Assembly (NCBI RefSeq): GCF_017549005.1
Contig: NZ_JAFYYT010000037.1
Coordinates: 114,190 to 178,189 of the forward strand
DNA length: 64,000 nucleotides
DNA from: Ruminococcus sp.
GTDB lineage: Bacteria > Bacillota > Clostridia > Oscillospirales > Ruminococcaceae
Direction of reading: 5' to 3'
Shown: positions 1 through 64,000 of the stretch, in pieces
How positions within the stretch are numbered: the stretch's first letter is position 1
Layout of the letters: each line of letters starts with the position of its first letter
Notes under the pieces: generated by a model
What the model was told of the DNA's origin: nothing
The model's database searches: none
The model's input: the letters and a program-made list of their open reading frames with translations, nothing else
Translations under genes and position numbers: made by a program

Positions 1-329
1 TCTCCGTTTTTTCTCGGGATAATATGTATATGAAAGTGAGGAACGGACTGCCCTGCGCTCTCATCGCTTGCATTCAGCAGATTTACGCCGCTGTACCCGC
101 ATTTTTCAACAAGGTGGAGCGCGACCTTTTTCACAGTTTTCATAAGATATGAAAGTTCCTCTTCACCGCAGTCGAGGATATTTTTTGCGTGTTTTTTCGG
201 TATCACAAGGATATGTCCGTCAACGTCCCCGGCTGTATCCATAAAAGCTAAGGTATGCTCGTCATCAAAAACCTTCATGGAAGGCAGGGAACCGCCTGCG
301 ATACTGCAAAAAATACAGTTATTCATCAT
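1..329 (-). CDS. HIT family nucleotide-binding hydrolase, C-terminally truncated by window edge
   Basis: The reverse strand translates to a protein opening MMNNCIFCSIAGG and reaching the histidine triad HFHIHII near the window edge, so the last few residues are missing. HIT proteins hydrolyse or transfer nucleoside phosphates such as adenosine phosphoramidates in the cytoplasm. The N-terminal CIFC motif is typical of the bacterial Hint/HinT branch. Two adjacent ATGs (329 and 326) follow AAGGAG; the second has the better spacing, so the start is uncertain by one codon. It lies downstream of the M23 peptidase gene on the same strand, separated by a terminator hairpin, so it is probably a separate unit. 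Confidence 0.88.
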   Translation of the reverse strand, partial: MMNNCIFCSIAGGSLPSMKVFDDEHTLAFMDTAGDVDGHILVIPKKHAKNILDCGEEELSYLMKTVKKVALHLVEKCGYSGVNLLNASDESAGQSVPHFHIHIIPRKNG

Positions 330-360
330 TATTTCTCCTTTATATCCGTAAAATCAAAGA

Positions 361-392
361 AAAGCCATAGTACCCGGAAATACTATGGCTTT
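361..392 (-). terminator. Intrinsic terminator of the M23 peptidase gene
   Basis: Perfect 12-bp stem (AAAGCCATAGTA and its complement) around an 8-nt loop, with T-rich tracts on both flanks, 22 bp past the stop of the dockerin peptidase gene. It could act in both directions but only minus-strand genes flank it. Confidence 0.8.
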
Positions 393-413
393 TTTATCCG
401 TAAAGCTGTAATG

Positions 414-1751
414 TCAGTTTGAAGCGCTGATTATCGCTTTTTTCATCTCAACGAGGTCAAAAACATCGGAATTTCCGTCCTTATTGAGATCGGAAGCCTC
501 AAACTGAGCCTTTGTGAAGTCCCCTGACTTTTTAAGCAGATGATCCTGCAAAATAACGAGATCGGCCGTATCGAGCTTTTTGTCGCCGTTAAGATCTCCT
601 GCAACGGTCTCGGTATTTGCCGTATTTCCGCTGCCCTTGCCGATTATGAAATCACTCTTCACAAGCTCGAACTTGCCGCCGTTCTTATCCTCGGCAATGA
701 TCTTGTAGGTGTAATCGCCGTCATTAAGGGCGTTGAACACGATATTCCTGTCAAAATACGAGGAAAGGTCGTATTTTACCGCATTCGGAGCAGCTTCCGC
801 ATACTGGCTCGTAGCTTCTCCGTTCCGGAAATAAACTCCGCCGTAAACTTTCGTAATGCTGAAGTTGGAAGTAATGACTCCCTTTATGGAGAATACCTTT
901 CCTTTGGCGATTGTACCTGTAGGAGAGGTAGCTCCCGTTATTTTCATATCGGACTTCATATCCTCTTTCTTCTGCATATAAGCCATTGAAGAAAAGCCGC
1001 TCTTGCCGTTGTACTCAACGTGAGCCCACTCGCCGTTTCCCTTTGTTACGGTAAATTCAGCTCCTGCAGGTATCTCTCCCACAACTGCCGAGCTGGTACT
1101 GTGACCTGCCCTGATATTGAGAACTGTCACAACTCCCTTTGTAGTGTAAAGTCCTGCACAGTCGGCAGTACAGCTGCAATCGTTCTCCACAGCTGTCGGA
1201 GGAGCCACAGTCGTTCCGCCGCCCACATTGTCTGAATATGTGAAATAAGACAGCGGATCGTAGTATGTTTTCGCAGGCCAGCCTGACGATAAACTTGTGC
1301 ATATTCCGAAGTGCAGATGATTTCCCGAGGAATTGCCGGTACTTCCGACCTTAGCAATGATATCGCCCTGTTTTACAGCCGCACCGCCGCTTACGAGAAG
1401 CTGCGAAGCATGGGCGTAGAAGGTATAAACTCCCAGATCAGCATGATAGATTATGACCGTGTAGCCGTAACCGTCCTTCCATTCCGCGGAAGTGACCTGA
1501 CCGCCGTATGCTGCAAAAATACTGGTTCCGCCGTTTGCTTCGATGTCGATACCGTTGTGATATCCAGAAGCATCGCTGATATTGCGGTTAGCGTCAAAAT
1601 AAGTGGTTATGTTTTTGTACTGCGGCTCAGTAGGCCATACAGCATATACGGCTGCATAAACTTTATTGGCCGAAGGAAGCCTTATCTGTGCTGTGAATAT
1701 CAATGCTATGGCAACAAGGACAGCCGAAGCTCTCCTGATAGTATTTTTCAT
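414..1751 (-). CDS. Secreted M23 (LytM-type) peptidase with SH3 and dockerin domains
   Basis: A 445-residue secreted protein. A signal peptide covers about residues 1-33. The M23 zinc metallopeptidase domain (about 40-170) keeps its ligands: His65 and Asp69 in YHNGID, His114 in FYAHAS, and His145/His147 in NHLHFG. Such enzymes cut peptide cross-links of peptidoglycan. A bacterial SH3 domain (about 205-260) probably binds the wall, followed by an Ig-like domain (about 270-370). The C-terminus is a type I dockerin with two Ca-binding repeats (GDLNGDKKLD and SDLNKDGNSD, about 387-441). The dockerin predicts attachment to a cohesin, so a wall hydrolase appears to be recruited to the cellulosome or cell-surface scaffold. 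AAGGAG precedes the ATG. Monocistronic. Confidence 0.9.
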   Translation of the reverse strand: MKNTIRRASAVLVAIALIFTAQIRLPSANKVYAAVYAVWPTEPQYKNITTYFDANRNISDASGYHNGIDIEANGGTSIFAAYGGQVTSAEWKDGYGYTVIIYHADLGVYTFYAHASQLLVSGGAAVKQGDIIAKVGSTGNSSGNHLHFGICTSLSSGWPAKTYYDPLSYFTYSDNVGGGTTVAPPTAVENDCSCTADCAGLYTTKGVVTVLNIRAGHSTSSAVVGEIPAGAEFTVTKGNGEWAHVEYNGKSGFSSMAYMQKKEDMKSDMKITGATSPTGTIAKGKVFSIKGVITSNFSITKVYGGVYFRNGEATSQYAEAAPNAVKYDLSSYFDRNIVFNALNDGDYTYKIIAEDKNGGKFELVKSDFIIGKGSGNTANTETVAGDLNGDKKLDTADLVILQDHLLKKSGDFTKAQFEASDLNKDGNSDVFDLVEMKKAIISASN

Positions 1752-1944
1752 ATGTAAAACTCCTTTTTAAGAGGCAGATTCAATTGTCCGAAATACATAT
1801 TACCATATTTTCACAAAAAAGTCAATCCGCGCTCACATGACGCTCCCCTTTCGGAGCTGTGTAAACGTAAAAACTCTTGACTTTTGTATCAAAATGAGCT
1901 AAAATTAATTCGTAATTATATGCTAACCGGAAGGAGTTTTATAT

Positions 1945-2196
1945 ATGTTCAAAACTACTATAAAGATCGATGGCATGATGTGCAATATGTGCGAGGCTCA
2001 CGTAAATGATGCCGTTCGTGCAGCTGTTTCCGCTTCAAAGGTGAATTCTTCCCACAAAAAGGGCATAACAGAGGTCATTACCGACAAAGAACCGGATGAG
2101 ACAGTCCTCAGGGAGGCTGTTGAAAAAGACGGATATAAGGTCCTCGGAATAACCACTGAGCCCTATGAGAAAAAAGGACTTTTCGGCAGAAAATAA
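1945..2196 (+). CDS. Heavy-metal-associated (HMA) domain protein, CopZ-like
   Basis: An 83-residue single HMA domain with the metal-binding motif GMMCNMC (Cys13, Cys16) after the first beta strand, as in copper chaperones of the CopZ/Atx1 type. These shuttle Cu(I) to P-type ATPases or repressors in the cytoplasm. The usual GMxCxxC is present, but the C-terminus carries a short basic tail ending KKGLFGRK. No copper ATPase or CsoR is adjacent, so the partner is unknown. GGAAGGAG lies upstream of the ATG. The short intergenic stretch that follows (2197-2395) shows only a weak GC-rich stem and no clear terminator. Confidence 0.85.
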   Translation: MFKTTIKIDGMMCNMCEAHVNDAVRAAVSASKVNSSHKKGITEVITDKEPDETVLREAVEKDGYKVLGITTEPYEKKGLFGRK

Positions 2197-2395
2197 CTTC
2201 ATACAGCTGCGGCTGAAGCTTTGCCCGTCAGAAAAAGGGCAGCAGCATCTCCTTTTTGAAATTGCTTTTTCACTATAGGGTCAAAATCGGCTCAAATTAA
2301 ACGGAAAACCGTTTAATAAGAAAAAATAATTTTCAACTTTGTAGGAATGCACAAATCAAACTGATAAAAATTGTTGGCATTTAACAGGAGCAGTC

Positions 2396-3292
2396 ATGGA
2401 TACACTAAAAACCGAAGAATTTATAAAAGCTAATGCAAGACCGCTTGAAAAAGCGCTTTTCAACTATTATTTCGGAAACGGAACTCGTCAGCAGGTAGTT
2501 CATAGAGTCATGGAATTTCAGAACGACGACTGCGGCTTCGGAAACGCTATCGAGCCCGACTGCTGGAACCCGAACTCCACACCCATCGCCACGAACGACG
2601 CTGTATTCACTCTTTTCAGAGTGGGAGCTCTCGATGAGAAAAGCAGAATGACCGACAGGATAGTTCATTATCTCAGCTCGCACGACTCCTTTGACGAGGA
2701 AAAGAAGCGCTGGCTTTTTGCGATAGACAGCAATAAGGACTTCCCTCATGCAGTATGGTGGGAGAAGCAGGGGGACGGCATAAGAGCTTTCAATCCTTCT
2801 GTATCACTTGCTGCGTTTATGTGCTGTTTCTGCGAGGAAAAGCAGTTTTACGTTCAGATCTGCCTTGACGCATTTAATGAAATTGCCGAGCAGAATGAAA
2901 TGATAGCAGACGACCTCAAGTGCTATCTCCTTGCATATGAGCTTATGGAAAGGCATAATATTTCTCTTATCGGCAGCAATTTCAATGCCAAGGCTCTGCT
3001 GTGCGAAAAGCTGGAACAGGTGATATGCAGCGATACTTCAAAATATGCGTCGGAATACGTCCCTAAGCCCTCCGACTTCTTCTGCGGTATGTTCGGACAG
3101 TTCATAACCGATAAGATACGTCCGCTGATAAAGGCGGAACGGGAGATACTGGCTGAGGTACAGCAGGAGGACGGCGGCTTCGATATCCCGTGGCAGTGGC
3201 ACACGGACTATAAGGAGTTCGCACAGGCAAGAGAAATGTGGAGACCGAGAGTAACACTTGATAAGCTGCTTTTTTACAGATATAATGCCTGA
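2396..3292 (+). CDS. Hypothetical protein with prenyltransferase/squalene-cyclase-like alpha/alpha repeats
   Basis: A 298-residue soluble protein with no signal peptide. Two motifs resemble the QW-like repeats of alpha/alpha-toroid proteins (terpene cyclases, prenyltransferases): QNDDCGFGNAIEPD near residue 41 and QQEDGGFDIPW near 260. The acidic DxDD-type catalytic motif of cyclases is not evident, so enzymatic activity is not claimed. It may be a non-catalytic toroid or glycan- or lipid-handling protein. An AGGAG site sits just before the ATG. It is followed by a patatin-like gene on the same strand after about 100 bp that contain an inverted repeat, so co-transcription is possible but unproven. 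Confidence 0.6.
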   Translation: MDTLKTEEFIKANARPLEKALFNYYFGNGTRQQVVHRVMEFQNDDCGFGNAIEPDCWNPNSTPIATNDAVFTLFRVGALDEKSRMTDRIVHYLSSHDSFDEEKKRWLFAIDSNKDFPHAVWWEKQGDGIRAFNPSVSLAAFMCCFCEEKQFYVQICLDAFNEIAEQNEMIADDLKCYLLAYELMERHNISLIGSNFNAKALLCEKLEQVICSDTSKYASEYVPKPSDFFCGMFGQFITDKIRPLIKAEREILAEVQQEDGGFDIPWQWHTDYKEFAQAREMWRPRVTLDKLLFYRYNA

Positions 3293-3380
3293 GAGTTGTT
3301 AGTTATCAGTGCATTGTCCGGACATTTTCCACTGCTTACTATTTACTGATCACTAATAACTAACTACCGGCAACTCACAA
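3293..3380. repeat. Imperfect inverted repeat between two genes
   Basis: GTTGTTAGTTATCAGTG on the left is matched by the complement of CACTAATAACTAAC on the right, leaving a loop of about 45 bp. It resembles the small palindromic intergenic elements of many Clostridia. A similar but different-sequence palindrome lies upstream of guaA. Confidence 0.5.
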
Positions 3381-3390
3381 GGAGAAAAAA

Positions 3391-4242
3391 ATGAAATACG
3401 GACTTGTTCTTGAGGGAGGCGCTATGCGCGGTCTTTTTACCGCAGGCGTCATCGACGTCCTCATGGAAAATAATATCAGATTCGACGCGGCTGTGGGAGT
3501 TTCAGCAGGCGCTTGCTTCGGCTGCAACTACAAATCCGGTCAGATCCGCAGAGCCATCCGCTATAATACAAGATTCTGCAGGGACAAACGCTATTGCAGC
3601 ACCCTTTCCCTCATAAAAACGGGAGATATGTTCGGAGCGGAGTTCTGCTATCACACTATCCCAGAAAAGCTCGATATATTTGACAAAAAAGCCTTTGATT
3701 CTTCGCCTATGGACTTCTGGGTGGTCTGTACCGACGTTCATACGGGCAAGGCTGTCTATCACAGGTGCGGTCCGATAAACTCGGAGGAAATGGAGTGGAT
3801 CAGGGCTTCCGCTTCAATGCCTATCGCTGCGAGGATAGTCGATGTAGGCGGATACAAAATGCTGGACGGCGGCATTTCCGACTCGATACCTTTGAAGTTC
3901 ATGGAGAGCAGAGGCTGCGGCAAAAACGTGGTTGTCCTCACTCAGCCACGCGACTACGTTAAAAAGCCTTCGGGCGCAATGAGGCTCATGAAGCTCAAGT
4001 ACCGCAGATACCCCGAGCTTCTGAAAGCCGTTGCCAACAGGCATAAGATGTACAACAGCGAGCTGAAATATATACGCGGCGCCGAGGAAAACGGCTCCGC
4101 TTTCGTTATGGCTCCCCCTGAGAAGCTGCCCGTGGGTCATATCGAACACGACCCCGATGTTATGCGCGAGGTCTACCGCATAGGCAGACGTATTGCCAAT
4201 GAGAACCTCGAAGCGCTCAATAGATTTCTTGCAGATGAATAA
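3391..4242 (+). CDS. Patatin-like phospholipase (YjjU/RssA type)
   Basis: 283 residues. The oxyanion motif GGAMRG (9-14), nucleophile elbow GVSAG (Ser38) and catalytic aspartate in LDGG (Asp159) form the Ser-Asp dyad of patatin hydrolases, which release fatty acids from phospholipids or acylglycerols. Length and motif order match the bacterial single-domain cytoplasmic branch. No signal peptide or membrane segment is seen. An AAGGAG site precedes the ATG. A strong terminator follows at once, so it is the last gene of its transcript. Confidence 0.9.
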   Translation: MKYGLVLEGGAMRGLFTAGVIDVLMENNIRFDAAVGVSAGACFGCNYKSGQIRRAIRYNTRFCRDKRYCSTLSLIKTGDMFGAEFCYHTIPEKLDIFDKKAFDSSPMDFWVVCTDVHTGKAVYHRCGPINSEEMEWIRASASMPIAARIVDVGGYKMLDGGISDSIPLKFMESRGCGKNVVVLTQPRDYVKKPSGAMRLMKLKYRRYPELLKAVANRHKMYNSELKYIRGAEENGSAFVMAPPEKLPVGHIEHDPDVMREVYRIGRRIANENLEALNRFLADE

Positions 4243-4248
4243 GATCAA

Positions 4249-4276
4249 GACCTGTTCGGCTGAACAGGTCTTTTTT
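4249..4276 (+). terminator. Intrinsic terminator after the patatin gene
   Basis: Stem GACCTGTTC/GAACAGGTC with a 4-nt loop followed by six T. It sits between convergent genes. Confidence 0.88.
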
Positions 4277-4277
4277 G

Positions 4278-5027
4278 CTAATATTTTATTGCTGCGATGT
4301 CGGGAGGAGTGCCGTTTACCATGGCGGAAACAGTATCCGAAAGTCTTTGGCTCAGCTGTTCGCTTTCCTCCTCGTCCCCTGCAAGCTCTAAATATACGGA
4401 GGTTCCGTTTATTGCAAATTCGGAAAAGAATACTATCCGTTTTATGCCTTTGCTGTTTGGTTTTGATATGGAATAGCCCGTTTTTACTGTTGTTCCGTTT
4501 ATATCTGCCGTGCTCTCCTCGCCTGTTATGATACAGTCAGTGAGAGGAAGTCCCATTTTGGCAAGATGTATATGGACATCATCGGCTGTCAGCTCTGTGC
4601 GGAGCATTTCCCCTGTTTCTGATTTGAATACGGCATAAGGGAGACCGTTTTCTTCCGGAACTGCTAATGACGGCAGAAGATCGTGGAGTTCCTCCACGGT
4701 AAGACGCCTGTCTGTGACCTCGTAATCGTATGCGTAACAGGCTTCACCTTTGACATCTGATCTGCCGTATATGAGCTTTTCGCCGCTTTCGAGTAATACG
4801 GTGTAGTTTTTTGATACGAACCAGTTATTGCGTATACCTAAAAAAGCCGCGAATGATATTACAACTGCAAGGCAGGCTGCAAGCGGAAGAAGCCTTTTCA
4901 CAGCGGCTGTAACAGGTGCTTTTCTATTTTTGCGGCTGTACTCCATGATATCGGAGAGCATTCGGCGGTTTGCGGCTTCATCGGGAAGTATCCTGTCCCA
5001 TGATGCAACGATGACGTCATTTTTCAT
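4278..5027 (-). CDS. Membrane-anchored probable anti-sigma factor
   Basis: A GTG at 5039 is possible, but the ATG at 5027 is preceded at good spacing by AGGTGAG, giving 249 residues. A short cytoplasmic N-terminus (about 60 residues) is followed by one membrane segment (LLPLAACLAVVISFAAFLGI) and an extracytoplasmic domain of about 170 residues ending in a DUF4367-like region. Its start overlaps the end of the ECF sigma gene by 11 bp, so translation is probably coupled. Sequence plus position suggest it holds the sigma factor at the membrane and responds to an external signal. No ZAS zinc motif (HxxxCxxC) is visible, so assignment rests on context. Confidence 0.7.
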   Translation of the reverse strand: MKNDVIVASWDRILPDEAANRRMLSDIMEYSRKNRKAPVTAAVKRLLPLAACLAVVISFAAFLGIRNNWFVSKNYTVLLESGEKLIYGRSDVKGEACYAYDYEVTDRRLTVEELHDLLPSLAVPEENGLPYAVFKSETGEMLRTELTADDVHIHLAKMGLPLTDCIITGEESTADINGTTVKTGYSISKPNSKGIKRIVFFSEFAINGTSVYLELAGDEEESEQLSQRLSDTVSAMVNGTPPDIAAIKY

Positions 5028-5514
5028 TGAAATACTCACCTAACCTTTCCTTGAGAAGTCCGCGGGCTTCGTGAAGATGATTACGCACAGTCGATCCCGG
5101 CTTTTTGAGGATTTCGGCGATCTCGGCACTGTTATAGCCCTCGTAGTAATACAGGTATATCACCGTCTTGTACTTGTCGGGGAGCTCCATAACAGCTTCG
5201 AGAACTTCGTCCGTTTCAATGCTGTCCCCTGTCCGGAGCTCTGTGTGTTCGTCGATATCCTCACATTTCCGCCGCCAGTGTTTCAGCTCGTCCTTGCAGA
5301 TGTTGGCAGCCGTCCTTATGAGCCAGGCTTTTTCATGCTCAGCGCTTTTGAACCAAGGCCCTTTGTTTATGAGCCTGTAAAAGGTCTCCTGTACTGCGTC
5401 TTCCGTGTCCGCGGGATTTTTCATATAGGCATAGCAGACGCGGTATACGGTCTTGCTGTGCCGTTCGTATAATTCTTCTATTTCCTTGTCCGTACGCAAC
5501 AAAGATCTGAACAT
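5017..5514 (-). CDS. ECF-type RNA polymerase sigma-70 factor
   Basis: 165 residues from the ATG at 5514, chosen over the GTG at 5532 because the purine-rich AAAGGGGGCGGG lies at ribosome-binding distance before it. Region 2 (about 10-80) contains VYRVCYAYMKNPADTEDAVQ, typical of sigma2 and the core-binding helix. Region 4 (about 105-160) contains LPDKYKTVIYLYYYEGYNSAEIA, the sigma4 helix-turn-helix that reads the -35 element. There is no region 1 or 3, as expected of ECF factors. It directs polymerase to a small regulon and is probably controlled by the overlapping downstream membrane protein. Its target promoters are not identifiable here. Confidence 0.92.
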   Translation of the reverse strand: MFRSLLRTDKEIEELYERHSKTVYRVCYAYMKNPADTEDAVQETFYRLINKGPWFKSAEHEKAWLIRTAANICKDELKHWRRKCEDIDEHTELRTGDSIETDEVLEAVMELPDKYKTVIYLYYYEGYNSAEIAEILKKPGSTVRNHLHEARGLLKERLGEYFNEK

Positions 5515-5573
5515 CGTCCCGCCCCCTTTCACTCATAATACGATCGAGACCGCCGAAGTGTCGGATAAATTTA

Positions 5574-5601
5574 AAAAGCGGCGAAATGTTCGCCGCTTTT
5601 A
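5574..5601 (-). terminator. Intrinsic terminator between bioY and the sigma factor gene
   Basis: Stem of AAAGCGGCGA with its complement around a short loop, T-rich on both sides. On the minus strand it separates bioY from the sigma operon. Confidence 0.75.
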
Positions 5602-5604
5602 ACT

Positions 5605-5775
5605 GTCAAAAAAACTGTCTTATTTAAGGAGACGCCCTCACTTGCGGAGCGCCTGTTGAATGCGGCGCTTTGCCCCACTCCCCACAATGGCTTTCACCCT
5701 TGACCTGACCAAAGGGTTGTAGCCCATTTGGAATCCCTTACATGGGTAAAGCGGCTTTTGGGACAAGCTAAGCTA
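5605..5775. repeat. GC-rich structured intergenic element, probable interspersed repeat
   Basis: No coding potential. On the minus strand it contains phrases such as CCCTTTGGTCAGGTCAAGGG and GTGGGGAGTGGGGC that resemble abundant intergenic repeats of Ruminococcaceae. Assignment as a repeat is from general familiarity; only one copy is in the window. Confidence 0.4.
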
Positions 5776-5778
5776 TTT

Positions 5779-6342
5779 TTACAGCTTTACGTGCTTTCTT
5801 ATACGGTAGGATATCACAAAGGCAAGCACCATTTTCAGAAGATCAAAGGGTACGAACGGAAATACGCATATCTCCGCAGCTTTTTTGAAGCTCATGACGC
5901 TTTCGCCGTTTGAATAGCCGTATACGAACCATAATGTTCCGAATGCATAGCAAACAAGAAGCCCCACTATAAGCAGCGCGATGCGCGCTAACAGCTTTTC
6001 ACCGAAAAGCTTCGTTCCTGCCCAGTATATGAGCGCCATGAATATGAAGCCGAGTATATATCCGCCCGTGGGTCCGAGAAGAACTCCTGCGCCCCCCTTG
6101 AAGCCGTTGAATACGGGAAGTCCGATAGCTCCGAGAAGTATGTATGCAAGACATGAGAAAAGTCCGTTTTTGCCGCCAAGAGTCAGCAGCGCACAGAATA
6201 TCGCAAAGGTCTGCATGGTAAAGGATATGGCTCCGAAAGGAACGGATATCCATGCACATACCGCCGTTATTGCCGTAAAAAGTGCCGTAAGTACTATTTC
6301 CTTGGTGGAAAAACTCCTTTTTGCCGTGTTCTGTTCTGTCAT
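5779..6342 (-). CDS. bioY: Biotin transporter substrate-binding subunit BioY
   Basis: 187 residues from the ATG at 6342 (AGGAG with 9-nt spacing; the ATG at 6351 abuts the ribosome site). Five or six hydrophobic helices and the conserved BioY loop (LTLGGKNGLFSCLAYILLGA, then GLPVFNGFKGGAGVLLGPTGGY) identify the S-component of an energy-coupling-factor biotin transporter. EcfA/EcfT partners are not in the window, so it works alone or with a shared ECF module. A BirA-like palindrome overlaps its promoter, which fits biotin-dependent repression. Confidence 0.93.
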   Translation of the reverse strand: MTEQNTAKRSFSTKEIVLTALFTAITAVCAWISVPFGAISFTMQTFAIFCALLTLGGKNGLFSCLAYILLGAIGLPVFNGFKGGAGVLLGPTGGYILGFIFMALIYWAGTKLFGEKLLARIALLIVGLLVCYAFGTLWFVYGYSNGESVMSFKKAAEICVFPFVPFDLLKMVLAFVISYRIRKHVKL

Positions 6343-6372
6343 CTGTAACATCTCCTATGTTTTTGTATCTGT

Positions 6373-6427
6373 ATTATAGCACATTCAATTCCGTTTGTCA
6401 ACTAGTTTCTTGAAATTTGGTTGACAT
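6373..6427 (-). promoter_or_regulatory. bioY promoter with BirA-like operator
   Basis: On the minus strand TTGACA (6401-6396) and TATAAT (6378-6373) are 17 bp apart. Overlapping the -35 is the palindrome TTGTCAACT-N15-GGTTGACAT (6395-6427), close to the Firmicute BirA-site pattern TTGTTAACC-N15-GGTTAACAA. Biotinylated BirA bound here would block polymerase. Confidence 0.65.
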
Positions 6428-6521
6428 TTTTGCACACACGTTTTTTACCCTCATATCTTGCTATTTTAATTATATTATGTTATAATAAAATAAGTATTTT
6501 ACGCGAGGTGTTTTTAACATA

Positions 6522-8915
6522 ATGAAAACCAGTGAATTTCGGGACATCGTTGATTATAAACGCATAAAAGCGGATTTCGACACGGGTCTTACCTCCGAAC
6601 AGGTAAAGCAGCGGTTGGAAGAAGGTCTGGACAACCAGCCTGTCGAAGCTCCGTCCAAGACTGTAAAAGATATACTCTGCGATAATATCTTTACCTACTT
6701 CAACCTTATTTTCGTTATCCTGTCAGTGCTTCTGATACTTGTGGGCTCGTACCGTGACCTTACTTTCATGCCCGTCATCATCGCAAACGCTCTGACGGGT
6801 ATCATTCAGGAGCTGCGCTCAAAGTCCGTGCTGGACAAGATATCCATGCTTAACGCTCCCGTTTCTACGGTGGTCCGCGACGGAGAAGTGCAGAAGGTCC
6901 CCTCAAAGGAGCTCGTTCTCGATGATATCGTCATATTCAAGGCAGGTAATCAGATATGCGCCGACGCTATCGTTGTGGACGGAAACGTTTCCGTAAACGA
7001 GTCGCTCCTCACGGGTGAATCCGACGAGGTAAGCAAGAAACCCGGCGATACACTTATGTCGGGAAGTTACATCGTTTCAGGCTCCTGCCGCGCAAGACTT
7101 GAAAAAGTGGGCAGGGAATCCTATATCTCAAAGCTGACAATACAGGCAAAAAAGACCAAGAAGGGCGAGCAGTCGGAAATGATACGCTCACTCAACAGGA
7201 TAGTTAAATTTGCGGGCTTCGCTATCATTCCTATCGGTATCATTCTTTTCTATCAGGCTTACTACCTCAACCATGAGACTATCAGAGCCAGCGTGCAGTC
7301 AATGGTCGCCGCTGTCATCGGAATGATACCTGAGGGACTGTTCCTCCTTGCCAGCGTGGCTCTCGTTATAAGTACCATGAAGCTCGCTCTCGGCAAGGTC
7401 CTCGTTCACGACATGAAATGTATCGAGACTCTTGCGCGGGTCGACGTTCTCTGCGTGGACAAGACCGGTACTATCACCGAAAATACCATGTCCGTATCGG
7501 CTGTCGTAAACGCCGCGGAGGGCAACGATGACGACCGTATACAGGGACTTCTCAGCGACTTTGCTGCCGCTCAGGACTCCGATAACGAGACTATGGCTGC
7601 GATAAAGAGCCATTTCCACTGTCCTGCAGGCCGCACGGCAGTTGCCGCAACAGGCTTTTCCTCTGAGTTCAAGTACAGCAGCGTTACCTTTGACAAGGAT
7701 TCCTATGTTCTCGGAGCTCCCGAGTTCGTGCTGAAAGAGAATATCAGGGAACACAGGGAGCTTATCGACTCATACAGCCGCAAGGGCTACCGTGTGCTAG
7801 CTTTCGGAAAGTACAGGGGCATTCCCGACGGCAAGGAACTCACATCGGCTGCTGAACCTGTGTGCTTCGTGATAATGTCGAACCCAATAAGGGAAAAAGC
7901 TCCCGAAACATTCAGATATTTCGCGGAACAGGGTGTGGAGATAAAGGTAATATCGGGAGATAACCCAGTTACCGTTTCGGAAGTCGCAAAAAGGGCAGGT
8001 ATCAGGAACGCAGGCGACTATGTGGACGCTGCTACCCTTACGACTGACAGCGCTATCAGGGAGGCTGTTACAAAATACACCGTCTTCGGACGAGTTACCC
8101 CCGAACAGAAGAGAAAGTTCGTAAGAGCTCTCAAAAAAGCAGGCAAGACCGTTGCTATGACGGGCGACGGCGTCAACGACGTACTTGCTCTGAAGGACGC
8201 GGACTGCTCCGTGGCTATGGCTTCGGGAAGCGACGTTGCCGCTCAGGCAGCTCAGCTCGTGCTCCTCGAATCGGACTTCTCAAAAATGCCCGATGTTGTT
8301 GCAGAAGGACGAAAGGTCGTCAATAACCTTGAACGCTCGGGAAGCCTTTTCATAGTAAAGAACATCTTCTCGCTGATAATCGCTATCCTTTCCATATGCT
8401 TCGGCATGAAATATCCGCTGCTCCCCGCACAGATATCACTCATAAGCGTATTCACTATCGGACTTCCTGCGTTTTTCCTGTCGTTCATGCCGAACCGCGA
8501 CCTCATACGCGGTAGGTTCATCATGAATATCCTGCTGAAGGCTCTGCCTGCGGCGCTGACGGACGTGCTTGTGGTCGGTGCTATGATATATTTCGGCAAT
8601 ATCTTCAGCGTCGGTCAGAACGACATAGCAACAGCTTCGACCATACTCATGAGCATTGTGGGCATGATGATACTCTATCAGATATCAAAGCCCCTCGATG
8701 TGCTGAAAATGGGCATATGGGTGGGCTGCGGACTCGGTCTCATATGCTGTATGGTATTTGTCAGCGACCTTTTCGCTATATCGTCAATGTCAAACAGATG
8801 TATCATTCTCTGCATAAACTTCTCTATCATCGCAGAACCGTGCCTGAGGTACCTGACGCTCATAACCAAAAAGATACAGAACTTCTTCATCAGGGAAGAA
8901 TCTCACAACGAATAA
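6522..8915 (+). CDS. Cation-transporting P-type ATPase (CtpE-like)
   Basis: 797 residues. The phosphorylation motif DKTGTIT carries Asp313. The actuator TGES (LLTGESDEV) lies near residue 165 and the hinge is MTGDGVNDVLALKDADCSVAM. The helix-4 motif is IPEGL, as in CtpE-type and other calcium-like pumps, with no Cys-Pro-Cys of heavy-metal pumps and no N-terminal metal domain. The C-terminus has the expected remaining transmembrane helices. Substrate cannot be fixed by eye; Ca2+ or Mg2+ is most likely. A TTGCTA-N17-TATAAT promoter (about 6458-6486) precedes it and a bidirectional terminator follows. Monocistronic. Confidence 0.88.
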   Translation: MKTSEFRDIVDYKRIKADFDTGLTSEQVKQRLEEGLDNQPVEAPSKTVKDILCDNIFTYFNLIFVILSVLLILVGSYRDLTFMPVIIANALTGIIQELRSKSVLDKISMLNAPVSTVVRDGEVQKVPSKELVLDDIVIFKAGNQICADAIVVDGNVSVNESLLTGESDEVSKKPGDTLMSGSYIVSGSCRARLEKVGRESYISKLTIQAKKTKKGEQSEMIRSLNRIVKFAGFAIIPIGIILFYQAYYLNHETIRASVQSMVAAVIGMIPEGLFLLASVALVISTMKLALGKVLVHDMKCIETLARVDVLCVDKTGTITENTMSVSAVVNAAEGNDDDRIQGLLSDFAAAQDSDNETMAAIKSHFHCPAGRTAVAATGFSSEFKYSSVTFDKDSYVLGAPEFVLKENIREHRELIDSYSRKGYRVLAFGKYRGIPDGKELTSAAEPVCFVIMSNPIREKAPETFRYFAEQGVEIKVISGDNPVTVSEVAKRAGIRNAGDYVDAATLTTDSAIREAVTKYTVFGRVTPEQKRKFVRALKKAGKTVAMTGDGVNDVLALKDADCSVAMASGSDVAAQAAQLVLLESDFSKMPDVVAEGRKVVNNLERSGSLFIVKNIFSLIIAILSICFGMKYPLLPAQISLISVFTIGLPAFFLSFMPNRDLIRGRFIMNILLKALPAALTDVLVVGAMIYFGNIFSVGQNDIATASTILMSIVGMMILYQISKPLDVLKMGIWVGCGLGLICCMVFVSDLFAISSMSNRCIILCINFSIIAEPCLRYLTLITKKIQNFFIREESHNE

Positions 8916-8920
8916 AAAAT

Positions 8921-8962
8921 CTCCCGGAAGCAGCAAAAAACTGCTTTCGGGAGTTGTTTTTT
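8921..8962. terminator. Bidirectional terminator between convergent genes
   Basis: Stem CTCCCGGAAGCAG/CTGCTTTCGGGAG with an A-rich loop and T run, serving the ATPase gene on plus and the aro operon on minus. Confidence 0.85.
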
Positions 8963-9556
8963 TCAGTTATCTGTAAGGTCGTAGGGCGGCTCCTCGTTGG
9001 AGAGGGCTACTTCTATGACCTTTCCGTAAAATCCGGCAGGATTGAGAAGTATCTTCTCGCCTATGAGCTTCGCCTGTGTCAGGTCGGGGGCGTAAAGTCT
9101 CAGGTCCATAAGGTCAAATCCTGTATCCACGCACCTTACGTGGGTATAATAGCCGTTTCCCACAGGCTCGTACTCTATCTTCAGCTCCTTTTCGTACTTT
9201 ATCCTTGTAAAATAACGCAGAGCTGCAAGTACAAGCTTGTCCCTGTAGGACTTGGGAGCGTAGTTTTTCAGCTGCTTGGCACATTCCCTGCCCTTCGGGT
9301 CAAGTACATAGGTCTCGCTTCCGTTTTCGTCCTTCCGTGAGGAAACCAGTCCGTTTTTCAGGAGATAGCCGATAGAATCCTGATAGTAGAAATAGTTTAT
9401 TATCCCCGTGCCGATAGCTATATCATATAGCTGCTCGGGACTTACGGGGCGGTCTATTTTGTAAAGCAGATAGCAAAGAAGAATATTCAGCGTAGGAACG
9501 TCCCTTATCTCGGTATCGGCGCGTTCCGCCATTTTCATTATATTTTCGTCCTGCAT
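8963..9556 (-). CDS. DUF4364 family winged-helix protein
   Basis: 197 residues. The N-terminal half (about 20-90) looks like a winged helix: NILLCYLLYKIDRPVSPEQLYDI followed by IGYLLKNGLVSSR and YVLDPKGRECAK. The whole layout matches the DUF4364 proteins common in Clostridia. It is the last gene of the aroB-aroA-aroC operon, 11 bp after aroC, which suggests co-expression with aromatic biosynthesis, but no regulatory target is evident. Function unknown. Confidence 0.7.
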   Translation of the reverse strand: MQDENIMKMAERADTEIRDVPTLNILLCYLLYKIDRPVSPEQLYDIAIGTGIINYFYYQDSIGYLLKNGLVSSRKDENGSETYVLDPKGRECAKQLKNYAPKSYRDKLVLAALRYFTRIKYEKELKIEYEPVGNGYYTHVRCVDTGFDLMDLRLYAPDLTQAKLIGEKILLNPAGFYGKVIEVALSNEEPPYDLTDN

Positions 9557-9567
9557 AGTTTTTCACC

Positions 9568-10647
9568 TTAACAGAAATTCGGATAATCCAGCATATGCGA
9601 CAGAAGCGCGATGTTCACAGCAGCCTCCACACACGGAACTGCCGCAGGTACTGTGCATGGGATATGCTGCTCGCTCTCGACGGTCTCGCTGGTCATTTCA
9701 CGGTAATTCACGGCTGTCTGAGCGCCTGCGGTGTACTCCGAGGGCTTCATGGCAACTCTCAGGGTTATCGGCATACCCGAGGATATACCGCCGATTATGC
9801 CACCGTGATTGTTTGTCTTTGTGAGCACATGGCCGTGGTCGTTGACATAGAACTCGTCGTTGTTCTGACTTCCTACCATTTTCGCCGATGTGAAGCCTGC
9901 GCCGAACTCAAGTCCGCGTACTCCCGGGATACCGAAAACAAGCTGTGCGATGTTGTTTTCAAGTCCATCGAATACGGGAGAGCCTATTCCTGCAGGGACG
10001 TTGACTGCCGCGCACTCGATGACTCCGCCGAGGGACTCGCCGCCCTCATGTGCCTTATTTATGTCCTCTATCATATCCCAGCCCTTGCGGTCGTTTATTA
10101 CGGGGAACTTCTTGGCTCTCACGCTGAGAACGCCGTCACGGGTGATATTTACGGGGTCAAAGGGATTATCCTTTATATTGTGTATCTGAAGTATATGCGC
10201 GCCAGTGTAGATACCGCGCCTTTCAAGTATCTGAGCGCATACAGCTCCCGCAAAGCAGAGCGGAGCCGTAAGTCTGTCGGAAAAATGTCCGCCGCCGCGC
10301 ACGTCGTTGAAGCCCTTGTAGCGGACAGCTCCCGTATAATCGGCGTGTCCGGGACGTACAAGGTTGTCCGGCTCTTCATGCTGAGGGGCTGAGGTCCCGG
10401 TATTCTGCAGGAAGGCACAGAGCGGAGAGCCCGTTGTGCGGTCGTTGAATACTCCCGACATTATATGCGGAATGGAATTAACAGGAGAAGAGCTTCCGCC
10501 CGAATACCGCCTCGCCATAAACTCTCCGAGGGCCTCGGCGTCGATGTACTCCCCTGCGGGAAGGTTGTCAACGGTCACGCCTATTGCGGGACCGTGAGCT
10601 TCTCCGAACATGGAAATTGATATCCTGTTATTCCATACTGATGACAT
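9568..10647 (-). CDS. aroC: Chorismate synthase
   Basis: 359 residues from the ATG at 10647, preceded by GGAGG. The family opening SSVWNNRISISMFGEAHGPAIG is intact, as are GRxSGGSSxxN-type and HADYTGAVRYKGFNDVRGGGHFSDR motifs. The enzyme converts 5-enolpyruvylshikimate 3-phosphate to chorismate using reduced FMN as catalyst, in the cytoplasm. It overlaps the end of aroA by 20 bp, so the two are translationally coupled. Confidence 0.96.
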   Translation of the reverse strand: MSSVWNNRISISMFGEAHGPAIGVTVDNLPAGEYIDAEALGEFMARRYSGGSSSPVNSIPHIMSGVFNDRTTGSPLCAFLQNTGTSAPQHEEPDNLVRPGHADYTGAVRYKGFNDVRGGGHFSDRLTAPLCFAGAVCAQILERRGIYTGAHILQIHNIKDNPFDPVNITRDGVLSVRAKKFPVINDRKGWDMIEDINKAHEGGESLGGVIECAAVNVPAGIGSPVFDGLENNIAQLVFGIPGVRGLEFGAGFTSAKMVGSQNNDEFYVNDHGHVLTKTNNHGGIIGGISSGMPITLRVAMKPSEYTAGAQTAVNYREMTSETVESEQHIPCTVPAAVPCVEAAVNIALLSHMLDYPNFC

Positions 10648-11860
10648 TTGCTTTACCTCCGAGCATTCTGTAGTCGTCAAAGAAAGCAGGATAGGACTTT
10701 TCGGCAGCCTCCGCGCCCTTTATGACTACCTCGCCGTCTATGCGCGTTGCAGCAACGGCAGCAGCCATAACTATCCTGTGGTCGCCGCAGCTGTCGACTG
10801 TTCCGCCGTGCATGGCGTTTGTGGGGCGGATAATAAGTCCGTCATCGGTAACAGTGACATCTCCGCCCAGTGCATTCAGCATGGCAGAGGTACTTTCAAG
10901 GCGATCGCTTTCCTTTATTTTAAGTCTTTTAGCGTTATAAATGACAGAGTCGCCGCTTCCGAAAGCTCCCAGGACAGCCAGTATAGGCACAAGGTCGGGA
11001 ATGTCCGAGCAGTCGGCTCTGTAATGTCCGATATTGCCATTATAACACATATTGCTGATAATTTCAAGGATTTTCTTGTCGCCCTGAACACTGTTTTCAT
11101 TCAGATTGTGCAGCTCCACCTCCGAACCGAGGGCGTTTGCCACGCAGAAAAAGGCTGCCTGGGAATAATCTCCCTCTATTTTTTCGTCTCGGGCAGTATA
11201 TCTCTGTCCCCCCTTTATGTGGAAACCGCGGTCGGTCTCCTCAGCGGAAACGCCGAAACGACGGAGTGTTTCAATGGTTATATCCACATAGGGACGGGAT
11301 TCGAGGTGAGAGGTGAGGACTATCTCGGAATCCCCTTCAAGTAGAGGAAGAGCAAAGAGAAGTCCTGTTATGAACTGTGAGGAGACGTTGCCCTCTATCT
11401 CAAAAGTCCCGCTTTCAAGTCCGCCGCTTACAGTAAAAGGCATGGTATTGTGATAATCAAAGCGGACTCCGTTTTTTCCGAGCTCGCGGATAAATATATC
11501 TATGGGACGCTGCGGCAGACGTCCTCTGCCGCGAAATTCCGTGCTTTTTCCTATGGCAGCTGCAACGGGTATGATAAAACGAAGGGTCGAACCGCTCTCG
11601 TTGCAGTCGATAACGCAGCTGTCAGCGCTTTTTCCGCCTGTTCCCCTGACGGTTATGTCTCCGCCGTTCACGGTGAATTCAGCTTCGAGAGCAGTCATTG
11701 CGCCGATTGTTGCCTCAATGTCCTTCGACATCGTAACGCCGCTCAGATGTGAGACTCCCTCCGCAAGAGCAGCGCAGATTATAGAACGGTGAGCGCAGCT
11801 CTTTGACGCAGGAACGTCAAGCTTTCCGCGCAGCACCGATGGCCTTATGCTGATATCCAT
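10628..11860 (-). CDS. aroA: 3-phosphoshikimate 1-carboxyvinyltransferase (EPSP synthase)
   Basis: 410 residues. The N-terminal VPASKSCAHRSII contains the substrate-binding Lys-Ser pair; NESGSTLRFIIP and RGRGRLPQRPI match the PEP/shikimate-3-phosphate site; C-terminal KESDRL and CGDHRIVMAAAV are diagnostic. It transfers enolpyruvate from PEP to shikimate 3-phosphate. The gene starts 2 bp after aroB stops and overlaps aroC, the middle of a compact pathway operon. Residue pattern around the glyphosate site was not judged by eye. Confidence 0.96.
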   Translation of the reverse strand: MDISIRPSVLRGKLDVPASKSCAHRSIICAALAEGVSHLSGVTMSKDIEATIGAMTALEAEFTVNGGDITVRGTGGKSADSCVIDCNESGSTLRFIIPVAAAIGKSTEFRGRGRLPQRPIDIFIRELGKNGVRFDYHNTMPFTVSGGLESGTFEIEGNVSSQFITGLLFALPLLEGDSEIVLTSHLESRPYVDITIETLRRFGVSAEETDRGFHIKGGQRYTARDEKIEGDYSQAAFFCVANALGSEVELHNLNENSVQGDKKILEIISNMCYNGNIGHYRADCSDIPDLVPILAVLGAFGSGDSVIYNAKRLKIKESDRLESTSAMLNALGGDVTVTDDGLIIRPTNAMHGGTVDSCGDHRIVMAAAVAATRIDGEVVIKGAEAAEKSYPAFFDDYRMLGGKANVISME

Positions 11861-11862
11861 AA

Positions 11863-12903
11863 TTATTCACCCATAAGACGGCAGAACTCGCTGAAAGGTA
11901 CCTTTACTATCTCGCACTTGCCGACTTCCTTGCATATAATGTAGTTTATGTCCTTCTTTTCGTTCTTCTTGTCCTTTGAACAGAACGGCAGCAGCTCGCT
12001 CATGGGGATATCGCTGCCTGTTGGGAGCCTGTACGCCGCACAGCACTTCTTCAGCCTTTCGGAGAGCCGCGGTGCCAGTTTATCGGTTATCATGCACATT
12101 CCTGCGGCAACTCCTGCGCCGTGAGCGTAATCAGTGTAGTTGTGCCAGCCCTCGAGAGCGTGTCCGAGTGTATGTCCGAAGTTGAGTATCATGCGCTCTC
12201 CCCTGTCAAACTCGTCATTCTCGACAACTGCACGCTTTATATCAATACATCTGTATACCATTTCATCCATTATTTCGTCCAGGGTCTCAAGATCGTGGGA
12301 CTCCATGAGCCCGAAGAGCTTTTCATCGCGTATCATGCCGTACTTTATGCACTCGCCCATTCCCTCTGAAAGTACCTCGGGGGGAAGAGTTTTCAGTGCG
12401 TCGCTGTCGCAGATGACCAGTGCAGGCTGCTTGAATGCGCCTACCAGGTTCTTGCCGCCGGGGATATCTATGGCAGTCTTGCCGCCTACAGAAGAATCCA
12501 CCTGTGAGAGAAGTGTCGTGGGTATCTGTACGAACTCTACTCCCCTAAGATACGAAGCAGCCGCAAAGCCTGTGATATCACCGACTACTCCGCCGCCGAG
12601 AGCTACTATGATATCAGACCTTGTGATGTTGCTCTCGCAGAGAAAATCGTAGATATTTCCGAGATTTGCAAGGCTCTTTGAGGGTTCGCCGTTGGGGAAG
12701 GCAAATACGCTGCACTCAAAGCCTGCCGCCTTCATCGAGTCCAGTACCGTCTGCAAATGCAGCTTTTCAACGATATCGTCCGTGATAATCGCTGCTTTCC
12801 TTGAATTTGTCACCCTGGATATGTATTCACCGCTTTTTGCAAGTCCGCCGCGCTCTATGAGCACCTCATAGGGGTGACTTGTTTTTACGCTTATCTTCTT
12901 CAT
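11863..12903 (-). CDS. aroB: 3-dehydroquinate synthase
   Basis: 346 residues of usual length. The NAD-binding loop NGEPSK, ALGGGVVGDITGFAAASYLRGV and QIPTTLLSQVDSSVGGKTAID are family hallmarks, with zinc ligands in the NFGHTLGHALEGW segment. It cyclises DAHP to 3-dehydroquinate using NAD+ and a divalent metal. First gene of the operon, behind a consensus promoter and a leader of about 60 nt. Confidence 0.96.
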   Translation of the reverse strand: MKKISVKTSHPYEVLIERGGLAKSGEYISRVTNSRKAAIITDDIVEKLHLQTVLDSMKAAGFECSVFAFPNGEPSKSLANLGNIYDFLCESNITRSDIIVALGGGVVGDITGFAAASYLRGVEFVQIPTTLLSQVDSSVGGKTAIDIPGGKNLVGAFKQPALVICDSDALKTLPPEVLSEGMGECIKYGMIRDEKLFGLMESHDLETLDEIMDEMVYRCIDIKRAVVENDEFDRGERMILNFGHTLGHALEGWHNYTDYAHGAGVAAGMCMITDKLAPRLSERLKKCCAAYRLPTGSDIPMSELLPFCSKDKKNEKKDINYIICKEVGKCEIVKVPFSEFCRLMGE

Positions 12904-12966
12904 ACTGCCAACCTCCGAAAACGTATTGGGATACTGCTATGCGGCAGTTTCCCTGCGCTAATAGAA

Positions 12967-12995
12967 ATTATACCATACAGTATAAGGACTGTCAA
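12967..12995 (-). promoter_or_regulatory. Promoter of the aroB operon
   Basis: Minus-strand TTGACA (12995-12990) and TATAAT (12972-12967) with exact 17-bp spacing and a TGG extension before the -10. The leader has a small stem but no recognised riboswitch. Confidence 0.8.
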
Positions 12996-13050
12996 CACTT
13001 TTTAGCTTTAAAACTTTTAATCGCTGAAAAACTTTTTTCATCGAGCCATA

Positions 13051-13086
13051 AAAATCATGCTGCCGAAAAAATGAAGCATGATTTTT
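13051..13086. terminator. Terminator-like hairpin upstream of the tRNA gene
   Basis: AAAATCATGCT and its complement flank a 13-nt loop, with T tracts on both sides. No gene ends nearby on the plus strand, so it may insulate the tRNA promoter or belong to an unrecognised short transcript. Confidence 0.5.
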
Positions 13087-13096
13087 AACTATTTGC

Positions 13097-13126
13097 TTGA
13101 CAATCTACCGCTTTCTATGATATAAT
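13097..13126 (+). promoter_or_regulatory. Promoter of tRNA-Leu
   Basis: TTGACA at 13097 and TATAAT at 13121, 18 bp apart; the tRNA 5' end is 12 bp past the -10. Confidence 0.82.
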
Positions 13127-13138
13127 ATTTACTGATGT

Positions 13139-13225
13139 GCCGATGTGATGGAATTGGCAGACGTGACGGACTCAAAATCCGTTGGTGGCAACACCGTGCG
13201 GGTTCGACCCCCGCCATCGGCACCA
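13139..13225 (+). tRNA. tRNA-Leu (CAA anticodon)
   Basis: Acceptor stem GCCGATG/CATCGGC, anticodon stem ACGGA/TCCGT with loop CTCAAAA placing CAA at positions 34-36, a long class II variable arm (GGTGGCAACACC), T-loop GGTTCGACC, discriminator A and encoded CCA. It reads UUG leucine codons. A hairpin shared with the end of the guaA element lies 55 bp downstream. Confidence 0.96.
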
Positions 13226-13278
13226 TATTTAGACGTCACAATGGAGATAATACTCATTTGACGTTAGTGAAAATCATA

Positions 13279-13358
13279 CAAAAAGAGCTATCCGATTCGT
13301 AAATGAATCAGATAGCTCTTTTCTTTGCAGACAATTATTATATCACTGTTGCCGATAA
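13279..13358. repeat. Vestigial copy of an integrative-element end, with terminator hairpin
   Basis: These 80 bp match 32030-32109 at about 89% identity by hand alignment (9 mismatches, no gaps). Shared features are the hairpin AGAGCTATC/GATAGCTCT and the arm-type motif TGTTGCCGATAA. It lies just 3' of tRNA-Leu and may now terminate that transcript. The rest of the gap to 13565 is AT-rich with no supported gene. Confidence 0.7.
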
Positions 13359-13565
13359 CAAGGATATCTATGCAACCAAAAGCACGGTATTACGATGCTT
13401 TGACATTTATCTGCATTTTTCGCTCGATGCCTTAACAAGTTTTTCATGGTATCTGATATTTTTATTGCCTATTTTACGTAGTTTTTATATTCCATATTTT
13501 CACAATTATATGCAGTTTTATAATGTCAAAACAGTATCAGTGATACTGAATAAAACCATTCTTTT

Positions 13566-15020
13566 TTATTTGTTAATGTCAAGTTCGATACTGAAAACAC
13601 TTCCTATGCCTACCCCGGACTCTGCCTTGCAAACGCCGTTATGCTGGCTGACGATCTGCTTTACGATTGCGAGTCCCAGTCTGGAAACGCCCTTGCCGCT
13701 GCGCTGACGCTTGGTATAGTATCTGTCCCAGATGTGTTCAAGCTCGTCGGGAGCAATACCGCTGCCATGGTCGGATATTTCAATAATTGCCTTATCATTA
13801 TCGGTTCTTAACGAAATACCTGTCCATTTGTCCTCTCCTGCATGGCGGACAGCATTATCCAGCATGTTGTACACCGCTCTCTGAAGACGTGAAACATTGC
13901 CTTTGACATGAATATCATCAGTAATACTCCGCTCAAAGACATAGCCTTCCTTTGAATACAGTTTCTCAAAGCTGTCTGCAACAGATGTTACTGTTTCACT
14001 GAGATCAACGTCATTCATCACAGTTTCGTGGTCGAACATCTGCAGCTCGGAATATTCAAGTATCTCATTTACAAGAGCAGTGAGCCTGTCCGTTTCCTCT
14101 ACGATAACTGCTACGTCCTCGGCGCACTGTTTTTCGTCCTCACGGGATATATCTATTATCATTTCGGCGTATCCCTTTATCATAGTCAGTGGAGTACGCA
14201 GGTCATGGGATACGTTTGCAAGAAGTTCGTTCTGGAATTCCCTGTTCTTTTTCAGCTTTTCCGATGTAGTATCAAGAGTTTTGTTCAGCTCGTCAAGCTC
14301 TGTGCAGAAGCCCTCGCTGAAAGCCATATCATCATCTTTTTCGCCAAGCTTATGTGCTTTTTCATTAAGCTGTGAAACAGGCTTTGAAAAGCTCTTTGAC
14401 ATGAACAGAGCAAGCACAAATCCGACCACCACAGACAACAGTGTGACCCATACAAGCAGTATACGAATGATACGAGCCGCCGAGCCTACTGCATTAAGGG
14501 TAGTTCCAACGTAAAGAACAGCTTTTTCATCGCTCCCATACAGATCAATAAGCTTACCGTATACATAAATATCCTCGGTTTGCATCTCTGATTCACCATT
14601 TTCAGATGCAGTAACATCGTTAATGAATGCTTTATAATATTCCGGAAGCGACCTGTAATGATAATGATTGTGCCTGTTCATTTCCATTCTTTCGTCTGAC
14701 CATTCATTGTAATCTGCTATGAATCTGTGACCCTTCTTGTATTCATCAGAACTGTATAAAACATTGCCGTCAGTATCGGTGACAAATATAAGAACTGAAT
14801 TCTCTCTTGAAACATCATCAATATACGACGAAATATCGCCGCTTTGACTTTCCGAGGATATTTTACCGGCAACCTTTACGGTATTCCTGATTATCATGCC
14901 GTTGTAGAATTTTTGCAGAAAAACCGTCTGCAAAAGCCACAGAACAGTGAATATCACGACTGTAAAAAACATAAACCAGCTGAGCAGCTTTTTCCGGAAC
15001 GAATTTGTTTTACGCTTCAA
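13566..15020 (-). CDS. Sensor histidine kinase
   Basis: 484 residues starting with TTG at 15020 (GGGGTGGG upstream; the next in-frame Met lies inside the first membrane segment). Two membrane helices (about 12-30 and 180-205) flank an extracytoplasmic sensor region; a HAMP linker follows. The H box NVSHDLRTPL places the phosphorylated His at about 272. The N box is NMLDNAVRHA and the G boxes are DHGSGIAPDE and SRLGLAIVKQ. It overlaps the response regulator gene by 11 bp, so the pair is one two-component system. The signal is unknown. Confidence 0.93.
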   Translation of the reverse strand: MKRKTNSFRKKLLSWFMFFTVVIFTVLWLLQTVFLQKFYNGMIIRNTVKVAGKISSESQSGDISSYIDDVSRENSVLIFVTDTDGNVLYSSDEYKKGHRFIADYNEWSDERMEMNRHNHYHYRSLPEYYKAFINDVTASENGESEMQTEDIYVYGKLIDLYGSDEKAVLYVGTTLNAVGSAARIIRILLVWVTLLSVVVGFVLALFMSKSFSKPVSQLNEKAHKLGEKDDDMAFSEGFCTELDELNKTLDTTSEKLKKNREFQNELLANVSHDLRTPLTMIKGYAEMIIDISREDEKQCAEDVAVIVEETDRLTALVNEILEYSELQMFDHETVMNDVDLSETVTSVADSFEKLYSKEGYVFERSITDDIHVKGNVSRLQRAVYNMLDNAVRHAGEDKWTGISLRTDNDKAIIEISDHGSGIAPDELEHIWDRYYTKRQRSGKGVSRLGLAIVKQIVSQHNGVCKAESGVGIGSVFSIELDINK

Positions 15021-15684
15021 ATTTATATCCCACCCCTCGCACTGTTTTTATGCTGTCACGGTATGCTCCGAGCTTGCTTCGGAGAAGCTTTATCTGCCAG
15101 TCAACGGTTCTGTCAACGCCGAAACTGTCATAGCCCCACACCTCGTTGAGTATCCTGTCACGGGTAAGAACTATACCCTTGTTTTTCACGAGAAGCAGCA
15201 GAATTGCATACTCTTTTGCGGTCAGATCAGCCTTTTCGCCGTCAACAGTAACTGTCAGCCCGAGCGTGTCTACCTCAATCCCACTGACACAAAGCTTTCC
15301 GCTTTCCGATTTCTGTTCGATGATCCTGCTGTGGCTGAGTATGACCTTGATACGTGCTATCAGCTCCATAGGAGAAAACGGCTTCGTTACATAGTCGTCA
15401 ACTCCCACCTCGAAGCCGAAGAGCTTGTCGAACTCCGTACCTCTTGCGGACAGCATTATCACGGGAATATCCTTGAATCCCTTTATCTTCTTGCAGGCGG
15501 TGAAACCGTCCGTATCGGGCATCATTACGTCCATGATTATAACGTCGAAATCCTCGGTCTTGCACTTATCTATGGCTTCACGTCCGTCATAAGCGGTAAC
15601 GATATCATACCCCTCACGCTGAGCATAGCGGCTTATGAGGGTGACTATATTCGGTTCGTCGTCAACTATCAGTATCTTCGGCAT
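15010..15684 (-). CDS. OmpR/PhoB-family response regulator
   Basis: 224 residues. The receiver domain (1-120) has the acidic pair DDE (8-10), phospho-acceptor Asp52 in IIMDVMMPD and Lys101 in the VTKPF motif. The C-terminal winged helix (about 130-222) shows LTAKEYAILLLLVKN and SIKTVRGVGYKFEA, typical of OmpR-type DNA binding. First gene of the pair with the overlapping kinase; likely activated by it. GGAGG precedes the ATG. Confidence 0.95.
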   Translation of the reverse strand: MPKILIVDDEPNIVTLISRYAQREGYDIVTAYDGREAIDKCKTEDFDVIIMDVMMPDTDGFTACKKIKGFKDIPVIMLSARGTEFDKLFGFEVGVDDYVTKPFSPMELIARIKVILSHSRIIEQKSESGKLCVSGIEVDTLGLTVTVDGEKADLTAKEYAILLLLVKNKGIVLTRDRILNEVWGYDSFGVDRTVDWQIKLLRSKLGAYRDSIKTVRGVGYKFEA

Positions 15685-15713
15685 GGCACACCTCCGCAGT
15701 TTTTATTGTAAAT

Positions 15714-15750
15714 ATTATACATGAAAAGCGCCCTTTTGTAAAGAGCGCCT
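15714..15750 (-). promoter_or_regulatory. Promoter of the two-component operon, overlapping a terminator-like hairpin
   Basis: On the minus strand TTTACA (15742-15737) and TATAAT (15719-15714) are 17 bp apart. The same bases form the stem GCGCTCTTT/AAAGGGCGC followed by TTTT, which could stop an upstream minus-strand transcript or occlude the promoter. Confidence 0.55.
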
Positions 15751-16604
15751 TTGTTTCAACGGAACTGTCTGCCGCCGTGATCTCCCTGCTGTGTGCTTTG
15801 GAGAGATGTGTTTGTTTCGCGGTAAAAGCCGGATCTATAATCTGAACATCCGGAAGGTCTGTATCGCATTTCACAAATTCATCACATAATGATTGCCTTT
15901 ATTCCACATTACAACTGTTCATTCCACACTAAATCCATTTATCTTTCATAAAAGCACGTTATAATACAATCAAGCAAATACTCACAGACGAAAAGAAGTT
16001 ATTTTATACTTACAGAAATAATTTATGCTCTGTATATTTTTAAGATTTATTTAAGGTCTGTATATTATCATGTAATTATTTGATAATGTTAAACCTCCGA
16101 GTCCATTTTCGTTCAGTAGTACGCTCTCTGAGGTTTAAGTTCGGACATAACAAAAAGTGGAATTTGCCAAGCCCTCTCCTTAGCTTATAAATCGGCGGTT
16201 ATTGCGCTTTACAGTCAAATGTTGTGATGTTTTGTTTGCATCTGATTTTTGATAAAAACGCCAAATAATTGATATACTTCTTTGAGCTTATTTATTACAA
16301 TACTTTCAGTAATATGTGCGCGCCGATAAACTTTAAGTATCATAGCACCTTGCTTTTCTGCATACGATCAGCTTTTTATCATAATATGCTTTTTTCAACT
16401 TCATCAATGCAGGATATTACACTAAATAAGGAATACAAAGCAGTTTCAGCACAGGTGAGATCTATGACACAAAAGTGTATTGAACCGCTTCAATACATAC
16501 AATGCAATAAACAGCTCTCATATCTCCGCAAAAAGCTTCTGTTAAGGAAATATGACTGCCGTTTTATATAATATCTCAACATCAAGTCTTGTACAAAAGG
16601 GAAC
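15751..16604. other. Long AT-rich intergenic region with inverted repeat
   Basis: About 850 bp between divergent operons with no gene I can support. It holds the inverted repeat TTAAACCTC (about 16088) / GAGGTTTAA (about 16138), a smaller one CCGGAT/ATCCGG near 15830-15855, and two copies of TCTGTATATT about 28 bp apart near 16030-16065. The sequence could be the leader or control region of the dehydratase-like operon. Confidence 0.5.
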
Positions 16605-17879
16605 GTGATCGAAATGATAAGAAAAAACGACAGGACCGGTGTATATGCAGGCGAATACAGCGACACCCTCAACAGCATAATGTCACATCAGGAAAAATAC
16701 CTTCCTGAAATCAAGTATTTCCTCGATACCGAATATACATGGTCAAGCAGCAAAACCAAATCTCAGCAGCGCCCCTCAGTTGTTATCCTCGGAACTGGCA
16801 TACCCGAGGAGCTCGTTATGGCGGCAGGAACGGAACCCTACTGGCTTATCGGCGGAAGTCTCGGCTCGGCTGCATGGTCGGACGAGCTTGTGCCCCGGGA
16901 TACAGATCCCGTGAGCCGTTCTATCCTCGGATATATCCACCAGCCTGACGGAGCAGATTTTTCAGAATCCCTTTTTATTATTCCGATCACGAGCGACAGC
17001 ATGAGAAAGATCGCATATCAGCTCAAGGCTGAGGGAAGAAAAATATGTCTTGTGGACGTTCCGCCTGACCGTAGTGATGACAGGGCCAAAGAAAAATGGC
17101 AGCGCCAGATGATGGACATGGTGGAAACTATCTCTGCTCATACAAGGAAACGTATAAAAAAAGACAATATAGAAGCGGCTGCTTTAAGAGTATCCAAGGC
17201 CCGCTGTGCATTATCGACTTTTCTCAATGTTTCCCGAGGACGTTCCGATATAATCTGCGATGATGCACGACTGCTCGTTCAGGACAGCTATTACCGCACC
17301 GCAAATCTTGATGAATGGACGTATCATGTACAGCTTCTCACCGCCAATGTCACTGACATGGCAAGCCGTTACGTCAATGCGGGAAACAACAGACCGAATG
17401 TTGTCATAATGGGCTCCCCCATAGCTTTCCCCAATTACAAGATTCCGTTTCTTGTTCATGATGTCGGCCTGACCCTGCTGGATACCATCGACTGCTCAGC
17501 ATTGAAGCATGAGGTCCTGCACGAAAGAAACAGTCTGTCCGGCAGCTGCGAAAGCATGATAAGAAATATTGCTTCGTTATGGTATGACAGGGACGCTTCA
17601 TCTGCATTTGTAAGGAACAATGCCCTTTTTGAATATATTTCCCGTCTTGTCAGAAATCGCGATATCGAGGGCGTGGTATACCATGTTCTCAAGGGACAGA
17701 TAGAATACGACTTTGAGCTTGAACGCTTTGAAGCGCTTTTCTCAAAGTACAATATACCCGTGTTCAGACTTGAGACAGATTATCAGTATCAGGACGTTGA
17801 ACAGCTCAGGATACGCCTTGAAGCTTTCTCGGAAATGCTCACGCAGAACCGCTACAAAGAGGTGAGAAAAGCAAAATGA
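16605..17879 (+). CDS. 2-hydroxyacyl-CoA dehydratase/double-cubane-type subunit lacking cluster cysteines
   Basis: 424 residues from a GTG at 16605; an ATG at 16614 is equally possible. It aligns along its length with the product of 19056-20366: PEELVMAAG versus PQELIYAAG, TGSPI-type GSPIAFPNYKIP versus GSPIVFPNMKIP, and GVVYHVLKG...DYQYQDVEQLRIR versus GVIYHVLRG...DYNEEDVEQLRIR. But where that protein has cysteines this one has others: RDTDP for RDACP, ITSDSMRK for VTCDCKKK, LKGQIEYDFE for LRGCLVYDFE, and no CPCP. It therefore probably cannot hold the [Fe-S] cluster and may be a structural, substrate or regulatory partner. First gene of a five-gene operon. Confidence 0.8.
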   Translation: MIEMIRKNDRTGVYAGEYSDTLNSIMSHQEKYLPEIKYFLDTEYTWSSSKTKSQQRPSVVILGTGIPEELVMAAGTEPYWLIGGSLGSAAWSDELVPRDTDPVSRSILGYIHQPDGADFSESLFIIPITSDSMRKIAYQLKAEGRKICLVDVPPDRSDDRAKEKWQRQMMDMVETISAHTRKRIKKDNIEAAALRVSKARCALSTFLNVSRGRSDIICDDARLLVQDSYYRTANLDEWTYHVQLLTANVTDMASRYVNAGNNRPNVVIMGSPIAFPNYKIPFLVHDVGLTLLDTIDCSALKHEVLHERNSLSGSCESMIRNIASLWYDRDASSAFVRNNALFEYISRLVRNRDIEGVVYHVLKGQIEYDFELERFEALFSKYNIPVFRLETDYQYQDVEQLRIRLEAFSEMLTQNRYKEVRKAK

Positions 17880-19045
17880 GAAAGAAAAAACGTATTATAG
17901 CTGCAGGCATTATATGTGCCGTTTTACTTGCGCTCGCTTATTTTGCCGCATATCTGCCTTTTTATAAATTCGGAGAGGGCAGCTACGCTACAAGTCTGAA
18001 AAAGATATTTTCATCTGAGTACATAAAGACTGTTGCACCGCTTTTCATCATATTCGCCGTTTCTGCTCTCGGTATAGTTCTGATAGTGTGTATCAGAAAA
18101 AAACTGATGAGCAAGGGAAGGAACAGCTCCGTATATGCAAACAGATACAGCGTCAGAGGCGCGGGAAAAGCTCCGAAGCAGAAGCTGTCGCTGTTTATGA
18201 TGATTCGCTGGGCATTAATGACAGCATTTACTGTTTTTATGATATGGGGCGGACTGCTGTCCGGACTCAGGAATGAGAACATCAGCATACCTGTGTTTTC
18301 ATGTCCTGCCAACACAGTTCAGCCGACAGAAGCAAGCTGCTATTTCCTGTCACATCTGAACGTGCTTTTTACTCTTCCCATAAAGAATATCATAATCTTT
18401 TTTGTAAGCACACTGCTCTTTACGATATTGCTCGGACGCGCCATGTGCGGCTTTCTGTGTCCTATGGGACTTATACAGGACATCATGGACAAGATACGCA
18501 AAAAGACAAAAACCAAGGGCATATCTGCCAATGAAAAGATGTATTCGGCGTTCAAGCCTATAAAATGGTTCATGATACTGCTGTTTATCGGTCTTTGCTT
18601 CATAGGCGGAAATTTCTGTGATTTCTGCCCTGCGATAACTGTATCGCCCATACTTGCAGGTCTCGGAGTGAGCCTTTATGTCAGCGGATTCCTTATGATA
18701 TTCATTCTCATAGGCAGCTTCTTCAAGCGCAGGCTTTTCTGCAACGTCTGTCCTCTCGGATATCTTGTGGGACTTTTTCACAAGGTATCGCTGTTCCGCA
18801 TAAAGAAGGACTGCACAACCTGCACCGAATGCGGAGCCTGCTATGAAGCCTGTCCCATGGGAATAAAGACCATATACACCGAAAGAGAAAAAGCAGACGT
18901 TACCGAAGCCAACTGCATTATGTGCGGAGAGTGCGTAAAATGCTGTCCCGAGGACAATGCGCTTTCCCTGACAGTTGCAGGAAAGAAGCTGTATACCGCT
19001 TCAAGGAAAAATGTAATGTCGGGCTATGCTCCGAAAGATCATTGA
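17876..19045 (+). CDS. Membrane polyferredoxin of the NapH/NosR type
   Basis: 389 residues. About six membrane helices carry two CxxxCP-like motifs (RAMCGFLCPMG and RLFCNVCPLG), followed by two [4Fe-4S] ferredoxin motifs (CTTCTECGACYEACP and CIMCGECVKCCP, about 315-365). NapH/NosR-type proteins pass electrons between the membrane and soluble redox partners. Its ATG overlaps the preceding stop (ATGA), and the activator and cluster protein follow, so it likely supplies low-potential electrons to them. That direction is inference. Confidence 0.85.
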   Translation: MRKKKRIIAAGIICAVLLALAYFAAYLPFYKFGEGSYATSLKKIFSSEYIKTVAPLFIIFAVSALGIVLIVCIRKKLMSKGRNSSVYANRYSVRGAGKAPKQKLSLFMMIRWALMTAFTVFMIWGGLLSGLRNENISIPVFSCPANTVQPTEASCYFLSHLNVLFTLPIKNIIIFFVSTLLFTILLGRAMCGFLCPMGLIQDIMDKIRKKTKTKGISANEKMYSAFKPIKWFMILLFIGLCFIGGNFCDFCPAITVSPILAGLGVSLYVSGFLMIFILIGSFFKRRLFCNVCPLGYLVGLFHKVSLFRIKKDCTTCTECGACYEACPMGIKTIYTEREKADVTEANCIMCGECVKCCPEDNALSLTVAGKKLYTASRKNVMSGYAPKDH

Positions 19046-19055
19046 GGTGAGAACC

Positions 19056-20366
19056 ATGATAACAATATCAAGAGATCAGGAGCGAAAAGCTCGTCAGGAC
19101 AAGCGTTTCATAAATAAGGAAACGCAGACTTCGGAAAAATACCTGCGCCGTATTGAGGAGCTTCCGGGAGCTCCCGAAGGAATGAAAGCTTTTCTCGACG
19201 TTCTGGAGCATATATATGTTGATATGCACGGTGTGGATATTCCCCAGAGACAAAAGACCATAGGCACTTACTGCGTCATGGTGCCGCAGGAGCTTATATA
19301 CGCTGCAGGAGCTGTTCCTGTAAAGCTTTGCAGCGGCAATTACACGGCATTTTTCATAGGCGACGATATCGCTCCCCGTGACGCCTGTCCGCTGGTAAAG
19401 GCGGTGGCAGGCTTCAAGCATACGGGACTCATGCCAGTTTATGAGAACTGCTCCATGATGATTGTTCCTGTCACCTGTGACTGCAAAAAGAAAATAGCAG
19501 GAATGCTCGGCGATTACTGTGACGTTATGACCATGCACGTGCCTACTACCAAGAACGATGACGATATTGACGAATTTGTGGATCAGCTTTACGACCTTGC
19601 GGAAAGGCTTGAAAGCATCACAGGAAATAAGATAACCTACGATTCCCTTTCAGCTGCATTCTATAAAGTCGGACGGGCACAGTATGAGCTTTCAGAGTTT
19701 ATAAAGCTGAAAAGACAGAGCCCCTACCTTATAAGAGGCACTCACGCTATGACTATAATGAACGCTTACGGATATATGCCTGCGGATAAATGGGCAGATG
19801 CCCTCAGAAGCGTAAATATGTCCCTCAGTCTCCGTGCAGTGAAGGGTGAGAAGGTGACCGCAAAGAAACTGCCGAGAATACTTCTGACAGGCTCTCCCAT
19901 AGTGTTCCCGAACATGAAGATACCGCTTCTTATTGAAGAAATGGGCGGTATTGTCGCAGGTGACGAGACCTGCATGGGCGAGCGCGGTATGTGGGATCCT
20001 CCCGTGATAACCGATAACAGCTTTGACGGTATGATGAGAGCTCTTGCGAACCGCTCCCTCCGTCCGTGTCCGTGTCCGACCTTTGCCGACAACAGTCAGC
20101 GTATATACCGTCTGAAACAGCTGATAAAGGAGAATCAGATACAGGGTGTTATCTACCACGTTCTGCGCGGCTGTCTCGTATACGATTTTGAGTACAAGCG
20201 TATCGAGGACGAGCTCGGAAAGCTGGATATACCAGTTATACGCCTTGAAAGCGACTACAACGAGGAAGATGTCGAACAGCTTCGCATACGTATTGAAGCT
20301 TTCATTGAGCTTATCAAGCTTCGCCAGCCAGTTGAAAAGAATACAAATATACGCAGGGAGCTTTAA
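19056..20366 (+). CDS. 2-hydroxyacyl-CoA dehydratase/double-cubane cluster-type protein with full cysteine set
   Basis: 436 residues from the ATG at 19056, preceded by GAGGTGAG. Conserved cysteines are at 73, 92, 111 (PRDACPLVK), 132, 141 and 143 (VTCDCKKK), 306 (DETCMGE), 338 and 340 (RPCPCP) and 373 (RGCLVYDFE). This pattern is typical of the HgdB/BcrB-fold family that includes 2-hydroxyacyl-CoA dehydratases and the double-cubane cluster protein, whose [8Fe-9S] centre is charged by an ATP-driven activator. RPCPCP plus TCDxKKK fits the double-cubane branch better than true dehydratases. Its substrate is unknown. The cysteine-poor paralogue two genes upstream suggests a heterodimer. Confidence 0.83.
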   Translation: MITISRDQERKARQDKRFINKETQTSEKYLRRIEELPGAPEGMKAFLDVLEHIYVDMHGVDIPQRQKTIGTYCVMVPQELIYAAGAVPVKLCSGNYTAFFIGDDIAPRDACPLVKAVAGFKHTGLMPVYENCSMMIVPVTCDCKKKIAGMLGDYCDVMTMHVPTTKNDDDIDEFVDQLYDLAERLESITGNKITYDSLSAAFYKVGRAQYELSEFIKLKRQSPYLIRGTHAMTIMNAYGYMPADKWADALRSVNMSLSLRAVKGEKVTAKKLPRILLTGSPIVFPNMKIPLLIEEMGGIVAGDETCMGERGMWDPPVITDNSFDGMMRALANRSLRPCPCPTFADNSQRIYRLKQLIKENQIQGVIYHVLRGCLVYDFEYKRIEDELGKLDIPVIRLESDYNEEDVEQLRIRIEAFIELIKLRQPVEKNTNIRREL

Positions 20367-20378
20367 GGAGTAAAGACA

Positions 20379-21164
20379 ATGGGAAAATACTACATAGGAC
20401 TTGACGGCGGCTCCACTTATCTTAAAGCCGCTCTTATCGGAAATAATAAAGTCATTGACACTATGGTGCGGAATACGGGAATAGACAATGACGGTACCGC
20501 ACGTAAGCTCGTCCGTGAGCTTTGTGACAACAATGGCATAACGCCATCGGATATAGGCTATATAATGGCGACAGGCTACAGCCGCAAGGTGCTTGAAGTA
20601 GCTGACGACGATATCTCGGAGATAACCGCTCACGCATATGGTGTGCGCCTTACTGCGCCAAAGGACTACCGCCCAGGAATGATAATCGACATCGGCGGTC
20701 AGGACTCCAAGATAATTTATCTCGACAGCAAATATGCAGTGAAAAATTTCAGTATGAATGACAAATGCGCCGCAGGAACAGGCAAGTTCATGGAAGTCAT
20801 AGCACAGATACTTGAAACTACCATCGACAACGTGGGTCCTCTTTCACTGGAAGCTACAAATCCATGTGATATCAACAGTACCTGTGTTGTTTTCGCGCAG
20901 TCCGAGGTCATATCGCTTGTTGCAAGAAAGTATGACCGCCGTGATATACTTGCAGGTATGCATATCTCAATGGCAAGACGTATCGTAAAGATGATGAAGA
21001 AGTCCGAGAAGGACGGAGATATCCTTATGACAGGAGGAGGCTCCCTGAATATAGGTCTCCATAAAGCCTTCGAGGAAGAGCTTATGAGAGATGTGTTCGT
21101 AGCTGATTATCCGCAGTTCAACGGTGCAATAGGCGCCGCGCTAATTGCCAGCGAAAGAGGTTGA
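20379..21164 (+). CDS. ATP-dependent activator (HgdC/BadF/BcrA family)
   Basis: 261 residues of the ASKHA ATPase fold: GLDGGSTYLKA (7-17) binds phosphate, DIGGQDSK (104-111) is the second phosphate loop, and TGGGSLN lies near 224. Cys130 in NDKCAAGTG and Cys169 in NSTCVVFAQSE are the ligands of the [4Fe-4S] cluster bridging the homodimer. Such archerases couple ATP hydrolysis to one-electron reduction of the dehydratase or double-cubane partner. It starts 12 bp after that partner gene, with AAGGAG. Confidence 0.92.
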   Translation: MGKYYIGLDGGSTYLKAALIGNNKVIDTMVRNTGIDNDGTARKLVRELCDNNGITPSDIGYIMATGYSRKVLEVADDDISEITAHAYGVRLTAPKDYRPGMIIDIGGQDSKIIYLDSKYAVKNFSMNDKCAAGTGKFMEVIAQILETTIDNVGPLSLEATNPCDINSTCVVFAQSEVISLVARKYDRRDILAGMHISMARRIVKMMKKSEKDGDILMTGGGSLNIGLHKAFEEELMRDVFVADYPQFNGAIGAALIASERG

Positions 21165-21168
21165 TCCT

Positions 21169-21876
21169 ATGGGCTTTTCGGTACTGATAGAGAGCATGAC
21201 AGCGGCGGCTTCCGTCGGAATGGGCTGCGGTACCTGCTGCGGCTCGGGAATAAGTGCGGCACTGTATGGTTATCTCACAACTCATACGAAGAACATCAAG
21301 CAATCTGTCAAAGCGTTTCTTGATTTCTTTTTCGGAAAATTCCTTGCAGTGATACTGCTTTGCTGTGCAGCTTCACTGGTCGGTTCAAGCGTTATAGACG
21401 ATGACGGACGAGTATTCGGTATAAAAGCTGCACTTATAGTTGACGCTGTTATGCTTGCTATGGGAATATGGTTCCTTATAGGCTGGATAAGAGAAAGAAA
21501 AGGCGTCCACAACTGTAAAAGCTGTAAGAGCTGCAAGACAGACAAAGCTGAAAAGCTTACAGCAGATAAAACACATCACGCGGCTCTGATAGGCATGGGC
21601 TTCGGCTATGGTATATCGCCCTGTGCGCCGCTGATACTTATAACGGGCTATGCAGCGACTCTGCCTGTCGGTTTTGCGGCAATTCTCGGTGCTGTATTTG
21701 CTCTTGCAAGCACGATTTCTCCTGTGCTTTTCATAATGCTTATCTCAGGTGCCCTTGCAAAGAGAATGAATAAAGAGATACCACAGTATCTTACTTGGTT
21801 CAGACTTGGCTGCTATATCCTGCTGATAGTGTTATTTTCTATAGGTCTCGTAAAAGAGGTCATTAAAATTGCATGA
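21169..21876 (+). CDS. CcdA/DsbD-like membrane protein with cysteine motifs
   Basis: 235 residues from the ATG at 21169, 4 bp after the activator stop. Six or so membrane helices in two related halves: VGMGCGTCCGSGISAALYGY in the first and MGFGYGISPCAPLILITGY in the second, as in the CcdA/DsbD/TauE-like superfamily that moves reducing equivalents or anions across the membrane. A cytoplasmic-sized loop holds NCKSCKSCK, an unusual CxxCxxC cluster. In this operon a redox role with the polyferredoxin is more likely than sulfite export, but that is inference. Confidence 0.7.
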   Translation: MGFSVLIESMTAAASVGMGCGTCCGSGISAALYGYLTTHTKNIKQSVKAFLDFFFGKFLAVILLCCAASLVGSSVIDDDGRVFGIKAALIVDAVMLAMGIWFLIGWIRERKGVHNCKSCKSCKTDKAEKLTADKTHHAALIGMGFGYGISPCAPLILITGYAATLPVGFAAILGAVFALASTISPVLFIMLISGALAKRMNKEIPQYLTWFRLGCYILLIVLFSIGLVKEVIKIA

Positions 21877-21934
21877 ATGTTACTACATTTTTTCACATAT
21901 CAGAGAAATGATGCTCTGTACGGACTCAGAAATT

Positions 21935-21986
21935 AAACAAAACCCTGACTGAAATTACTCTGTAAAATCAGTCAGGGTTTTGTTTA
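21935..21986 (+). terminator. Terminator of the dehydratase-like operon
   Basis: Long stem AACAAAACCCTGACT with complementary AGTCAGGGTTTTGTT, 20-nt loop, T-rich end. It closes the five-gene operon about 60 bp past its last stop. Confidence 0.88.
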
Positions 21987-22049
21987 GTATCAAGAGCCTG
22001 TCAGTGGTGATACAAACGGCGTATCCAAGTCATTTGTTCTGAGAAGGTT

Positions 22050-22062
22050 ATTATTCCCACTC
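22050..22062. repeat. Left attachment-site core (att)
   Basis: ATTATTCCCACTC, identical to the guaA-terminal copy at 32194-32206. Flanking bases differ on both sides, so the core is 13 bp. Confidence 0.8.
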
Positions 22063-22162
22063 GCTCCTTGAACCGTAATCTTAACCAGTTTGAGTTAAGT
22101 TTTATCGCTCGTGGTATCTCTATTATCTCAGTTGTCTGTCAGATTTGGAGTATCTGATTTTT

Positions 22163-22180
22163 TGTTGCCATTGTGTTGCC
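22163..22180. promoter_or_regulatory. Left-end arm-type integrase sites
   Basis: Two TGTTGCC motifs 11 bp apart (22163 and 22174). The right end has motifs with the same 11-bp spacing and orientation, as expected for integrase arm binding. Confidence 0.6.
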
Positions 22181-22202
22181 GGAAGAAGCTGAAAGTGAAA
22201 CT

Positions 22203-25200
22203 TTAAATGTTGACTTTCTGATCAATTAGCGCTTGAAGTTTTTCGGCAATGTCTTTCTTGCATTGTTCAACCGCCAAATACTTCGCAGCTATCTCTTTCT
22301 GTGCATTTAAATCTATATTTCCGTCTTTATCAACAGGAACAGGTACCATTACGTCATCTAACATTGAAGGATAGAGCTTGGTGAACTCATCTTCTCCATT
22401 ATCGCCTTTACGTCCTTTTGCCATATCACGGAAAATAGGCTCTAACGTGAATTTCATATAATCGAAATCAAGGTCCGTTCTTCCGTCTCTTGGAACTAAA
22501 ATTCCTCTGTCACCATTGATTGAAAATTTTCCATCAAGTATGAGTATAGTGCCAGCAAACCCATTTGTTGACCATGTCATATATTTTCCGTTATAATCAT
22601 AGGTGTTAATATATGTCAATGGTGCAAAACTCGAAGCAGAATATACGGGATATTCTCCACTATTAGTATTTCCATACTTCTTAGTGTATTTTGCTAATCC
22701 CTTTGTTGTGGAGAACAGTAATGGTAATTTAAAACGAGTCATAGTATAGCAATCTAAATCTAGTTCAACTTTCAAATTATCCACTGTATTCTTATGGCAT
22801 TTTAAAGTCTCAATTAATTCGTCATAATAATGATAAATTTCAACTATATCTTTTTGCTTGTTTACATCAAAAATGCCCTCTGAATTTGTAGGAATGGTTA
22901 TTTCTATCGGTCTTAGGTTTCGGGCGTTAGCTTTATGCGCATGATTGAAACCATATTTTGACTTAATATCCCTAAGCATTGCCAAAACAAATTCAATAAC
23001 AATAGAATTATTAACGGATCGTATGGCAATTCTATCAGTATTAATATAGAATGGTTTTGTATGAAGGATGAAGTTTCTGCCAGCAGATCCATCTCCATTT
23101 GTAGCAACAGACAAGATTGGAAATGCTTCCGAAGCATCTATTGGTACTTTAGATTCAATCCTTTCAATATATGCGACCGGATATTTGCTTGCTGAAAAAA
23201 CAGGAATATCATCTTCATTATTTGTGTTAAGCGAGGAGAGAATGGTATTGTTTTTCCCAATCGAAGATGTTACCAACTGAAAACAAGAATCATCTCCTAT
23301 TTTTACAGTTGCTATTTGTCCGTCATTCACGTTTTTTTTTTCAAGCTCTTTTAGCGGTTCTTGGAACTCAAGAATAGAATCTGACACATCAGATATAAAT
23401 GAAATAAAATTAGATAAGCTTATTGATGATTCACGTTCTTCAATGCCAAGATTAATTCTTTCTTCATGTGTCCACCAACGTTCAACACACCAGTGAGATC
23501 CTTCATAAAAGTCTTTGATATCAACAATCTTACAGCGCTTATCCTCAGATTTAAATTTGCTTTTAGCTCCCTTGAACATATTGAACAAATCTGATGCGAC
23601 TTCTAAATCATTCTGCTCAATGTCGAAGCGATATACATCACGGGTCTCGCCAATCTCAGAACACAGATAGGTAAATACTGGAGTAGTCTGTTTCTCCAAT
23701 GTTGGTGTACCGTTGACGCTAATAGGTTCTTTCTTTGTAAGAGCTAAAATATATGTTTTCTTATTGGTCGTAAAGAACGTATTCAAAGGCAAGGAGATTA
23801 CAGCATCTATTATACAATTCTCTAATATAAAATCCCTGAGTTTCTTATCGTTACTACGATTCATTATGCCATCAGGAACAACAATAAATGCTTTACCATT
23901 AGGCTTAAGAGCACGAACAATCCATTCCATGAATAAACCTTCTATACCCATAGCACTGATAGTATAGTGAGCCTTTAATTCATCTTGCTTGGAGATTTCT
24001 TCTTTCAGATTGCTACTTCCGCTCATAACATAAGGCGGATTTGTAAGTATCAAATCGTATTCTTCTTTTATAGGCTGAGCCAATGTACCGAGAATCGTAT
24101 TAGTCTGCAAGAAAAATGTTTTATTAAACAATTCAGAGAATTGCTCGGTAATGCCAGGGTTTTCTTTGATCATGCTTGACATATAAATCAGCATATTTGC
24201 TTTGGCAAGTATAATTGTCTTCTGTTCTTCCTTATCAAAGCCCTTATCAAATCCTGACAAGGAAATCTGAGGAGAAAGTACCCCATTCTCAACCTTAAAG
24301 TATTTATGCAGATCATGAAGAATAGGTTCAAGCAGGAATTTACCAACTCCACAAGCCGGATCGCACACTTTCATTCCAGTTGAAAGCTCTACCATGTTAA
24401 CAATAGCACGAACAACTTTTAAAGGTGTAAAATACTGTCCCCAGTTCTTCTTGCTTATTGATTCCTTAAGGAATGTTTCAAACAGTTTACTCTTGAAGTC
24501 ATAGTCAATGTTTTCAAGAGTACCGAAATCATTAAAGCGATTAAGAATACGTCTGAAGACTGTGGCATACCCCGAAACAGCCTTATCATCTTTTGAAACA
24601 AAGATAGTGCCGTTGATAATTGTGGTCTTGTCTTTAGGATTCCACGGGAACAACTGTTTAATCTTGACACGGATTGTTTGAGCGTAAAAATCGAGAACAT
24701 CATCGTCAGTATTACTGCCATACTGAGATAATAGGCTGTAGAAAGAGTGAACTCCCTGAAGAACGCCTAAATCACTGAGGTATTTAAAGATGAATATCTC
24801 AACAAATGTGTAAAGACAGTTTTCTGGTGTCGCACCGGAAACAGCCCATAAATCCTGCCAGACTTTCTGTGCTAAAGGCAGCGGATCTACAGCAGAGGGT
24901 GGTTTGATTTGATCATTATCTGATGTTATGGACGCAGTTATCTTGTTGATTAAGTTTATACAATCTGTGCTATTCTTATCAAAATTTAAAGTGATATTGC
25001 TTCCGTCTTCCTGAGTGATTTCATTACCCGTCTTAGGATTTACCCAAATAGATTTTTTGCCATCAGTAATGATGTATATTTTAGCATTTAATGCTCTTGC
25101 AGTACCGAGTTCTTGAGCAATTGCCTTTTCAATCTGCTTTTGTGTGCGTAACTGCTGGGGAGTTTTATACTCGATGGCTGCGATTACAATAGGCTTTTTG

Positions 25201-25370
25201 ACTATCAAAGCATCAGGTTTTTTCTTTTCGTACTCATCATAGTCATGATCGGGGATAATCTTGGCACTTTTCAGAGCTTTTAGTGTTGTAGCTCCGATGT
25301 TGTAAAAATTCCAATCTCCCATCTTTTCAGGAGAATCAACAAGATTACGCTGAATCAATTCCTCACTCAT
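22203..25370 (-). CDS. Single-chain type IIG restriction-modification enzyme (R-M-S fusion)
   Basis: 1055 residues from the ATG at 25370. An N-terminal PD-(D/E)xK-like nuclease (about 45-75: Asp53 in KKPDALI, Glu67 and Lys69 in AIEYK) is followed by an N6-adenine methylase (about 160-560) with SAM motif VCDPACGVGKFLL and catalytic NPPY near 444. Two HsdS-like target-recognition regions follow (about 690-870 and 890-1050); the second has GEYPVYSASSF and MTWSTNGFAGT. No helicase is seen, so it is type IIG rather than type I. Host DNA would be protected and invaders cut by one polypeptide. More AT-rich than flanking chromosome. It overlaps the upstream HTH gene by 8 bp. Confidence 0.85.
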   Translation of the reverse strand: MSEELIQRNLVDSPEKMGDWNFYNIGATTLKALKSAKIIPDHDYDEYEKKKPDALIVKKPIVIAAIEYKTPQQLRTQKQIEKAIAQELGTARALNAKIYIITDGKKSIWVNPKTGNEITQEDGSNITLNFDKNSTDCINLINKITASITSDNDQIKPPSAVDPLPLAQKVWQDLWAVSGATPENCLYTFVEIFIFKYLSDLGVLQGVHSFYSLLSQYGSNTDDDVLDFYAQTIRVKIKQLFPWNPKDKTTIINGTIFVSKDDKAVSGYATVFRRILNRFNDFGTLENIDYDFKSKLFETFLKESISKKNWGQYFTPLKVVRAIVNMVELSTGMKVCDPACGVGKFLLEPILHDLHKYFKVENGVLSPQISLSGFDKGFDKEEQKTIILAKANMLIYMSSMIKENPGITEQFSELFNKTFFLQTNTILGTLAQPIKEEYDLILTNPPYVMSGSSNLKEEISKQDELKAHYTISAMGIEGLFMEWIVRALKPNGKAFIVVPDGIMNRSNDKKLRDFILENCIIDAVISLPLNTFFTTNKKTYILALTKKEPISVNGTPTLEKQTTPVFTYLCSEIGETRDVYRFDIEQNDLEVASDLFNMFKGAKSKFKSEDKRCKIVDIKDFYEGSHWCVERWWTHEERINLGIEERESSISLSNFISFISDVSDSILEFQEPLKELEKKNVNDGQIATVKIGDDSCFQLVTSSIGKNNTILSSLNTNNEDDIPVFSASKYPVAYIERIESKVPIDASEAFPILSVATNGDGSAGRNFILHTKPFYINTDRIAIRSVNNSIVIEFVLAMLRDIKSKYGFNHAHKANARNLRPIEITIPTNSEGIFDVNKQKDIVEIYHYYDELIETLKCHKNTVDNLKVELDLDCYTMTRFKLPLLFSTTKGLAKYTKKYGNTNSGEYPVYSASSFAPLTYINTYDYNGKYMTWSTNGFAGTILILDGKFSINGDRGILVPRDGRTDLDFDYMKFTLEPIFRDMAKGRKGDNGEDEFTKLYPSMLDDVMVPVPVDKDGNIDLNAQKEIAAKYLAVEQCKKDIAEKLQALIDQKVNI

Positions 25371-25560
25371 CATTATCACCTCTATCAGAACTATTTGCAG
25401 TATCCCTAATATACTTGTCTATATCAGTATTCTTAATGCGCCAACGATTTCCAACTTTTGACGCAGTAATCTTTTTTGTATTTATTAAACGCAATATGGT
25501 TTTATTACAAACCTTTAAATATTCTGCCGCTTGCGAGACAGTCATCATTTCGTCTGACAT
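25363..25560 (-). CDS. Small helix-turn-helix DNA-binding protein (excisionase family)
   Basis: 65 residues from the ATG at 25560, with GAGGTG upstream. The core EMMTVSQAAEYLKVCNKTILRLINTKKITASKVGNRWRI is the MerR-like HTH_17 fold of excisionases and small regulators. It overlaps the start of the restriction-modification gene, so the two are co-transcribed and probably coupled. Given that position a control role over the enzyme is more plausible than excision, for which another candidate sits beside int. Confidence 0.78.
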   Translation of the reverse strand: MSDEMMTVSQAAEYLKVCNKTILRLINTKKITASKVGNRWRIKNTDIDKYIRDTANSSDRGDNDE

Positions 25561-25580
25561 ATAATACACCTCTGTAGCTT

Positions 25581-25619
25581 AACTATAGTTATTATAACAC
25601 CATTCAAAGAAAAATGCAA
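25581..25619 (-). promoter_or_regulatory. Promoter of the HTH/restriction-modification pair with palindrome
   Basis: Minus-strand TTGCAT (25619-25614) and TATAAT (25596-25591) at 17-bp spacing. The perfect palindrome AACTATAGTT (25581-25590) sits where transcription should start, a plausible autoregulatory operator. Confidence 0.6.
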
Positions 25620-25750
25620 GACTTTTCTGGCGTTTTACGGAATTTTAAGAAATAACGGGCATTATAAATGACTTTTAAGAACTTAATGGTATTTTAAAGG
25701 ACATATTAACAATGGGGGGATACGGTCAGTACCCCCATTGCATTGTCTAC

Positions 25751-26155
25751 TCAAACATACACCATAGTTGCATATATCGGCTCTCTCGCACACAGGCGAT
25801 CCATGTTTTCCAGACCTCTTGCTTTTGCGAGGTCACCGACCGCCACAGCTCTGAGATACTCAATATCATTTTCAAGCATCTTTTCGACCTGCCGTTCAAT
25901 GGCATCTGTCACGGAACGGTCAAGCTCGGTCAGGTAGCTGAGTATCGTGCCGTCGTTGACGAGCTTCTTCAGCCTTGCAGGACGGTACTCCGCCGAATAG
26001 TGCAGATGATACTTGATGTGGTTGGAGCTGAATGTTGTCACGCTCGGCTCGGCATCGGGTATGTTGTGGGTGACGGTCATGGCATCGGTGTCGAGAACCC
26101 ATACGGGCTTGTTCTTTCCGTTGATCTGAACCTTGTCTTTGCTTCTGATAATCAT
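25751..26155 (-). CDS. Hypothetical element-encoded protein
   Basis: 134 residues from the ATG at 26155, which follows an excellent AAGGAGG. A soluble protein with a beta-rich N-terminus (SKDKVQINGKNKPVWVLDTDAMTVTHN) and a helical C-terminal half. I do not recognise a family. It starts 13 bp after the relaxase stop on the same strand, so it belongs to the mobilization operon. The 180 bp between it and the HTH gene hold the HTH promoter and AT-rich sequence with repeated TTTTAAGAA-like words. Confidence 0.7.
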   Translation of the reverse strand: MIIRSKDKVQINGKNKPVWVLDTDAMTVTHNIPDAEPSVTTFSSNHIKYHLHYSAEYRPARLKKLVNDGTILSYLTELDRSVTDAIERQVEKMLENDIEYLRAVAVGDLAKARGLENMDRLCAREPIYATMVYV

Positions 26156-26168
26156 AGTTTTTTCCTCC

Positions 26169-27368
26169 TTATTCCAGCACATTCTTTCTTGTAGTGCTGT
26201 TGTACTTGTACTGCTGATAATCGGAACTCAGTCCGCAGGCAGAAATAAAAGCCTTTGCCTTTTTCAGTTCACGCGACAGCTCATCCTCACGGCTGATTCG
26301 CTTTGCTTCTTTTTTCAGCTGATCACGGGTGAAAAGTCCCTTTTGCTCCTCGGTTTTCTTGTAAGCGGCAAGCTCCGAGGAAACCGCTGATAGCTTAGCT
26401 TTCAGTTCGTCACGCTCCCGTACAGCTTCATCACGTTCCTTACGAAGTTTCTTTGTCTGTTTCTGCGTTGCTACTTCCTTCTTTGCAAGGTCGGTAATGT
26501 TCTGCCAATCCTCCTGCGACACCGTGACCTTACCGCCGAATACAGTCTTACCTGTTTCGATGCTATCTATCTCCGCAAGTTTAGCGGTTTTCTCCTTGAC
26601 CGCTTTGAGTGTTTCACGTTTTTCCACAAGCTCCGCTTCGACCTGAGCATTCTGCTCTGCCAGTTCATCTGCCTGACGGCGCTGTTCCTTATACTCAGGT
26701 ATCTCAACCGTCCCTCTTGCCTTTTCGGGAGCGAGAGGCTGGATACCGTGTTCAAGGCAGATTTTGTACAGCACTTCGACCTCGGCAGCTCTCCACTTGG
26801 CGATAGCCATTTTTCCTTCGCCGTACCCCATTTCTTTCAGAGCCTGGGCGATACCGTTCTGAACGTCCTGTCCTCGCTTGTAGTGACCGACAGGAATGTA
26901 GTCGATGTGCAGGTGCGGCGTTGCCTCGTCCATGTGCAGGACAGCGTTAAAAACGTAAAAGTTCGGATTGCGATTCTGGAAACCTTCCATGTACTCTTTC
27001 AGGCAGTCGGCAACGAGCTGAAAGTCCTCAGTGCCGTACCCCGAATCTTCCTTCTTGCCGATCTGAACAACGTCCTCATAAAAGCTCTTGCGCTTGTCGG
27101 CAGCAGTGCGGACAGTGTTGCAGGGCTTCACGCCAAAAAGGTGTTCGTAGTAGCTGCCGTGAACCTTACGGTCGTTACGCTTCTGTTTGGCATTGTAACG
27201 CTCGGTGGATTCAGCAAAAAGCTGATCGTATGCTTCGTCTATCGGCTGACGCACGAAGGTGATGTTTTGCGGAGTGCGGAGCGGATCAACATTGTCCGCC
27301 ATGAACTCTCTATTGTTGTGAGTCAGAGAACCCTTTCCCTGACCGAATGAGATTCTTTTCTGTTTCAT
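26169..27368 (-). CDS. MobV-family relaxase (Mob/Pre)
   Basis: About 399 residues from the ATG at 27368 (AAAGG upstream; 27389 is an alternative). The MobV signature HxDExxPHxH appears as HMDEATPHLH from residue 145, preceded by a Mob_Pre N-terminus with RISFGQGKGSLTHNNREF. The C-terminal half (about 240-370) is a long coiled coil rich in Lys and Glu. The enzyme nicks oriT and leads the DNA strand during conjugative mobilization. Candidate oriT hairpin lies about 180 bp upstream. With the MobC-like protein and RepA-like ATPase it forms the transfer module. Confidence 0.88.
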   Translation of the reverse strand: MKQKRISFGQGKGSLTHNNREFMADNVDPLRTPQNITFVRQPIDEAYDQLFAESTERYNAKQKRNDRKVHGSYYEHLFGVKPCNTVRTAADKRKSFYEDVVQIGKKEDSGYGTEDFQLVADCLKEYMEGFQNRNPNFYVFNAVLHMDEATPHLHIDYIPVGHYKRGQDVQNGIAQALKEMGYGEGKMAIAKWRAAEVEVLYKICLEHGIQPLAPEKARGTVEIPEYKEQRRQADELAEQNAQVEAELVEKRETLKAVKEKTAKLAEIDSIETGKTVFGGKVTVSQEDWQNITDLAKKEVATQKQTKKLRKERDEAVRERDELKAKLSAVSSELAAYKKTEEQKGLFTRDQLKKEAKRISREDELSRELKKAKAFISACGLSSDYQQYKYNSTTRKNVLE

Positions 27369-27547
27369 AGTTTTGCCTTTCTTGTTCATTGGATTTACTT
27401 CTCTATCTCTACGAAATCCAATCAAAAAATCATAGGCATCAACTCCTTTCTTGACCGCTAAGGCGGAAGGGCTATCGCCAGCCCTGACGGGCAATTTCCC
27501 CTGAACGACACAAGAGATGGTCGCAGGGAAAAAGCTGCGGAGCAGCG

Positions 27548-27577
27548 GTTACAACGGTGCAGAGCGCCGCTTGTAAC
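27548..27577. other. Candidate oriT hairpin upstream of the relaxase gene
   Basis: GTTACAA/TTGTAAC plus CGGTGC/GCGCCG form a 13-bp stem with one bulged base and a 3-nt loop. It sits in the non-coding gap 27369-27798, where MobV elements normally keep oriT. The rest of that gap shows no supported gene, only GC-rich short repeats such as CTGCGG and CCCTGCGGGGC. Confidence 0.45.
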
Positions 27578-27798
27578 TCCGTAGTACTTGCGGCAGCATC
27601 AGACCGCCACAAGAACTACTCCGCCCTGCGGGGCTATCCCTTACGGGAGAAGAACGGCTGTCGGAGCAGCCGAAAATGTGGGTACATTTATTCATAAATC
27701 TGCACTACATTTTTTGAAAAACACCATATTGGAAATGATATTTTCTGTAAAAATCTCTGCTCGGATTTTGTAAAAAACTCACTCCGAGATCATAAGAA

Positions 27799-27981
27799 TC
27801 AGAACGGCGGCTCCTCCTCGACATCGAGAGTTTCGAGCAGATATTCTATCTCCTTTTTATAGAGATAGCTCTCATATCCATCGAGGTAGTGAATGTTGCG
27901 AGCAACAGCTTCACGAATATCAAGACCGCTTCTTTCTTCAAGGATAGAAGTCAGCGCTTTTACCTTTTCCATATCGACCAT
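27799..27981 (-). CDS. Small hypothetical element protein
   Basis: 60 residues from the ATG at 27981, directly after the strong AAGGAGGTGAG. Acidic, helical: VKALTSILEERSGLDIREAV then YESYLYKKEIEYLLETL. No family recognised. It lies downstream of the RepA-like gene past an inverted repeat and may help replication or stability of the excised form. Confidence 0.65.
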   Translation of the reverse strand: MVDMEKVKALTSILEERSGLDIREAVARNIHYLDGYESYLYKKEIEYLLETLDVEEEPPF

Positions 27982-28021
27982 ATAACTCACCTCCTTCCTC
28001 AAAATTCCATCGTGTTGTTTC

Positions 28022-28097
28022 TGCGTCGATGTGCGTCGGTGGTGACGATGTTTTATACACCCCTCAAACCATCGACGCATCGACGCACATCGTCACG
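28022..28097. repeat. Inverted/iterated repeat at the end of the RepA-like gene
   Basis: CGATGTGCGTCG occurs on the plus strand near 28027-28038 and on the minus strand near 28091-28080, with further CGTCGATG-like copies, making an imperfect inverted repeat of about 28-bp arms. One arm runs into the last codons of the RepA-like gene. Candidate replication origin or transcript-end structure. Confidence 0.55.
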
Positions 28098-29433
28098 CTA
28101 AAGCATTGTCGATCATCTGCTGATAAGCTCGGTCATAATCTTCACCTGCAATATCATCGACCGTGTCGGCGCTGATGATAAGTTCTCCTTTAACGACAGG
28201 AACACCATCTATTCCTTTTTCGGTTTCTTCTTTTTCAGGTTCAGGCGAGATAACAATCGGGTGATCAGCATCATAGCGGAGCTGAATCAGCTTTGCTTTG
28301 TGTGTCCGCTTATTGCTATACTGCACGAAGTAAAGATTATACAGCTTTCCTGCGTTGACATTCAGTTTCAGCGACAGGGCATTCGGCTTGATGTCAAGCT
28401 CCAGCTTTTCGATCAGCTCGGTCGCCGTACCCTCCCAAGTCGGATTGTCTGCATTGATGAAATTGCCGATAGCTTCAAGCACAGGTTCAGGCGGCTCTGT
28501 GTATTCGGGAGACTTCTCACCGCTCAGTTCCCAGCACAGCGTTTCTTTATTTCGGCTGAGCATGAACTTCTTGTCCGGCTGATCTCGCCCTGATACCTCT
28601 ATCGTGGCATCACCGTCAGAGCGTTTATTCTTATACATGATGAACGCTCCGTCCGCTGCACCGAGCAGACCATTCGTGCCTGAGATGCGGTCGAAATTAT
28701 CATCGGACTTCTGCTTGCGGGTGTGGTGAACGAGTATCAGGCAGATGCCTGTCCTGTCTGCAAACGCTTTCAGCCCTGCGATAATATCGTAATCACGGGC
28801 ATAGCTGTAAGTGTCGCCCTCCGCTTCACGGACTTTCTGCAACGTGTCAATGATGACAACCGAGGTTTCGGGGTGTTCGTGCATGAACGTGTCGAGCTGA
28901 TCGAGTAGACCCTCATTCAGCGACTTTGAAGCGACTGAAAAGAAAAGATTGGGTGTTGTCTCCGTTCCGAACATTCGATACAGGCGCTCCTGTAATCTGC
29001 GGTAATCGTCCTCCAATGCAAGATACAGCACCGTACCCTTGCGGACGGAATAGTTCCACATCGGCGTTCCTGAGCTGACATGATAGGCGATCTGAGCCAT
29101 CATAAAACTCTTGCCGACCTTCGGCGCTCCCACGAACAGGTACGTTCCCGGATAGAGGAAGTGGTCGATGATCGACGGTTTGCCCGGATAGACCATCTCA
29201 TAAAGCTCCGGCATCGAAACAGTCTGCATAAAGCCGGGTGAAGCTTCTCGCTCCACCTGAGCCTGTGCCTGCATTTCCTGTTCGTACTGCATCTGCGCCT
29301 CGAACATTTCCTCGGCTGATGGGTTGAAATCCTCCCCGTAATCTGGTATAATAATAGGTGTTAAATCAGGTGACTGCCCGACCTCTGCGCCAACAGAGGT
29401 CATAGGGGCGGTCATTTCTCTTTCTTCGGTCAT
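28093..29433 (-). CDS. RepA-like AAA/RecA-fold ATPase
   Basis: 446 residues. Walker A GAPKVGKSF (102-110), Walker B VVIIDTL near 197, and a RecA-like core with ALEDDYRRLQERLYRMFG and ILVHHTRKQKSDD match the RepA/DnaB-type hexameric helicase family (AAA_25) of plasmids and integrative elements. It probably unwinds DNA for replication of the circular intermediate. The N-terminal 65 residues are Glu/Gln rich and likely disordered. Its ATG overlaps the MobC-like stop by 4 bp. Confidence 0.85.
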   Translation of the reverse strand: MTEEREMTAPMTSVGAEVGQSPDLTPIIIPDYGEDFNPSAEEMFEAQMQYEQEMQAQAQVEREASPGFMQTVSMPELYEMVYPGKPSIIDHFLYPGTYLFVGAPKVGKSFMMAQIAYHVSSGTPMWNYSVRKGTVLYLALEDDYRRLQERLYRMFGTETTPNLFFSVASKSLNEGLLDQLDTFMHEHPETSVVIIDTLQKVREAEGDTYSYARDYDIIAGLKAFADRTGICLILVHHTRKQKSDDNFDRISGTNGLLGAADGAFIMYKNKRSDGDATIEVSGRDQPDKKFMLSRNKETLCWELSGEKSPEYTEPPEPVLEAIGNFINADNPTWEGTATELIEKLELDIKPNALSLKLNVNAGKLYNLYFVQYSNKRTHKAKLIQLRYDADHPIVISPEPEKEETEKGIDGVPVVKGELIISADTVDDIAGEDYDRAYQQMIDNALA

Positions 29434-29756
29434 TCTCTATCTCCTTTCAGACCATTCAGAGTTGTTGTAATGAGCTGTATCGTAGACTGCAGCTCATCGT
29501 CCACAGCAGAGCCGTTCTTAATCCTTTTCAGCTCTCCGAGGACTTCTGCAAGCTGATTTTTCAGAGCCTTGTATACTCTCGGATTGCCCTGCACCACCAC
29601 ATCACGGCACAGCAGCCGCTTCACGATGTAGTCCTGCTTGGTCAGTCCTGAGAGAGCCACAGCGGAATTGATCAGCTGATCTTCTTCGTGCGAGACACGG
29701 AAACCGATCGTTCTTGCCCTGAAACGTCCCTTGCTGTCAAGATTTTTCGCTGACAT
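29430..29756 (-). CDS. MobC-like mobilization/ribbon-helix-helix protein
   Basis: 108 residues from the ATG at 29756, which follows AGGGAGGTGATT. The N-terminus RARTIGFRVSHEEDQLINSAVALSGLTKQDYIVKRLL is the ribbon-helix-helix pattern of MobC/plasmid relaxosome proteins; the C-terminal half is helical. It probably helps the relaxase at oriT. The start lies inside the 3' end of int, and its stop overlaps the RepA-like start, so int, this gene and repA are translationally linked. Confidence 0.75.
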   Translation of the reverse strand: MSAKNLDSKGRFRARTIGFRVSHEEDQLINSAVALSGLTKQDYIVKRLLCRDVVVQGNPRVYKALKNQLAEVLGELKRIKNGSAVDDELQSTIQLITTTLNGLKGDRE

Positions 29757-30843
29757 CTGAATCACCTCCCTCCGCATCATCGCTTCTCAGGTCACTGAGC
29801 CTGTCCGCCATTTCGTTCTGCGTACTGGGGAAAAGGTGAGCATAACGATAAGTAATATCAATGCTCTCGTGTCCAACCCTGTCTGCGATAGCTACGGCGG
29901 AGAACCCCATTTCAATGAGCAGAGAGATATGCGAGTGTCTGAGGTCATGAATACGGATACGCTTTACGCCTGATTCGTTCGCCCCTCTGTCCATTTCGTG
30001 ATGAAGGTAGCTCTTTGTTATCATGAACATACGGTCATGTTCTCCGATACCGTAGAGCTGTCCGATGAAATCCTGTATCTCCTGAGAAAGAAAATCAGGC
30101 ATCTTCACGACACGGTTGCTCTTGGGTGTTTTCGGATCAGTGATAATATCCTGTCCCTTGATACGCTGATAGGACTTTGTGATCGAGACCGTCTGCTTCT
30201 CAAAGTCGAAATCGGCAGGGGTGAGGGCGAGAAGTTCACCCTCACGGATACCGCACCAGTACAGCATTTCAAAGGCATAGAAAGAAACAGGCTTGTCCAT
30301 CATGACCTCTGCAAACTTCTTGTACTCCTCCTGCGTCCAGAACAGCATCTCTCGGTTCTTCGCTTTTCCCATATTGCCTGCCTTGGCTGCGGGATTGCTC
30401 GGCAGTCCGTAAAACTTGACCGCATAGTTGAACACGGCACTGAGCTGATTGTGGAGCGTTTTCAGGTACACAGGTGAGTAGGGCTTGCCCGTCTTGGTCG
30501 AACCTTCGAGCATTTCATTCTGCCACGCTATCACATCTTTAGGCTGAATGTCGCACATCTTTCTTTTCCCGAAGAACGGGATCAGCTTTGTGCGGAGGAT
30601 ATGCTCCTTGGTGTGCCATGTGTTGTCTTTCAGACGCTTCTTCATGTCCTCGAAGTAGATCTCCGAAAAGCTCTCAAAGGTCATATCAAGGCTGGATTCC
30701 GTTTTGTTCATCTGCTCACGCTCCCACGCCTGAGCTTCTTTCTTTGTGGAGAAACCACGCTTCTGTGTCTGCTTGCGTTCTCCACGGCTGTCGGTGTAGC
30801 GGTAGATCACACGCCACTTGCTGCCGTCTTTATAGACTGACAT
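29737..30843 (-). CDS. int: Tyrosine recombinase (integrase)
   Basis: 368 residues from the ATG at 30843, with GGAAG upstream. An N-terminal arm-binding domain (1-50, with WRVIYRYTDSRGERKQTQKRGFSTKKEA) and SAM-like core-binding domain (55-150) precede the catalytic domain. Catalytic residues are Arg200 in GIREGE, His299 and Arg302 in HDLRHSH, His325 in GHES and Tyr334 in YRYAHL. Similar to Tn916/ICE-type integrases. It should recombine the 13-bp core at the 3' end of guaA. Second gene of the operon after the excisionase-like gene. Confidence 0.93.
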   Translation of the reverse strand: MSVYKDGSKWRVIYRYTDSRGERKQTQKRGFSTKKEAQAWEREQMNKTESSLDMTFESFSEIYFEDMKKRLKDNTWHTKEHILRTKLIPFFGKRKMCDIQPKDVIAWQNEMLEGSTKTGKPYSPVYLKTLHNQLSAVFNYAVKFYGLPSNPAAKAGNMGKAKNREMLFWTQEEYKKFAEVMMDKPVSFYAFEMLYWCGIREGELLALTPADFDFEKQTVSITKSYQRIKGQDIITDPKTPKSNRVVKMPDFLSQEIQDFIGQLYGIGEHDRMFMITKSYLHHEMDRGANESGVKRIRIHDLRHSHISLLIEMGFSAVAIADRVGHESIDITYRYAHLFPSTQNEMADRLSDLRSDDAEGGDSDVSEKS

Positions 30844-30847
30844 CGTA

Positions 30848-31051
30848 TCACTTCCTTTCGCTGTCCTCAGCAGAACCGCCATAGCAAGTTCTTTCGAGGA
30901 AGTACTGTCTGTTTACTCTGCCTGAGATCGTGATATATCCCTTGGCTTCAAGCTCCTTGTTGAGCTTCTGCACTATTTTATATGCATAGGACTTGGATAC
31001 ATCAAGCTCCCTGGCAACATCTTCTACTCTCATAAAATTTTTATCTGTCAT
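30848..31051 (-). CDS. Excisionase-like small DNA-binding protein
   Basis: 67 residues with a helix-turn-helix at the N-terminus (MRVEDVARELDVSKSYAYKIVQKLN) and basic C-terminus. Position immediately before int, stop 4 bp from the int start, suggests Xis controlling excision. First gene of the int-MobC-repA operon, behind a consensus promoter. Confidence 0.75.
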   Translation of the reverse strand: MTDKNFMRVEDVARELDVSKSYAYKIVQKLNKELEAKGYITISGRVNRQYFLERTCYGGSAEDSERK

Positions 31052-31103
31052 TAAGAGTATCTCCTTTCTCTAACTTAACTCTAAATCGTTAGGTTCTGAT
31101 TAT

Positions 31104-31132
31104 ATTATACTAAACATATACCGTTATGTCAA
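31104..31132 (-). promoter_or_regulatory. Promoter of the xis-int operon
   Basis: Minus-strand TTGACA (31132-31127) and TATAAT (31109-31104) with 17-bp spacing: a full consensus promoter, so repression is expected to keep it silent. Confidence 0.85.
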
Positions 31133-31188
31133 GTATAAAATCACTAAACATTTTTATTTCTACTATCTTGACAAACACTAAGCATATA
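31109..31188. promoter_or_regulatory. Three operator-like direct repeats with 34-bp period
   Basis: ACTAAACATATA at 31109, ACTAAACATTTT at 31143 and ACTAAGCATATA at 31177 are exactly 34 bp apart, covering the int promoter -10, the space between, and the -10 side of the XRE promoter. Likely binding sites for the divergently encoded XRE protein. Confidence 0.65.
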
Positions 31189-31197
31189 TGTTATAAT
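31168..31197 (+). promoter_or_regulatory. Promoter of the XRE regulator
   Basis: TTGACA at 31168 and TATAAT at 31192, 18 bp apart, divergent from the xis-int promoter. Confidence 0.8.
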
Positions 31198-31255
31198 TGA
31201 TTTGTGAAATATGGCGGCACAGATCGTCAGCCGATTGAAAATGGAGGGCAACAAT

Positions 31256-31741
31256 ATGGCAATAGGTGAGAGGATCAGGTTTATCAGAAACCTCAGAGGT
31301 ATGACGCAGAAGTTCTTAGGCTTGCAGGTCGGCTTCTCGGAACGGACAGCCGATATTCGTATGGCACAGTATGAATCAGGCTCACGCACACCAAAGGCTG
31401 ATCTGGTGGAACAGCTTGCCGATGCACTTGACGTATCGACTGAGGCTCTGAACGTGCCAAACATAGACAGCTACACAGGGCTTATGCACACGCTGTTCGC
31501 TTTGGAGGACTTGTATGGTTTCAAGATCGACCGTCTGGATGACGAGATCTGTATCCGCATCAACAGGCAGAACGGCTCGACCTTTGCGAAGATGACAGGT
31601 CTGCTCGAACCCTGGGAGGAAATGGCTCAGAAATACCGCAACGGTGAGATCAGCCGTGAGGAGTATGACCAGTGGAGATACAGGTATCCGAGGTCGGAAG
31701 CGGAGCGGAATGAAGCTGCTCGCAAAGAAAAAGGAGATTAA
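31256..31741 (+). CDS. XRE-family transcriptional regulator of the element
   Basis: 161 residues from the ATG at 31256 (GGAGG at 8-nt spacing). The N-terminal helix-turn-helix (1-62) reads IGERIRFIRNLRGMTQKFLGLQVGF and ends with QLADALDVSTEAL. The C-terminal 100 residues are an uncharacterised acidic region with DRLDDEICIRINR. Divergent from xis-int with a repeat-rich operator between, so it is the probable repressor governing excision. One base separates its stop from the next gene. Confidence 0.88.
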   Translation: MAIGERIRFIRNLRGMTQKFLGLQVGFSERTADIRMAQYESGSRTPKADLVEQLADALDVSTEALNVPNIDSYTGLMHTLFALEDLYGFKIDRLDDEICIRINRQNGSTFAKMTGLLEPWEEMAQKYRNGEISREEYDQWRYRYPRSEAERNEAARKEKGD

Positions 31742-31742
31742 A

Positions 31743-32027
31743 ATGATTCAATCCTATGATTTCTTAATACACGCATATCGTAACGAAGAATTTCGTCAGG
31801 AAATAAATGAGCACATTCTTATGAATGAAGATAGTGAATTGACTCATTATAGTGCTCTACTTAAATTCGACAGCGCAAATAGGATTATAAGAGAATTTCC
31901 GCTTGAAGGTGCTATGTTTGCTTGTAAGATCATTCCAATGGAAATCAGTTATGATGACTTTTCAGCACTGATGAATGGTGATGATACTTTCCCTTTACTT
32001 GAATCAGCTTGTAAGTTTCTTGAATAA
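31743..32027 (+). CDS. Small hypothetical protein paired with the XRE regulator
   Basis: 94 residues, AAAAGGAG before the ATG, 1 bp after the XRE stop, so translationally coupled. Acidic, soluble, with no recognised fold. It could be an anti-repressor or toxin-antitoxin partner, but nothing in the sequence decides. The terminator hairpin immediately downstream ends the pair. Confidence 0.7.
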   Translation: MIQSYDFLIHAYRNEEFRQEINEHILMNEDSELTHYSALLKFDSANRIIREFPLEGAMFACKIIPMEISYDDFSALMNGDDTFPLLESACKFLE

Positions 32028-32029
32028 AA

Positions 32030-32109
32030 CAAAAAGAGCTATCCGATTCGTTATTGAATCAGATAGCTCTTATCTTTTCAGACAAATATTTTTATACTGT
32101 TGCCGATAA
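32030..32109. repeat. Right-end block of the element, with terminator
   Basis: Hairpin AGAGCTATC/GATAGCTCT ending the XRE operon, followed by TGTTGCCGATAA. The same 80-bp block occurs at 13279-13358 beside tRNA-Leu. Confidence 0.75.
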
Positions 32110-32135
32110 TCGAAAAATGTTGCCAAATCGTTGCC
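32098..32135. promoter_or_regulatory. Right-end arm-type integrase sites
   Basis: TGTTGCC at 32098 and 32118 and CGTTGCC at 32129; the last two have the 11-bp spacing of the left-end pair. Confidence 0.6.
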
Positions 32136-32193
32136 ATTCGGCTTAACTATACCACAAAAAGTACGGTATTAAGCCGTTTTAGCAAGCGTTCGC

Positions 32194-32206
32194 ATTATTC
32201 CCACTC
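32194..32206. repeat. Right attachment-site core inside the guaA 3' end
   Basis: ATTATTCCCACTC, complementary to the final GAG TGG GAA TAA of guaA. Integration restores the guaA reading frame. Confidence 0.8.
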
Positions 32207-33748
32207 CACTGTTCCTGGCGGTTTCGAGGTAATATCATAAACTACCCTGTTAACGTGCTCGACCTCGTTGCAGAGGCGGTTTGAGACCTTAGCAAGCACG
32301 TCATAAGGTATCCTTGCCCAGTCAGCTGTCATGAAATCGTCGGTAGTTACGGCACGGATAGCGATAAGATGATCGTATGTGCGGTGGTCGCCCATTACGC
32401 CGACTGTACGAACATCGGGAAGGACTGCAAAGAACTGCTTGAGCTGCTCTTCGATACCGCTCTTGCGTATCTCGTCGCGGAAGACCGCGTCGGCTTCCTG
32501 CAATATCTTGATCTTCTCCTCGGTTATCTCGCCGATGATACGAACTCCGAGTCCCGGTCCCGGGAATGGCTGACGCCATACAAGGTCGTGAGGGATACCG
32601 AGCTTTTCGCCGACCTTTCTTACTTCGTCCTTGAAAAGGTCGCCAAGAGGCTCAATAGTGCCTGCGAACTTGATATCATCGGGCATTTTTACCATATTAT
32701 GGTGAGTTTTTATAACAGCTGTGCTTCCGTGACCTGCCTGATTGCCCCTGCCCGATTCGATACGGTCGGGATAAATTGTTCCCTGTGCAAAGAAGCCGTC
32801 TGTTCCCTGTTCTCTGATCTTGTCCCAGAAAACGTTGTAGAACTCCGTACCTATGATCTTACGCTTCTGCTCGGGGTCAGTTACGCCTTTAAGTGCGGCA
32901 AGGAACTTGTCCTTGCAGTTCACGCGGACAAAGTTCATATCGAAGAGCTTTGTAAAGGTCTCCTCAACGAAATCGCCCTCGTCCTTACGCATAAGACCCT
33001 GATCCACAAACACGCAGGTGAGCTGCTTGCCTACTGCGCGGCTGAGAAGTCCTGCCGCAACGGAGGAATCCACTCCGCCCGAAAGGCCGAGTATTACCTT
33101 CTTGTCGCCTATCTGCTCGCGGAGCCTTGCAACTGTATTCTCTATAAAGTCGTCCATTACCCAGTCGCCCGTGCAGCCGCATACATTGTAGAGGAAATTA
33201 TGTAATATCTGCTTGCCGAACTCGCTGTGAGTTACCTCGGGGTGGAACTGTACGGCATATATCTTCCTTTCGGGAGCTTCAAAAGCCGCACAGGGACAGT
33301 CGTCGGACTTGGCTGTAACGCGGAAGCCGTCGGGAAGCTTGCTGACGAAATCGGTATGGCTCATCCAGACAACGCTCTTCTGCGGAACGTCCCTGAACAG
33401 CAGGCTGTCGGAATCCTGAGTGATCTCGATCTTTCCGTATTCGCTTTTTTCACAGCTCTCGACCTTTCCGCCGAGGGTATAGGCAACGAGCTGACAGCCG
33501 TAGCAGATACCGAGAACAGGCACGCCGATGCTGAATATCTCCTCGGAGATATGGGGCGAGCTCGGGTCGTAAACGCTGTTGGGACCGCCTGTGAAAATGA
33601 TAGCGGTTGGGTTCATCGCCTTGATCTCGCTGATAGGCATGTCAAATCTCTTGATCTCGCAGTATACACCGCACTCACGGACTCTTCTTGCAATGAGCTG
33701 GTTATACTGACCGCCGAAATCAAGGACGATACAGAGCTGGTTAGACAT
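32195..33748 (-). CDS. guaA: GMP synthase (glutamine-hydrolysing)
   Basis: 517 residues. The class I glutamine amidotransferase domain (1-190) has the nucleophile motif GICYGCQ and the His-Glu pair in QFHPEVTHS. The ATP-pyrophosphatase domain has the P-loop [11 protein letters not shown] near 225. The C-terminal dimerisation domain ends [13 protein letters not shown]. It converts XMP to GMP in the cytoplasm. A mobile element abuts its stop codon but leaves the protein complete. Confidence 0.97.
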
Positions 33749-33794
33749 AAGTCCCTCCTTAACTTCCGCTTTGCGGCAGCGGACGCCATATTTC

Positions 33795-33937
33795 TAAATG
33801 CATAATGCCTAATGCGTAATTCGTTATTCAAATCAGTCGGCATAAGCCGACACATTAATTACGCATTATGAATTAAAACATGGTTTTGCCAAGCAAAACC
33901 ATGTTTATATTATGCCACATTTCAGAGGAAATTTCAA
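33795..33937 (-). promoter_or_regulatory. guaA promoter and structured leader
   Basis: Minus-strand TTGAAA (33937-33932) and CATAAT (33914-33909), 17 bp apart. The start of the transcript forms the hairpin ACATGGTTTTGC/GCAAAACCATGT, and further down lies a palindrome with arms TAATGCGTAATT/AATTACGCATTA. No purine-riboswitch core is seen. The 331-bp gap to the next gene otherwise holds only its promoter. Confidence 0.6.
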
Positions 33938-34019
33938 GGGCTTGAGAAGATTTTTTTGCCGTCTGAAAAGTTGTATTACCAATTATGGTTAAAATTCATA
34001 AAATAATCATACAGACCTA

Positions 34020-34048
34020 TTGAATTTAATAACATTTTGTGGTATACT
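34020..34048 (+). promoter_or_regulatory. Promoter of the HD hydrolase gene
   Basis: TTGAAT and TATACT with 17-bp spacing, 33 bp before the ATG; GGGAG forms the ribosome site. Confidence 0.75.
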
Positions 34049-34080
34049 ATATATGTATCGAATAACAAGGGAGTATACAA

Positions 34081-34683
34081 ATGACACCAAAAGAAGAATT
34101 TATCTCAATATATAAAGAAAACATCAAGCGAGAGGGAGCTGACAAGCTCCTGGAGTACCTCGAAAAGAGTGATTTCTTTACAGCACCCAGCAGCACACGC
34201 TACCACGGTTCATATGAAGGTGGTCTCGTTCAGCACAGCGTGAACGTGTACCACTGCCTTAAAGATTACCTTTCCCGCCCCCGTACCAGGGAGCTCTACG
34301 GTATGGATTACTCAGACGAAACGATCGCGCTGGTATCGCTCCTTCATGACGTCTGCAAGATCAATTTCTATACCGTCGAGATGAGAAACAAAAAGAACGA
34401 AGAAACGGGTCAGTGGGAGAAAGTACCATATTTCGCAATAAATGATACCCTACCATATGGACACGGAGAAAAATCTGTGTACATACTCTCAGGCTTTTTC
34501 TACGGAGACAACCGTCTTACCCGCGAGGAAGCTTTTGCAATACGGTACCACATGGGCTTCTCGGGAGTTGAGGACAAGAATACCATCGGCAGGGCACTTG
34601 AAATGTACCCGCTCGCTCTGGCACTGAACGTGGCCGATATGGAAGCCTCTTACTACCTTGAAGGCTCAAATAAAAAAATGTAA
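34081..34683 (+). CDS. HD-domain phosphohydrolase
   Basis: 200 residues. Metal-binding residues lie in VQHSVNVYH (about 50), the paired LLHDVCK (about 98) and DMEAS near the C-terminus, as in HD hydrolases that remove phosphate from nucleotides or cyclic nucleotides. Single-domain cytoplasmic protein. The exact substrate is not predictable. The amylase gene starts 13 bp after its stop, so they are likely one transcript. Confidence 0.82.
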   Translation: MTPKEEFISIYKENIKREGADKLLEYLEKSDFFTAPSSTRYHGSYEGGLVQHSVNVYHCLKDYLSRPRTRELYGMDYSDETIALVSLLHDVCKINFYTVEMRNKKNEETGQWEKVPYFAINDTLPYGHGEKSVYILSGFFYGDNRLTREEAFAIRYHMGFSGVEDKNTIGRALEMYPLALALNVADMEASYYLEGSNKKM

Positions 34684-34696
34684 GGAGTTTTTTATT

Positions 34697-36286
34697 ATGA
34701 ACTGGTATGATAATGCTATTATCTATCACATCTATCCTCTCGGCTTTTGCGGTGCGCCGAAGTTCAACGACGGGAGCGAGGATGTGACCTACCGGCTTGA
34801 CAAGATCCTCGAATGGATACCTCATCTCAAGGAGATGAACGTGGACGCAGTCTATTTCGGACCTGTTTTTGAGTCCGTCGAACATGGCTATGATACCATT
34901 GATTACAAGAAGATCGACCGGCGCCTGGGCGATAACAATTCATTCCGCTTTATCTGCGACAGGCTCCATGAGAACGGAATACGCATAATACTGGACGGAG
35001 TCTTCAATCATGTAGGCAGAAGATTCCCTCAGTTCATCGACGTGCAGGAAAAGGGTCAGGCGTCCGAGTACTGCGGCTGGTTCCAGAATCTCAATTTCGG
35101 CGGTCCGAGCCCCTACGGCGACCCGTTCTGGTATGAGGGCTGGAACGGTCATTACAACCTCGTAAAGCTCAATCTCCGCAATCCCGGCGTTTGCGACCAT
35201 ATCATCGACGCAATAAACTACTGGATAGATTCCTTTGACATCGACGGTATACGCTTTGACGCCGCAGACTGCATAGATTTTGACTTCTTCAAGAGGATAA
35301 GGAGCTTCTGCAAGGGCAGAAAGCCTGATTTCTGGCTGGTCGGCGAGATAATCCACGGCGACTACAACAGATGGGCAAATCCCGAAATGCTCGACAGCGT
35401 TACGAACTATGAGTGCTACAAGGGCTTATGGTCGTCACACAACGATAAGAACTACTTCGAGATAGACTATTCCATCAACAGGCAGTCTGGAGCAAACGGC
35501 GGTATCTACCGCAATATCAACCTCTACAACTTCGTGGACAACCATGACGTCAACCGTCTTGCAAGCACTCTCCACAACAATGCACATCTGCCCCTCGTTT
35601 ATACACTCATGTACACAATGCCAGGTATACCTTCTGTTTACTACGGAAGCGAATACGGCATAGAGGGCAGAAAGGAGAACAATTCAGACGACAATCTCCG
35701 TCCGTGTCTCCATCTTAATGACCTTTCCGAGCACGGAAACAAGTCGCTTTACAGTCATATCGTAAAGCTGGGACGCATTTACCGCTCATATCCTGCCCTC
35801 AGAACAGGCAATTACGAGCGTATAATGATAACCAATCAGCAGCTTCTGTTCAAGAAGACACAGGGCGAGCAGACAGTTTACGTTGCTCTCAACCTCGGCG
35901 ACTACGAGTACGACCTCAACTTCAAGACCCACATGAAAGGCCTTGTGAACGTATTCACAGCAGAGCCGCTCAGGATAGATGACGGAAATGCCTATGTCCG
36001 CATGAGACCGTACACAGCAATGATAATAGTTGCCGATGATATCGTAAATACCCAGCCGGAAGTTGAAGAGACTGTCCCCGATGAGGATACAGAGATCGTT
36101 ATCGGCGGAAAGTACCGCCACTTCAAGGGCAATGAGTATGAGCTCATCGCAGTAGCACGCCACAGCGAGACGATGGAAGAGCTTGTTGTATACAAGTCTC
36201 TCAAGGACGGCGAGGTCTGGGCAAGACCAAAGTCCATGTTCATCGGGAAAGCAGGTGACGCCAGGCGATTCACAAAAATCGACTGA
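34697..36286 (+). CDS. GH13 alpha-amylase-family enzyme with C-terminal DUF1653 domain
   Basis: 529 residues from the ATG at 34697 (AAGGAG). No signal peptide, so it is cytoplasmic. GH13 regions: DGVFNHVG, nucleophile Asp188 in GIRFDAAD, acid/base Glu217 in LVGEIIHG, and His283-Asp284 in FVDNHD. Likely a maltodextrin or cyclodextrin hydrolase of glycogen or starch breakdown. Residues about 470-527 form a DUF1653 domain (GGKYRHFKGNEYELIAVARH, WARPKSMF), usually a free-standing small protein; its attachment to GH13 is uncommon. Downstream of an HD hydrolase, with a terminator after it. Confidence 0.87.
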   Translation: MNWYDNAIIYHIYPLGFCGAPKFNDGSEDVTYRLDKILEWIPHLKEMNVDAVYFGPVFESVEHGYDTIDYKKIDRRLGDNNSFRFICDRLHENGIRIILDGVFNHVGRRFPQFIDVQEKGQASEYCGWFQNLNFGGPSPYGDPFWYEGWNGHYNLVKLNLRNPGVCDHIIDAINYWIDSFDIDGIRFDAADCIDFDFFKRIRSFCKGRKPDFWLVGEIIHGDYNRWANPEMLDSVTNYECYKGLWSSHNDKNYFEIDYSINRQSGANGGIYRNINLYNFVDNHDVNRLASTLHNNAHLPLVYTLMYTMPGIPSVYYGSEYGIEGRKENNSDDNLRPCLHLNDLSEHGNKSLYSHIVKLGRIYRSYPALRTGNYERIMITNQQLLFKKTQGEQTVYVALNLGDYEYDLNFKTHMKGLVNVFTAEPLRIDDGNAYVRMRPYTAMIIVADDIVNTQPEVEETVPDEDTEIVIGGKYRHFKGNEYELIAVARHSETMEELVVYKSLKDGEVWARPKSMFIGKAGDARRFTKID

Positions 36287-36303
36287 CAATAAGGAATAAT
36301 ATC

Positions 36304-36335
36304 AGCGCCGATACAAATGTATCGGCGCTTTTTTC
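36304..36335 (+). terminator. Terminator after the GH13 gene
   Basis: AGCGCCGATAC/GTATCGGCGCT stem, 4-nt loop, T run; also touches the stop of the convergent epimerase gene. Confidence 0.88.
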
Positions 36336-37200
36336 AATATCCGATAAGGTAACCGTCAAGCGTTTCATGCACTGCCTTTTCCAAATCGCCGAACATAAAA
36401 CCCGAAGCCTCCGCTTTTGAGGTGTCAAGAGTCGCAAAGGACGGATATCCGTTATACGGAGCAGCTTCACCGCTGTCCGAAAGCAGGGCTTTTCTTCCTG
36501 TTTTCTGCTCTATAAAGCCAATTATCTCCCTTACAGAGATATCTCCGCGGCAGCAGCCGTTTACAGCTCCGAAAATTTCATTTTCAGCAGCATATGCAAG
36601 GAACTCTCCTGCTTCACGCTCATGAATGAAGCTTATGCGCGAGTCCATATCATCTATATGCATCGGCTCCCCTGCAAGTATCTTTTCCGCATAAAACCTG
36701 AGTCTGCCGGTATAGTCATGACTGCCTATGACCACGGGACAGCGTACAGCTGCGTATTTCTGTTCCGGATAGCGCTGCACAAGAGCGCACTCTGCCTGTC
36801 TCTTTGCTTCGGCGTAATCAAAGTCAGCCCTTTCGCACCATATGAGCCTGTGTTCTGCGGGGACAAAGCTGCTTTCGGGCGTTGCCCTGCCGATATCCGC
36901 ATACACGGAGGAAGTCGACATAAGTATGTATTTCCCGCACTCCACATGGTCAAGCAGCCTTTTCACATCGTTTGACGAGTATGCTATCTTGTCGATGACA
37001 GCGTCAAAGCGCCTGCCGTCAAGCGCAGCCGCGATACTCGCTTCATCGCTCCTGTCAAGGCACAGCCTTCTGACTCTGCCGCCGAAGCTGTCAGGAGTCC
37101 TTCCCCTTGTTGCTATTGTCACATCATGACCGTCGGCAATCAGCTTTTCTGTCATCGGTATGCCGAAAAAACGGGTACCGCCCACAACAAGGATATTCAT
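36334..37200 (-). CDS. NAD-dependent epimerase/dehydratase (extended SDR)
   Basis: 288 residues. The N-terminal Rossmann fold starts MNILVVGGTRFFG, a GxxxxxG variant of the NAD site; STSSVY and the YAEAK catalytic Tyr-Lys fit the atypical extended SDR class with sugar-nucleotide-like substrates. Its ATG overlaps the GNAT stop by 4 bp. Substrate unknown. Confidence 0.82.
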   Translation of the reverse strand: MNILVVGGTRFFGIPMTEKLIADGHDVTIATRGRTPDSFGGRVRRLCLDRSDEASIAAALDGRRFDAVIDKIAYSSNDVKRLLDHVECGKYILMSTSSVYADIGRATPESSFVPAEHRLIWCERADFDYAEAKRQAECALVQRYPEQKYAAVRCPVVIGSHDYTGRLRFYAEKILAGEPMHIDDMDSRISFIHEREAGEFLAYAAENEIFGAVNGCCRGDISVREIIGFIEQKTGRKALLSDSGEAAPYNGYPSFATLDTSKAEASGFMFGDLEKAVHETLDGYLIGY

Positions 37201-37661
37201 TTCAGAAGCTCCTTTTTCATATAGTCATAGCAGAGATAATCGCCGTTTTCAGTGAGTATCTTATGAAATCCGACTTCCTTGTAGCCCTTCCTGAGGTAGA
37301 TTTCCTTTGCAGGAAGAGAGGAGCTGAGCTCCGCAAAGCCGTATTTTTGCGCGGCAAGCTCCTCGGCAAAGGCAATGAGCCTGCCGCCGAAACCATTTCC
37401 CTGATATTCGGGAAGTACGAAAAGTCTGTTTATCTCACAGCCGTTTACTGTTACCGTACCTGCCGCGTTTCCCTTGTCATCAGTCAGCAGAAAAGCGTTT
37501 CCCTCCTCAATGTCCTTTCTTATATGCTCGTCGGAGTGATGAGCGAGAAAGAAATCCACAGCTCCCGCAGGATAATAATGGGGATATACCGCCTTTATCG
37601 TTCTGTGGGCTATGTCCTTTACAAGCCCGAGCTCCGAAATATCTGCCTTTCTTATATCCAT
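37197..37661 (-). CDS. GNAT family N-acetyltransferase
   Basis: 154 residues from the ATG at 37661 (AAGGAG, 9-nt spacing). The acetyl-CoA loop EYQGNGFGGRL and GYKEVGFHK C-terminus are typical of GNAT enzymes. Two-gene operon with the epimerase. Acceptor unknown. Confidence 0.85.
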   Translation of the reverse strand: MDIRKADISELGLVKDIAHRTIKAVYPHYYPAGAVDFFLAHHSDEHIRKDIEEGNAFLLTDDKGNAAGTVTVNGCEINRLFVLPEYQGNGFGGRLIAFAEELAAQKYGFAELSSSLPAKEIYLRKGYKEVGFHKILTENGDYLCYDYMKKELLK

Positions 37662-37824
37662 TCCGTTCATCTCCTTCATAAATGGTATTATAAAGCAAAA
37701 AATGGGAGATGTCAATGCTTGCAATTGCAGACTTATCGTGATATAATATATTTGTATGCGCCGCCTGCCAACTTGCAGGCAGCAGTCTCAGAAAGCAATC
37801 TTTTATCACCGAAAAGGAGATTTT

Positions 37825-40647
37825 ATGACCGATAAGATCATCATTAAGGGTGCAAGAGCAAACAACCTTAAAAATATAGACCTTGAACTCCCACGTGACC
37901 GCCTGATAGTCATGACGGGACTTTCGGGCTCGGGCAAGTCCTCCCTTGCCTTCGACACAATATATGCTGACGGTCAGCGCCGTTATGTGGAAAGCCTTTC
38001 CTCCTATGCGAGAATGTTCCTCGGACAGATGGAAAAGCCCGACGTTGACAGCATTGAAGGACTTTCCCCCGCTATTTCCATTGACCAGAAGACAACGTCG
38101 AAAAATCCGCGCTCAACAGTGGGAACAGTCACCGAGATATACGACTATCTCCGTCTTCTCTACGCAAGGATAGGTATTCCTCACTGTCCCGTCTGCGGAA
38201 GGGAGATATCACAGCAGACTATCGACCAGATGGTGGATACTCTCATGGCTCTGCCTGCCGGTACGAAGCTGCAGCTCCTTGCGCCTATCGTAAGAAACCG
38301 CAAGGGACAGTATGCAAAGGAGCTCGAGAGCGCAAAGAAATCAGGCTTTGTACGAGCACGTATCGACGGCATAATGTATGAGCTCACTGAGGAGATAAAG
38401 CTCGACAAGAACAAGAAACACAACATAGAGATAATAGTTGACCGTATCGTCATCAAGGAGGGCATAGAGTCACGTATCACCGACAGCCTCGAAACTGTAT
38501 TCAGCCTTTCGGGCGGACTTGCCATTGCTGACGTTATCGGCGGCGAGGAGATACTTTTTTCGCAGAACTACGCCTGCCCCGAACACAATATCAGTATCGG
38601 CGAGCTCGAACCGGTCATGTTCTCATTCAACAATCCCATGGGAGCCTGCCCGAAATGTACGGGTCTCGGTGTTTTCAGACATATCGACCCCGAACTCGTA
38701 ATCCCTGACCCCGACATCTCCATTGAAGACGGAGCTATCAGCGCTTCGGGCTGGAACAGCCTTGACGAAACTTCCATAGCTACCATGTATTACCGCGCTA
38801 TCTCGAAAAAATACGGAGTTCCCATAGATGTTCCCGTAAAGCAGCTGAAAAAGGAACAACTCGACCTGTTCCTCTACGGTACGGGCGATGAAGCTCTCGA
38901 CCTCAATCGTCCTGCCTCACTTGGCGGCGGTAGCTACCGCTCACCTTTTGAGGGCGTTATAAACAACCTCGAACGCCGCTATAAGGAGACCTCCAGCGAA
39001 TACTCACGCAACGAGATAGAGGAGTACATGAGCGAGGTGAACTGCCCCGTATGTAAAGGCAAACGTCTCCGTGACGAGTACCTTGCCGTTACTGTTGGCG
39101 GAAAGAACATCAGCGAGATAACCGACCTCTCCGTAAAGGAGTGCCTGAATTTCTTCGGCGGACTGAAGCTCTCAGAGCATGATTCCTTCGTGGGAGAGCG
39201 CATTATCAAGGAAATAAAGGAGCGCCTCGGCTTTCTCAGCAGCGTGGGTCTCGACTATCTCACACTTTCGAGAGCCTCGGGTACTCTCTCTGGCGGTGAG
39301 AGCCAGCGCATAAGGCTTGCAACTCAGATAGGCTCATCACTCGTGGGAGTTCTCTATATTCTCGACGAACCAAGTATAGGACTTCATCAGCGCGACAACG
39401 ACAAGCTCATAGCAACGCTGAAACGCCTGCGCGACCTGGGCAACACCCTTATAGTAGTCGAGCACGACGACGATACGATGCTTGCCGCCGACTATATTGT
39501 CGATATCGGTCCGGGCGCCGGGATTCACGGCGGCGAGGTGGTCTTCGCAGGAACCGTGGACAAACTCCTCAAATGCAGGACTTCCATAACCGGACAGTAC
39601 CTCAGCGGCAAAAAAAAGATCGAGATACCGAAAAAGCGCAGGAGCGGAAACGGAAAGTTCCTGACAGTACGCGGAGCCTGCGAGCATAATCTCCGAAATA
39701 TCGACGTACAGATACCTCTCGGCGAGCTCGTGTGTATTACAGGCGTTTCGGGCTCGGGCAAGTCATCTCTCGTAAACGAGATAATCTACAAGCACCTTGC
39801 CTCAAAGCTCAACCGCGCAAAGACCAAGTGCGGCGAATTTGCTTCAATGGAAGGCGTTGAGAACCTTGACAAGGTCATTTGTATAGACCAGTCCCCTATC
39901 GGCAGGACCCCGCGTTCAAATCCTGCGACTTATACGGGAGTTTTCAGCGATATCCGCGACCTTTTCTCAAAAACTCCCGACGCAAAGGCTCACGGCTACA
40001 CAAGCGGACGTTTTTCCTTCAATGTCAAGGGCGGACGCTGCGAAGCCTGCGAGGGCGACGGAATAATCAAGATAGAAATGCACTTTTTGCCCGATATATA
40101 CGTTCCCTGCGAGGTCTGCAAGGGCAAGCGCTACAACCGCGAGACCCTTGAGATACACTACAAGGGAAAGTCAATATACGACGTGCTGGAAATGACGGTT
40201 GACGAGGGCGTGGAGTTTTTCGAGCATATCCCCAAGATCGCAAGGAAACTGAAGACCCTGCAGGAAGTCGGCCTCGGCTATATAAAGATCGGTCAGCCTG
40301 CCACTACCCTTTCGGGCGGCGAGGCTCAGCGCGTGAAGCTCTCCACTGAGCTCTCAAAGCGCTCGACGGGAAGCACTATCTATATCCTTGACGAGCCTAC
40401 CACGGGACTTCACACAGCCGACGTCCACAAACTGATTGACGTTTTGCAGCAGCTTACAGACCAGGGAAATACGGTACTTGTCATCGAGCACAACCTCAAC
40501 GTGATAAAGGTTGCGGACCACATCATCGACCTTGGACCCGAGGGCGGCGACGGCGGCGGAACTGTAGTCGCACAGGGTACTCCCGAAGAAGTGGCAAATT
40601 GCAAGGCTTCATATACGGGACAGTATCTGAAGCCCTACCTGAAATAG
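37825..40647 (+). CDS. uvrA: Excinuclease ABC subunit A
   Basis: 940 residues from the ATG at 37825 (AAAAGGAG). Two ABC ATPase modules with Walker [10 protein letters not shown] and GVSGSGKSS, signature [12 protein letters not shown] and [11 protein letters not shown], and zinc fingers CPVCGR and CEACEGDG...CEVCKGKRY. Damage recognition in nucleotide excision repair with UvrB. A promoter with -10 TATAAT at about 37742 precedes it; no clear Clostridial LexA box seen. Single-gene unit with a strong terminator. Confidence 0.97.
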
Positions 40648-40658
40648 AATAAAACTGA

Positions 40659-40700
40659 AAAAAATCCCCCAAGCGTTCAATTTTGCTCGGGGGATTTTTT
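40659..40700. terminator. Terminator after uvrA
   Basis: AATCCCCC-AGC / GCT-GGGGGATT stem with T6 end; A-rich on the other side, so bidirectional and usable by the convergent methyltransferase. Confidence 0.85.
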
Positions 40701-40768
40701 AATCCGTTAGCTTGCAGAGGACGACGCCGCATCGCCCCGAAGCTGAACATTGTATGACGGCCTGAGGG

Positions 40769-41560
40769 CTATATCTTTTTAAGTATGGCAATTGCCGCAT
40801 AGTGCAGCACATCGAACTCCTCGGGAGCAATGCTGTTCAGCATTGCCATATGCTCGCGCTCCCACGCCTCGGTCTCCTCTTTGCTCAGTGAAGCCTCAAC
40901 TCCGCGGCAGGCTTTCATTCTGCCGTTCCAGCTCTCACGGGTGAAGTGCACATTCACGTCGGACTCCACACGCTCTGCTATCCTGAACCTTTTCAGCACC
41001 TCGTTATCAATGAATACAGGCCTTCTTGTCCAGCCGCCGCCCGTCCATGTGGGATTGTATTTCAGTACGAGCTCCTCGCTCTTTCCTGCTATTTTATCTT
41101 CAAAAGGCAGCCATGCCATCTGCATTATAACAAGACTTCCGTCGTTTTTAAGCAAATCACAGAGCTTCGGTACAAGCTTCCTGCAGTCGAAGTACCAGAA
41201 GCACTGACAGGCAGTGATAACGTCAAAGGTTCCGCTCGGAAAATCTATATCCTCCGCAGGCGAAGCAATGAAGTCAATGTCCATGCCGCCCTGTTCCGCA
41301 AGGAGCTTTGCCTGTTCTATCTGATTAACGGAAATATCGCTTCCTGTCCACTTGGCTCCAAATCTGTACATGTTACGCGGGATAACTCCCGTTCCTGTTC
41401 CGAGGTCAAGTACGGACTGCCCCCTGACGCAGAGTCCGCGCTTAACGAGAGCTTCATAGAACTCCTGTGGGTAAATGTCTCTGTACTTAGCATAGTTTGC
41501 GGAAGTTCTGCCCCAATCGAAAGCTTTTCCGCCGTCGATATCCTTATTTACGATATCCAT
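40769..41560 (-). CDS. Class I SAM-dependent methyltransferase
   Basis: 263 residues from the ATG at 41560 (AGGAG at 8-nt spacing). Motif I VLDLGTGTGVIP near 44-55, then ASPAEDIDFPSGTFDVITACQ (motifs II/III) match UbiE/Tam-like small-molecule methyltransferases. Substrate unknown. Single gene, divergent from the PL11 gene. Confidence 0.85.
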   Translation of the reverse strand: MDIVNKDIDGGKAFDWGRTSANYAKYRDIYPQEFYEALVKRGLCVRGQSVLDLGTGTGVIPRNMYRFGAKWTGSDISVNQIEQAKLLAEQGGMDIDFIASPAEDIDFPSGTFDVITACQCFWYFDCRKLVPKLCDLLKNDGSLVIMQMAWLPFEDKIAGKSEELVLKYNPTWTGGGWTRRPVFIDNEVLKRFRIAERVESDVNVHFTRESWNGRMKACRGVEASLSKEETEAWEREHMAMLNSIAPEEFDVLHYAAIAILKKI

Positions 41561-41762
41561 TTTCATAGCTCCTTTCAAAATAAAAAATATAGTATATGAT
41601 ATCACTTTTCCTCCTCATTGTCAAGGAATGGAACTGCGTTTTACGAAGCGATCCTGCTTTTGGTATGACATATTATGTCATATATCATTAAATTTTACTG
41701 CATTATTTTACATAAGCAAAGCCGTTGTGGACAAAAAAGTGTAAAAACGATACAATAAATCA

Positions 41763-41791
41763 TTGCAAAATTATGAATAAGCGTGTATAAT
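41763..41791 (+). promoter_or_regulatory. Promoter of the PL11 lyase gene
   Basis: TTGCAA-N17-TATAAT; the GH2 gene has the same -35 word and spacing (48406-48434). Confidence 0.7.
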
Positions 41792-41856
41792 ATAATGGAC
41801 GAGGACCGCAGTCCTGAGATCGTGAAAAAATAAAAAAATTGACTGGGGGAATTACA

Positions 41857-44604
41857 ATGAACCTGAAACTGAAAAAAATAGCGGCTGCTGCTGCCTCTCT
41901 CGCAGTTGCCGCAAGCTCAAGTCTTAGCATGGGAACTTCTCTCATTGCTGACGCTGCCTACGGAGTCGGCGGCAACGGCTCCGCCATAATGGAATACCTC
42001 GACCGCGGAATCTATGCTATCAAATCGGGCAACGGAATGTTCATCAGCTGGCGATTCAATGCCAACGACAAGGACGACGCCGAATTCCAGCTCTTCCGCG
42101 ACGACCAGCTCATCTACACAAGCAAGGCAGGCGAAGCCACCAACTACTGGGACGCAAGCGGCAATTCAAGCTCAAAGTACCGCGTTGACACTCTTGTGAA
42201 CGGAAATGTCGTTTCTTCCGAGGACTGCCGCTTCACATCCGGCTCGAATTACTTCGATATACCTCTCGATGTGCCGAGAGGAGGCACTATCAACGGAGAA
42301 GCTTACACCTACTCGCCCAATGACTGCTGCGCAGGCGATGTTGACGGCGACGGACAGTATGAGATATTCGTTAAGTGGGATCCTTCAAATTCCAAGGATA
42401 ACTCTCAGACTCACAATCCCGATAAGGGAATACAAGGTTTTACGGGAAATGTTTACATTGACTGCTACACCCTTTTCGGCAAGAAGCTGTGGCGTATAGA
42501 CATGGGCAGGAATATCCGCGCAGGTCAGCACTACACGCAGATGGCAGTTGCCGACTTCGACTGCGACGGAAAGGCTGAGCTTATCACTAAGACCTGCGAC
42601 GGAACTGTTGACGGCAGAGGACAGGTCATAGGCAACGGCAATGCCAACTATCTTGACAGCGCAGGAACCGTATTGCAGGGTCCCGAGTACATGACCCTTT
42701 TCGACGGTGCAACAGGTGCGGCTCTCGATACTATCGACTTCCCCGTTTCCCGCGGTGACGCTACGAGCAATACCGCCAAGAGCACATGGGGCGACAACTA
42801 CGGAAACCGCTGCGAGCGCTACAACTGCGCTATCGCATATCTCGACGGAGTTCATCCATCTGTTGTCTACGGCAGAGGATACTATACAAGGCTTACAATG
42901 TCGGCTGTGGACGTTCAGAACAAGAAGCTTGTAAAGAAGTGGGTATACGATACGGGCTTCAACTCGAGTGATCCGGGCTACGGCAACGGAAACCACAACG
43001 TAATGGTCGCAGATTTCGACAACGACGGCAGACAGGAGGTCTGCATGGGCGCCTGCGTTATCGACGATAACGGAAAGCTTCTCTGGTCCACAAAGAAGGG
43101 TCACGGCGACGCTATGCACGTCGGCGACCTCGACCCGAACCGCGAGGGAATAGAGGTGTTCCTCTGTCACGAGAGCGGAAACTACGGTATCTCACTTGTT
43201 GACGGTAAAAACGGTCAGATAATCTGGCACTATGACGGCGATAAGGATACAGGCCGCTGCTGCGCGGACAATATCGTTGCCGGCAACAGCGGTGCAGAGT
43301 TCTGGGGCTCAAGACCCGCCAATGCGGTATATGACGTTTCAGGCACGCAGATAGGCAATAAATGGCCTGCTACAAACTTCCTTATCTACTGGGACGGCGA
43401 CCTGGAGCGCGAGCTTCTTGACGATATCACTATTACAGACGGTGCGGCAATAAACAATTATCCGACAATTTTCACAGCAACAGGCTGTGCTTCAAATAAC
43501 GGCACAAAGGCAGTTCCCTGTCTTACAGCCGACCTCTTCGGCGACTGGCGCGAGGAGCTCGTTCTCAGAACTGAGGATAACTCCAAGCTCCGCGTATGGT
43601 GCACAAATACCGAGACAAAGTACAGGCTGACGACTCTCATGCACGATATGCAGTACCGTATGCAGTGCGGCTGTCAGCAGTCAAGCTACAATCAGCCACC
43701 TCACCCGAGCTTCTACCTGGGCACAGAGGCTCAGCTCCCTGCAAGACCGAATGTAAAGCTGAACAATACTCCTCCCGAGCCTGTAAACGGAAAGCTCGTC
43801 AAGAACCTTATAGTCAGGGACTACGCTAATTCGGGCTACTGGAAGCTCATGGATTCCAACAGCACAGGTGGTCTTATCTACGGCGACAGAGACTTTACAT
43901 ACACATCTCTTCCCTCAGAGCTTGAAAACTGCGAGTACATAATGACTGCCTGCAACTCCAAGAATACGGACAGCGACCTTGCAGAGTTCACAACTTCCGA
44001 CAAGACAGAGGTATACGTCCTAGTTGACACCCGTGAGGAGGAGGCAAATTCTGTTCCCTCATGGCTAAGCAGCTACACAAGAACGGACCTTACAGCAAAG
44101 TCAAGCAACGAGGTAAACTTCGTAGCTTATAAGAAGTCCTTTGAGGCAGGTCAGAAGGTAGTTCTCGGAACCAACGGCATGACAGGAAACGTTATCAATT
44201 ATTCCGTTTTCGTAAAGGCTCCCGAGATCGTTACAACAACATCAACAACAACTACAACAACTACTACCACAACGACCGAAACTACTACCACCACAACCAC
44301 TACAACAACTACAGCCCCCATAACAACAACTACCACAAACGGCGGTGTAACAGTTATCACATGGGGCGATGCAAACTGCGACGGCGGAATAGATATGTCA
44401 GACGCAGTCCTCATAATGCAGAGCCTTGCAAATCCTGATAAATACGGAGTAAACGGCTCCAGCGACAAACACATAACCAATCAGGGCATAGCAAACGGCG
44501 ACGTTGATATCAGCAGCAAGGGCATCACTTCAAACGACGCTCTCAGGATACAGGAGTATCTGCTCCATAAATTCACAAGTCTCGACCCTATGGCAAAGGA
44601 TTAA
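41857..44604 (+). CDS. Dockerin-bearing rhamnogalacturonan lyase (PL11)
   Basis: 915 residues from the ATG at 41857, preceded by GGGGGA. Signal peptide about 1-34. The PL11 beta-propeller catalytic domain (about 35-625) contains the repeated DxDxDGxxE/DxDNDGRQE calcium motifs (DVDGDGQYE, DFDCDGKAE, DFDNDGRQE) and YYTRLTMSAVDV. These lyases cut the rhamnose-galacturonate backbone of pectin. A beta-rich domain (about 640-790) is probably carbohydrate-binding or Ig-like. A Thr-rich linker (about 795-830) joins a C-terminal dockerin ([19 protein letters not shown]... [19 protein letters not shown]). Confidence 0.92.
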   Translation: MNLKLKKIAAAAASLAVAASSSLSMGTSLIADAAYGVGGNGSAIMEYLDRGIYAIKSGNGMFISWRFNANDKDDAEFQLFRDDQLIYTSKAGEATNYWDASGNSSSKYRVDTLVNGNVVSSEDCRFTSGSNYFDIPLDVPRGGTINGEAYTYSPNDCCAGDVDGDGQYEIFVKWDPSNSKDNSQTHNPDKGIQGFTGNVYIDCYTLFGKKLWRIDMGRNIRAGQHYTQMAVADFDCDGKAELITKTCDGTVDGRGQVIGNGNANYLDSAGTVLQGPEYMTLFDGATGAALDTIDFPVSRGDATSNTAKSTWGDNYGNRCERYNCAIAYLDGVHPSVVYGRGYYTRLTMSAVDVQNKKLVKKWVYDTGFNSSDPGYGNGNHNVMVADFDNDGRQEVCMGACVIDDNGKLLWSTKKGHGDAMHVGDLDPNREGIEVFLCHESGNYGISLVDGKNGQIIWHYDGDKDTGRCCADNIVAGNSGAEFWGSRPANAVYDVSGTQIGNKWPATNFLIYWDGDLERELLDDITITDGAAINNYPTIFTATGCASNNGTKAVPCLTADLFGDWREELVLRTEDNSKLRVWCTNTETKYRLTTLMHDMQYRMQCGCQQSSYNQPPHPSFYLGTEAQLPARPNVKLNNTPPEPVNGKLVKNLIVRDYANSGYWKLMDSNSTGGLIYGDRDFTYTSLPSELENCEYIMTACNSKNTDSDLAEFTTSDKTEVYVLVDTREEEANSVPSWLSSYTRTDLTAKSSNEVNFVAYKKSFEAGQKVVLGTNGMTGNVINYSVFVKAPEIVTTTSTTTTTTTTTTTETTTTTTTTTTTAPITTTTTNGGVTVITWGDANCDGGIDMSDAVLIMQSLANPDKYGVNGSSDKHITNQGIANGDVDISSKGITSNDALRIQEYLLHKFTSLDPMAKD

Positions 44605-44611
44605 AAAACAC

Positions 44612-44652
44612 AGCCGCTCAGAACTGTGACATACAGTTCTGAGCGGCTTTTT
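44612..44652. terminator. Terminator after the PL11 gene
   Basis: 16-bp stem AGCCGCTCAGAACTGT with its complement, short loop, T5. Confidence 0.9.
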
Positions 44653-44666
44653 GCCTGATATAGTAT

Positions 44667-45389
44667 TTATTTGCCGCAGTAAGCTTCGATAGCCGCCGCT
44701 GCAAATTCAGCCGCGCCGCTGCCGCCAACACTGTTGATATGCTCCCTGAACTCGCTGTCTGCGGCGTACATTTTGCCGAGACCACTGAGTATCTCATCAG
44801 TGCAGGTGTAAAAATGCTCGGTTATGAAACCTTTCAGTTTCTTCACCATAGCCTGCGCTTCATCGCTTTCGGGACTGCCGTTTTTCAGCTCGCCGAACTC
44901 TGCAAAAAGCTTCATAAATTCCTCCATGAGCTTTTCGTTTTCGCTCTCGGAGCGCTTTCTGGACTCAAACTCTTTATAAGCGGAAGTATCCCCCCACTTC
45001 TCCTTGGCCCTTTTTGTGTATTCATCAATTTTTGATGTGTCAAATGCAGAAAAATCCACTGCTCTCACTCCTATTAATTTTATTCCGCGAGCGAAGCTGA
45101 TGAGGTTCTCAAGGTGCTCCTTTTTAAGTTCAAGAAGCTCAATCTGCTGCTCCAGAGCCTTTTTACGGTCGAAATCGTGACTGCTCACAATGCGTTGAAT
45201 GTCCTTGAGCGGAAACTCCAGTTCGCGAAACAGCAATATCTGCTGGAGCCTTTCCAGATCCGTATCGTCATACAGCCTGTATCCGCCTCCGGTATGCGAC
45301 GCAGGTGGCAGAAGTCCGATCTCGTCGTAATATCGGAGAGTGCGTATACTCACTCCCGTCAGCTCGCTGACCTGCTTGACCGTCATCAT
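44667..45389 (-). CDS. MerR-family regulator with TipAS-like effector domain
   Basis: 240 residues. N-terminal MerR helix-turn-helix (TVKQVSELTGVSIRTLRYYDEIGLLPP) and coiled coil (to about 110), followed by a TipAS-type C-terminal domain (about 120-238) that binds cyclic peptide antibiotics or other small molecules. Usually activates efflux or tolerance genes. Monocistronic, next to an operon with a GyrI-like drug-binding protein. Confidence 0.9.
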   Translation of the reverse strand: MMTVKQVSELTGVSIRTLRYYDEIGLLPPASHTGGGYRLYDDTDLERLQQILLFRELEFPLKDIQRIVSSHDFDRKKALEQQIELLELKKEHLENLISFARGIKLIGVRAVDFSAFDTSKIDEYTKRAKEKWGDTSAYKEFESRKRSESENEKLMEEFMKLFAEFGELKNGSPESDEAQAMVKKLKGFITEHFYTCTDEILSGLGKMYAADSEFREHINSVGGSGAAEFAAAAIEAYCGK

Positions 45390-45489
45390 GTTATCAACTC
45401 CTCTCGTGTGATTTCAGTATAGACCATGACGTAACGTGAGAGTCAATAGGCTTTTTCATCTTTGTAGGAACTCACAAAAATCAGTCTGC

Positions 45490-46269
45490 TTATTTGTGCA
45501 CTATTATATCTGAAACTGAAAAAAGCACTGCTCTGCCTGATATCTTTACTCTGTCGCCGCATATCTCGCATTGCAGCGATCCTGTGCGCTCAGAAGCCTG
45601 ATACGCGGTTATTGTTTCCTTGTTCAGACGCTTGCTCCAGTATGGTGCTATCATGCAATGCGCCGAACCTGTGACGGGATCCTCAGGTATACCGTATCTC
45701 GGGGCAAATACCCTTGATACGCAGTCATATTCTCTCCCCTTTGCAGTTACCGCCACACAGGCACATTCAAGCCGGGAAAGCTGTTCCAGGTCAGGATTCA
45801 TATGCCTGATCTCATCCTCGTCCCGAAACACGAACATGATATCCCTGTCACGGTAAGCCGCAAGCGGTATTGCTCCGAGAGCGTTTATCATTTCATCTGT
45901 TATCTCATAGTGTTCAGGTCTATAGGCAGGAAAGTCCATCTCTATAAGGTCACCCCTGCGCTTCACTGCAAATCTGCCCTTTGCCGTTTCAAAAACTATA
46001 CTGTCGCTGTTCTGCTCATAGAAACTGAACAGCACGAACGCCGCTCCAAGAGTTGCATGACCGCAGAAGTCCACCTCGCCTTTCGGTGCAAACCACCTCA
46101 GACGATAACCGCTGTCCTCCTTGACTAAAAAAGCAGTCTCGGAGAGATTATTCTCCGCAGCAATGCTCTGCATGAGCTTATCCCCCGGAAAACTGTCCGA
46201 AACGCAGACCGCCGCAGGATTGCCGCTGAAAAGCTTATCGGTAAAGGCGTCAACTATGTACTGTTTCAT
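45490..46269 (-). CDS. PhzF family protein
   Basis: 259 residues from the ATG at 46269 (GAGGTG upstream). PhzF fold with VDAFTDKLFSGNPAAV at the N-terminus, the catalytic-glutamate segment ENNLSETAFL, CGHATLGAAFVLF, and DPVTGSAHCMIAPYW. Such enzymes are isomerases or epimerases of small metabolites; this one is probably not in phenazine synthesis, as no such genes are nearby. It overlaps the GyrI-like gene's end. Confidence 0.88.
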   Translation of the reverse strand: MKQYIVDAFTDKLFSGNPAAVCVSDSFPGDKLMQSIAAENNLSETAFLVKEDSGYRLRWFAPKGEVDFCGHATLGAAFVLFSFYEQNSDSIVFETAKGRFAVKRRGDLIEMDFPAYRPEHYEITDEMINALGAIPLAAYRDRDIMFVFRDEDEIRHMNPDLEQLSRLECACVAVTAKGREYDCVSRVFAPRYGIPEDPVTGSAHCMIAPYWSKRLNKETITAYQASERTGSLQCEICGDRVKISGRAVLFSVSDIIVHK

Positions 46270-46274
46270 TTTCA

Positions 46275-46907
46275 TCACCTCTTTTTAACAGGGTGGCGTA
46301 TAACGGTTTTCAGCTTTTCGGGAGCAGTTTTTCTCGGGTCAGAGAGGTATATCTCATGGTGAGGGCGGCTGTCGGAAATGTCCGTAACATAGCCCATGCT
46401 CCCGGCAAAGCCGTCCATAAGCGCCACTGTTGCAGGCTCGTCGTCATACGAGCCGATGTGCATACACTGCACACAGGCTCCCTCCTCATATGTCATGAAC
46501 TCCGCCTTTGAGCAGTCCAGCTTTTTCTTCGTGGCAGCCTGCTCCACAGCCCAGTCGAATTCGGCTTTTGTAACAAAATCAGGAAGCCTTATCATAGCCG
46601 TCCACTCAAGGTCGGACTTGCGGCTGTAGTCAATACCTACAATGCCCTCCTGTTTCCACAAGCCCTCGAGGGGCGGTACAACGAAGTCAAAATACCCGTC
46701 AATCCGGTGGTCGGTCATCTTGCTCATTTTTATTGTATAGGCAACCGCATAAAGGACTTCGAGAGCCTTTTTGTACTCGCCGCCCTCTTCATTCGGGTCG
46801 CCCTTTCCGCGTACTGCTATAAAATGCATAGACGGAATCGTTATTATCTCAGGTTTATTCTTCGGCATATAGAACTCCCTGTACTCTTTTTTGAAATCCA
46901 AAGCCAT
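46275..46907 (-). CDS. GyrI-like small-molecule-binding domain protein
   Basis: 210 residues from the ATG at 46907 (AAAGGAG). Contains the GyrI-like/BmrR effector fold in duplicate (MHFIAVRGKGDPNEEGGEYKKAL, then HIGSYDDEPATVALMDGF). Family members bind cationic amphiphiles, cyclopropanate hydrolases or DNA gyrase inhibitors. Here alone, without a DNA-binding domain. Stop overlaps the PhzF ribosome site. Confidence 0.82.
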   Translation of the reverse strand: MALDFKKEYREFYMPKNKPEIITIPSMHFIAVRGKGDPNEEGGEYKKALEVLYAVAYTIKMSKMTDHRIDGYFDFVVPPLEGLWKQEGIVGIDYSRKSDLEWTAMIRLPDFVTKAEFDWAVEQAATKKKLDCSKAEFMTYEEGACVQCMHIGSYDDEPATVALMDGFAGSMGYVTDISDSRPHHEIYLSDPRKTAPEKLKTVIRHPVKKR

Positions 46908-47048
46908 GACTGACGCTCCTTTTTTATTAGTTAAAATAAGTATATCATACCGCTGTTGCAGTGTCAAATGCATTTCGCATTAAAACGATTGACCTTTCCG
47001 CACTTTAATGCTATAATGTATTCATAAAACCATATGTGAGGAAATAAC

Positions 47049-47750
47049 ATGGACAAGAACAAAAACGCCATTATGACGCTTCATGAGATAGCCGAATCGG
47101 ATATGTCCGAGACAGAGTTCCTGCAGGCTGTGGAAAACAACATGATACCTCTGAAGGAGTTTTTCACCTACTACAAATGTGCCATTATGGAGATCGAGAC
47201 CAAATTCCGGGTGCTCAACCAGCAGTTTTCCATAAACGGCGAAAGCAATCCCATTGAGTTCATACAGTCAAGGATAAAGAGCTACGGCAGTATTTTCCGC
47301 AAGATGATCGACAAGAATATACCGCGTACTCTTGACAGCATAGAAAAAAACGTATCCGATATCGCAGGAATAAGAGTCGTATGCTCCTTTGTGCAGGACA
47401 TTTATCACCTTGCGGACTGCTTTCTCAGTCAGGACGATATCTTTCTCATCGAGAAGAAGGACTACATAAAAAATCCCAAGCCCAACGGCTACAGGAGCCT
47501 CCACCTTATCGTGGAAGTGCCTATCTTCCTTGAAAATGAAAAAAGACTTGTCAGAGCCGAGGTGCAGCTCCGAACTATCGCTATGGACTTCTGGGCAAGC
47601 CTGGAGCATAAGCTCCGCTACAAGAAGGACCTGCCGCAGAACAAGCTGGATATGCTCACCGACGACCTGAAAAAGTGCGCCGACCAGAGCGCAGAATGGG
47701 ATATACGTATGCAGGATATCAAAAACATAATCGAGAACGATCAGGTGTGA
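47049..47750 (+). CDS. Small alarmone synthetase, RelA/SpoT domain (RelQ/YjbM type)
   Basis: 233 residues, no HD hydrolase or TGS/ACT regulatory domains. The RelA/SpoT synthetase motifs are intact: RVVCSF, KDYIKNPKPNGYRSLH, EVQLRTIAMDFWASLEHKLRYK. It makes (p)ppGpp from ATP and GTP or GDP. Small synthetases respond at transcription or by allostery rather than to ribosome stalling. Confidence 0.92.
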   Translation: MDKNKNAIMTLHEIAESDMSETEFLQAVENNMIPLKEFFTYYKCAIMEIETKFRVLNQQFSINGESNPIEFIQSRIKSYGSIFRKMIDKNIPRTLDSIEKNVSDIAGIRVVCSFVQDIYHLADCFLSQDDIFLIEKKDYIKNPKPNGYRSLHLIVEVPIFLENEKRLVRAEVQLRTIAMDFWASLEHKLRYKKDLPQNKLDMLTDDLKKCADQSAEWDIRMQDIKNIIENDQV

Positions 47751-47784
47751 TAAGCCGATCTGCTGAGTTACATGGAGGTCTATT

Positions 47785-48120
47785 ATGAGCAGAAGCTATA
47801 AGCACAGGAAAAGTCCTGTTGTCCACATAAAAGATCCGAACAACAAATTCTGTAAAAAAAAGGCATCTGCGGCAGTTCGCCGAGCTGCTGACGTTCCGAA
47901 CGGAAAACAGTACCGAAAATTTTACTGCTCCTGGGATATAAGCGATTATGCATGGACCGAAACGAAGTACACACGGGAGGAATTCCGACGCAAATGGTTC
48001 GATACGTCCCATTACAATGCCGACAAGTACGGAAAAGACAGATTTAATTATTACAGAAAAAGGTTCCGTAACTGGCGAGAAGCATACCGTGACTATATCA
48101 GGGATCACAAAACAAAGTAG
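47785..48120 (+). CDS. Small basic hypothetical protein
   Basis: 111 residues, very rich in Lys, Arg, Tyr and Trp (RKFYCSWDISDYAW, RFNYYRKRFRNWREAYRDY). AUG after GGAGG. No recognised domain. Possible nucleic-acid binding, inferred only from composition. 34 bp after the alarmone synthetase on the same strand. Confidence 0.65.
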   Translation: MSRSYKHRKSPVVHIKDPNNKFCKKKASAAVRRAADVPNGKQYRKFYCSWDISDYAWTETKYTREEFRRKWFDTSHYNADKYGKDRFNYYRKRFRNWREAYRDYIRDHKTK

Positions 48121-48179
48121 CTGCTCCGCTGCAAAAAGTGTAAACAACTATTCGGTGTTCGGAAGCGGCTGGGCGTTTG

Positions 48180-48342
48180 TGGTATAATAAGCAACTGCGA
48201 ACGCCGTATGTTTAATAAACCACCCAAATCTTAACATCCACCCCAAAACCTTACGTCTGCGTCTTCTGATATTCAGACTGCTGATGTAAGGTTAACTAAC
48301 ACTTTAACTCCCCCTTTTCATGACATGAAAAGGGGGTTTTTT
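48180..48342 (+). ncRNA. Candidate small RNA between an extended -10 promoter and a terminator
   Basis: TGG-TATAAT (48180-48188) is an extended -10 promoter. A 150-nt unit after it has a nested hairpin (AACCTTAC...GTAAGGTT with inner GTCTG/CAGAC) and ends in a strong terminator (48310-48342). No open reading frame of note. Function unknown; it may be a leader whose start is read through into the GH2 gene. Confidence 0.4.
48310..48342 (+). terminator. Strong intrinsic terminator upstream of the GH2 gene
   Basis: CCCCCTTTTCATG/CATGAAAAGGGGG stem, 1-nt to 4-nt loop, T6. Confidence 0.9.
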
Positions 48343-48405
48343 GGTAAAATTACGTATAGAAATATTATTATAATGTTCATTTTCTTATTTTCTTCCAAAA
48401 AACAG

Positions 48406-48434
48406 TTGCAAAAAACTCATAATTATGGTATATT
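48406..48434 (+). promoter_or_regulatory. Promoter of the GH2 gene
   Basis: TTGCAA and TATATT at 17-bp spacing, giving a leader of about 140 nt; AAAGGAGG is the ribosome site. Confidence 0.7.
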
Positions 48435-48558
48435 AAACATAATGACAGGCGTTGTGCGCAATAATCATGTAGATATCTAACAATATCTATTAACAAACAG
48501 TCTGCCATACACAATAAATAATTAAATGAGCGGAACTCGGTTCCGTCAGGGGAATTAA

Positions 48559-52878
<4,320 letters not shown>

Positions 52879-52887
52879 TCAAACAGA

Positions 52888-52921
52888 CAGAGCCATGACG
52901 ATTTGTCATGGCTCTGTTTTT
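52888..52921. terminator. Bidirectional terminator after the GH2 gene
   Basis: CAGAGCCATGAC/GTCATGGCTCTG, 5-nt loop, T run. Confidence 0.88.
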
Positions 52922-52928
52922 GCGTATT

Positions 52929-53624
52929 TTATTCTATAGGCTTTGCATTTTCAGCAGCTGTATCAACAAGACGGGCAAGCTCTTTCTTCATATCATCATC
53001 TGTTGTATGAGAGAATGCGATAAATACAGCAGGCTGTTTTCCAAGTTTTGGGAAATCCATTATACCGAAATAGCCGGCATATGCATAATCAATTTCTCCA
53101 TTCAAGCTGTCACAATGATAAACACCAGCCTGTCGTATAAAATCACAGCCATTTACTTGAACAGCTTCTTCACTTTCTACTTCATTATCTTTTATGCTTA
53201 AATATGCGTCTTCAGCAGCAAGAATGTCTTTTTTAATCGGACGTCCATAGAAATAATCCATAGCCCCTTGCGCTGTCATAGGATCAAGATCTTCTTCTGA
53301 AAGTAACGCACACTGTGGAAATCCTGCACTTCTATCAATCGTATATTCAGCAGGACGATATATATTTAACCCGAACCAGTCAAAATAATTCTCACTGTCA
53401 GCAGAATCAGCTTTTGCTTCTGTCGCTTTTTCCTCTTCCATGCTGTCAGACTCGGTCTTTTCCTCTGTTTTTTCCTCGCCAGCCTTGCTTTCGGCGGTTG
53501 TGCTTTCTACAGTAGTGCTCTCAGTCTTGCCTGACGGCGAAGACGGGCTGTTTTCAGCGTTATTGCCGCAGCTAACACAGCCGAGAAGCGCTAAAACCGC
53601 AAGCATTGAAATCATTTTTTTCAT
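52929..53624 (-). CDS. Putative lipoprotein of unknown function
   Basis: 231 residues. Lipobox LLGC at 13-17 region (ALLGCVSCG), then a low-complexity Glu/Ser/Thr linker (about 25-75) and a folded domain with NYFDWFGLNIYRPAEYTID. No family recognised. Would be anchored at the outer face of the membrane. Flanked by terminators on both sides. Confidence 0.75.
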   Translation of the reverse strand: MKKMISMLAVLALLGCVSCGNNAENSPSSPSGKTESTTVESTTAESKAGEEKTEEKTESDSMEEEKATEAKADSADSENYFDWFGLNIYRPAEYTIDRSAGFPQCALLSEEDLDPMTAQGAMDYFYGRPIKKDILAAEDAYLSIKDNEVESEEAVQVNGCDFIRQAGVYHCDSLNGEIDYAYAGYFGIMDFPKLGKQPAVFIAFSHTTDDDMKKELARLVDTAAENAKPIE

Positions 53625-53657
53625 AAGATCTCTCCTCTTTGAATAATAAAAATAAAA

Positions 53658-53687
53658 AGCACAAAGGAATATGCTTCCCTTGTGCTT
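53658..53687 (-). terminator. Terminator-like hairpin
   Basis: AGCACAAGGGA/TCCTTTGTGCT on the minus strand followed by a T-rich tract. Confidence 0.7.
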
Positions 53688-53875
53688 ATAAGCGTATAGA
53701 AAACGGGTATGACAAAATCACACAGTTTACGCTGTGCTGAGCTGTGCCGTTGAAGTTATAGCCGCATATCAGCATATTTGTCAATCCACTTTGCCATAAA
53801 AATTCACCTGATTATTCTATCACATATTGTGCTTAATGTCAATAGGTTAAACTAAATTTTTTCTGACAAAAAGCA

Positions 53876-53895
53876 GGGCGCACAATTGTGCGCCC
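53876..53895. terminator. Terminator-like palindrome after GH97
   Basis: Perfect 20-bp palindrome (GGGCGCACAA and complement) 18 bp past the GH97 stop. The remainder of the 290-bp gap holds the hairpin at 53658 and AT-rich sequence. Confidence 0.65.
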
Positions 53896-53913
53896 CAAAC
53901 TTATTATTTGTTC

Positions 53914-56900
53914 TCAGCTCTTCTCAAGTATCATCTTACGGAAACGGATCATATCATAAATATCGGCATTTCCGTCGCTGTTAAGATCAGCCGCCGCAAA
54001 CTGCTTCTTGTTGAAGTTCTCTGCACCGAGGAGATATTTCTGCATGAGCACAAGGTCTGCAACGCTGAACTCTCCGTCCAGGTTTACATCGCCTGTAACG
54101 TCCTCATAAGGGATAGCAACGGCGATACGGTCAATGGACGGACCGTTTCCGCCTGCGTTGTAAAGCTTGACAGTATTATTTCCTGCCTTGAAAGTTACCT
54201 TTGTATCGGCTGCTGCAATACCCGACCAGTCGTTCCTGTTAGCGTAGAGTCCGCTGAGGTCCGCAGCCTTTGAGCCGTTCACGTCAACGCTCAGGTTCCT
54301 CCTCTCGCCCGAAACATAGTAGATACGGAGAGTATACTCCCCTGCCTTGTCCACGTTCACATTCTCGAAAGTTACGGCATTGTCTGCACCGCCGCCGATA
54401 TATCCTACATATGCGCTGCCTGAGCTGTACTTGCCGTCCTTACCTGAGGTTATCCTTGCATTGCCCGATATCTTTGCATTTTCAGCTTCATAGAACTTGA
54501 AGTTGCTGTAAGGAGTTGTAAGTCTCATACCGCTCTTTGTTATCTTCATTGCGAAACCGCCGTTTGCAAGGAGATCGCGTTTTATGGAACTGTCCTTTGT
54601 AAGATTTTCCAATACAGTTACCTCTATTTCGTTGCCGTCCTTATTATCGCCGAAGATATAAGCCGTATATACTCCGTCGTCGTCAATCAGCTTTGAGAGA
54701 TCAACGGTCACGTTTCTTGCAGAAAGTGTTGAAGCTCCGACGTACCAGCTGCCGCCGCTTCTTCTTGCGGTCACGTTGAACTGCATGGGATAGCCGTCAA
54801 GCACTTTCATATCGTCCCATGCAACAGGCACGTCATTGAGGAAAGGCAGAGCCTTGTTGCCCTGATAGGTGTATACCGAATGTGCAAAATGCTGTATACC
54901 CGACTCTATGGTAACAACGTCCGCAAGTGCAAAGCCTGCCGTTGCCTTTATGCCGTATATCGGTATTCCCGTAGGAGTAAAGTCTGCCGAACCCACTACA
55001 TTTCGTGTGAATGTGTAGGATACGCGGTTTGCAAGTGCGGGAGCATCAAACCATTTATAATACTCCGTACCGTTTACAGCCTCAAATGACACTATATTCG
55101 GGTAAGTCCTGCTCTCTCCGCGCGGTATTGTACAGCCGTGGAAGAGCACCATAAGATGATTTTCCGCAGCTATCCTTGCACAGAGGTTCATCTGCTTCAT
55201 GGTCTCCTGAGTATCGCTCTCGTAGTAGTCTACCTTGACGCCGCTTACTCCGAGGCCTCTTATACGCTCGAACTCGCGGACTATAGTAGCCTCGTCCAGC
55301 AGCGAATAATAAGGATATGCAGGATTTCCTCTGCTGTCCTTGTAGCCCGAGTGGCCCTTGTTGTTTACGCCGTACCAGAGATAGATGCCTATGCCCTTTG
55401 CCGCCGCATAATCGCAGAGCTCCCTGACCTTTGCTTCACTGTCGTCCCAGAGCGCCCAGCCGAAATCGAGACATACGAAGTCCCAGCCGTTGTCTGCCGC
55501 GAAGTCGATATAGTCCTTCTGAGTATGGTACTCAACAGGTGAATCGCCGCCGCTGCTCCACCATGACCAAGCAGTCTTTCCCGGGCGTATCCAGCTTGTG
55601 TCCTCTATTACAGAGGGGGGATTGAGGTTGAGTATCAGGTCGCTTGAAGCCATTTCGTCAAGGTCATCGCCTATTACTACAGCTCTCCACGGAGTATGGA
55701 AAGCATTTTTCATTGAGATGGAGCTTACCTTTACACCGCCCTTGAATCTCAGTCTGTGATAGTTGCCCACAAACTGAAGAGCACCTGCACAGTAGGGCTC
55801 GTCCTCGTTGAAAACGCCAGCCTCCGTGACAGTGACCCAGTATTTATCGTTGATAACTCCTGTATAAGGACAGGAATATGTTGCATTAGTCTCGTTTGCC
55901 CTGTCTCTCGGCAGCTCCACCATGTCCCACTCATAGGTGGCGTTGGGCCAGTTTCCCCAGAACCTGCTCTTGTCAGGGAACATAACCTGACTGGTCTCCT
56001 CCTTGATAGTCGCGCCGTGATCAAGGGAATATCTGTAGCCGATACCGTCGTCATACGCACGGAAGTACACCGTCAGCGTGGAATTTCCCTTTCTGAGAGG
56101 GAATGAGAGCTCGGTATAATTGTCGCGGATAGTCGTATGCTTGCCGTATGGCATTTTGTAGGTCTCGTCATGCTCTACAAAGGAAGCTGACGGAGCTGTC
56201 TGTGAAAAGCCTGATGAAAGGTCCTCGGAAGTAGTGACAAGTCCCAGTTTAGAGGGCTCTATGACCATAGAGCTTCTGCCTGCACTTTGCTTGTACACGG
56301 AATAGTAGTAACTTCCGCGCGGATCAGTCCAGAACTTTATCAAAAGCGATCTATCGGGAGAAACAGTCTCCAGCGACGGAAGCCCCGTGAGTGGAGTACC
56401 GTCAGGAGCGGCAGTTGTCTCCTCCTCGGGAAGCGCCTCGCCCTCCTTTACAGTGTCCTCCTCAAATGTGAAATAATACAGCTCATCGTCGGGGAGCTTT
56501 GCAGCCTGAGCCGCCGAAAGCGCATAGCCGTACATTCTGATATCGTCCACACAGGCACGTATATCGCTGTCCGTATACACTGAATGGCCGATGGAATTAT
56601 ATGTGTAGGACGGGAGAACTCCCTCGCCGAAAAGACTTTTCATTGTATCGGAGAGGGTATCGCTGCCGCTTGTTGAGAGCTTTTTGCCGTCCATGTAGAA
56701 CTGAGCGTCAGTCGGCGAATATACCGCTGTGAGCTCATGCCACTCCATGCTGTCGGGAGCTGTGAGAAGATCGAATATCGCCCTGTGCTTCTCGTCGTTT
56801 TCGGTCGTACTTCCCTTGCCGGCGAAAATGCTTGTCCTGTAGGACTTCTTATCCTTGAGGTCTACAGAAATATCGGGCGAAGAATAGCTCGGAGCCGCTC

Positions 56901-57288
56901 CTGCGCCGAAAGCAACCGGCGAGAACTGGAAAAGCCTTGTGTAGTTTTCTGCTTCGCTGTCCAGCCTGAATTTCAGCGAAAAAGTGAAGCCGTTTTCGCA
57001 GCCCTTGCCGAACATACCGGCAGGCAGCTGCAGCCAGCCGCTTCCGAAGCTGTCGCCGTGCAGGTCGAGCACATTTGAACCGAGCTTGCCGTCAAACTCA
57101 ACACTTGCGTTCATGCCCTTGATAACGGCGTTTCCATTTGCGCTGCCGCAGTTTTCAACAACAGCGTTGGCATAGCTTGATAAAGCATTCGCCGTCATCG
57201 GCTGTGGTGTGAACTGTGCAGCGGACTGTGCTGTGATACATAATGCAGCCGCAATCCCCACGGTTCGCCTGATCAGGTTTTCCCTCAT
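53914..57288 (-). CDS. Dockerin-bearing GH97 glycoside hydrolase with LamG and CBM modules
   Basis: 1124 residues from the ATG at 57288 (AGGAGG). Signal peptide, then a LamG-type module (about 45-270), GH97 N-terminal beta-sandwich (about 310-550), TIM barrel with SGVKVDYYESDTQE (Asp687 as the probable nucleophile of retaining alpha-galactosidase-type members), a C-terminal beta domain, a CBM35/CBM6-like domain (about 930-1050, EAENAKISGNARI) and dockerin (GDVNLDGEFSVADLVLMQ, DLNSDGNADIYDMIRF). Expected to release alpha-linked galactose or glucose. Confidence 0.9.
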   Translation of the reverse strand: MRENLIRRTVGIAAALCITAQSAAQFTPQPMTANALSSYANAVVENCGSANGNAVIKGMNASVEFDGKLGSNVLDLHGDSFGSGWLQLPAGMFGKGCENGFTFSLKFRLDSEAENYTRLFQFSPVAFGAGAAPSYSSPDISVDLKDKKSYRTSIFAGKGSTTENDEKHRAIFDLLTAPDSMEWHELTAVYSPTDAQFYMDGKKLSTSGSDTLSDTMKSLFGEGVLPSYTYNSIGHSVYTDSDIRACVDDIRMYGYALSAAQAAKLPDDELYYFTFEEDTVKEGEALPEEETTAAPDGTPLTGLPSLETVSPDRSLLIKFWTDPRGSYYYSVYKQSAGRSSMVIEPSKLGLVTTSEDLSSGFSQTAPSASFVEHDETYKMPYGKHTTIRDNYTELSFPLRKGNSTLTVYFRAYDDGIGYRYSLDHGATIKEETSQVMFPDKSRFWGNWPNATYEWDMVELPRDRANETNATYSCPYTGVINDKYWVTVTEAGVFNEDEPYCAGALQFVGNYHRLRFKGGVKVSSISMKNAFHTPWRAVVIGDDLDEMASSDLILNLNPPSVIEDTSWIRPGKTAWSWWSSGGDSPVEYHTQKDYIDFAADNGWDFVCLDFGWALWDDSEAKVRELCDYAAAKGIGIYLWYGVNNKGHSGYKDSRGNPAYPYYSLLDEATIVREFERIRGLGVSGVKVDYYESDTQETMKQMNLCARIAAENHLMVLFHGCTIPRGESRTYPNIVSFEAVNGTEYYKWFDAPALANRVSYTFTRNVVGSADFTPTGIPIYGIKATAGFALADVVTIESGIQHFAHSVYTYQGNKALPFLNDVPVAWDDMKVLDGYPMQFNVTARRSGGSWYVGASTLSARNVTVDLSKLIDDDGVYTAYIFGDNKDGNEIEVTVLENLTKDSSIKRDLLANGGFAMKITKSGMRLTTPYSNFKFYEAENAKISGNARITSGKDGKYSSGSAYVGYIGGGADNAVTFENVNVDKAGEYTLRIYYVSGERRNLSVDVNGSKAADLSGLYANRNDWSGIAAADTKVTFKAGNNTVKLYNAGGNGPSIDRIAVAIPYEDVTGDVNLDGEFSVADLVLMQKYLLGAENFNKKQFAAADLNSDGNADIYDMIRFRKMILEKS

Positions 57289-57305
57289 TTTAATTCCTCC
57301 TTCTT

Positions 57306-57413
57306 GAAAGTTCAAAAGCATATATTTATGTGCATTATTTATAATTTATTGAACTTTCTTAGATTTTAATTATCCCCTATGCACATTATATCGCAATTTA
57401 TACAAAAATTCAA
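57306..57413 (-). promoter_or_regulatory. GH97 promoter and inverted repeats
   Basis: Minus-strand TTGAAT (57413-57408) and TATAAT (57390-57385), 17 bp apart. The pairs GAAAGTTCAA (57306) / TTGAACTTTC (57349) and ATGTGCAT (57328) / ATGCACAT (57379) are interleaved; the last overlaps the -10, a possible operator. Confidence 0.6.
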
Positions 57414-57504
57414 CCCCAAAAACAAATAACAGGTGGAGATTTTACCATAAATAAAAGCTTTACACCATTTCTGTGTTATGGTACAATATTTCTGAGGTGA
57501 TACC

Positions 57505-57849
57505 ATGAATATCGACTACATACACGAGCCTACCGACCTCCAGTGCGGACAGGCTGTACTGGCTATGGTACTGGGAAAAACTCCCGAATATATATGCTCT
57601 CTCCTCGGTAACGACAGGGAGACCGACCTGAAGGAAATGAAGTCGGTTTTCCGCTCTCACGGAGTCCTGATATCCGACGAGAGAAAACAGGCACATTCAA
57701 AAGCCGACCTCCCTCCCCTTGCCCTCCTCAGCCTTGAAACTCCCCGCTGCTGGCACTGGTCGCTGTACTGCGAGGGAACTTTTTACGACCCGGAACACGG
57801 CGTTTTCAGGACTTTCCGCAGGCTGCAAGAAAGTTTTACTGGGAACTGA
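57505..57849 (+). CDS. Small C39-like cysteine-protease-fold protein
   Basis: 114 residues. LQCGQAVLAMVLG places Cys14 at the start of a helix, and HWSLYCEGTFYDPEHG carries His84 and Asp95, the Cys-His-Asp order of the papain-like C39 fold. No signal peptide, transporter or substrate peptide near. It could be a cytoplasmic peptidase or amidase. Confidence 0.7.
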   Translation: MNIDYIHEPTDLQCGQAVLAMVLGKTPEYICSLLGNDRETDLKEMKSVFRSHGVLISDERKQAHSKADLPPLALLSLETPRCWHWSLYCEGTFYDPEHGVFRTFRRLQESFTGN

Positions 57850-57997
57850 GGACAGATAAGCGGTAACAGTCGCTTTTCAACGAAAAAGCCCGTGATTTCC
57901 CGATAATTTTCTATTTATCCCCTGTAATAATATCAATTGACATATATTGTCAAAAGTGGTATAATTTTTGTATGTATATATTTGGGAGGCAACTACA

Positions 57998-59059
57998 TTG
58001 AAAATAAACAGATCCGCATATGTCATCATGGCAGCTTCTCTGCTCTCAGCAATGACAGGATGCTCCAAAACAGAGAATGTACTCGGCTCGCAGCCCGATC
58101 CCCTTGCTGTTAAAACTTCGCCCGAAAGCGTGGTCTTTGACTGGCAGGAGGAATATCAGAACAAGCTGGAGCAGTTTCAGGTGTCAGCCGCCTGCTCTGA
58201 TTCATCTATGTTCGATCTCCGCGATGTCACCAATGACGGTATCCCCGAGCTCATAATCTCTCCCTCGGACGACGCTTCGGCAATGTGCGAGGTATATTCC
58301 ATCATCGGCACCGAGCTTACAAAGATCGCTGTCTGCGGCTCGTTCGGAGAGTTCGATTACTTCCCGTCCATACTCGTTATCGGCTACGAATACGCAGGCG
58401 AGGAGTTCACAGTCGGCGAATATCAGACTTATACCGACGGCTTCTACAGCGTGGATTTCGATTACTATACAAATATGAACAGCGCCTCTTCGGGAGCTGT
58501 TATCCGCTACGAGATAAACGGCGACGGCGTTTCCCTTGACGAGTTTGAGGAAAGGATAAACGCCTATCAGAACGAGGACAGCTTCAGAGTCGGCAGAAAA
58601 TACACATTCGGCGACGATTCCATTCAGTACGCAGTACACTGCAGCGAGAGCTGGAGCGAGGTCCTCACTGACGCTCAGAAAAAGAAATACAAGGAAAAGC
58701 TTTCCGACGTTCTTCAGAACGCTTCGTCTGCCGATTCCGCATTTGAACTTGCAGACCTTGACGGCAACGGACTTCCCGAGGTCATCGTATCCTCGGGCTC
58801 TCTTGAGGAAATGCCTGTGAGCGTTTACTACCTCGATAACGACGGAGTCAGGGAAATAACAGCAACAGGCGATGCAAACGGCTGTCTGCGCCTTGATATA
58901 AAGAACGGCATATTTTATGCCCCCGACCAGACTGGAAAGCTCAAAAGCTGGTCGCTTTCAAGTGAAAGCACAAGCAGCTTCAAGCCATCGGACAGCATTA
59001 TGGTATGCGGAAGAAAATACCTGTTCACATCTGACAATATCAAGCTCGTATTTGCTTGA
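57998..59059 (+). CDS. Putative lipoprotein with EF-hand/VCBS-like repeats
   Basis: 353 residues from a TTG at 57998 preceded at 8 nt by GGGAGG. Lipobox SAMTGC. Two repeats DVTNDGIPELIISP (about 66) and DLDGNGLPEVIVSSG (about 248) resemble Ca-binding FG-GAP/VCBS blades. No enzyme motif. Upstream of radA by 11 bp, so probably co-transcribed with it although functions look unrelated. Confidence 0.75.
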   Translation: MKINRSAYVIMAASLLSAMTGCSKTENVLGSQPDPLAVKTSPESVVFDWQEEYQNKLEQFQVSAACSDSSMFDLRDVTNDGIPELIISPSDDASAMCEVYSIIGTELTKIAVCGSFGEFDYFPSILVIGYEYAGEEFTVGEYQTYTDGFYSVDFDYYTNMNSASSGAVIRYEINGDGVSLDEFEERINAYQNEDSFRVGRKYTFGDDSIQYAVHCSESWSEVLTDAQKKKYKEKLSDVLQNASSADSAFELADLDGNGLPEVIVSSGSLEEMPVSVYYLDNDGVREITATGDANGCLRLDIKNGIFYAPDQTGKLKSWSLSSESTSSFKPSDSIMVCGRKYLFTSDNIKLVFA

Positions 59060-59070
59060 CGAGGTAAAAA

Positions 59071-60447
59071 ATGGCTAAATCAAAATACATATACACCTGT
59101 AACCAGTGCGGCTACGAAAGTTCCAAATGGAACGGAAAATGCCCGTCCTGCGGTGCATGGAACAGCTTTGAGGAGGATATCGCAGATACTGCTCCCTCAG
59201 GTTCGCGCTCACTTTCTTCTGCGGGAACTGCTCCCGACCTTTCCGACAATATCCTCGAGCTCGAGGATATCGGAGCTGACAGCGACGTGCGCTATGACAC
59301 AGGTATCGGAGAGCTTAACAGGGTACTCGGCGGAGGACTTGTGAAAGGCTCTCTTGTTCTTCTCGGCGGAGAGCCTGGTATCGGAAAAAGTACCATACTT
59401 CTGCAGATATGCCAGTTTCTCGGAGAAGACCACTCCGTACTGTACGTTTCCGGAGAAGAATCCGCAAGGCAGATAAAGCTCCGAGCAAACCGCCTCGGCG
59501 TTGACACCGAAAACCTGTATATCCTTACAGCTACAGACGCAGAAGCTGTTTCTCAGACCATAGCTTCAAGCGCCCCGGATATCGCTATAATCGACTCTAT
59601 TCAGACCATGAGCATCGGGCGTATCGCTTCAAGTCCCGGAAGTATCACTCAGGTTAGGGAATGTACCAACCTTTTCATGCATACGGCTAAAAATCTGGAG
59701 ATACCGATAATCATAGTAGGTCATGTCAATAAGGACGGAGCTATAGCAGGCCCAAAGGTCATGGAGCACATTGTGGACGCCGTGCTATATTTCGAGGGTG
59801 AGCGTCATCAGAGCTACCGTATACTCCGTGCCGTGAAGAACCGTTTCGGCTCCACAAACGAGATCGGCGTTTTTGAAATGATCGACAAGGGACTGAGAGA
59901 AGTGGCAAATCCTTCGCAGATGCTCCTTGCAGGAAGACCCCACAACGTTTCGGGCACCTGCGTTTCCTGTGTTATGGAAGGAAGCCGTCCCATACTCGCG
60001 GAGGTGCAGGCTCTTGCAGCAAAAACAAGCTATTCTGCGCCAAGACGTATGGTCACAGGCTTTGACTTCAACAGGCTCAACATCATTATCGCAGTCCTTG
60101 AAAAGAGACTGGGGATATTCATGGGAAGTCTCGACGTGTACCTGAATATCGTTGGCGGCTTCCGCCTTGACGAGCCTGCAGGCGACCTGCCTGTTGCAAT
60201 GGCACTGTACTCAGGAATAATGGACAAGCAGATAGACGAGGAGCTCGTCGCATTCGGCGAGATAGGACTCGGCGGCGAGATACGTTCCGTATCCCATATA
60301 GTCCAGCGTATCCGCGAAGCCGAAAGAATGGGCTTCAGGACCTGCGTTGTGCCGAAGCAGTCCATGTCCTCAATTGACCCTAAGGACTATGATATCGAAA
60401 TCGTTCCTGCAAGTACTTTAAAACAGGCATTTGCAGTGATAAAATAG
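59071..60447 (+). CDS. radA: DNA repair protein RadA
   Basis: 458 residues. Zinc finger Cys10-Cys13-Cys24-Cys27 (TCNQCGYESSKWNGKCPSC), Walker A GGEPGIGKST, the RadA motif KNRFGSTNEIGVFEM, and a C-terminal Lon-like domain (GDLPVAMALYSG). It processes recombination intermediates with RecA. Promoter likely shared with the upstream lipoprotein gene. Confidence 0.95.
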   Translation: MAKSKYIYTCNQCGYESSKWNGKCPSCGAWNSFEEDIADTAPSGSRSLSSAGTAPDLSDNILELEDIGADSDVRYDTGIGELNRVLGGGLVKGSLVLLGGEPGIGKSTILLQICQFLGEDHSVLYVSGEESARQIKLRANRLGVDTENLYILTATDAEAVSQTIASSAPDIAIIDSIQTMSIGRIASSPGSITQVRECTNLFMHTAKNLEIPIIIVGHVNKDGAIAGPKVMEHIVDAVLYFEGERHQSYRILRAVKNRFGSTNEIGVFEMIDKGLREVANPSQMLLAGRPHNVSGTCVSCVMEGSRPILAEVQALAAKTSYSAPRRMVTGFDFNRLNIIIAVLEKRLGIFMGSLDVYLNIVGGFRLDEPAGDLPVAMALYSGIMDKQIDEELVAFGEIGLGGEIRSVSHIVQRIREAERMGFRTCVVPKQSMSSIDPKDYDIEIVPASTLKQAFAVIK

Positions 60448-60453
60448 CATTTA

Positions 60454-60490
60454 GGCTCGTAAGCAGCAGCTTCCGAGCCGTTTGTTTAAT
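60454..60490 (+). terminator. Terminator after radA
   Basis: GGCTCG/CGAGCC stem with AAGC/GCTT continuation and T-rich tail. Confidence 0.65.
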
Positions 60491-60594
60491 TGTATGCCGC
60501 AGGCACAGAACCAGTGCTCCCCACCAAGTTGCGGCATAATAAAGAAAAACTGCACTTTTTCTCCGCTATTGTTGCTATTTTATACATTATATGA

Positions 60595-60621
60595 TATAAT
60601 ATTCGTAAAAACGAATATTAT
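60595..60621 (+). promoter_or_regulatory. Palindrome over a -10 element upstream of the GH3 gene
   Basis: Perfect 11-bp arms ATAATATTCGT/ACGAATATTAT around AAAA overlap TATAAT (60595-60600), a plausible operator for the GH3 transcript, about 90 bp before its ATG. Confidence 0.5.
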
Positions 60622-60711
60622 GAAAGATTTTTATGTCCTTGCAGATACGCAAATCAAAGATTTGCTCCCTGCAATCGGTGAGTGTAGAACCTACATCAGG
60701 AGGAATCAGCA

Positions 60712-62244
60712 ATGAAACACAGAAATACAATTGCGGCTCTGCTCTCTCTCAGCCTGCTGCTCACAGGCTGCGGCGGAAATTCTTCCACTGACATCAGCAG
60801 CCCCGAAACGGCTGCAGTAGAGATAACAAAAACAGAGCCTTTACATACAGACATGAAAACTACATATACACAGACTGAAACAAAGCCAACTTCTGCAGTA
60901 ACAGAAAATACGACTTCTGAAACTGCGGCAAAAACCTCTGCTCCGGCTGCCGGAACTGCCCATACTCAGCCCCGGACAGAAGCACGGCACGAGCAGCATG
61001 AGCAGAAGCATACAGAAGCTCAGGTTTCCCAGCAAAATGAGCAGCCTGATGATAACAGCTCCCCTGAAAATGATCAGTCTCATCACGACAGTGAGAGTGC
61101 AACTACCACGACCTCCGAGACCACAACCACAGCCATGACAGCAACCACTTTCATGACAACTCAGGCAGAGACCACGACTACTACCAATAAGAATCCCCTG
61201 CCAAAGGTCGTGCTTGACGGCATGACCTTAGAGCAGAAAGTCGCACAGATGTTCATGGTAACTCCCGAAGCTCTTACAGGTATATCCCCTATGACTCAGG
61301 TAGGCGGCGGTACTCAGAAGGCTATAGAGGAAGTCCCTGTGGGCGGTATCATCTTATTCGCCCAGAACCTTACATCACGGGATCAGACGAAGAAAATGCT
61401 TTCTTCAACTCAGGACTACGCAAAAAAAGCCTGCGGCATCGGACTTTTTACCGCCGTTGACGAAGAAGGCGGACTTGTGGCTCGCTGCGCCCAGAAGCTC
61501 GGCACCGCCAAATTCAAGGATATGGCATACTACGGCACAGAAAACAACAGTGATACTGCCTACAATATCGGCAGCTCTATCGGAAGAGACCTCGGAATGC
61601 TCGGCTTCAACGTTGATTTCGCGCCTGTTGCCGATATAAATATATGCAGTTCCAACGAGCTGGGAAACCGTATTTTCAGCGATGATCCGCAAGTAGTTGC
61701 GAATATGTCCTCATACGTGGCAAAGGGGCTCCAGAATGAAGGAGTCTGCGCTACTCTGAAGCATTTTCCCGGACTTGGTGCAGAAAACGGCAATACTCAC
61801 ACTAATTCAACAGTCATCATAGACAGAACGCTGGACGAGCTCCGCAGTACCGAATTTATCCCCTTCTCCGAGGGCATAAAGGCCGGCGTGGACTTCATAA
61901 TGGTAGGTCATCAGTCGGTAACAGGTCTTGGCGACGAGCTCCCCTGCGACCTCTCCTATAAGGCTGTTACCGAAATGCTCCGCGGCGAGCTTGGCTTCGA
62001 TGGCATTGCCATAACCGATTCACAGCAGATGAACACTATCTCAAAGGTCTATACCTCTGGCGAAGCAGCAAAGCTCTCAATAAAGGCAGGAATGGACATT
62101 ATCCTCATGCCAGTTGACTACAGACAGGCTGTGAATGAGGTCTGCGAGGCTGTCCGCAGCGGCGAGATATCAGAGGAGCGCATAAATGAAAGCGTTATGC
62201 GTATACTCAGAAAAAAATACGCTCTCGGACTGCTGAAAAAGTGA
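60712..62244 (+). CDS. GH3 family lipoprotein (NagZ-like glycosidase)
   Basis: 510 residues, AGGAGG before the ATG. Lipobox LLTGC (Cys20), then about 140 residues of Thr/Glu/Gln-rich linker. GH3 domain (about 165-505) with VDEEGGLVAR, KHFPGLGAENGNTHTNS, IMVGHQSV and GFDGIAITDSQQM, where the aspartate is the nucleophile position. Family NagZ members hydrolyse N-acetylglucosamine; others are beta-glucosidases. The KHFPGxG His signature is NagZ-like. Surface location suggests wall or chitin-type substrates. Confidence 0.88.
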   Translation: MKHRNTIAALLSLSLLLTGCGGNSSTDISSPETAAVEITKTEPLHTDMKTTYTQTETKPTSAVTENTTSETAAKTSAPAAGTAHTQPRTEARHEQHEQKHTEAQVSQQNEQPDDNSSPENDQSHHDSESATTTTSETTTTAMTATTFMTTQAETTTTTNKNPLPKVVLDGMTLEQKVAQMFMVTPEALTGISPMTQVGGGTQKAIEEVPVGGIILFAQNLTSRDQTKKMLSSTQDYAKKACGIGLFTAVDEEGGLVARCAQKLGTAKFKDMAYYGTENNSDTAYNIGSSIGRDLGMLGFNVDFAPVADINICSSNELGNRIFSDDPQVVANMSSYVAKGLQNEGVCATLKHFPGLGAENGNTHTNSTVIIDRTLDELRSTEFIPFSEGIKAGVDFIMVGHQSVTGLGDELPCDLSYKAVTEMLRGELGFDGIAITDSQQMNTISKVYTSGEAAKLSIKAGMDIILMPVDYRQAVNEVCEAVRSGEISEERINESVMRILRKKYALGLLKK

Positions 62245-62280
62245 AAAAGCTGAATTAAGCTTTGAACTCACAAGCATTCA

Positions 62281-62310
62281 TGCCGCACTGTCCTTCAAGT
62301 GCGGCATTTT
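62281..62310 (+). terminator. Terminator after the GH3 gene
   Basis: TGCCGCACT/AGTGCGGCA stem, 8-nt loop, T4. Confidence 0.82.
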
Positions 62311-62421
62311 ATGTTATATCATCAGTTTACTATAAATCTCTGCATTTTACTATCATTTTTCACTATAAAAAGTTATAATAATGCCATAAGGTACAAACCT
62401 CATTATTTAAGGAGAAAAAAC

Positions 62422-63828
62422 ATGAAAAAAATGAAAGCTTTATCAGTTATTGCTGCTCTTTCAATGCTCGCCTGCTCAGTGAGTTGCAGCAGCAACAATA
62501 CAGACACAGACAGCACAAAGCCTACAGAAGCCAAAACAGAGGCAATTACAGAAGCTGTGGACGTTCCCGAGCTGGACGGCTACAATCTTCTCTGGAACGA
62601 CGAGTTCAGCGGCAGCGCTCTCGACGAGACAAAGTGGAACTACGAGCCCCACGAGCCGGGCTGGACAAACGAGGAGCTCCAGGAGTATACAACTTCCACG
62701 GACAATGTGTTCGTCCGCGATGGAAAGCTGGTCATCAAGGCTATCAAGTCCGAAAAGAACGGCAAGGACTACTACACATCAGGTAAGGTAACAGGTCAGA
62801 ACAAGACCGATTTCACCTACGGCAAGGTAGTAGTAAGCGCTAAGGTACCCGAGGGACAGGGCTTATGGCCTGCTATCTGGATGATGCCCAAGGACGAGAG
62901 CTTCTACGGTCAGTGGCCTAAGTGCGGCGAGATTGACATCATGGAAGTCCTCGGAAACGATGTTAGCACAGCTTACGGTACTCTCCACTACGGCGAGCCT
63001 CACGGTGAACAGCAGGGCACATGGGGTCTGACCGGTCAGACCTACGCTGACAGCTTCCATGAGTACTCTGTTGAGTGGGAGCCGGGTGAATTCCGCTGGT
63101 ATATCGACGGAAATCTCTACAATACAGTAAACGACTGGTTCACAGCAGTTCAGGGAGAGGACGAAAAGCCTTACCCTGCACCGTTCGATCAGCCATTCTT
63201 CGTTCAGCTCAACCTTGCAGTCGGCGGAACATGGCCGGGCAATCCCGACGCTACAACAGATTTCGACAAGGCAGAGTTCGAGGTTGACTACGTTAGAGTT
63301 TATCAGAAACCCGAGTACGACACAAATGTCAAGAAGCCCGAAAAGGAATTCCGCAAGGCACTTGAGGACGGAAACTTCATTTTCAACGGCGATTTCTCAG
63401 AAGCTGAGGATCTTACCGATGATGTTAACTGGAAGTTCCTCCTGTTCAACGGCGGAGAAGGCGCGGCTGAGATAAAGGATAATATGATCGTGATTACTTC
63501 CGAAAAGGAAGGCACAGAGGACTACTCCGTACAGCTTGTACAGCCCGATCTTCCTATGATAAAGGGCAAGAAGTACCGTGTGACATTTGACGCATATGCC
63601 GACGAGGAGAGAGACATCATCGTATGCGTTTCCGCTCCGTCAGCAGGCTGGATACGCTACCTCAAGGACACAAAGCTCAAGGTAACTCCCGAAAAGCAGA
63701 CATTCACCTATGACTTCGAGATGAAGGACAAGGACGATAACAACGGCCGTCTCGAGTTCAACCTCGGACACAGAGGCTCTACTGCTACAGTTTACATCTC
63801 TAATGTCAGAGTTGAAGAAATATCGTAA
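62422..63828 (+). CDS. GH16 beta-glucanase lipoprotein with CBM4-like domain
   Basis: 468 residues from the ATG at 62422 (AAGGAG). Lipobox LSMLAC at about 15-20, short linker, GH16 jelly roll (about 55-300) with Glu170-Ile-Asp172-Ile-Met-Glu175 (catalytic nucleophile and acid). Residues about 325-468 form a CBM4/9-like beta-sandwich (FIFNGDFSE... AYADEERDIIVCVS). Cleaves beta-1,3 or mixed-linkage glucans at the cell surface. No dockerin. Confidence 0.92.
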   Translation: MKKMKALSVIAALSMLACSVSCSSNNTDTDSTKPTEAKTEAITEAVDVPELDGYNLLWNDEFSGSALDETKWNYEPHEPGWTNEELQEYTTSTDNVFVRDGKLVIKAIKSEKNGKDYYTSGKVTGQNKTDFTYGKVVVSAKVPEGQGLWPAIWMMPKDESFYGQWPKCGEIDIMEVLGNDVSTAYGTLHYGEPHGEQQGTWGLTGQTYADSFHEYSVEWEPGEFRWYIDGNLYNTVNDWFTAVQGEDEKPYPAPFDQPFFVQLNLAVGGTWPGNPDATTDFDKAEFEVDYVRVYQKPEYDTNVKKPEKEFRKALEDGNFIFNGDFSEAEDLTDDVNWKFLLFNGGEGAAEIKDNMIVITSEKEGTEDYSVQLVQPDLPMIKGKKYRVTFDAYADEERDIIVCVSAPSAGWIRYLKDTKLKVTPEKQTFTYDFEMKDKDDNNGRLEFNLGHRGSTATVYISNVRVEEIS

Positions 63829-63906
63829 TCTCCCCATTCTTACCCTAAAACAGCCGACATATGTGCGGTACGCATAGAGAAGTATTTGTGAGAATTTATT
63901 GAGGAA

Positions 63907-63926
63907 AACCCTTTTGAAAAAGGGTT
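63907..63926. repeat. Palindromic interspersed-repeat-like sequence
   Basis: AACCCTTTTGAAAAAGGGTT followed by CTTCATCAAACTCC and CCTAAAACTTCCAG, a phrase common in intergenic regions of Ruminococcaceae (from memory). No terminator T run. The last 170 bases hold no gene I can support. Confidence 0.45.
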
Positions 63927-64000
63927 CTTCATCAAACTCCTTTCCTAAAACTTCCAGCTTAAATTTTTCCAAACAGGACGCCCAACGAAAACTAACGCCC

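Follow-up and report, generated by a model that had tools for sequence, protein, structure and literature searches.

The HGD-D protein para, a paralogue of the double-cubane-type protein dccp, was strongly conserved despite the loss of its cluster and is under purifying selection. The two proteins are encoded in one operon with a membrane Fe-S protein (mem), an ATPase activator (act) and a second membrane protein (dsbd). The locus may represent a membrane-coupled archerase, with dccp as the electron module, para as the cluster-free substrate-binding or docking subunit of an asymmetric para–dccp pair and mem as the membrane link; on sequence comparisons, the case for this reading is evenly balanced. 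The operon is located in a stretch of 64,000 nucleotides of Ruminococcus sp. DNA (the window), with the following features:

13566..15020, minus strand: histidine kinase, divergent, upstream of para (HATPase_c and HisKA)
15010..15684, minus strand: OmpR-type response regulator, divergent, upstream of para (Response_reg and Trans_reg_C)
16605..17879, plus strand: para, cluster-free HGD-D paralogue, 424 aa (GTG start; PF06050 152.6 bits)
17876..19045, plus strand: mem, NapH-like membrane Fe-S protein, 389 aa (Fer4_5 51 bits; Fer4_9 and Fer4_10 above cut-off)
19056..20366, plus strand: dccp, double-cubane-type HGD-D protein, 436 aa (PF06050 296.3 bits)
20379..21164, plus strand: act, archerase-type ATPase activator, 261 aa (TIGR00241 223 bits, cut-off 125.4)
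21145..21876, plus strand: dsbd, DsbD_2/CcdA-like membrane protein, 243 aa (PF13386 33.3 bits, cut-off 24.9)
21930..21988, no strand assigned: long inverted repeat 3' of dsbd (weak, below-gathering matches to hairpin models on both strands)

In the window the first 4 nt of mem coincide with the end of para (median spacing −1 over 76 loci), mem being directly beside para and dccp one gene further. The start of dccp was placed at the ATG at 19056, and an alternative ATG at 19026 would give 446 aa. The inverted repeat is probably a bidirectional terminator ending the operon, and is absent from the output of the terminator scan. A scan with RNA models of positions 12900–22300 of the window gave nothing at gathering score except one tRNA; at the same threshold no match was obtained in eight loci of this operon type, and two in a locus of a second type (L159). 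In the genome of the window, 93.8% complete, para and dccp were the only PF06050 matches at E <= 0.001.

The HGD-D membership of dccp is indicated by its PF06050 score, and its nearest solved structure was the double-cubane cluster protein DCCP (7yyl/6eno, E 3.9e-67). Against the curated NCBIfam model NF040772 (cut-off 350) the window protein scored 316.2 bits and para 148.3 bits; 45 of 45 scanned dccp orthologues matched this model at E <= 1e-10. Scores of dccp against subunit models of 2-hydroxyacyl-CoA dehydratase (HAD) and benzoyl-CoA reductase (BCR) were 94.8 for NF052456 (cut-off 700), 53.2 for TIGR02263 (421.15) and 53.0 for TIGR03190 (453.8). In a printed HMMER alignment, read by eye, Cys36, 73, 100, 263, 293 and 327 of BzdN aligned with C73, C111, C141, C306, C340 and C373 of dccp. 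All six [8Fe-9S] ligands were kept in 68/68 dccp orthologues and, together with Cys92, 132, 143 and 338, make up ten invariant cysteines. The ten positions given for dccp in an earlier, sequence-only reading of this DNA were correct; Cys155, which is Cys in 28/68 orthologues, had been overlooked.

In para, PF06050 was the only family detected at E <= 0.01, with no DNA-binding domain. The segments RDTDP, ITSDSMRK and LKGQ occur, as that reading had described, in place of RDACP, VTCDCKKK and LRGC of dccp, and the six former ligand positions of the window protein are G63, D101, S130, C297, S332 and Q365. The six Cys ligands of DCCP are thus lacking: none was retained in 63 of 80 para orthologues and one in the other 17, and no column was conserved as Cys across the 80 proteins. 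These counts and the shared PF06050 family confirm the description of para as a paralogue of dccp without the cluster cysteines. Possible retention of the Cys306 position had also been proposed; Cys297 occupies it in the window protein, but the column is Cys in just 5/80 orthologues, and it is therefore not a retained ligand. The cysteines missing from para are not also absent from the relatives of dccp, an objection that had been foreseen: C111, C141 and C373 were Cys in 66, 65 and 66 of 66 other HGD-D proteins from the same family, order and phylum (two pairs identical), and they are the three ligands retained even by HGD-D proteins without the other ligands. They would correspond to Cys95, 128 and 380 of BzdO, which according to passages of PMC11971306 hold a catalytic [4Fe-4S] cluster where the proximal sub-cluster would sit.

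The replacements in para are largely fixed. The position of dccp C111 is Asp and that of C373 Gln in 80/80 orthologues, and also in both para2 proteins of the second operon type; that of C141 is Ser, Asn, Cys or Arg (45, 22, 12 and 1 of 80). D101, Arg134, Lys135 and Gln365 are invariant and Lys363 nearly so. With columns taken as independent, a non-Cys residue fixed at >=95% was found in four of the six former ligand columns as against 75/424 para columns overall (binomial tail 0.011), and columns fixed at this level were enriched at <=4 residues from the former ligand columns, these included (19/54 versus 56/370, Fisher p 0.0009). The dN/dS of para ranged from 0.05 to 0.19 (8 pairs), and its reading frame was at least 380 aa in 78 of 79 loci, being split over two frames in the remaining one (L051). 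Given these dN/dS values and the two former ligand positions fixed as Asp and Gln, para is not decaying.

The C-terminus of mem has a 4Fe-4S dicluster region. Four further cysteines (143, 155, 248 and 251) are invariant in 75/75 orthologues and present also in a Sulfurovum relative; the loops carrying them would be exofacial. The protein scored 81.3 bits against the NapH/MauN model TIGR02163, below its cut-off of 213.05, and outside para operons no other mem match above 130.4 bits was found among 398 genomes of the phylum (Firmicutes). The activator act passed the acyl-CoA dehydratase activase cut-off and kept Cys130, 163 and 169 in 64/64 orthologues; in archerase activators a [4Fe-4S] cluster is held between two monomers by two Cys from each (passages of PMC11574389). 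The dsbd protein, above the Pfam gathering score for DsbD_2, has the motifs CGTCC and SPCAP, with Cys28, 32, 130 and 160 in 62/62 orthologues.

A secreted or anchored tetracysteine protein family, with the four cysteines at one end and no Pfam match over cut-off, adjoins the operon in 40/79 loci. Its assignment as an FMN-binding (flavinylation) protein was rejected, as no FMN-binding domain was found in the three members scanned; none was found in three long mem forms either. Histidine kinase matches flank 19/79 loci and response regulator matches occur at 34/79, the latter not necessarily all orthologues, since the family is large. No other flanking gene family was present in more than 7/79 loci, these small families being annotated in part, and no CoA-related gene was recognised among the conserved neighbours. 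A flanking protein weakly similar to carboxymuconolactone decarboxylase (20.7 bits, cut-off 23), found in four loci all recorded as Acetobacterium, was discarded as a functional clue.

The order para-mem-dccp-act-dsbd is widely held, with mem after para in 76/77 loci, dccp in 73/75, act in 66/69 and dsbd in 62/66 (denominators are loci whose contig reaches far enough). The expectation that the paralogue is conserved beside the cluster protein in related genomes was thus confirmed in the form of a shared operon with mem between them. According to database record names, carriers belong to Firmicutes and Actinobacteria, and cultured ones are Ruminococcus albus KH2T6, Acetobacterium wieringae DSM 1911, A. 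fimetarium DSM 8238 and A. dehalogenans DSM 11527. The system occurs in some anaerobes of the gut and of other habitats without oxygen. A second, divergent type of operon, in two near-identical loci (L159 and L160), comprises para2, two membrane genes, dccp2 and act, and para2 shows the same ligand swap. First noted in the window, the joint presence of both sisters, one with and one without a cluster, alongside an activator and a membrane Fe-S protein therefore extends to two operon types and, by record name, to two phyla. The earlier interpretation is supported in this respect and thus in part; its further elements, a heterodimer, the membrane protein as electron donor (it may instead be an acceptor) and a new chemistry, are more tentative.

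Two cases depart from this pattern. One assembly (G489) has an intact orphan para, no dccp or mem orthologue and an activator of a different, 998-aa kind, which argues against a strictly obligate para–dccp dimer; a recombined remnant in one genome of the same genus suggests that the orphan is a leftover of a lost operon. The plasmid NZ_CP087125.1 of Sulfurovum mangrovi carries relatives of dsbd, mem, dccp and act together without para, and no second HGD-D protein was found on this 395-kb record, the part of the genome that was searched. On this evidence para may be dispensable for the core.

In a tree of 55 rows, para (support 100/100) and dccp (97/89) formed sister clades (91/82) nested in a larger branch (99/95) to which the Sulfurovum protein also belongs; para2 and Sulfurovum were flagged as long branches, and in a quick tree of 102 rows the dccp clade reached just 77. 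The status of para and dccp as sister paralogues is well supported by these phylogenies. Mean identity was 0.45 for para and 0.63 for dccp, para being the faster-evolving. Their mirror-tree correlation (r 0.950) was no higher than those of other operon genes (0.886–0.969), and so indicates co-inheritance, not contact.

An ancestral double-cubane protein would have been duplicated into dccp and para. In the dccp copy the retained [8Fe-9S] cluster would accept and store the electrons supplied by the ATP-driven act. In the para copy, after loss of its six ligands, the vacated site would have become a cluster-free one, with Asp101, Arg134, Lys135, Gln365 and Lys363 as its lining. This site would most likely bind substrate, or else an oxygen-ligated metal or chelate, and the substrate bound to para would be reduced by electrons from dccp within the asymmetric pair. 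With its extra cysteines mem, together with dsbd and, in 40/79 loci, the tetracysteine protein, would couple the unit to redox reactions on the exterior side of the membrane, often with a two-component system beside the operon. Gene order, ligand loss with fixed replacements, low dN/dS, the 55-row tree, the second operon type and the Sulfurovum relative favour this reading. Weighing against it are the orphan para, the absence of para from the Sulfurovum operon, a mirror-tree correlation no higher than for other genes of the operon, the faster evolution of para, the position of mem and not dccp next to para, and the long branches and lower dccp support in the trees. More tentatively, a reductase class may be proposed in which ATP-driven, super-reduced electrons pass from an [8Fe-9S] subunit to a non-Fe-S active site in its cluster-free sister, a membrane Fe-S protein connecting the whole unit to extracellular thiol or metal redox chemistry; that site would be built of Asp, Ser, Gln, Arg and Lys and may accommodate the substrate itself, a different metal or a chelated metal.

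A different and rather doubtful possibility is that para has no catalytic role and serves for docking or gating, replacing one half of the DCCP homodimer to give an asymmetric complex. Its cluster-free half would hold mem by the ferredoxin domain on the cytosolic side; electrons activated by ATP would thereby cross the membrane, and the chemistry would occur at dccp or outside the cell. The tight para–mem spacing, the four extra invariant cysteines in the presumably exofacial loops of mem and the neighbouring tetracysteine family are consistent with it; however, a mere adapter needs no invariant D101, R134, K135 and Q365 at or near former ligand positions, and the Sulfurovum operon combines mem and dccp without para. 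Pseudo-enzyme regulators are common, and together with the orphan para they give some room to a role of para in regulating, chaperoning or assembling dccp (e.g., as a substrate sensor) and not as a stable subunit. This is unlikely, as a protein without conserved Cys is ill suited to carry Fe-S precursors and only PF06050, with no DNA-binding domain, was detected.

The shared fold family and the presence of two HGD-D subunits with an activator would also fit a conventional CoA-dependent HAD or BCR with a merely diverged second subunit. This is quite improbable: the second subunits of HAD and BzdNO described in passages of PMC11971306 and PMC11574389 keep a cluster, dccp lies far below the HAD and BCR cut-offs, and the flanks are poor in recurrent families beyond the tetracysteine, kinase and regulator ones. 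That para is a functionless, decaying duplicate would agree with ligand loss, faster evolution than dccp, one orphan and one recombined remnant, but it is extremely improbable in view of the low dN/dS, the 75 columns at >=95% conservation and the frames kept in nearly all loci.

The preferred reading, a membrane-coupled archerase with an asymmetric pair, bears on a series of cluster loss in the family, which runs from DCCP (a double cubane per monomer) through BzdNO ([8Fe-9S] + [4Fe-4S]) to HAD ([4Fe-5S] + [4Fe-4S]). In the Discussion of PMC11971306, which reports the BzdNO structure, new catalytic function is proposed to arise from loss of a sub-cluster; the same paper describes the biological function of DCCPs as unknown. 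In CC-licensed PMC literature, at the level of titles, abstract starts and passages, no account of a cluster-free HGD-D subunit or of this operon was found. The para–dccp pair looks like a missing end point of the series, a membrane-tied combination of [8Fe-9S] with no second cluster. Concrete routes to the function of DCCPs are offered by the membrane genes dedicated to the operon, by its frequent regulators and by a Sulfurovum relative surrounded by TonB receptors.

DCCPs reduce acetylene, hydrazine or azide. The locus resembles DCCP (NF040772; 6eno, 7yyl) with its reductase in that dccp matches over nearly the whole length with the six ligand positions, a single activator gene is present and para is homologous, if divergent (profile match to 7yyl, E 3e-40). 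It differs in that membrane genes and a further paralogue, lacking a cluster, are encoded alongside, and in the score of the window dccp below the curated cut-off, whereas DCCP is a homodimer with one double cubane per monomer (passages of PMC11971306). With class I BCR BzdNO (8s02) and HAD HadBC (3o3m) it shares two different HGD-D subunits and an ATP-driven activator in one operon; there, however, both subunits have cluster ligands, BzdN holding [8Fe-9S] and BzdO, with three Cys, a single [4Fe-4S] (same source), whereas para has none conserved and CoA-related neighbours were not recognised. As in the NapH-like flavinylation-associated systems of passages of PMC8238504, a Fer4_5 membrane protein would be the modular transmembrane electron carrier; unlike these, no FMN-binding domain was found in the scanned neighbours or mem forms, and mem is below the NapH/MauN cut-off. 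A related arrangement without para is the Sulfurovum mangrovi plasmid operon, in which DsbD_2, a NapH-like mem relative, a dccp relative and an activator are likewise clustered, and whose own features are flanking TonB receptor and RND pump genes and one additional membrane protein, an Fe-S protein of 722 aa that matches DUF4198 below cut-off (20.3 versus 34).

The genes of the operon and its neighbouring features in the window are the following.

13566-15684, divergent, upstream of para: sensor kinase and OmpR-type regulator
16605-17879, + strand: para, cluster-free HGD-D paralogue (HGD-D by Pfam, NCBIfam)
17876-19045, + strand: mem, NapH-like membrane Fe-S protein (Fer4_5 plus 4Fe-4S motifs by Pfam, NCBIfam)
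19056-20366, + strand: dccp, double-cubane-type protein (HGD-D by Pfam, NCBIfam)
20379-21164, + strand: act, archerase-type ATPase activator (acyl-CoA dehydratase activase, 223 bits vs cut-off 125.4)
21145-21876, + strand: dsbd, CcdA-like membrane protein (DsbD_2 by Pfam, NCBIfam)
~21930-21988, 3' of dsbd: long palindrome
22203-25379, downstream of the operon: large N-6 methylase-like protein, assigned by eye
26169-27494, downstream of the operon: mobilisation-type protein, assigned by eye

The five genes from para to dsbd are all on the + strand, and neighbours overlap or sit at most about 12 bases apart. The palindrome may be a bidirectional terminator, which it resembles; it was absent from the results of a consensus terminator scan. 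The methylase-like and mobilisation-type genes (22203-27494) suggest a mobile neighbourhood. A search of the genome (93.8% complete) for HGD-D proteins gave para and dccp and no third one.

In BzdN, a subunit of class I benzoyl-CoA reductase, the [8Fe-9S] cluster is held by Cys36, Cys73, Cys100, Cys263, Cys293 and Cys327, according to PMC11971306. These residues align with C73, C111, C141, C306, C340 and C373 of dccp (HMMER alignment, read by eye), and all six are kept in 68/68 dccp orthologues. The corresponding positions in 80 para orthologues are G63 (79/80), D101 (80/80), position 130 (S in 45, N in 22, C in 12 and R in 1), position 297 (free), S332 (77/80) and Q365 (80/80), and the alignment has no conserved Cys column. 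The 80 rows comprise the window's own para, L004 and 78 listed loci (all 79 but L051, whose gene reads in two frames). They are partly non-independent: L004 and L023 score alike and could stem from a single organism, and two MAGs contribute two loci each. The sequence-only reading, that para lost the cluster cysteines seen in dccp, was confirmed, with no ligand-position Cys in 63/80 para proteins and one in 17/80; its proposal that the Cys306 position is perhaps retained was not, the equivalent 297 being Cys in only 5/80. The missing cysteines are not absent from homologues: among 66 generic HGD-D proteins, including two identical pairs, that came from searching the family, order and phylum, Cys occupies the C111, C141 and C373 positions in 66, 65 and 66, and the C73, C306 and C340 positions in 57 each. 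Beyond the six ligands, dccp (19056-20366) has Cys92, Cys132, Cys143 and Cys338 in 68/68 orthologues; Cys143 is found in 0/66 generic proteins, and the Cys338 position is non-Cys in at least 64/66.

The dN/dS of para was 0.05-0.19 in eight pairs, with dS saturated in five; the three low-dS pairs gave 0.12, 0.17 and 0.19. The former ligand positions are conserved above the average column, which argues for a site reused rather than released. Invariant residues (all 54 rows, alignment A1) include P97, D99, D101, P102, D131, R134, K135, G364 and Q365, together with the C-terminal 387-397, 399 and 400, a block strongly conserved in dccp too; K363 is Lys in 78/80 orthologues.

At least 79 para loci were recovered by one scan of genome contigs (124 stretches, 87 relatives, of which the best 80 were considered), under record titles of Ruminococcus, Acetobacterium, Lachnospiraceae, Oscillospiraceae, Coriobacteriaceae, Atopobiaceae and others. 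Among the listed loci with a long enough contig or the gene visible, para is followed downstream by mem in 76/77, act in 66/69, dsbd in 62/66 and, as had been anticipated for related genomes, dccp in 73/75. Exceptions are L078, where para and the mem start pass directly into a regulator fragment; L087, where the ORF after mem resembles a recombinase by eye; L050, where dccp is cut short; and L052, which lacks dsbd. Kinase and regulator families recur beside the operon in 33/79 and 21/79 listed loci. The distribution is patchy: para was present in 2/197 sampled genomes of the same GTDB family (G000, G158; by score), in 5/394 of the order (G000, G549 and G489 with para, G358 and G204 with a divergent para2) and, among 398 of the phylum, only in the window's own genome, the next-best match having 165.7 bits. 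G549 also has a second, partial mem-like match (G549:C190:5059-5814, 341.8 bits), outside its operon.

The operons of G358 and G204 (L159, L160) are near-identical to one another and form a second type. It comprises a Crp-type regulator gene, para2, two genes for membrane proteins (one of 132 aa, the other NapH-like and of 237 aa), dccp2 and act, and the 16 kb gave no match to dsbd. The para2 protein (416 aa) is without ligand cysteines (PQISDP, SNADTRK, LKGQ); D101, R134, K135, K363 and Q365 are common to both versions, and R98, D99 and D131 of para differ. Beside this operon are a hybrid cluster protein (Prismane) gene, upstream on the opposite strand, and Crp-type regulators (L159:560-2188 and 4314-4994), which may connect the operon with stress from hydroxylamine or nitrosative agents. 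A c-di-GMP-I riboswitch (59.6 bits) lies immediately 3' of act (L159:9498-9586).

Among 60 relatives of G489, positives were G489, G204 and G983, of the same genus as G489, in which para is broken. In G489, whose assembly is 99% complete in 150 contigs, para is intact (392 aa) and neighbours genes for a LysR protein and a conjugative coupling protein; the assembly contains no dccp orthologue, the only dccp-profile matches being para itself, and no mem orthologue (best match 97.3 bits), and its activator-type protein is of a different, 998-aa kind. In G983 (L205:1205-2364), next to a similar LysR gene, para is cut at about residue 300 and followed by a dccp-type C-terminus and a dsbd-like piece (by eye), as if the two paralogues had recombined. 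We read both copies as remnants of a lost operon. The unbroken G489 para could nevertheless work alone, which counts against an obligate para-dccp pair.

In a careful tree of 55 proteins, para and para2 (support 100/100) and dccp and dccp2 (97/89) formed clades that were sisters (91/82), and para, dccp and a Sulfurovum protein split from generic HGD-D (99/95). A quick tree (102 rows) gave the same picture, with only 77 for the dccp clade. The tree tool warned of long branches for para2 and Sulfurovum, which limits the sister relation to moderate evidence. Should it hold, the duplication is older than the divergence of the operon types, and para and dccp have been co-inherited from then on. Distance matrices of the five genes correlate across 60 loci (para-dccp r 0.950, range 0.886-0.969), which indicates co-inheritance and is no special proof of para-dccp contact.

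The Sulfurovum protein comes from the best plasmid match, Sulfurovum mangrovi NZ_CP087125.1. Genes for TonB receptors, for a DsbD_2 protein and for a 722-aa Fe-S membrane protein lie there together with a relative of mem (171.8 bits) that shares mem's four extra cysteines, a relative of dccp (324.1 bits) and genes for an activator, an RND pump and another TonB receptor. This 395-kb record has no para, the dccp relative being its sole HGD-D match. We infer that dsbd-mem-dccp-act is the core machine and that the Firmicutes/Actinobacteria line gained para; its absence could also reflect loss in Sulfurovum, a reading that the tree makes less likely. On this one record, the neighbouring TonB and RND genes offer a lead to the substrate, which may be a metal or a metal chelate. 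A long mem form (571-608 aa, N-terminal extra of ~200 aa) occurs at L057:7245-9068, L073:7277-8989 and L098:7131-8936; DUF4198 matches in the first two and in the 722-aa protein are weak and below cut-off.

A tetracysteine protein gene adjoins the operon in 40/79 listed loci (L023:11190-11702, L054:11593-12093, L073:5502-6020 and 37 further loci). In the protein, a hydrophobic N-terminal stretch (by eye) and a low-complexity linker precede the C-x2-C-x3-C-x6-C end, whose CGGCxxNCSLxNPRC is invariant in 16/16 aligned. Three members scanned gave no Pfam match over cut-off; the pattern was not found in the window, nor the protein in its genome by a search without positive control. Together with the four extra mem cysteines and those of dsbd, it may point to redox reactions of thiols, Fe-S clusters or metals on the outer side of the membrane.

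By analogy with the known double-cubane cluster protein (DCCP) and BzdNO, act would most likely reduce the dccp [8Fe-9S] cluster in an ATP-driven step. The second subunit BzdO holds substrate and catalytic cluster, according to PMC11971306; para would occupy this place, offering a cluster-free site, and mem would link the para/dccp/act unit to the membrane. Other literature cited is PMC8238504, PMC7306483, PMC11574389 and PMC10418091. Compared with DCCP, dccp has the six ligands but misses the curated score; para is without the ligand feature both of DCCP and of 2-hydroxyacyl-CoA dehydratase/benzoyl-CoA reductase. The system is placed as a variant within the archerase/HGD-D kind.
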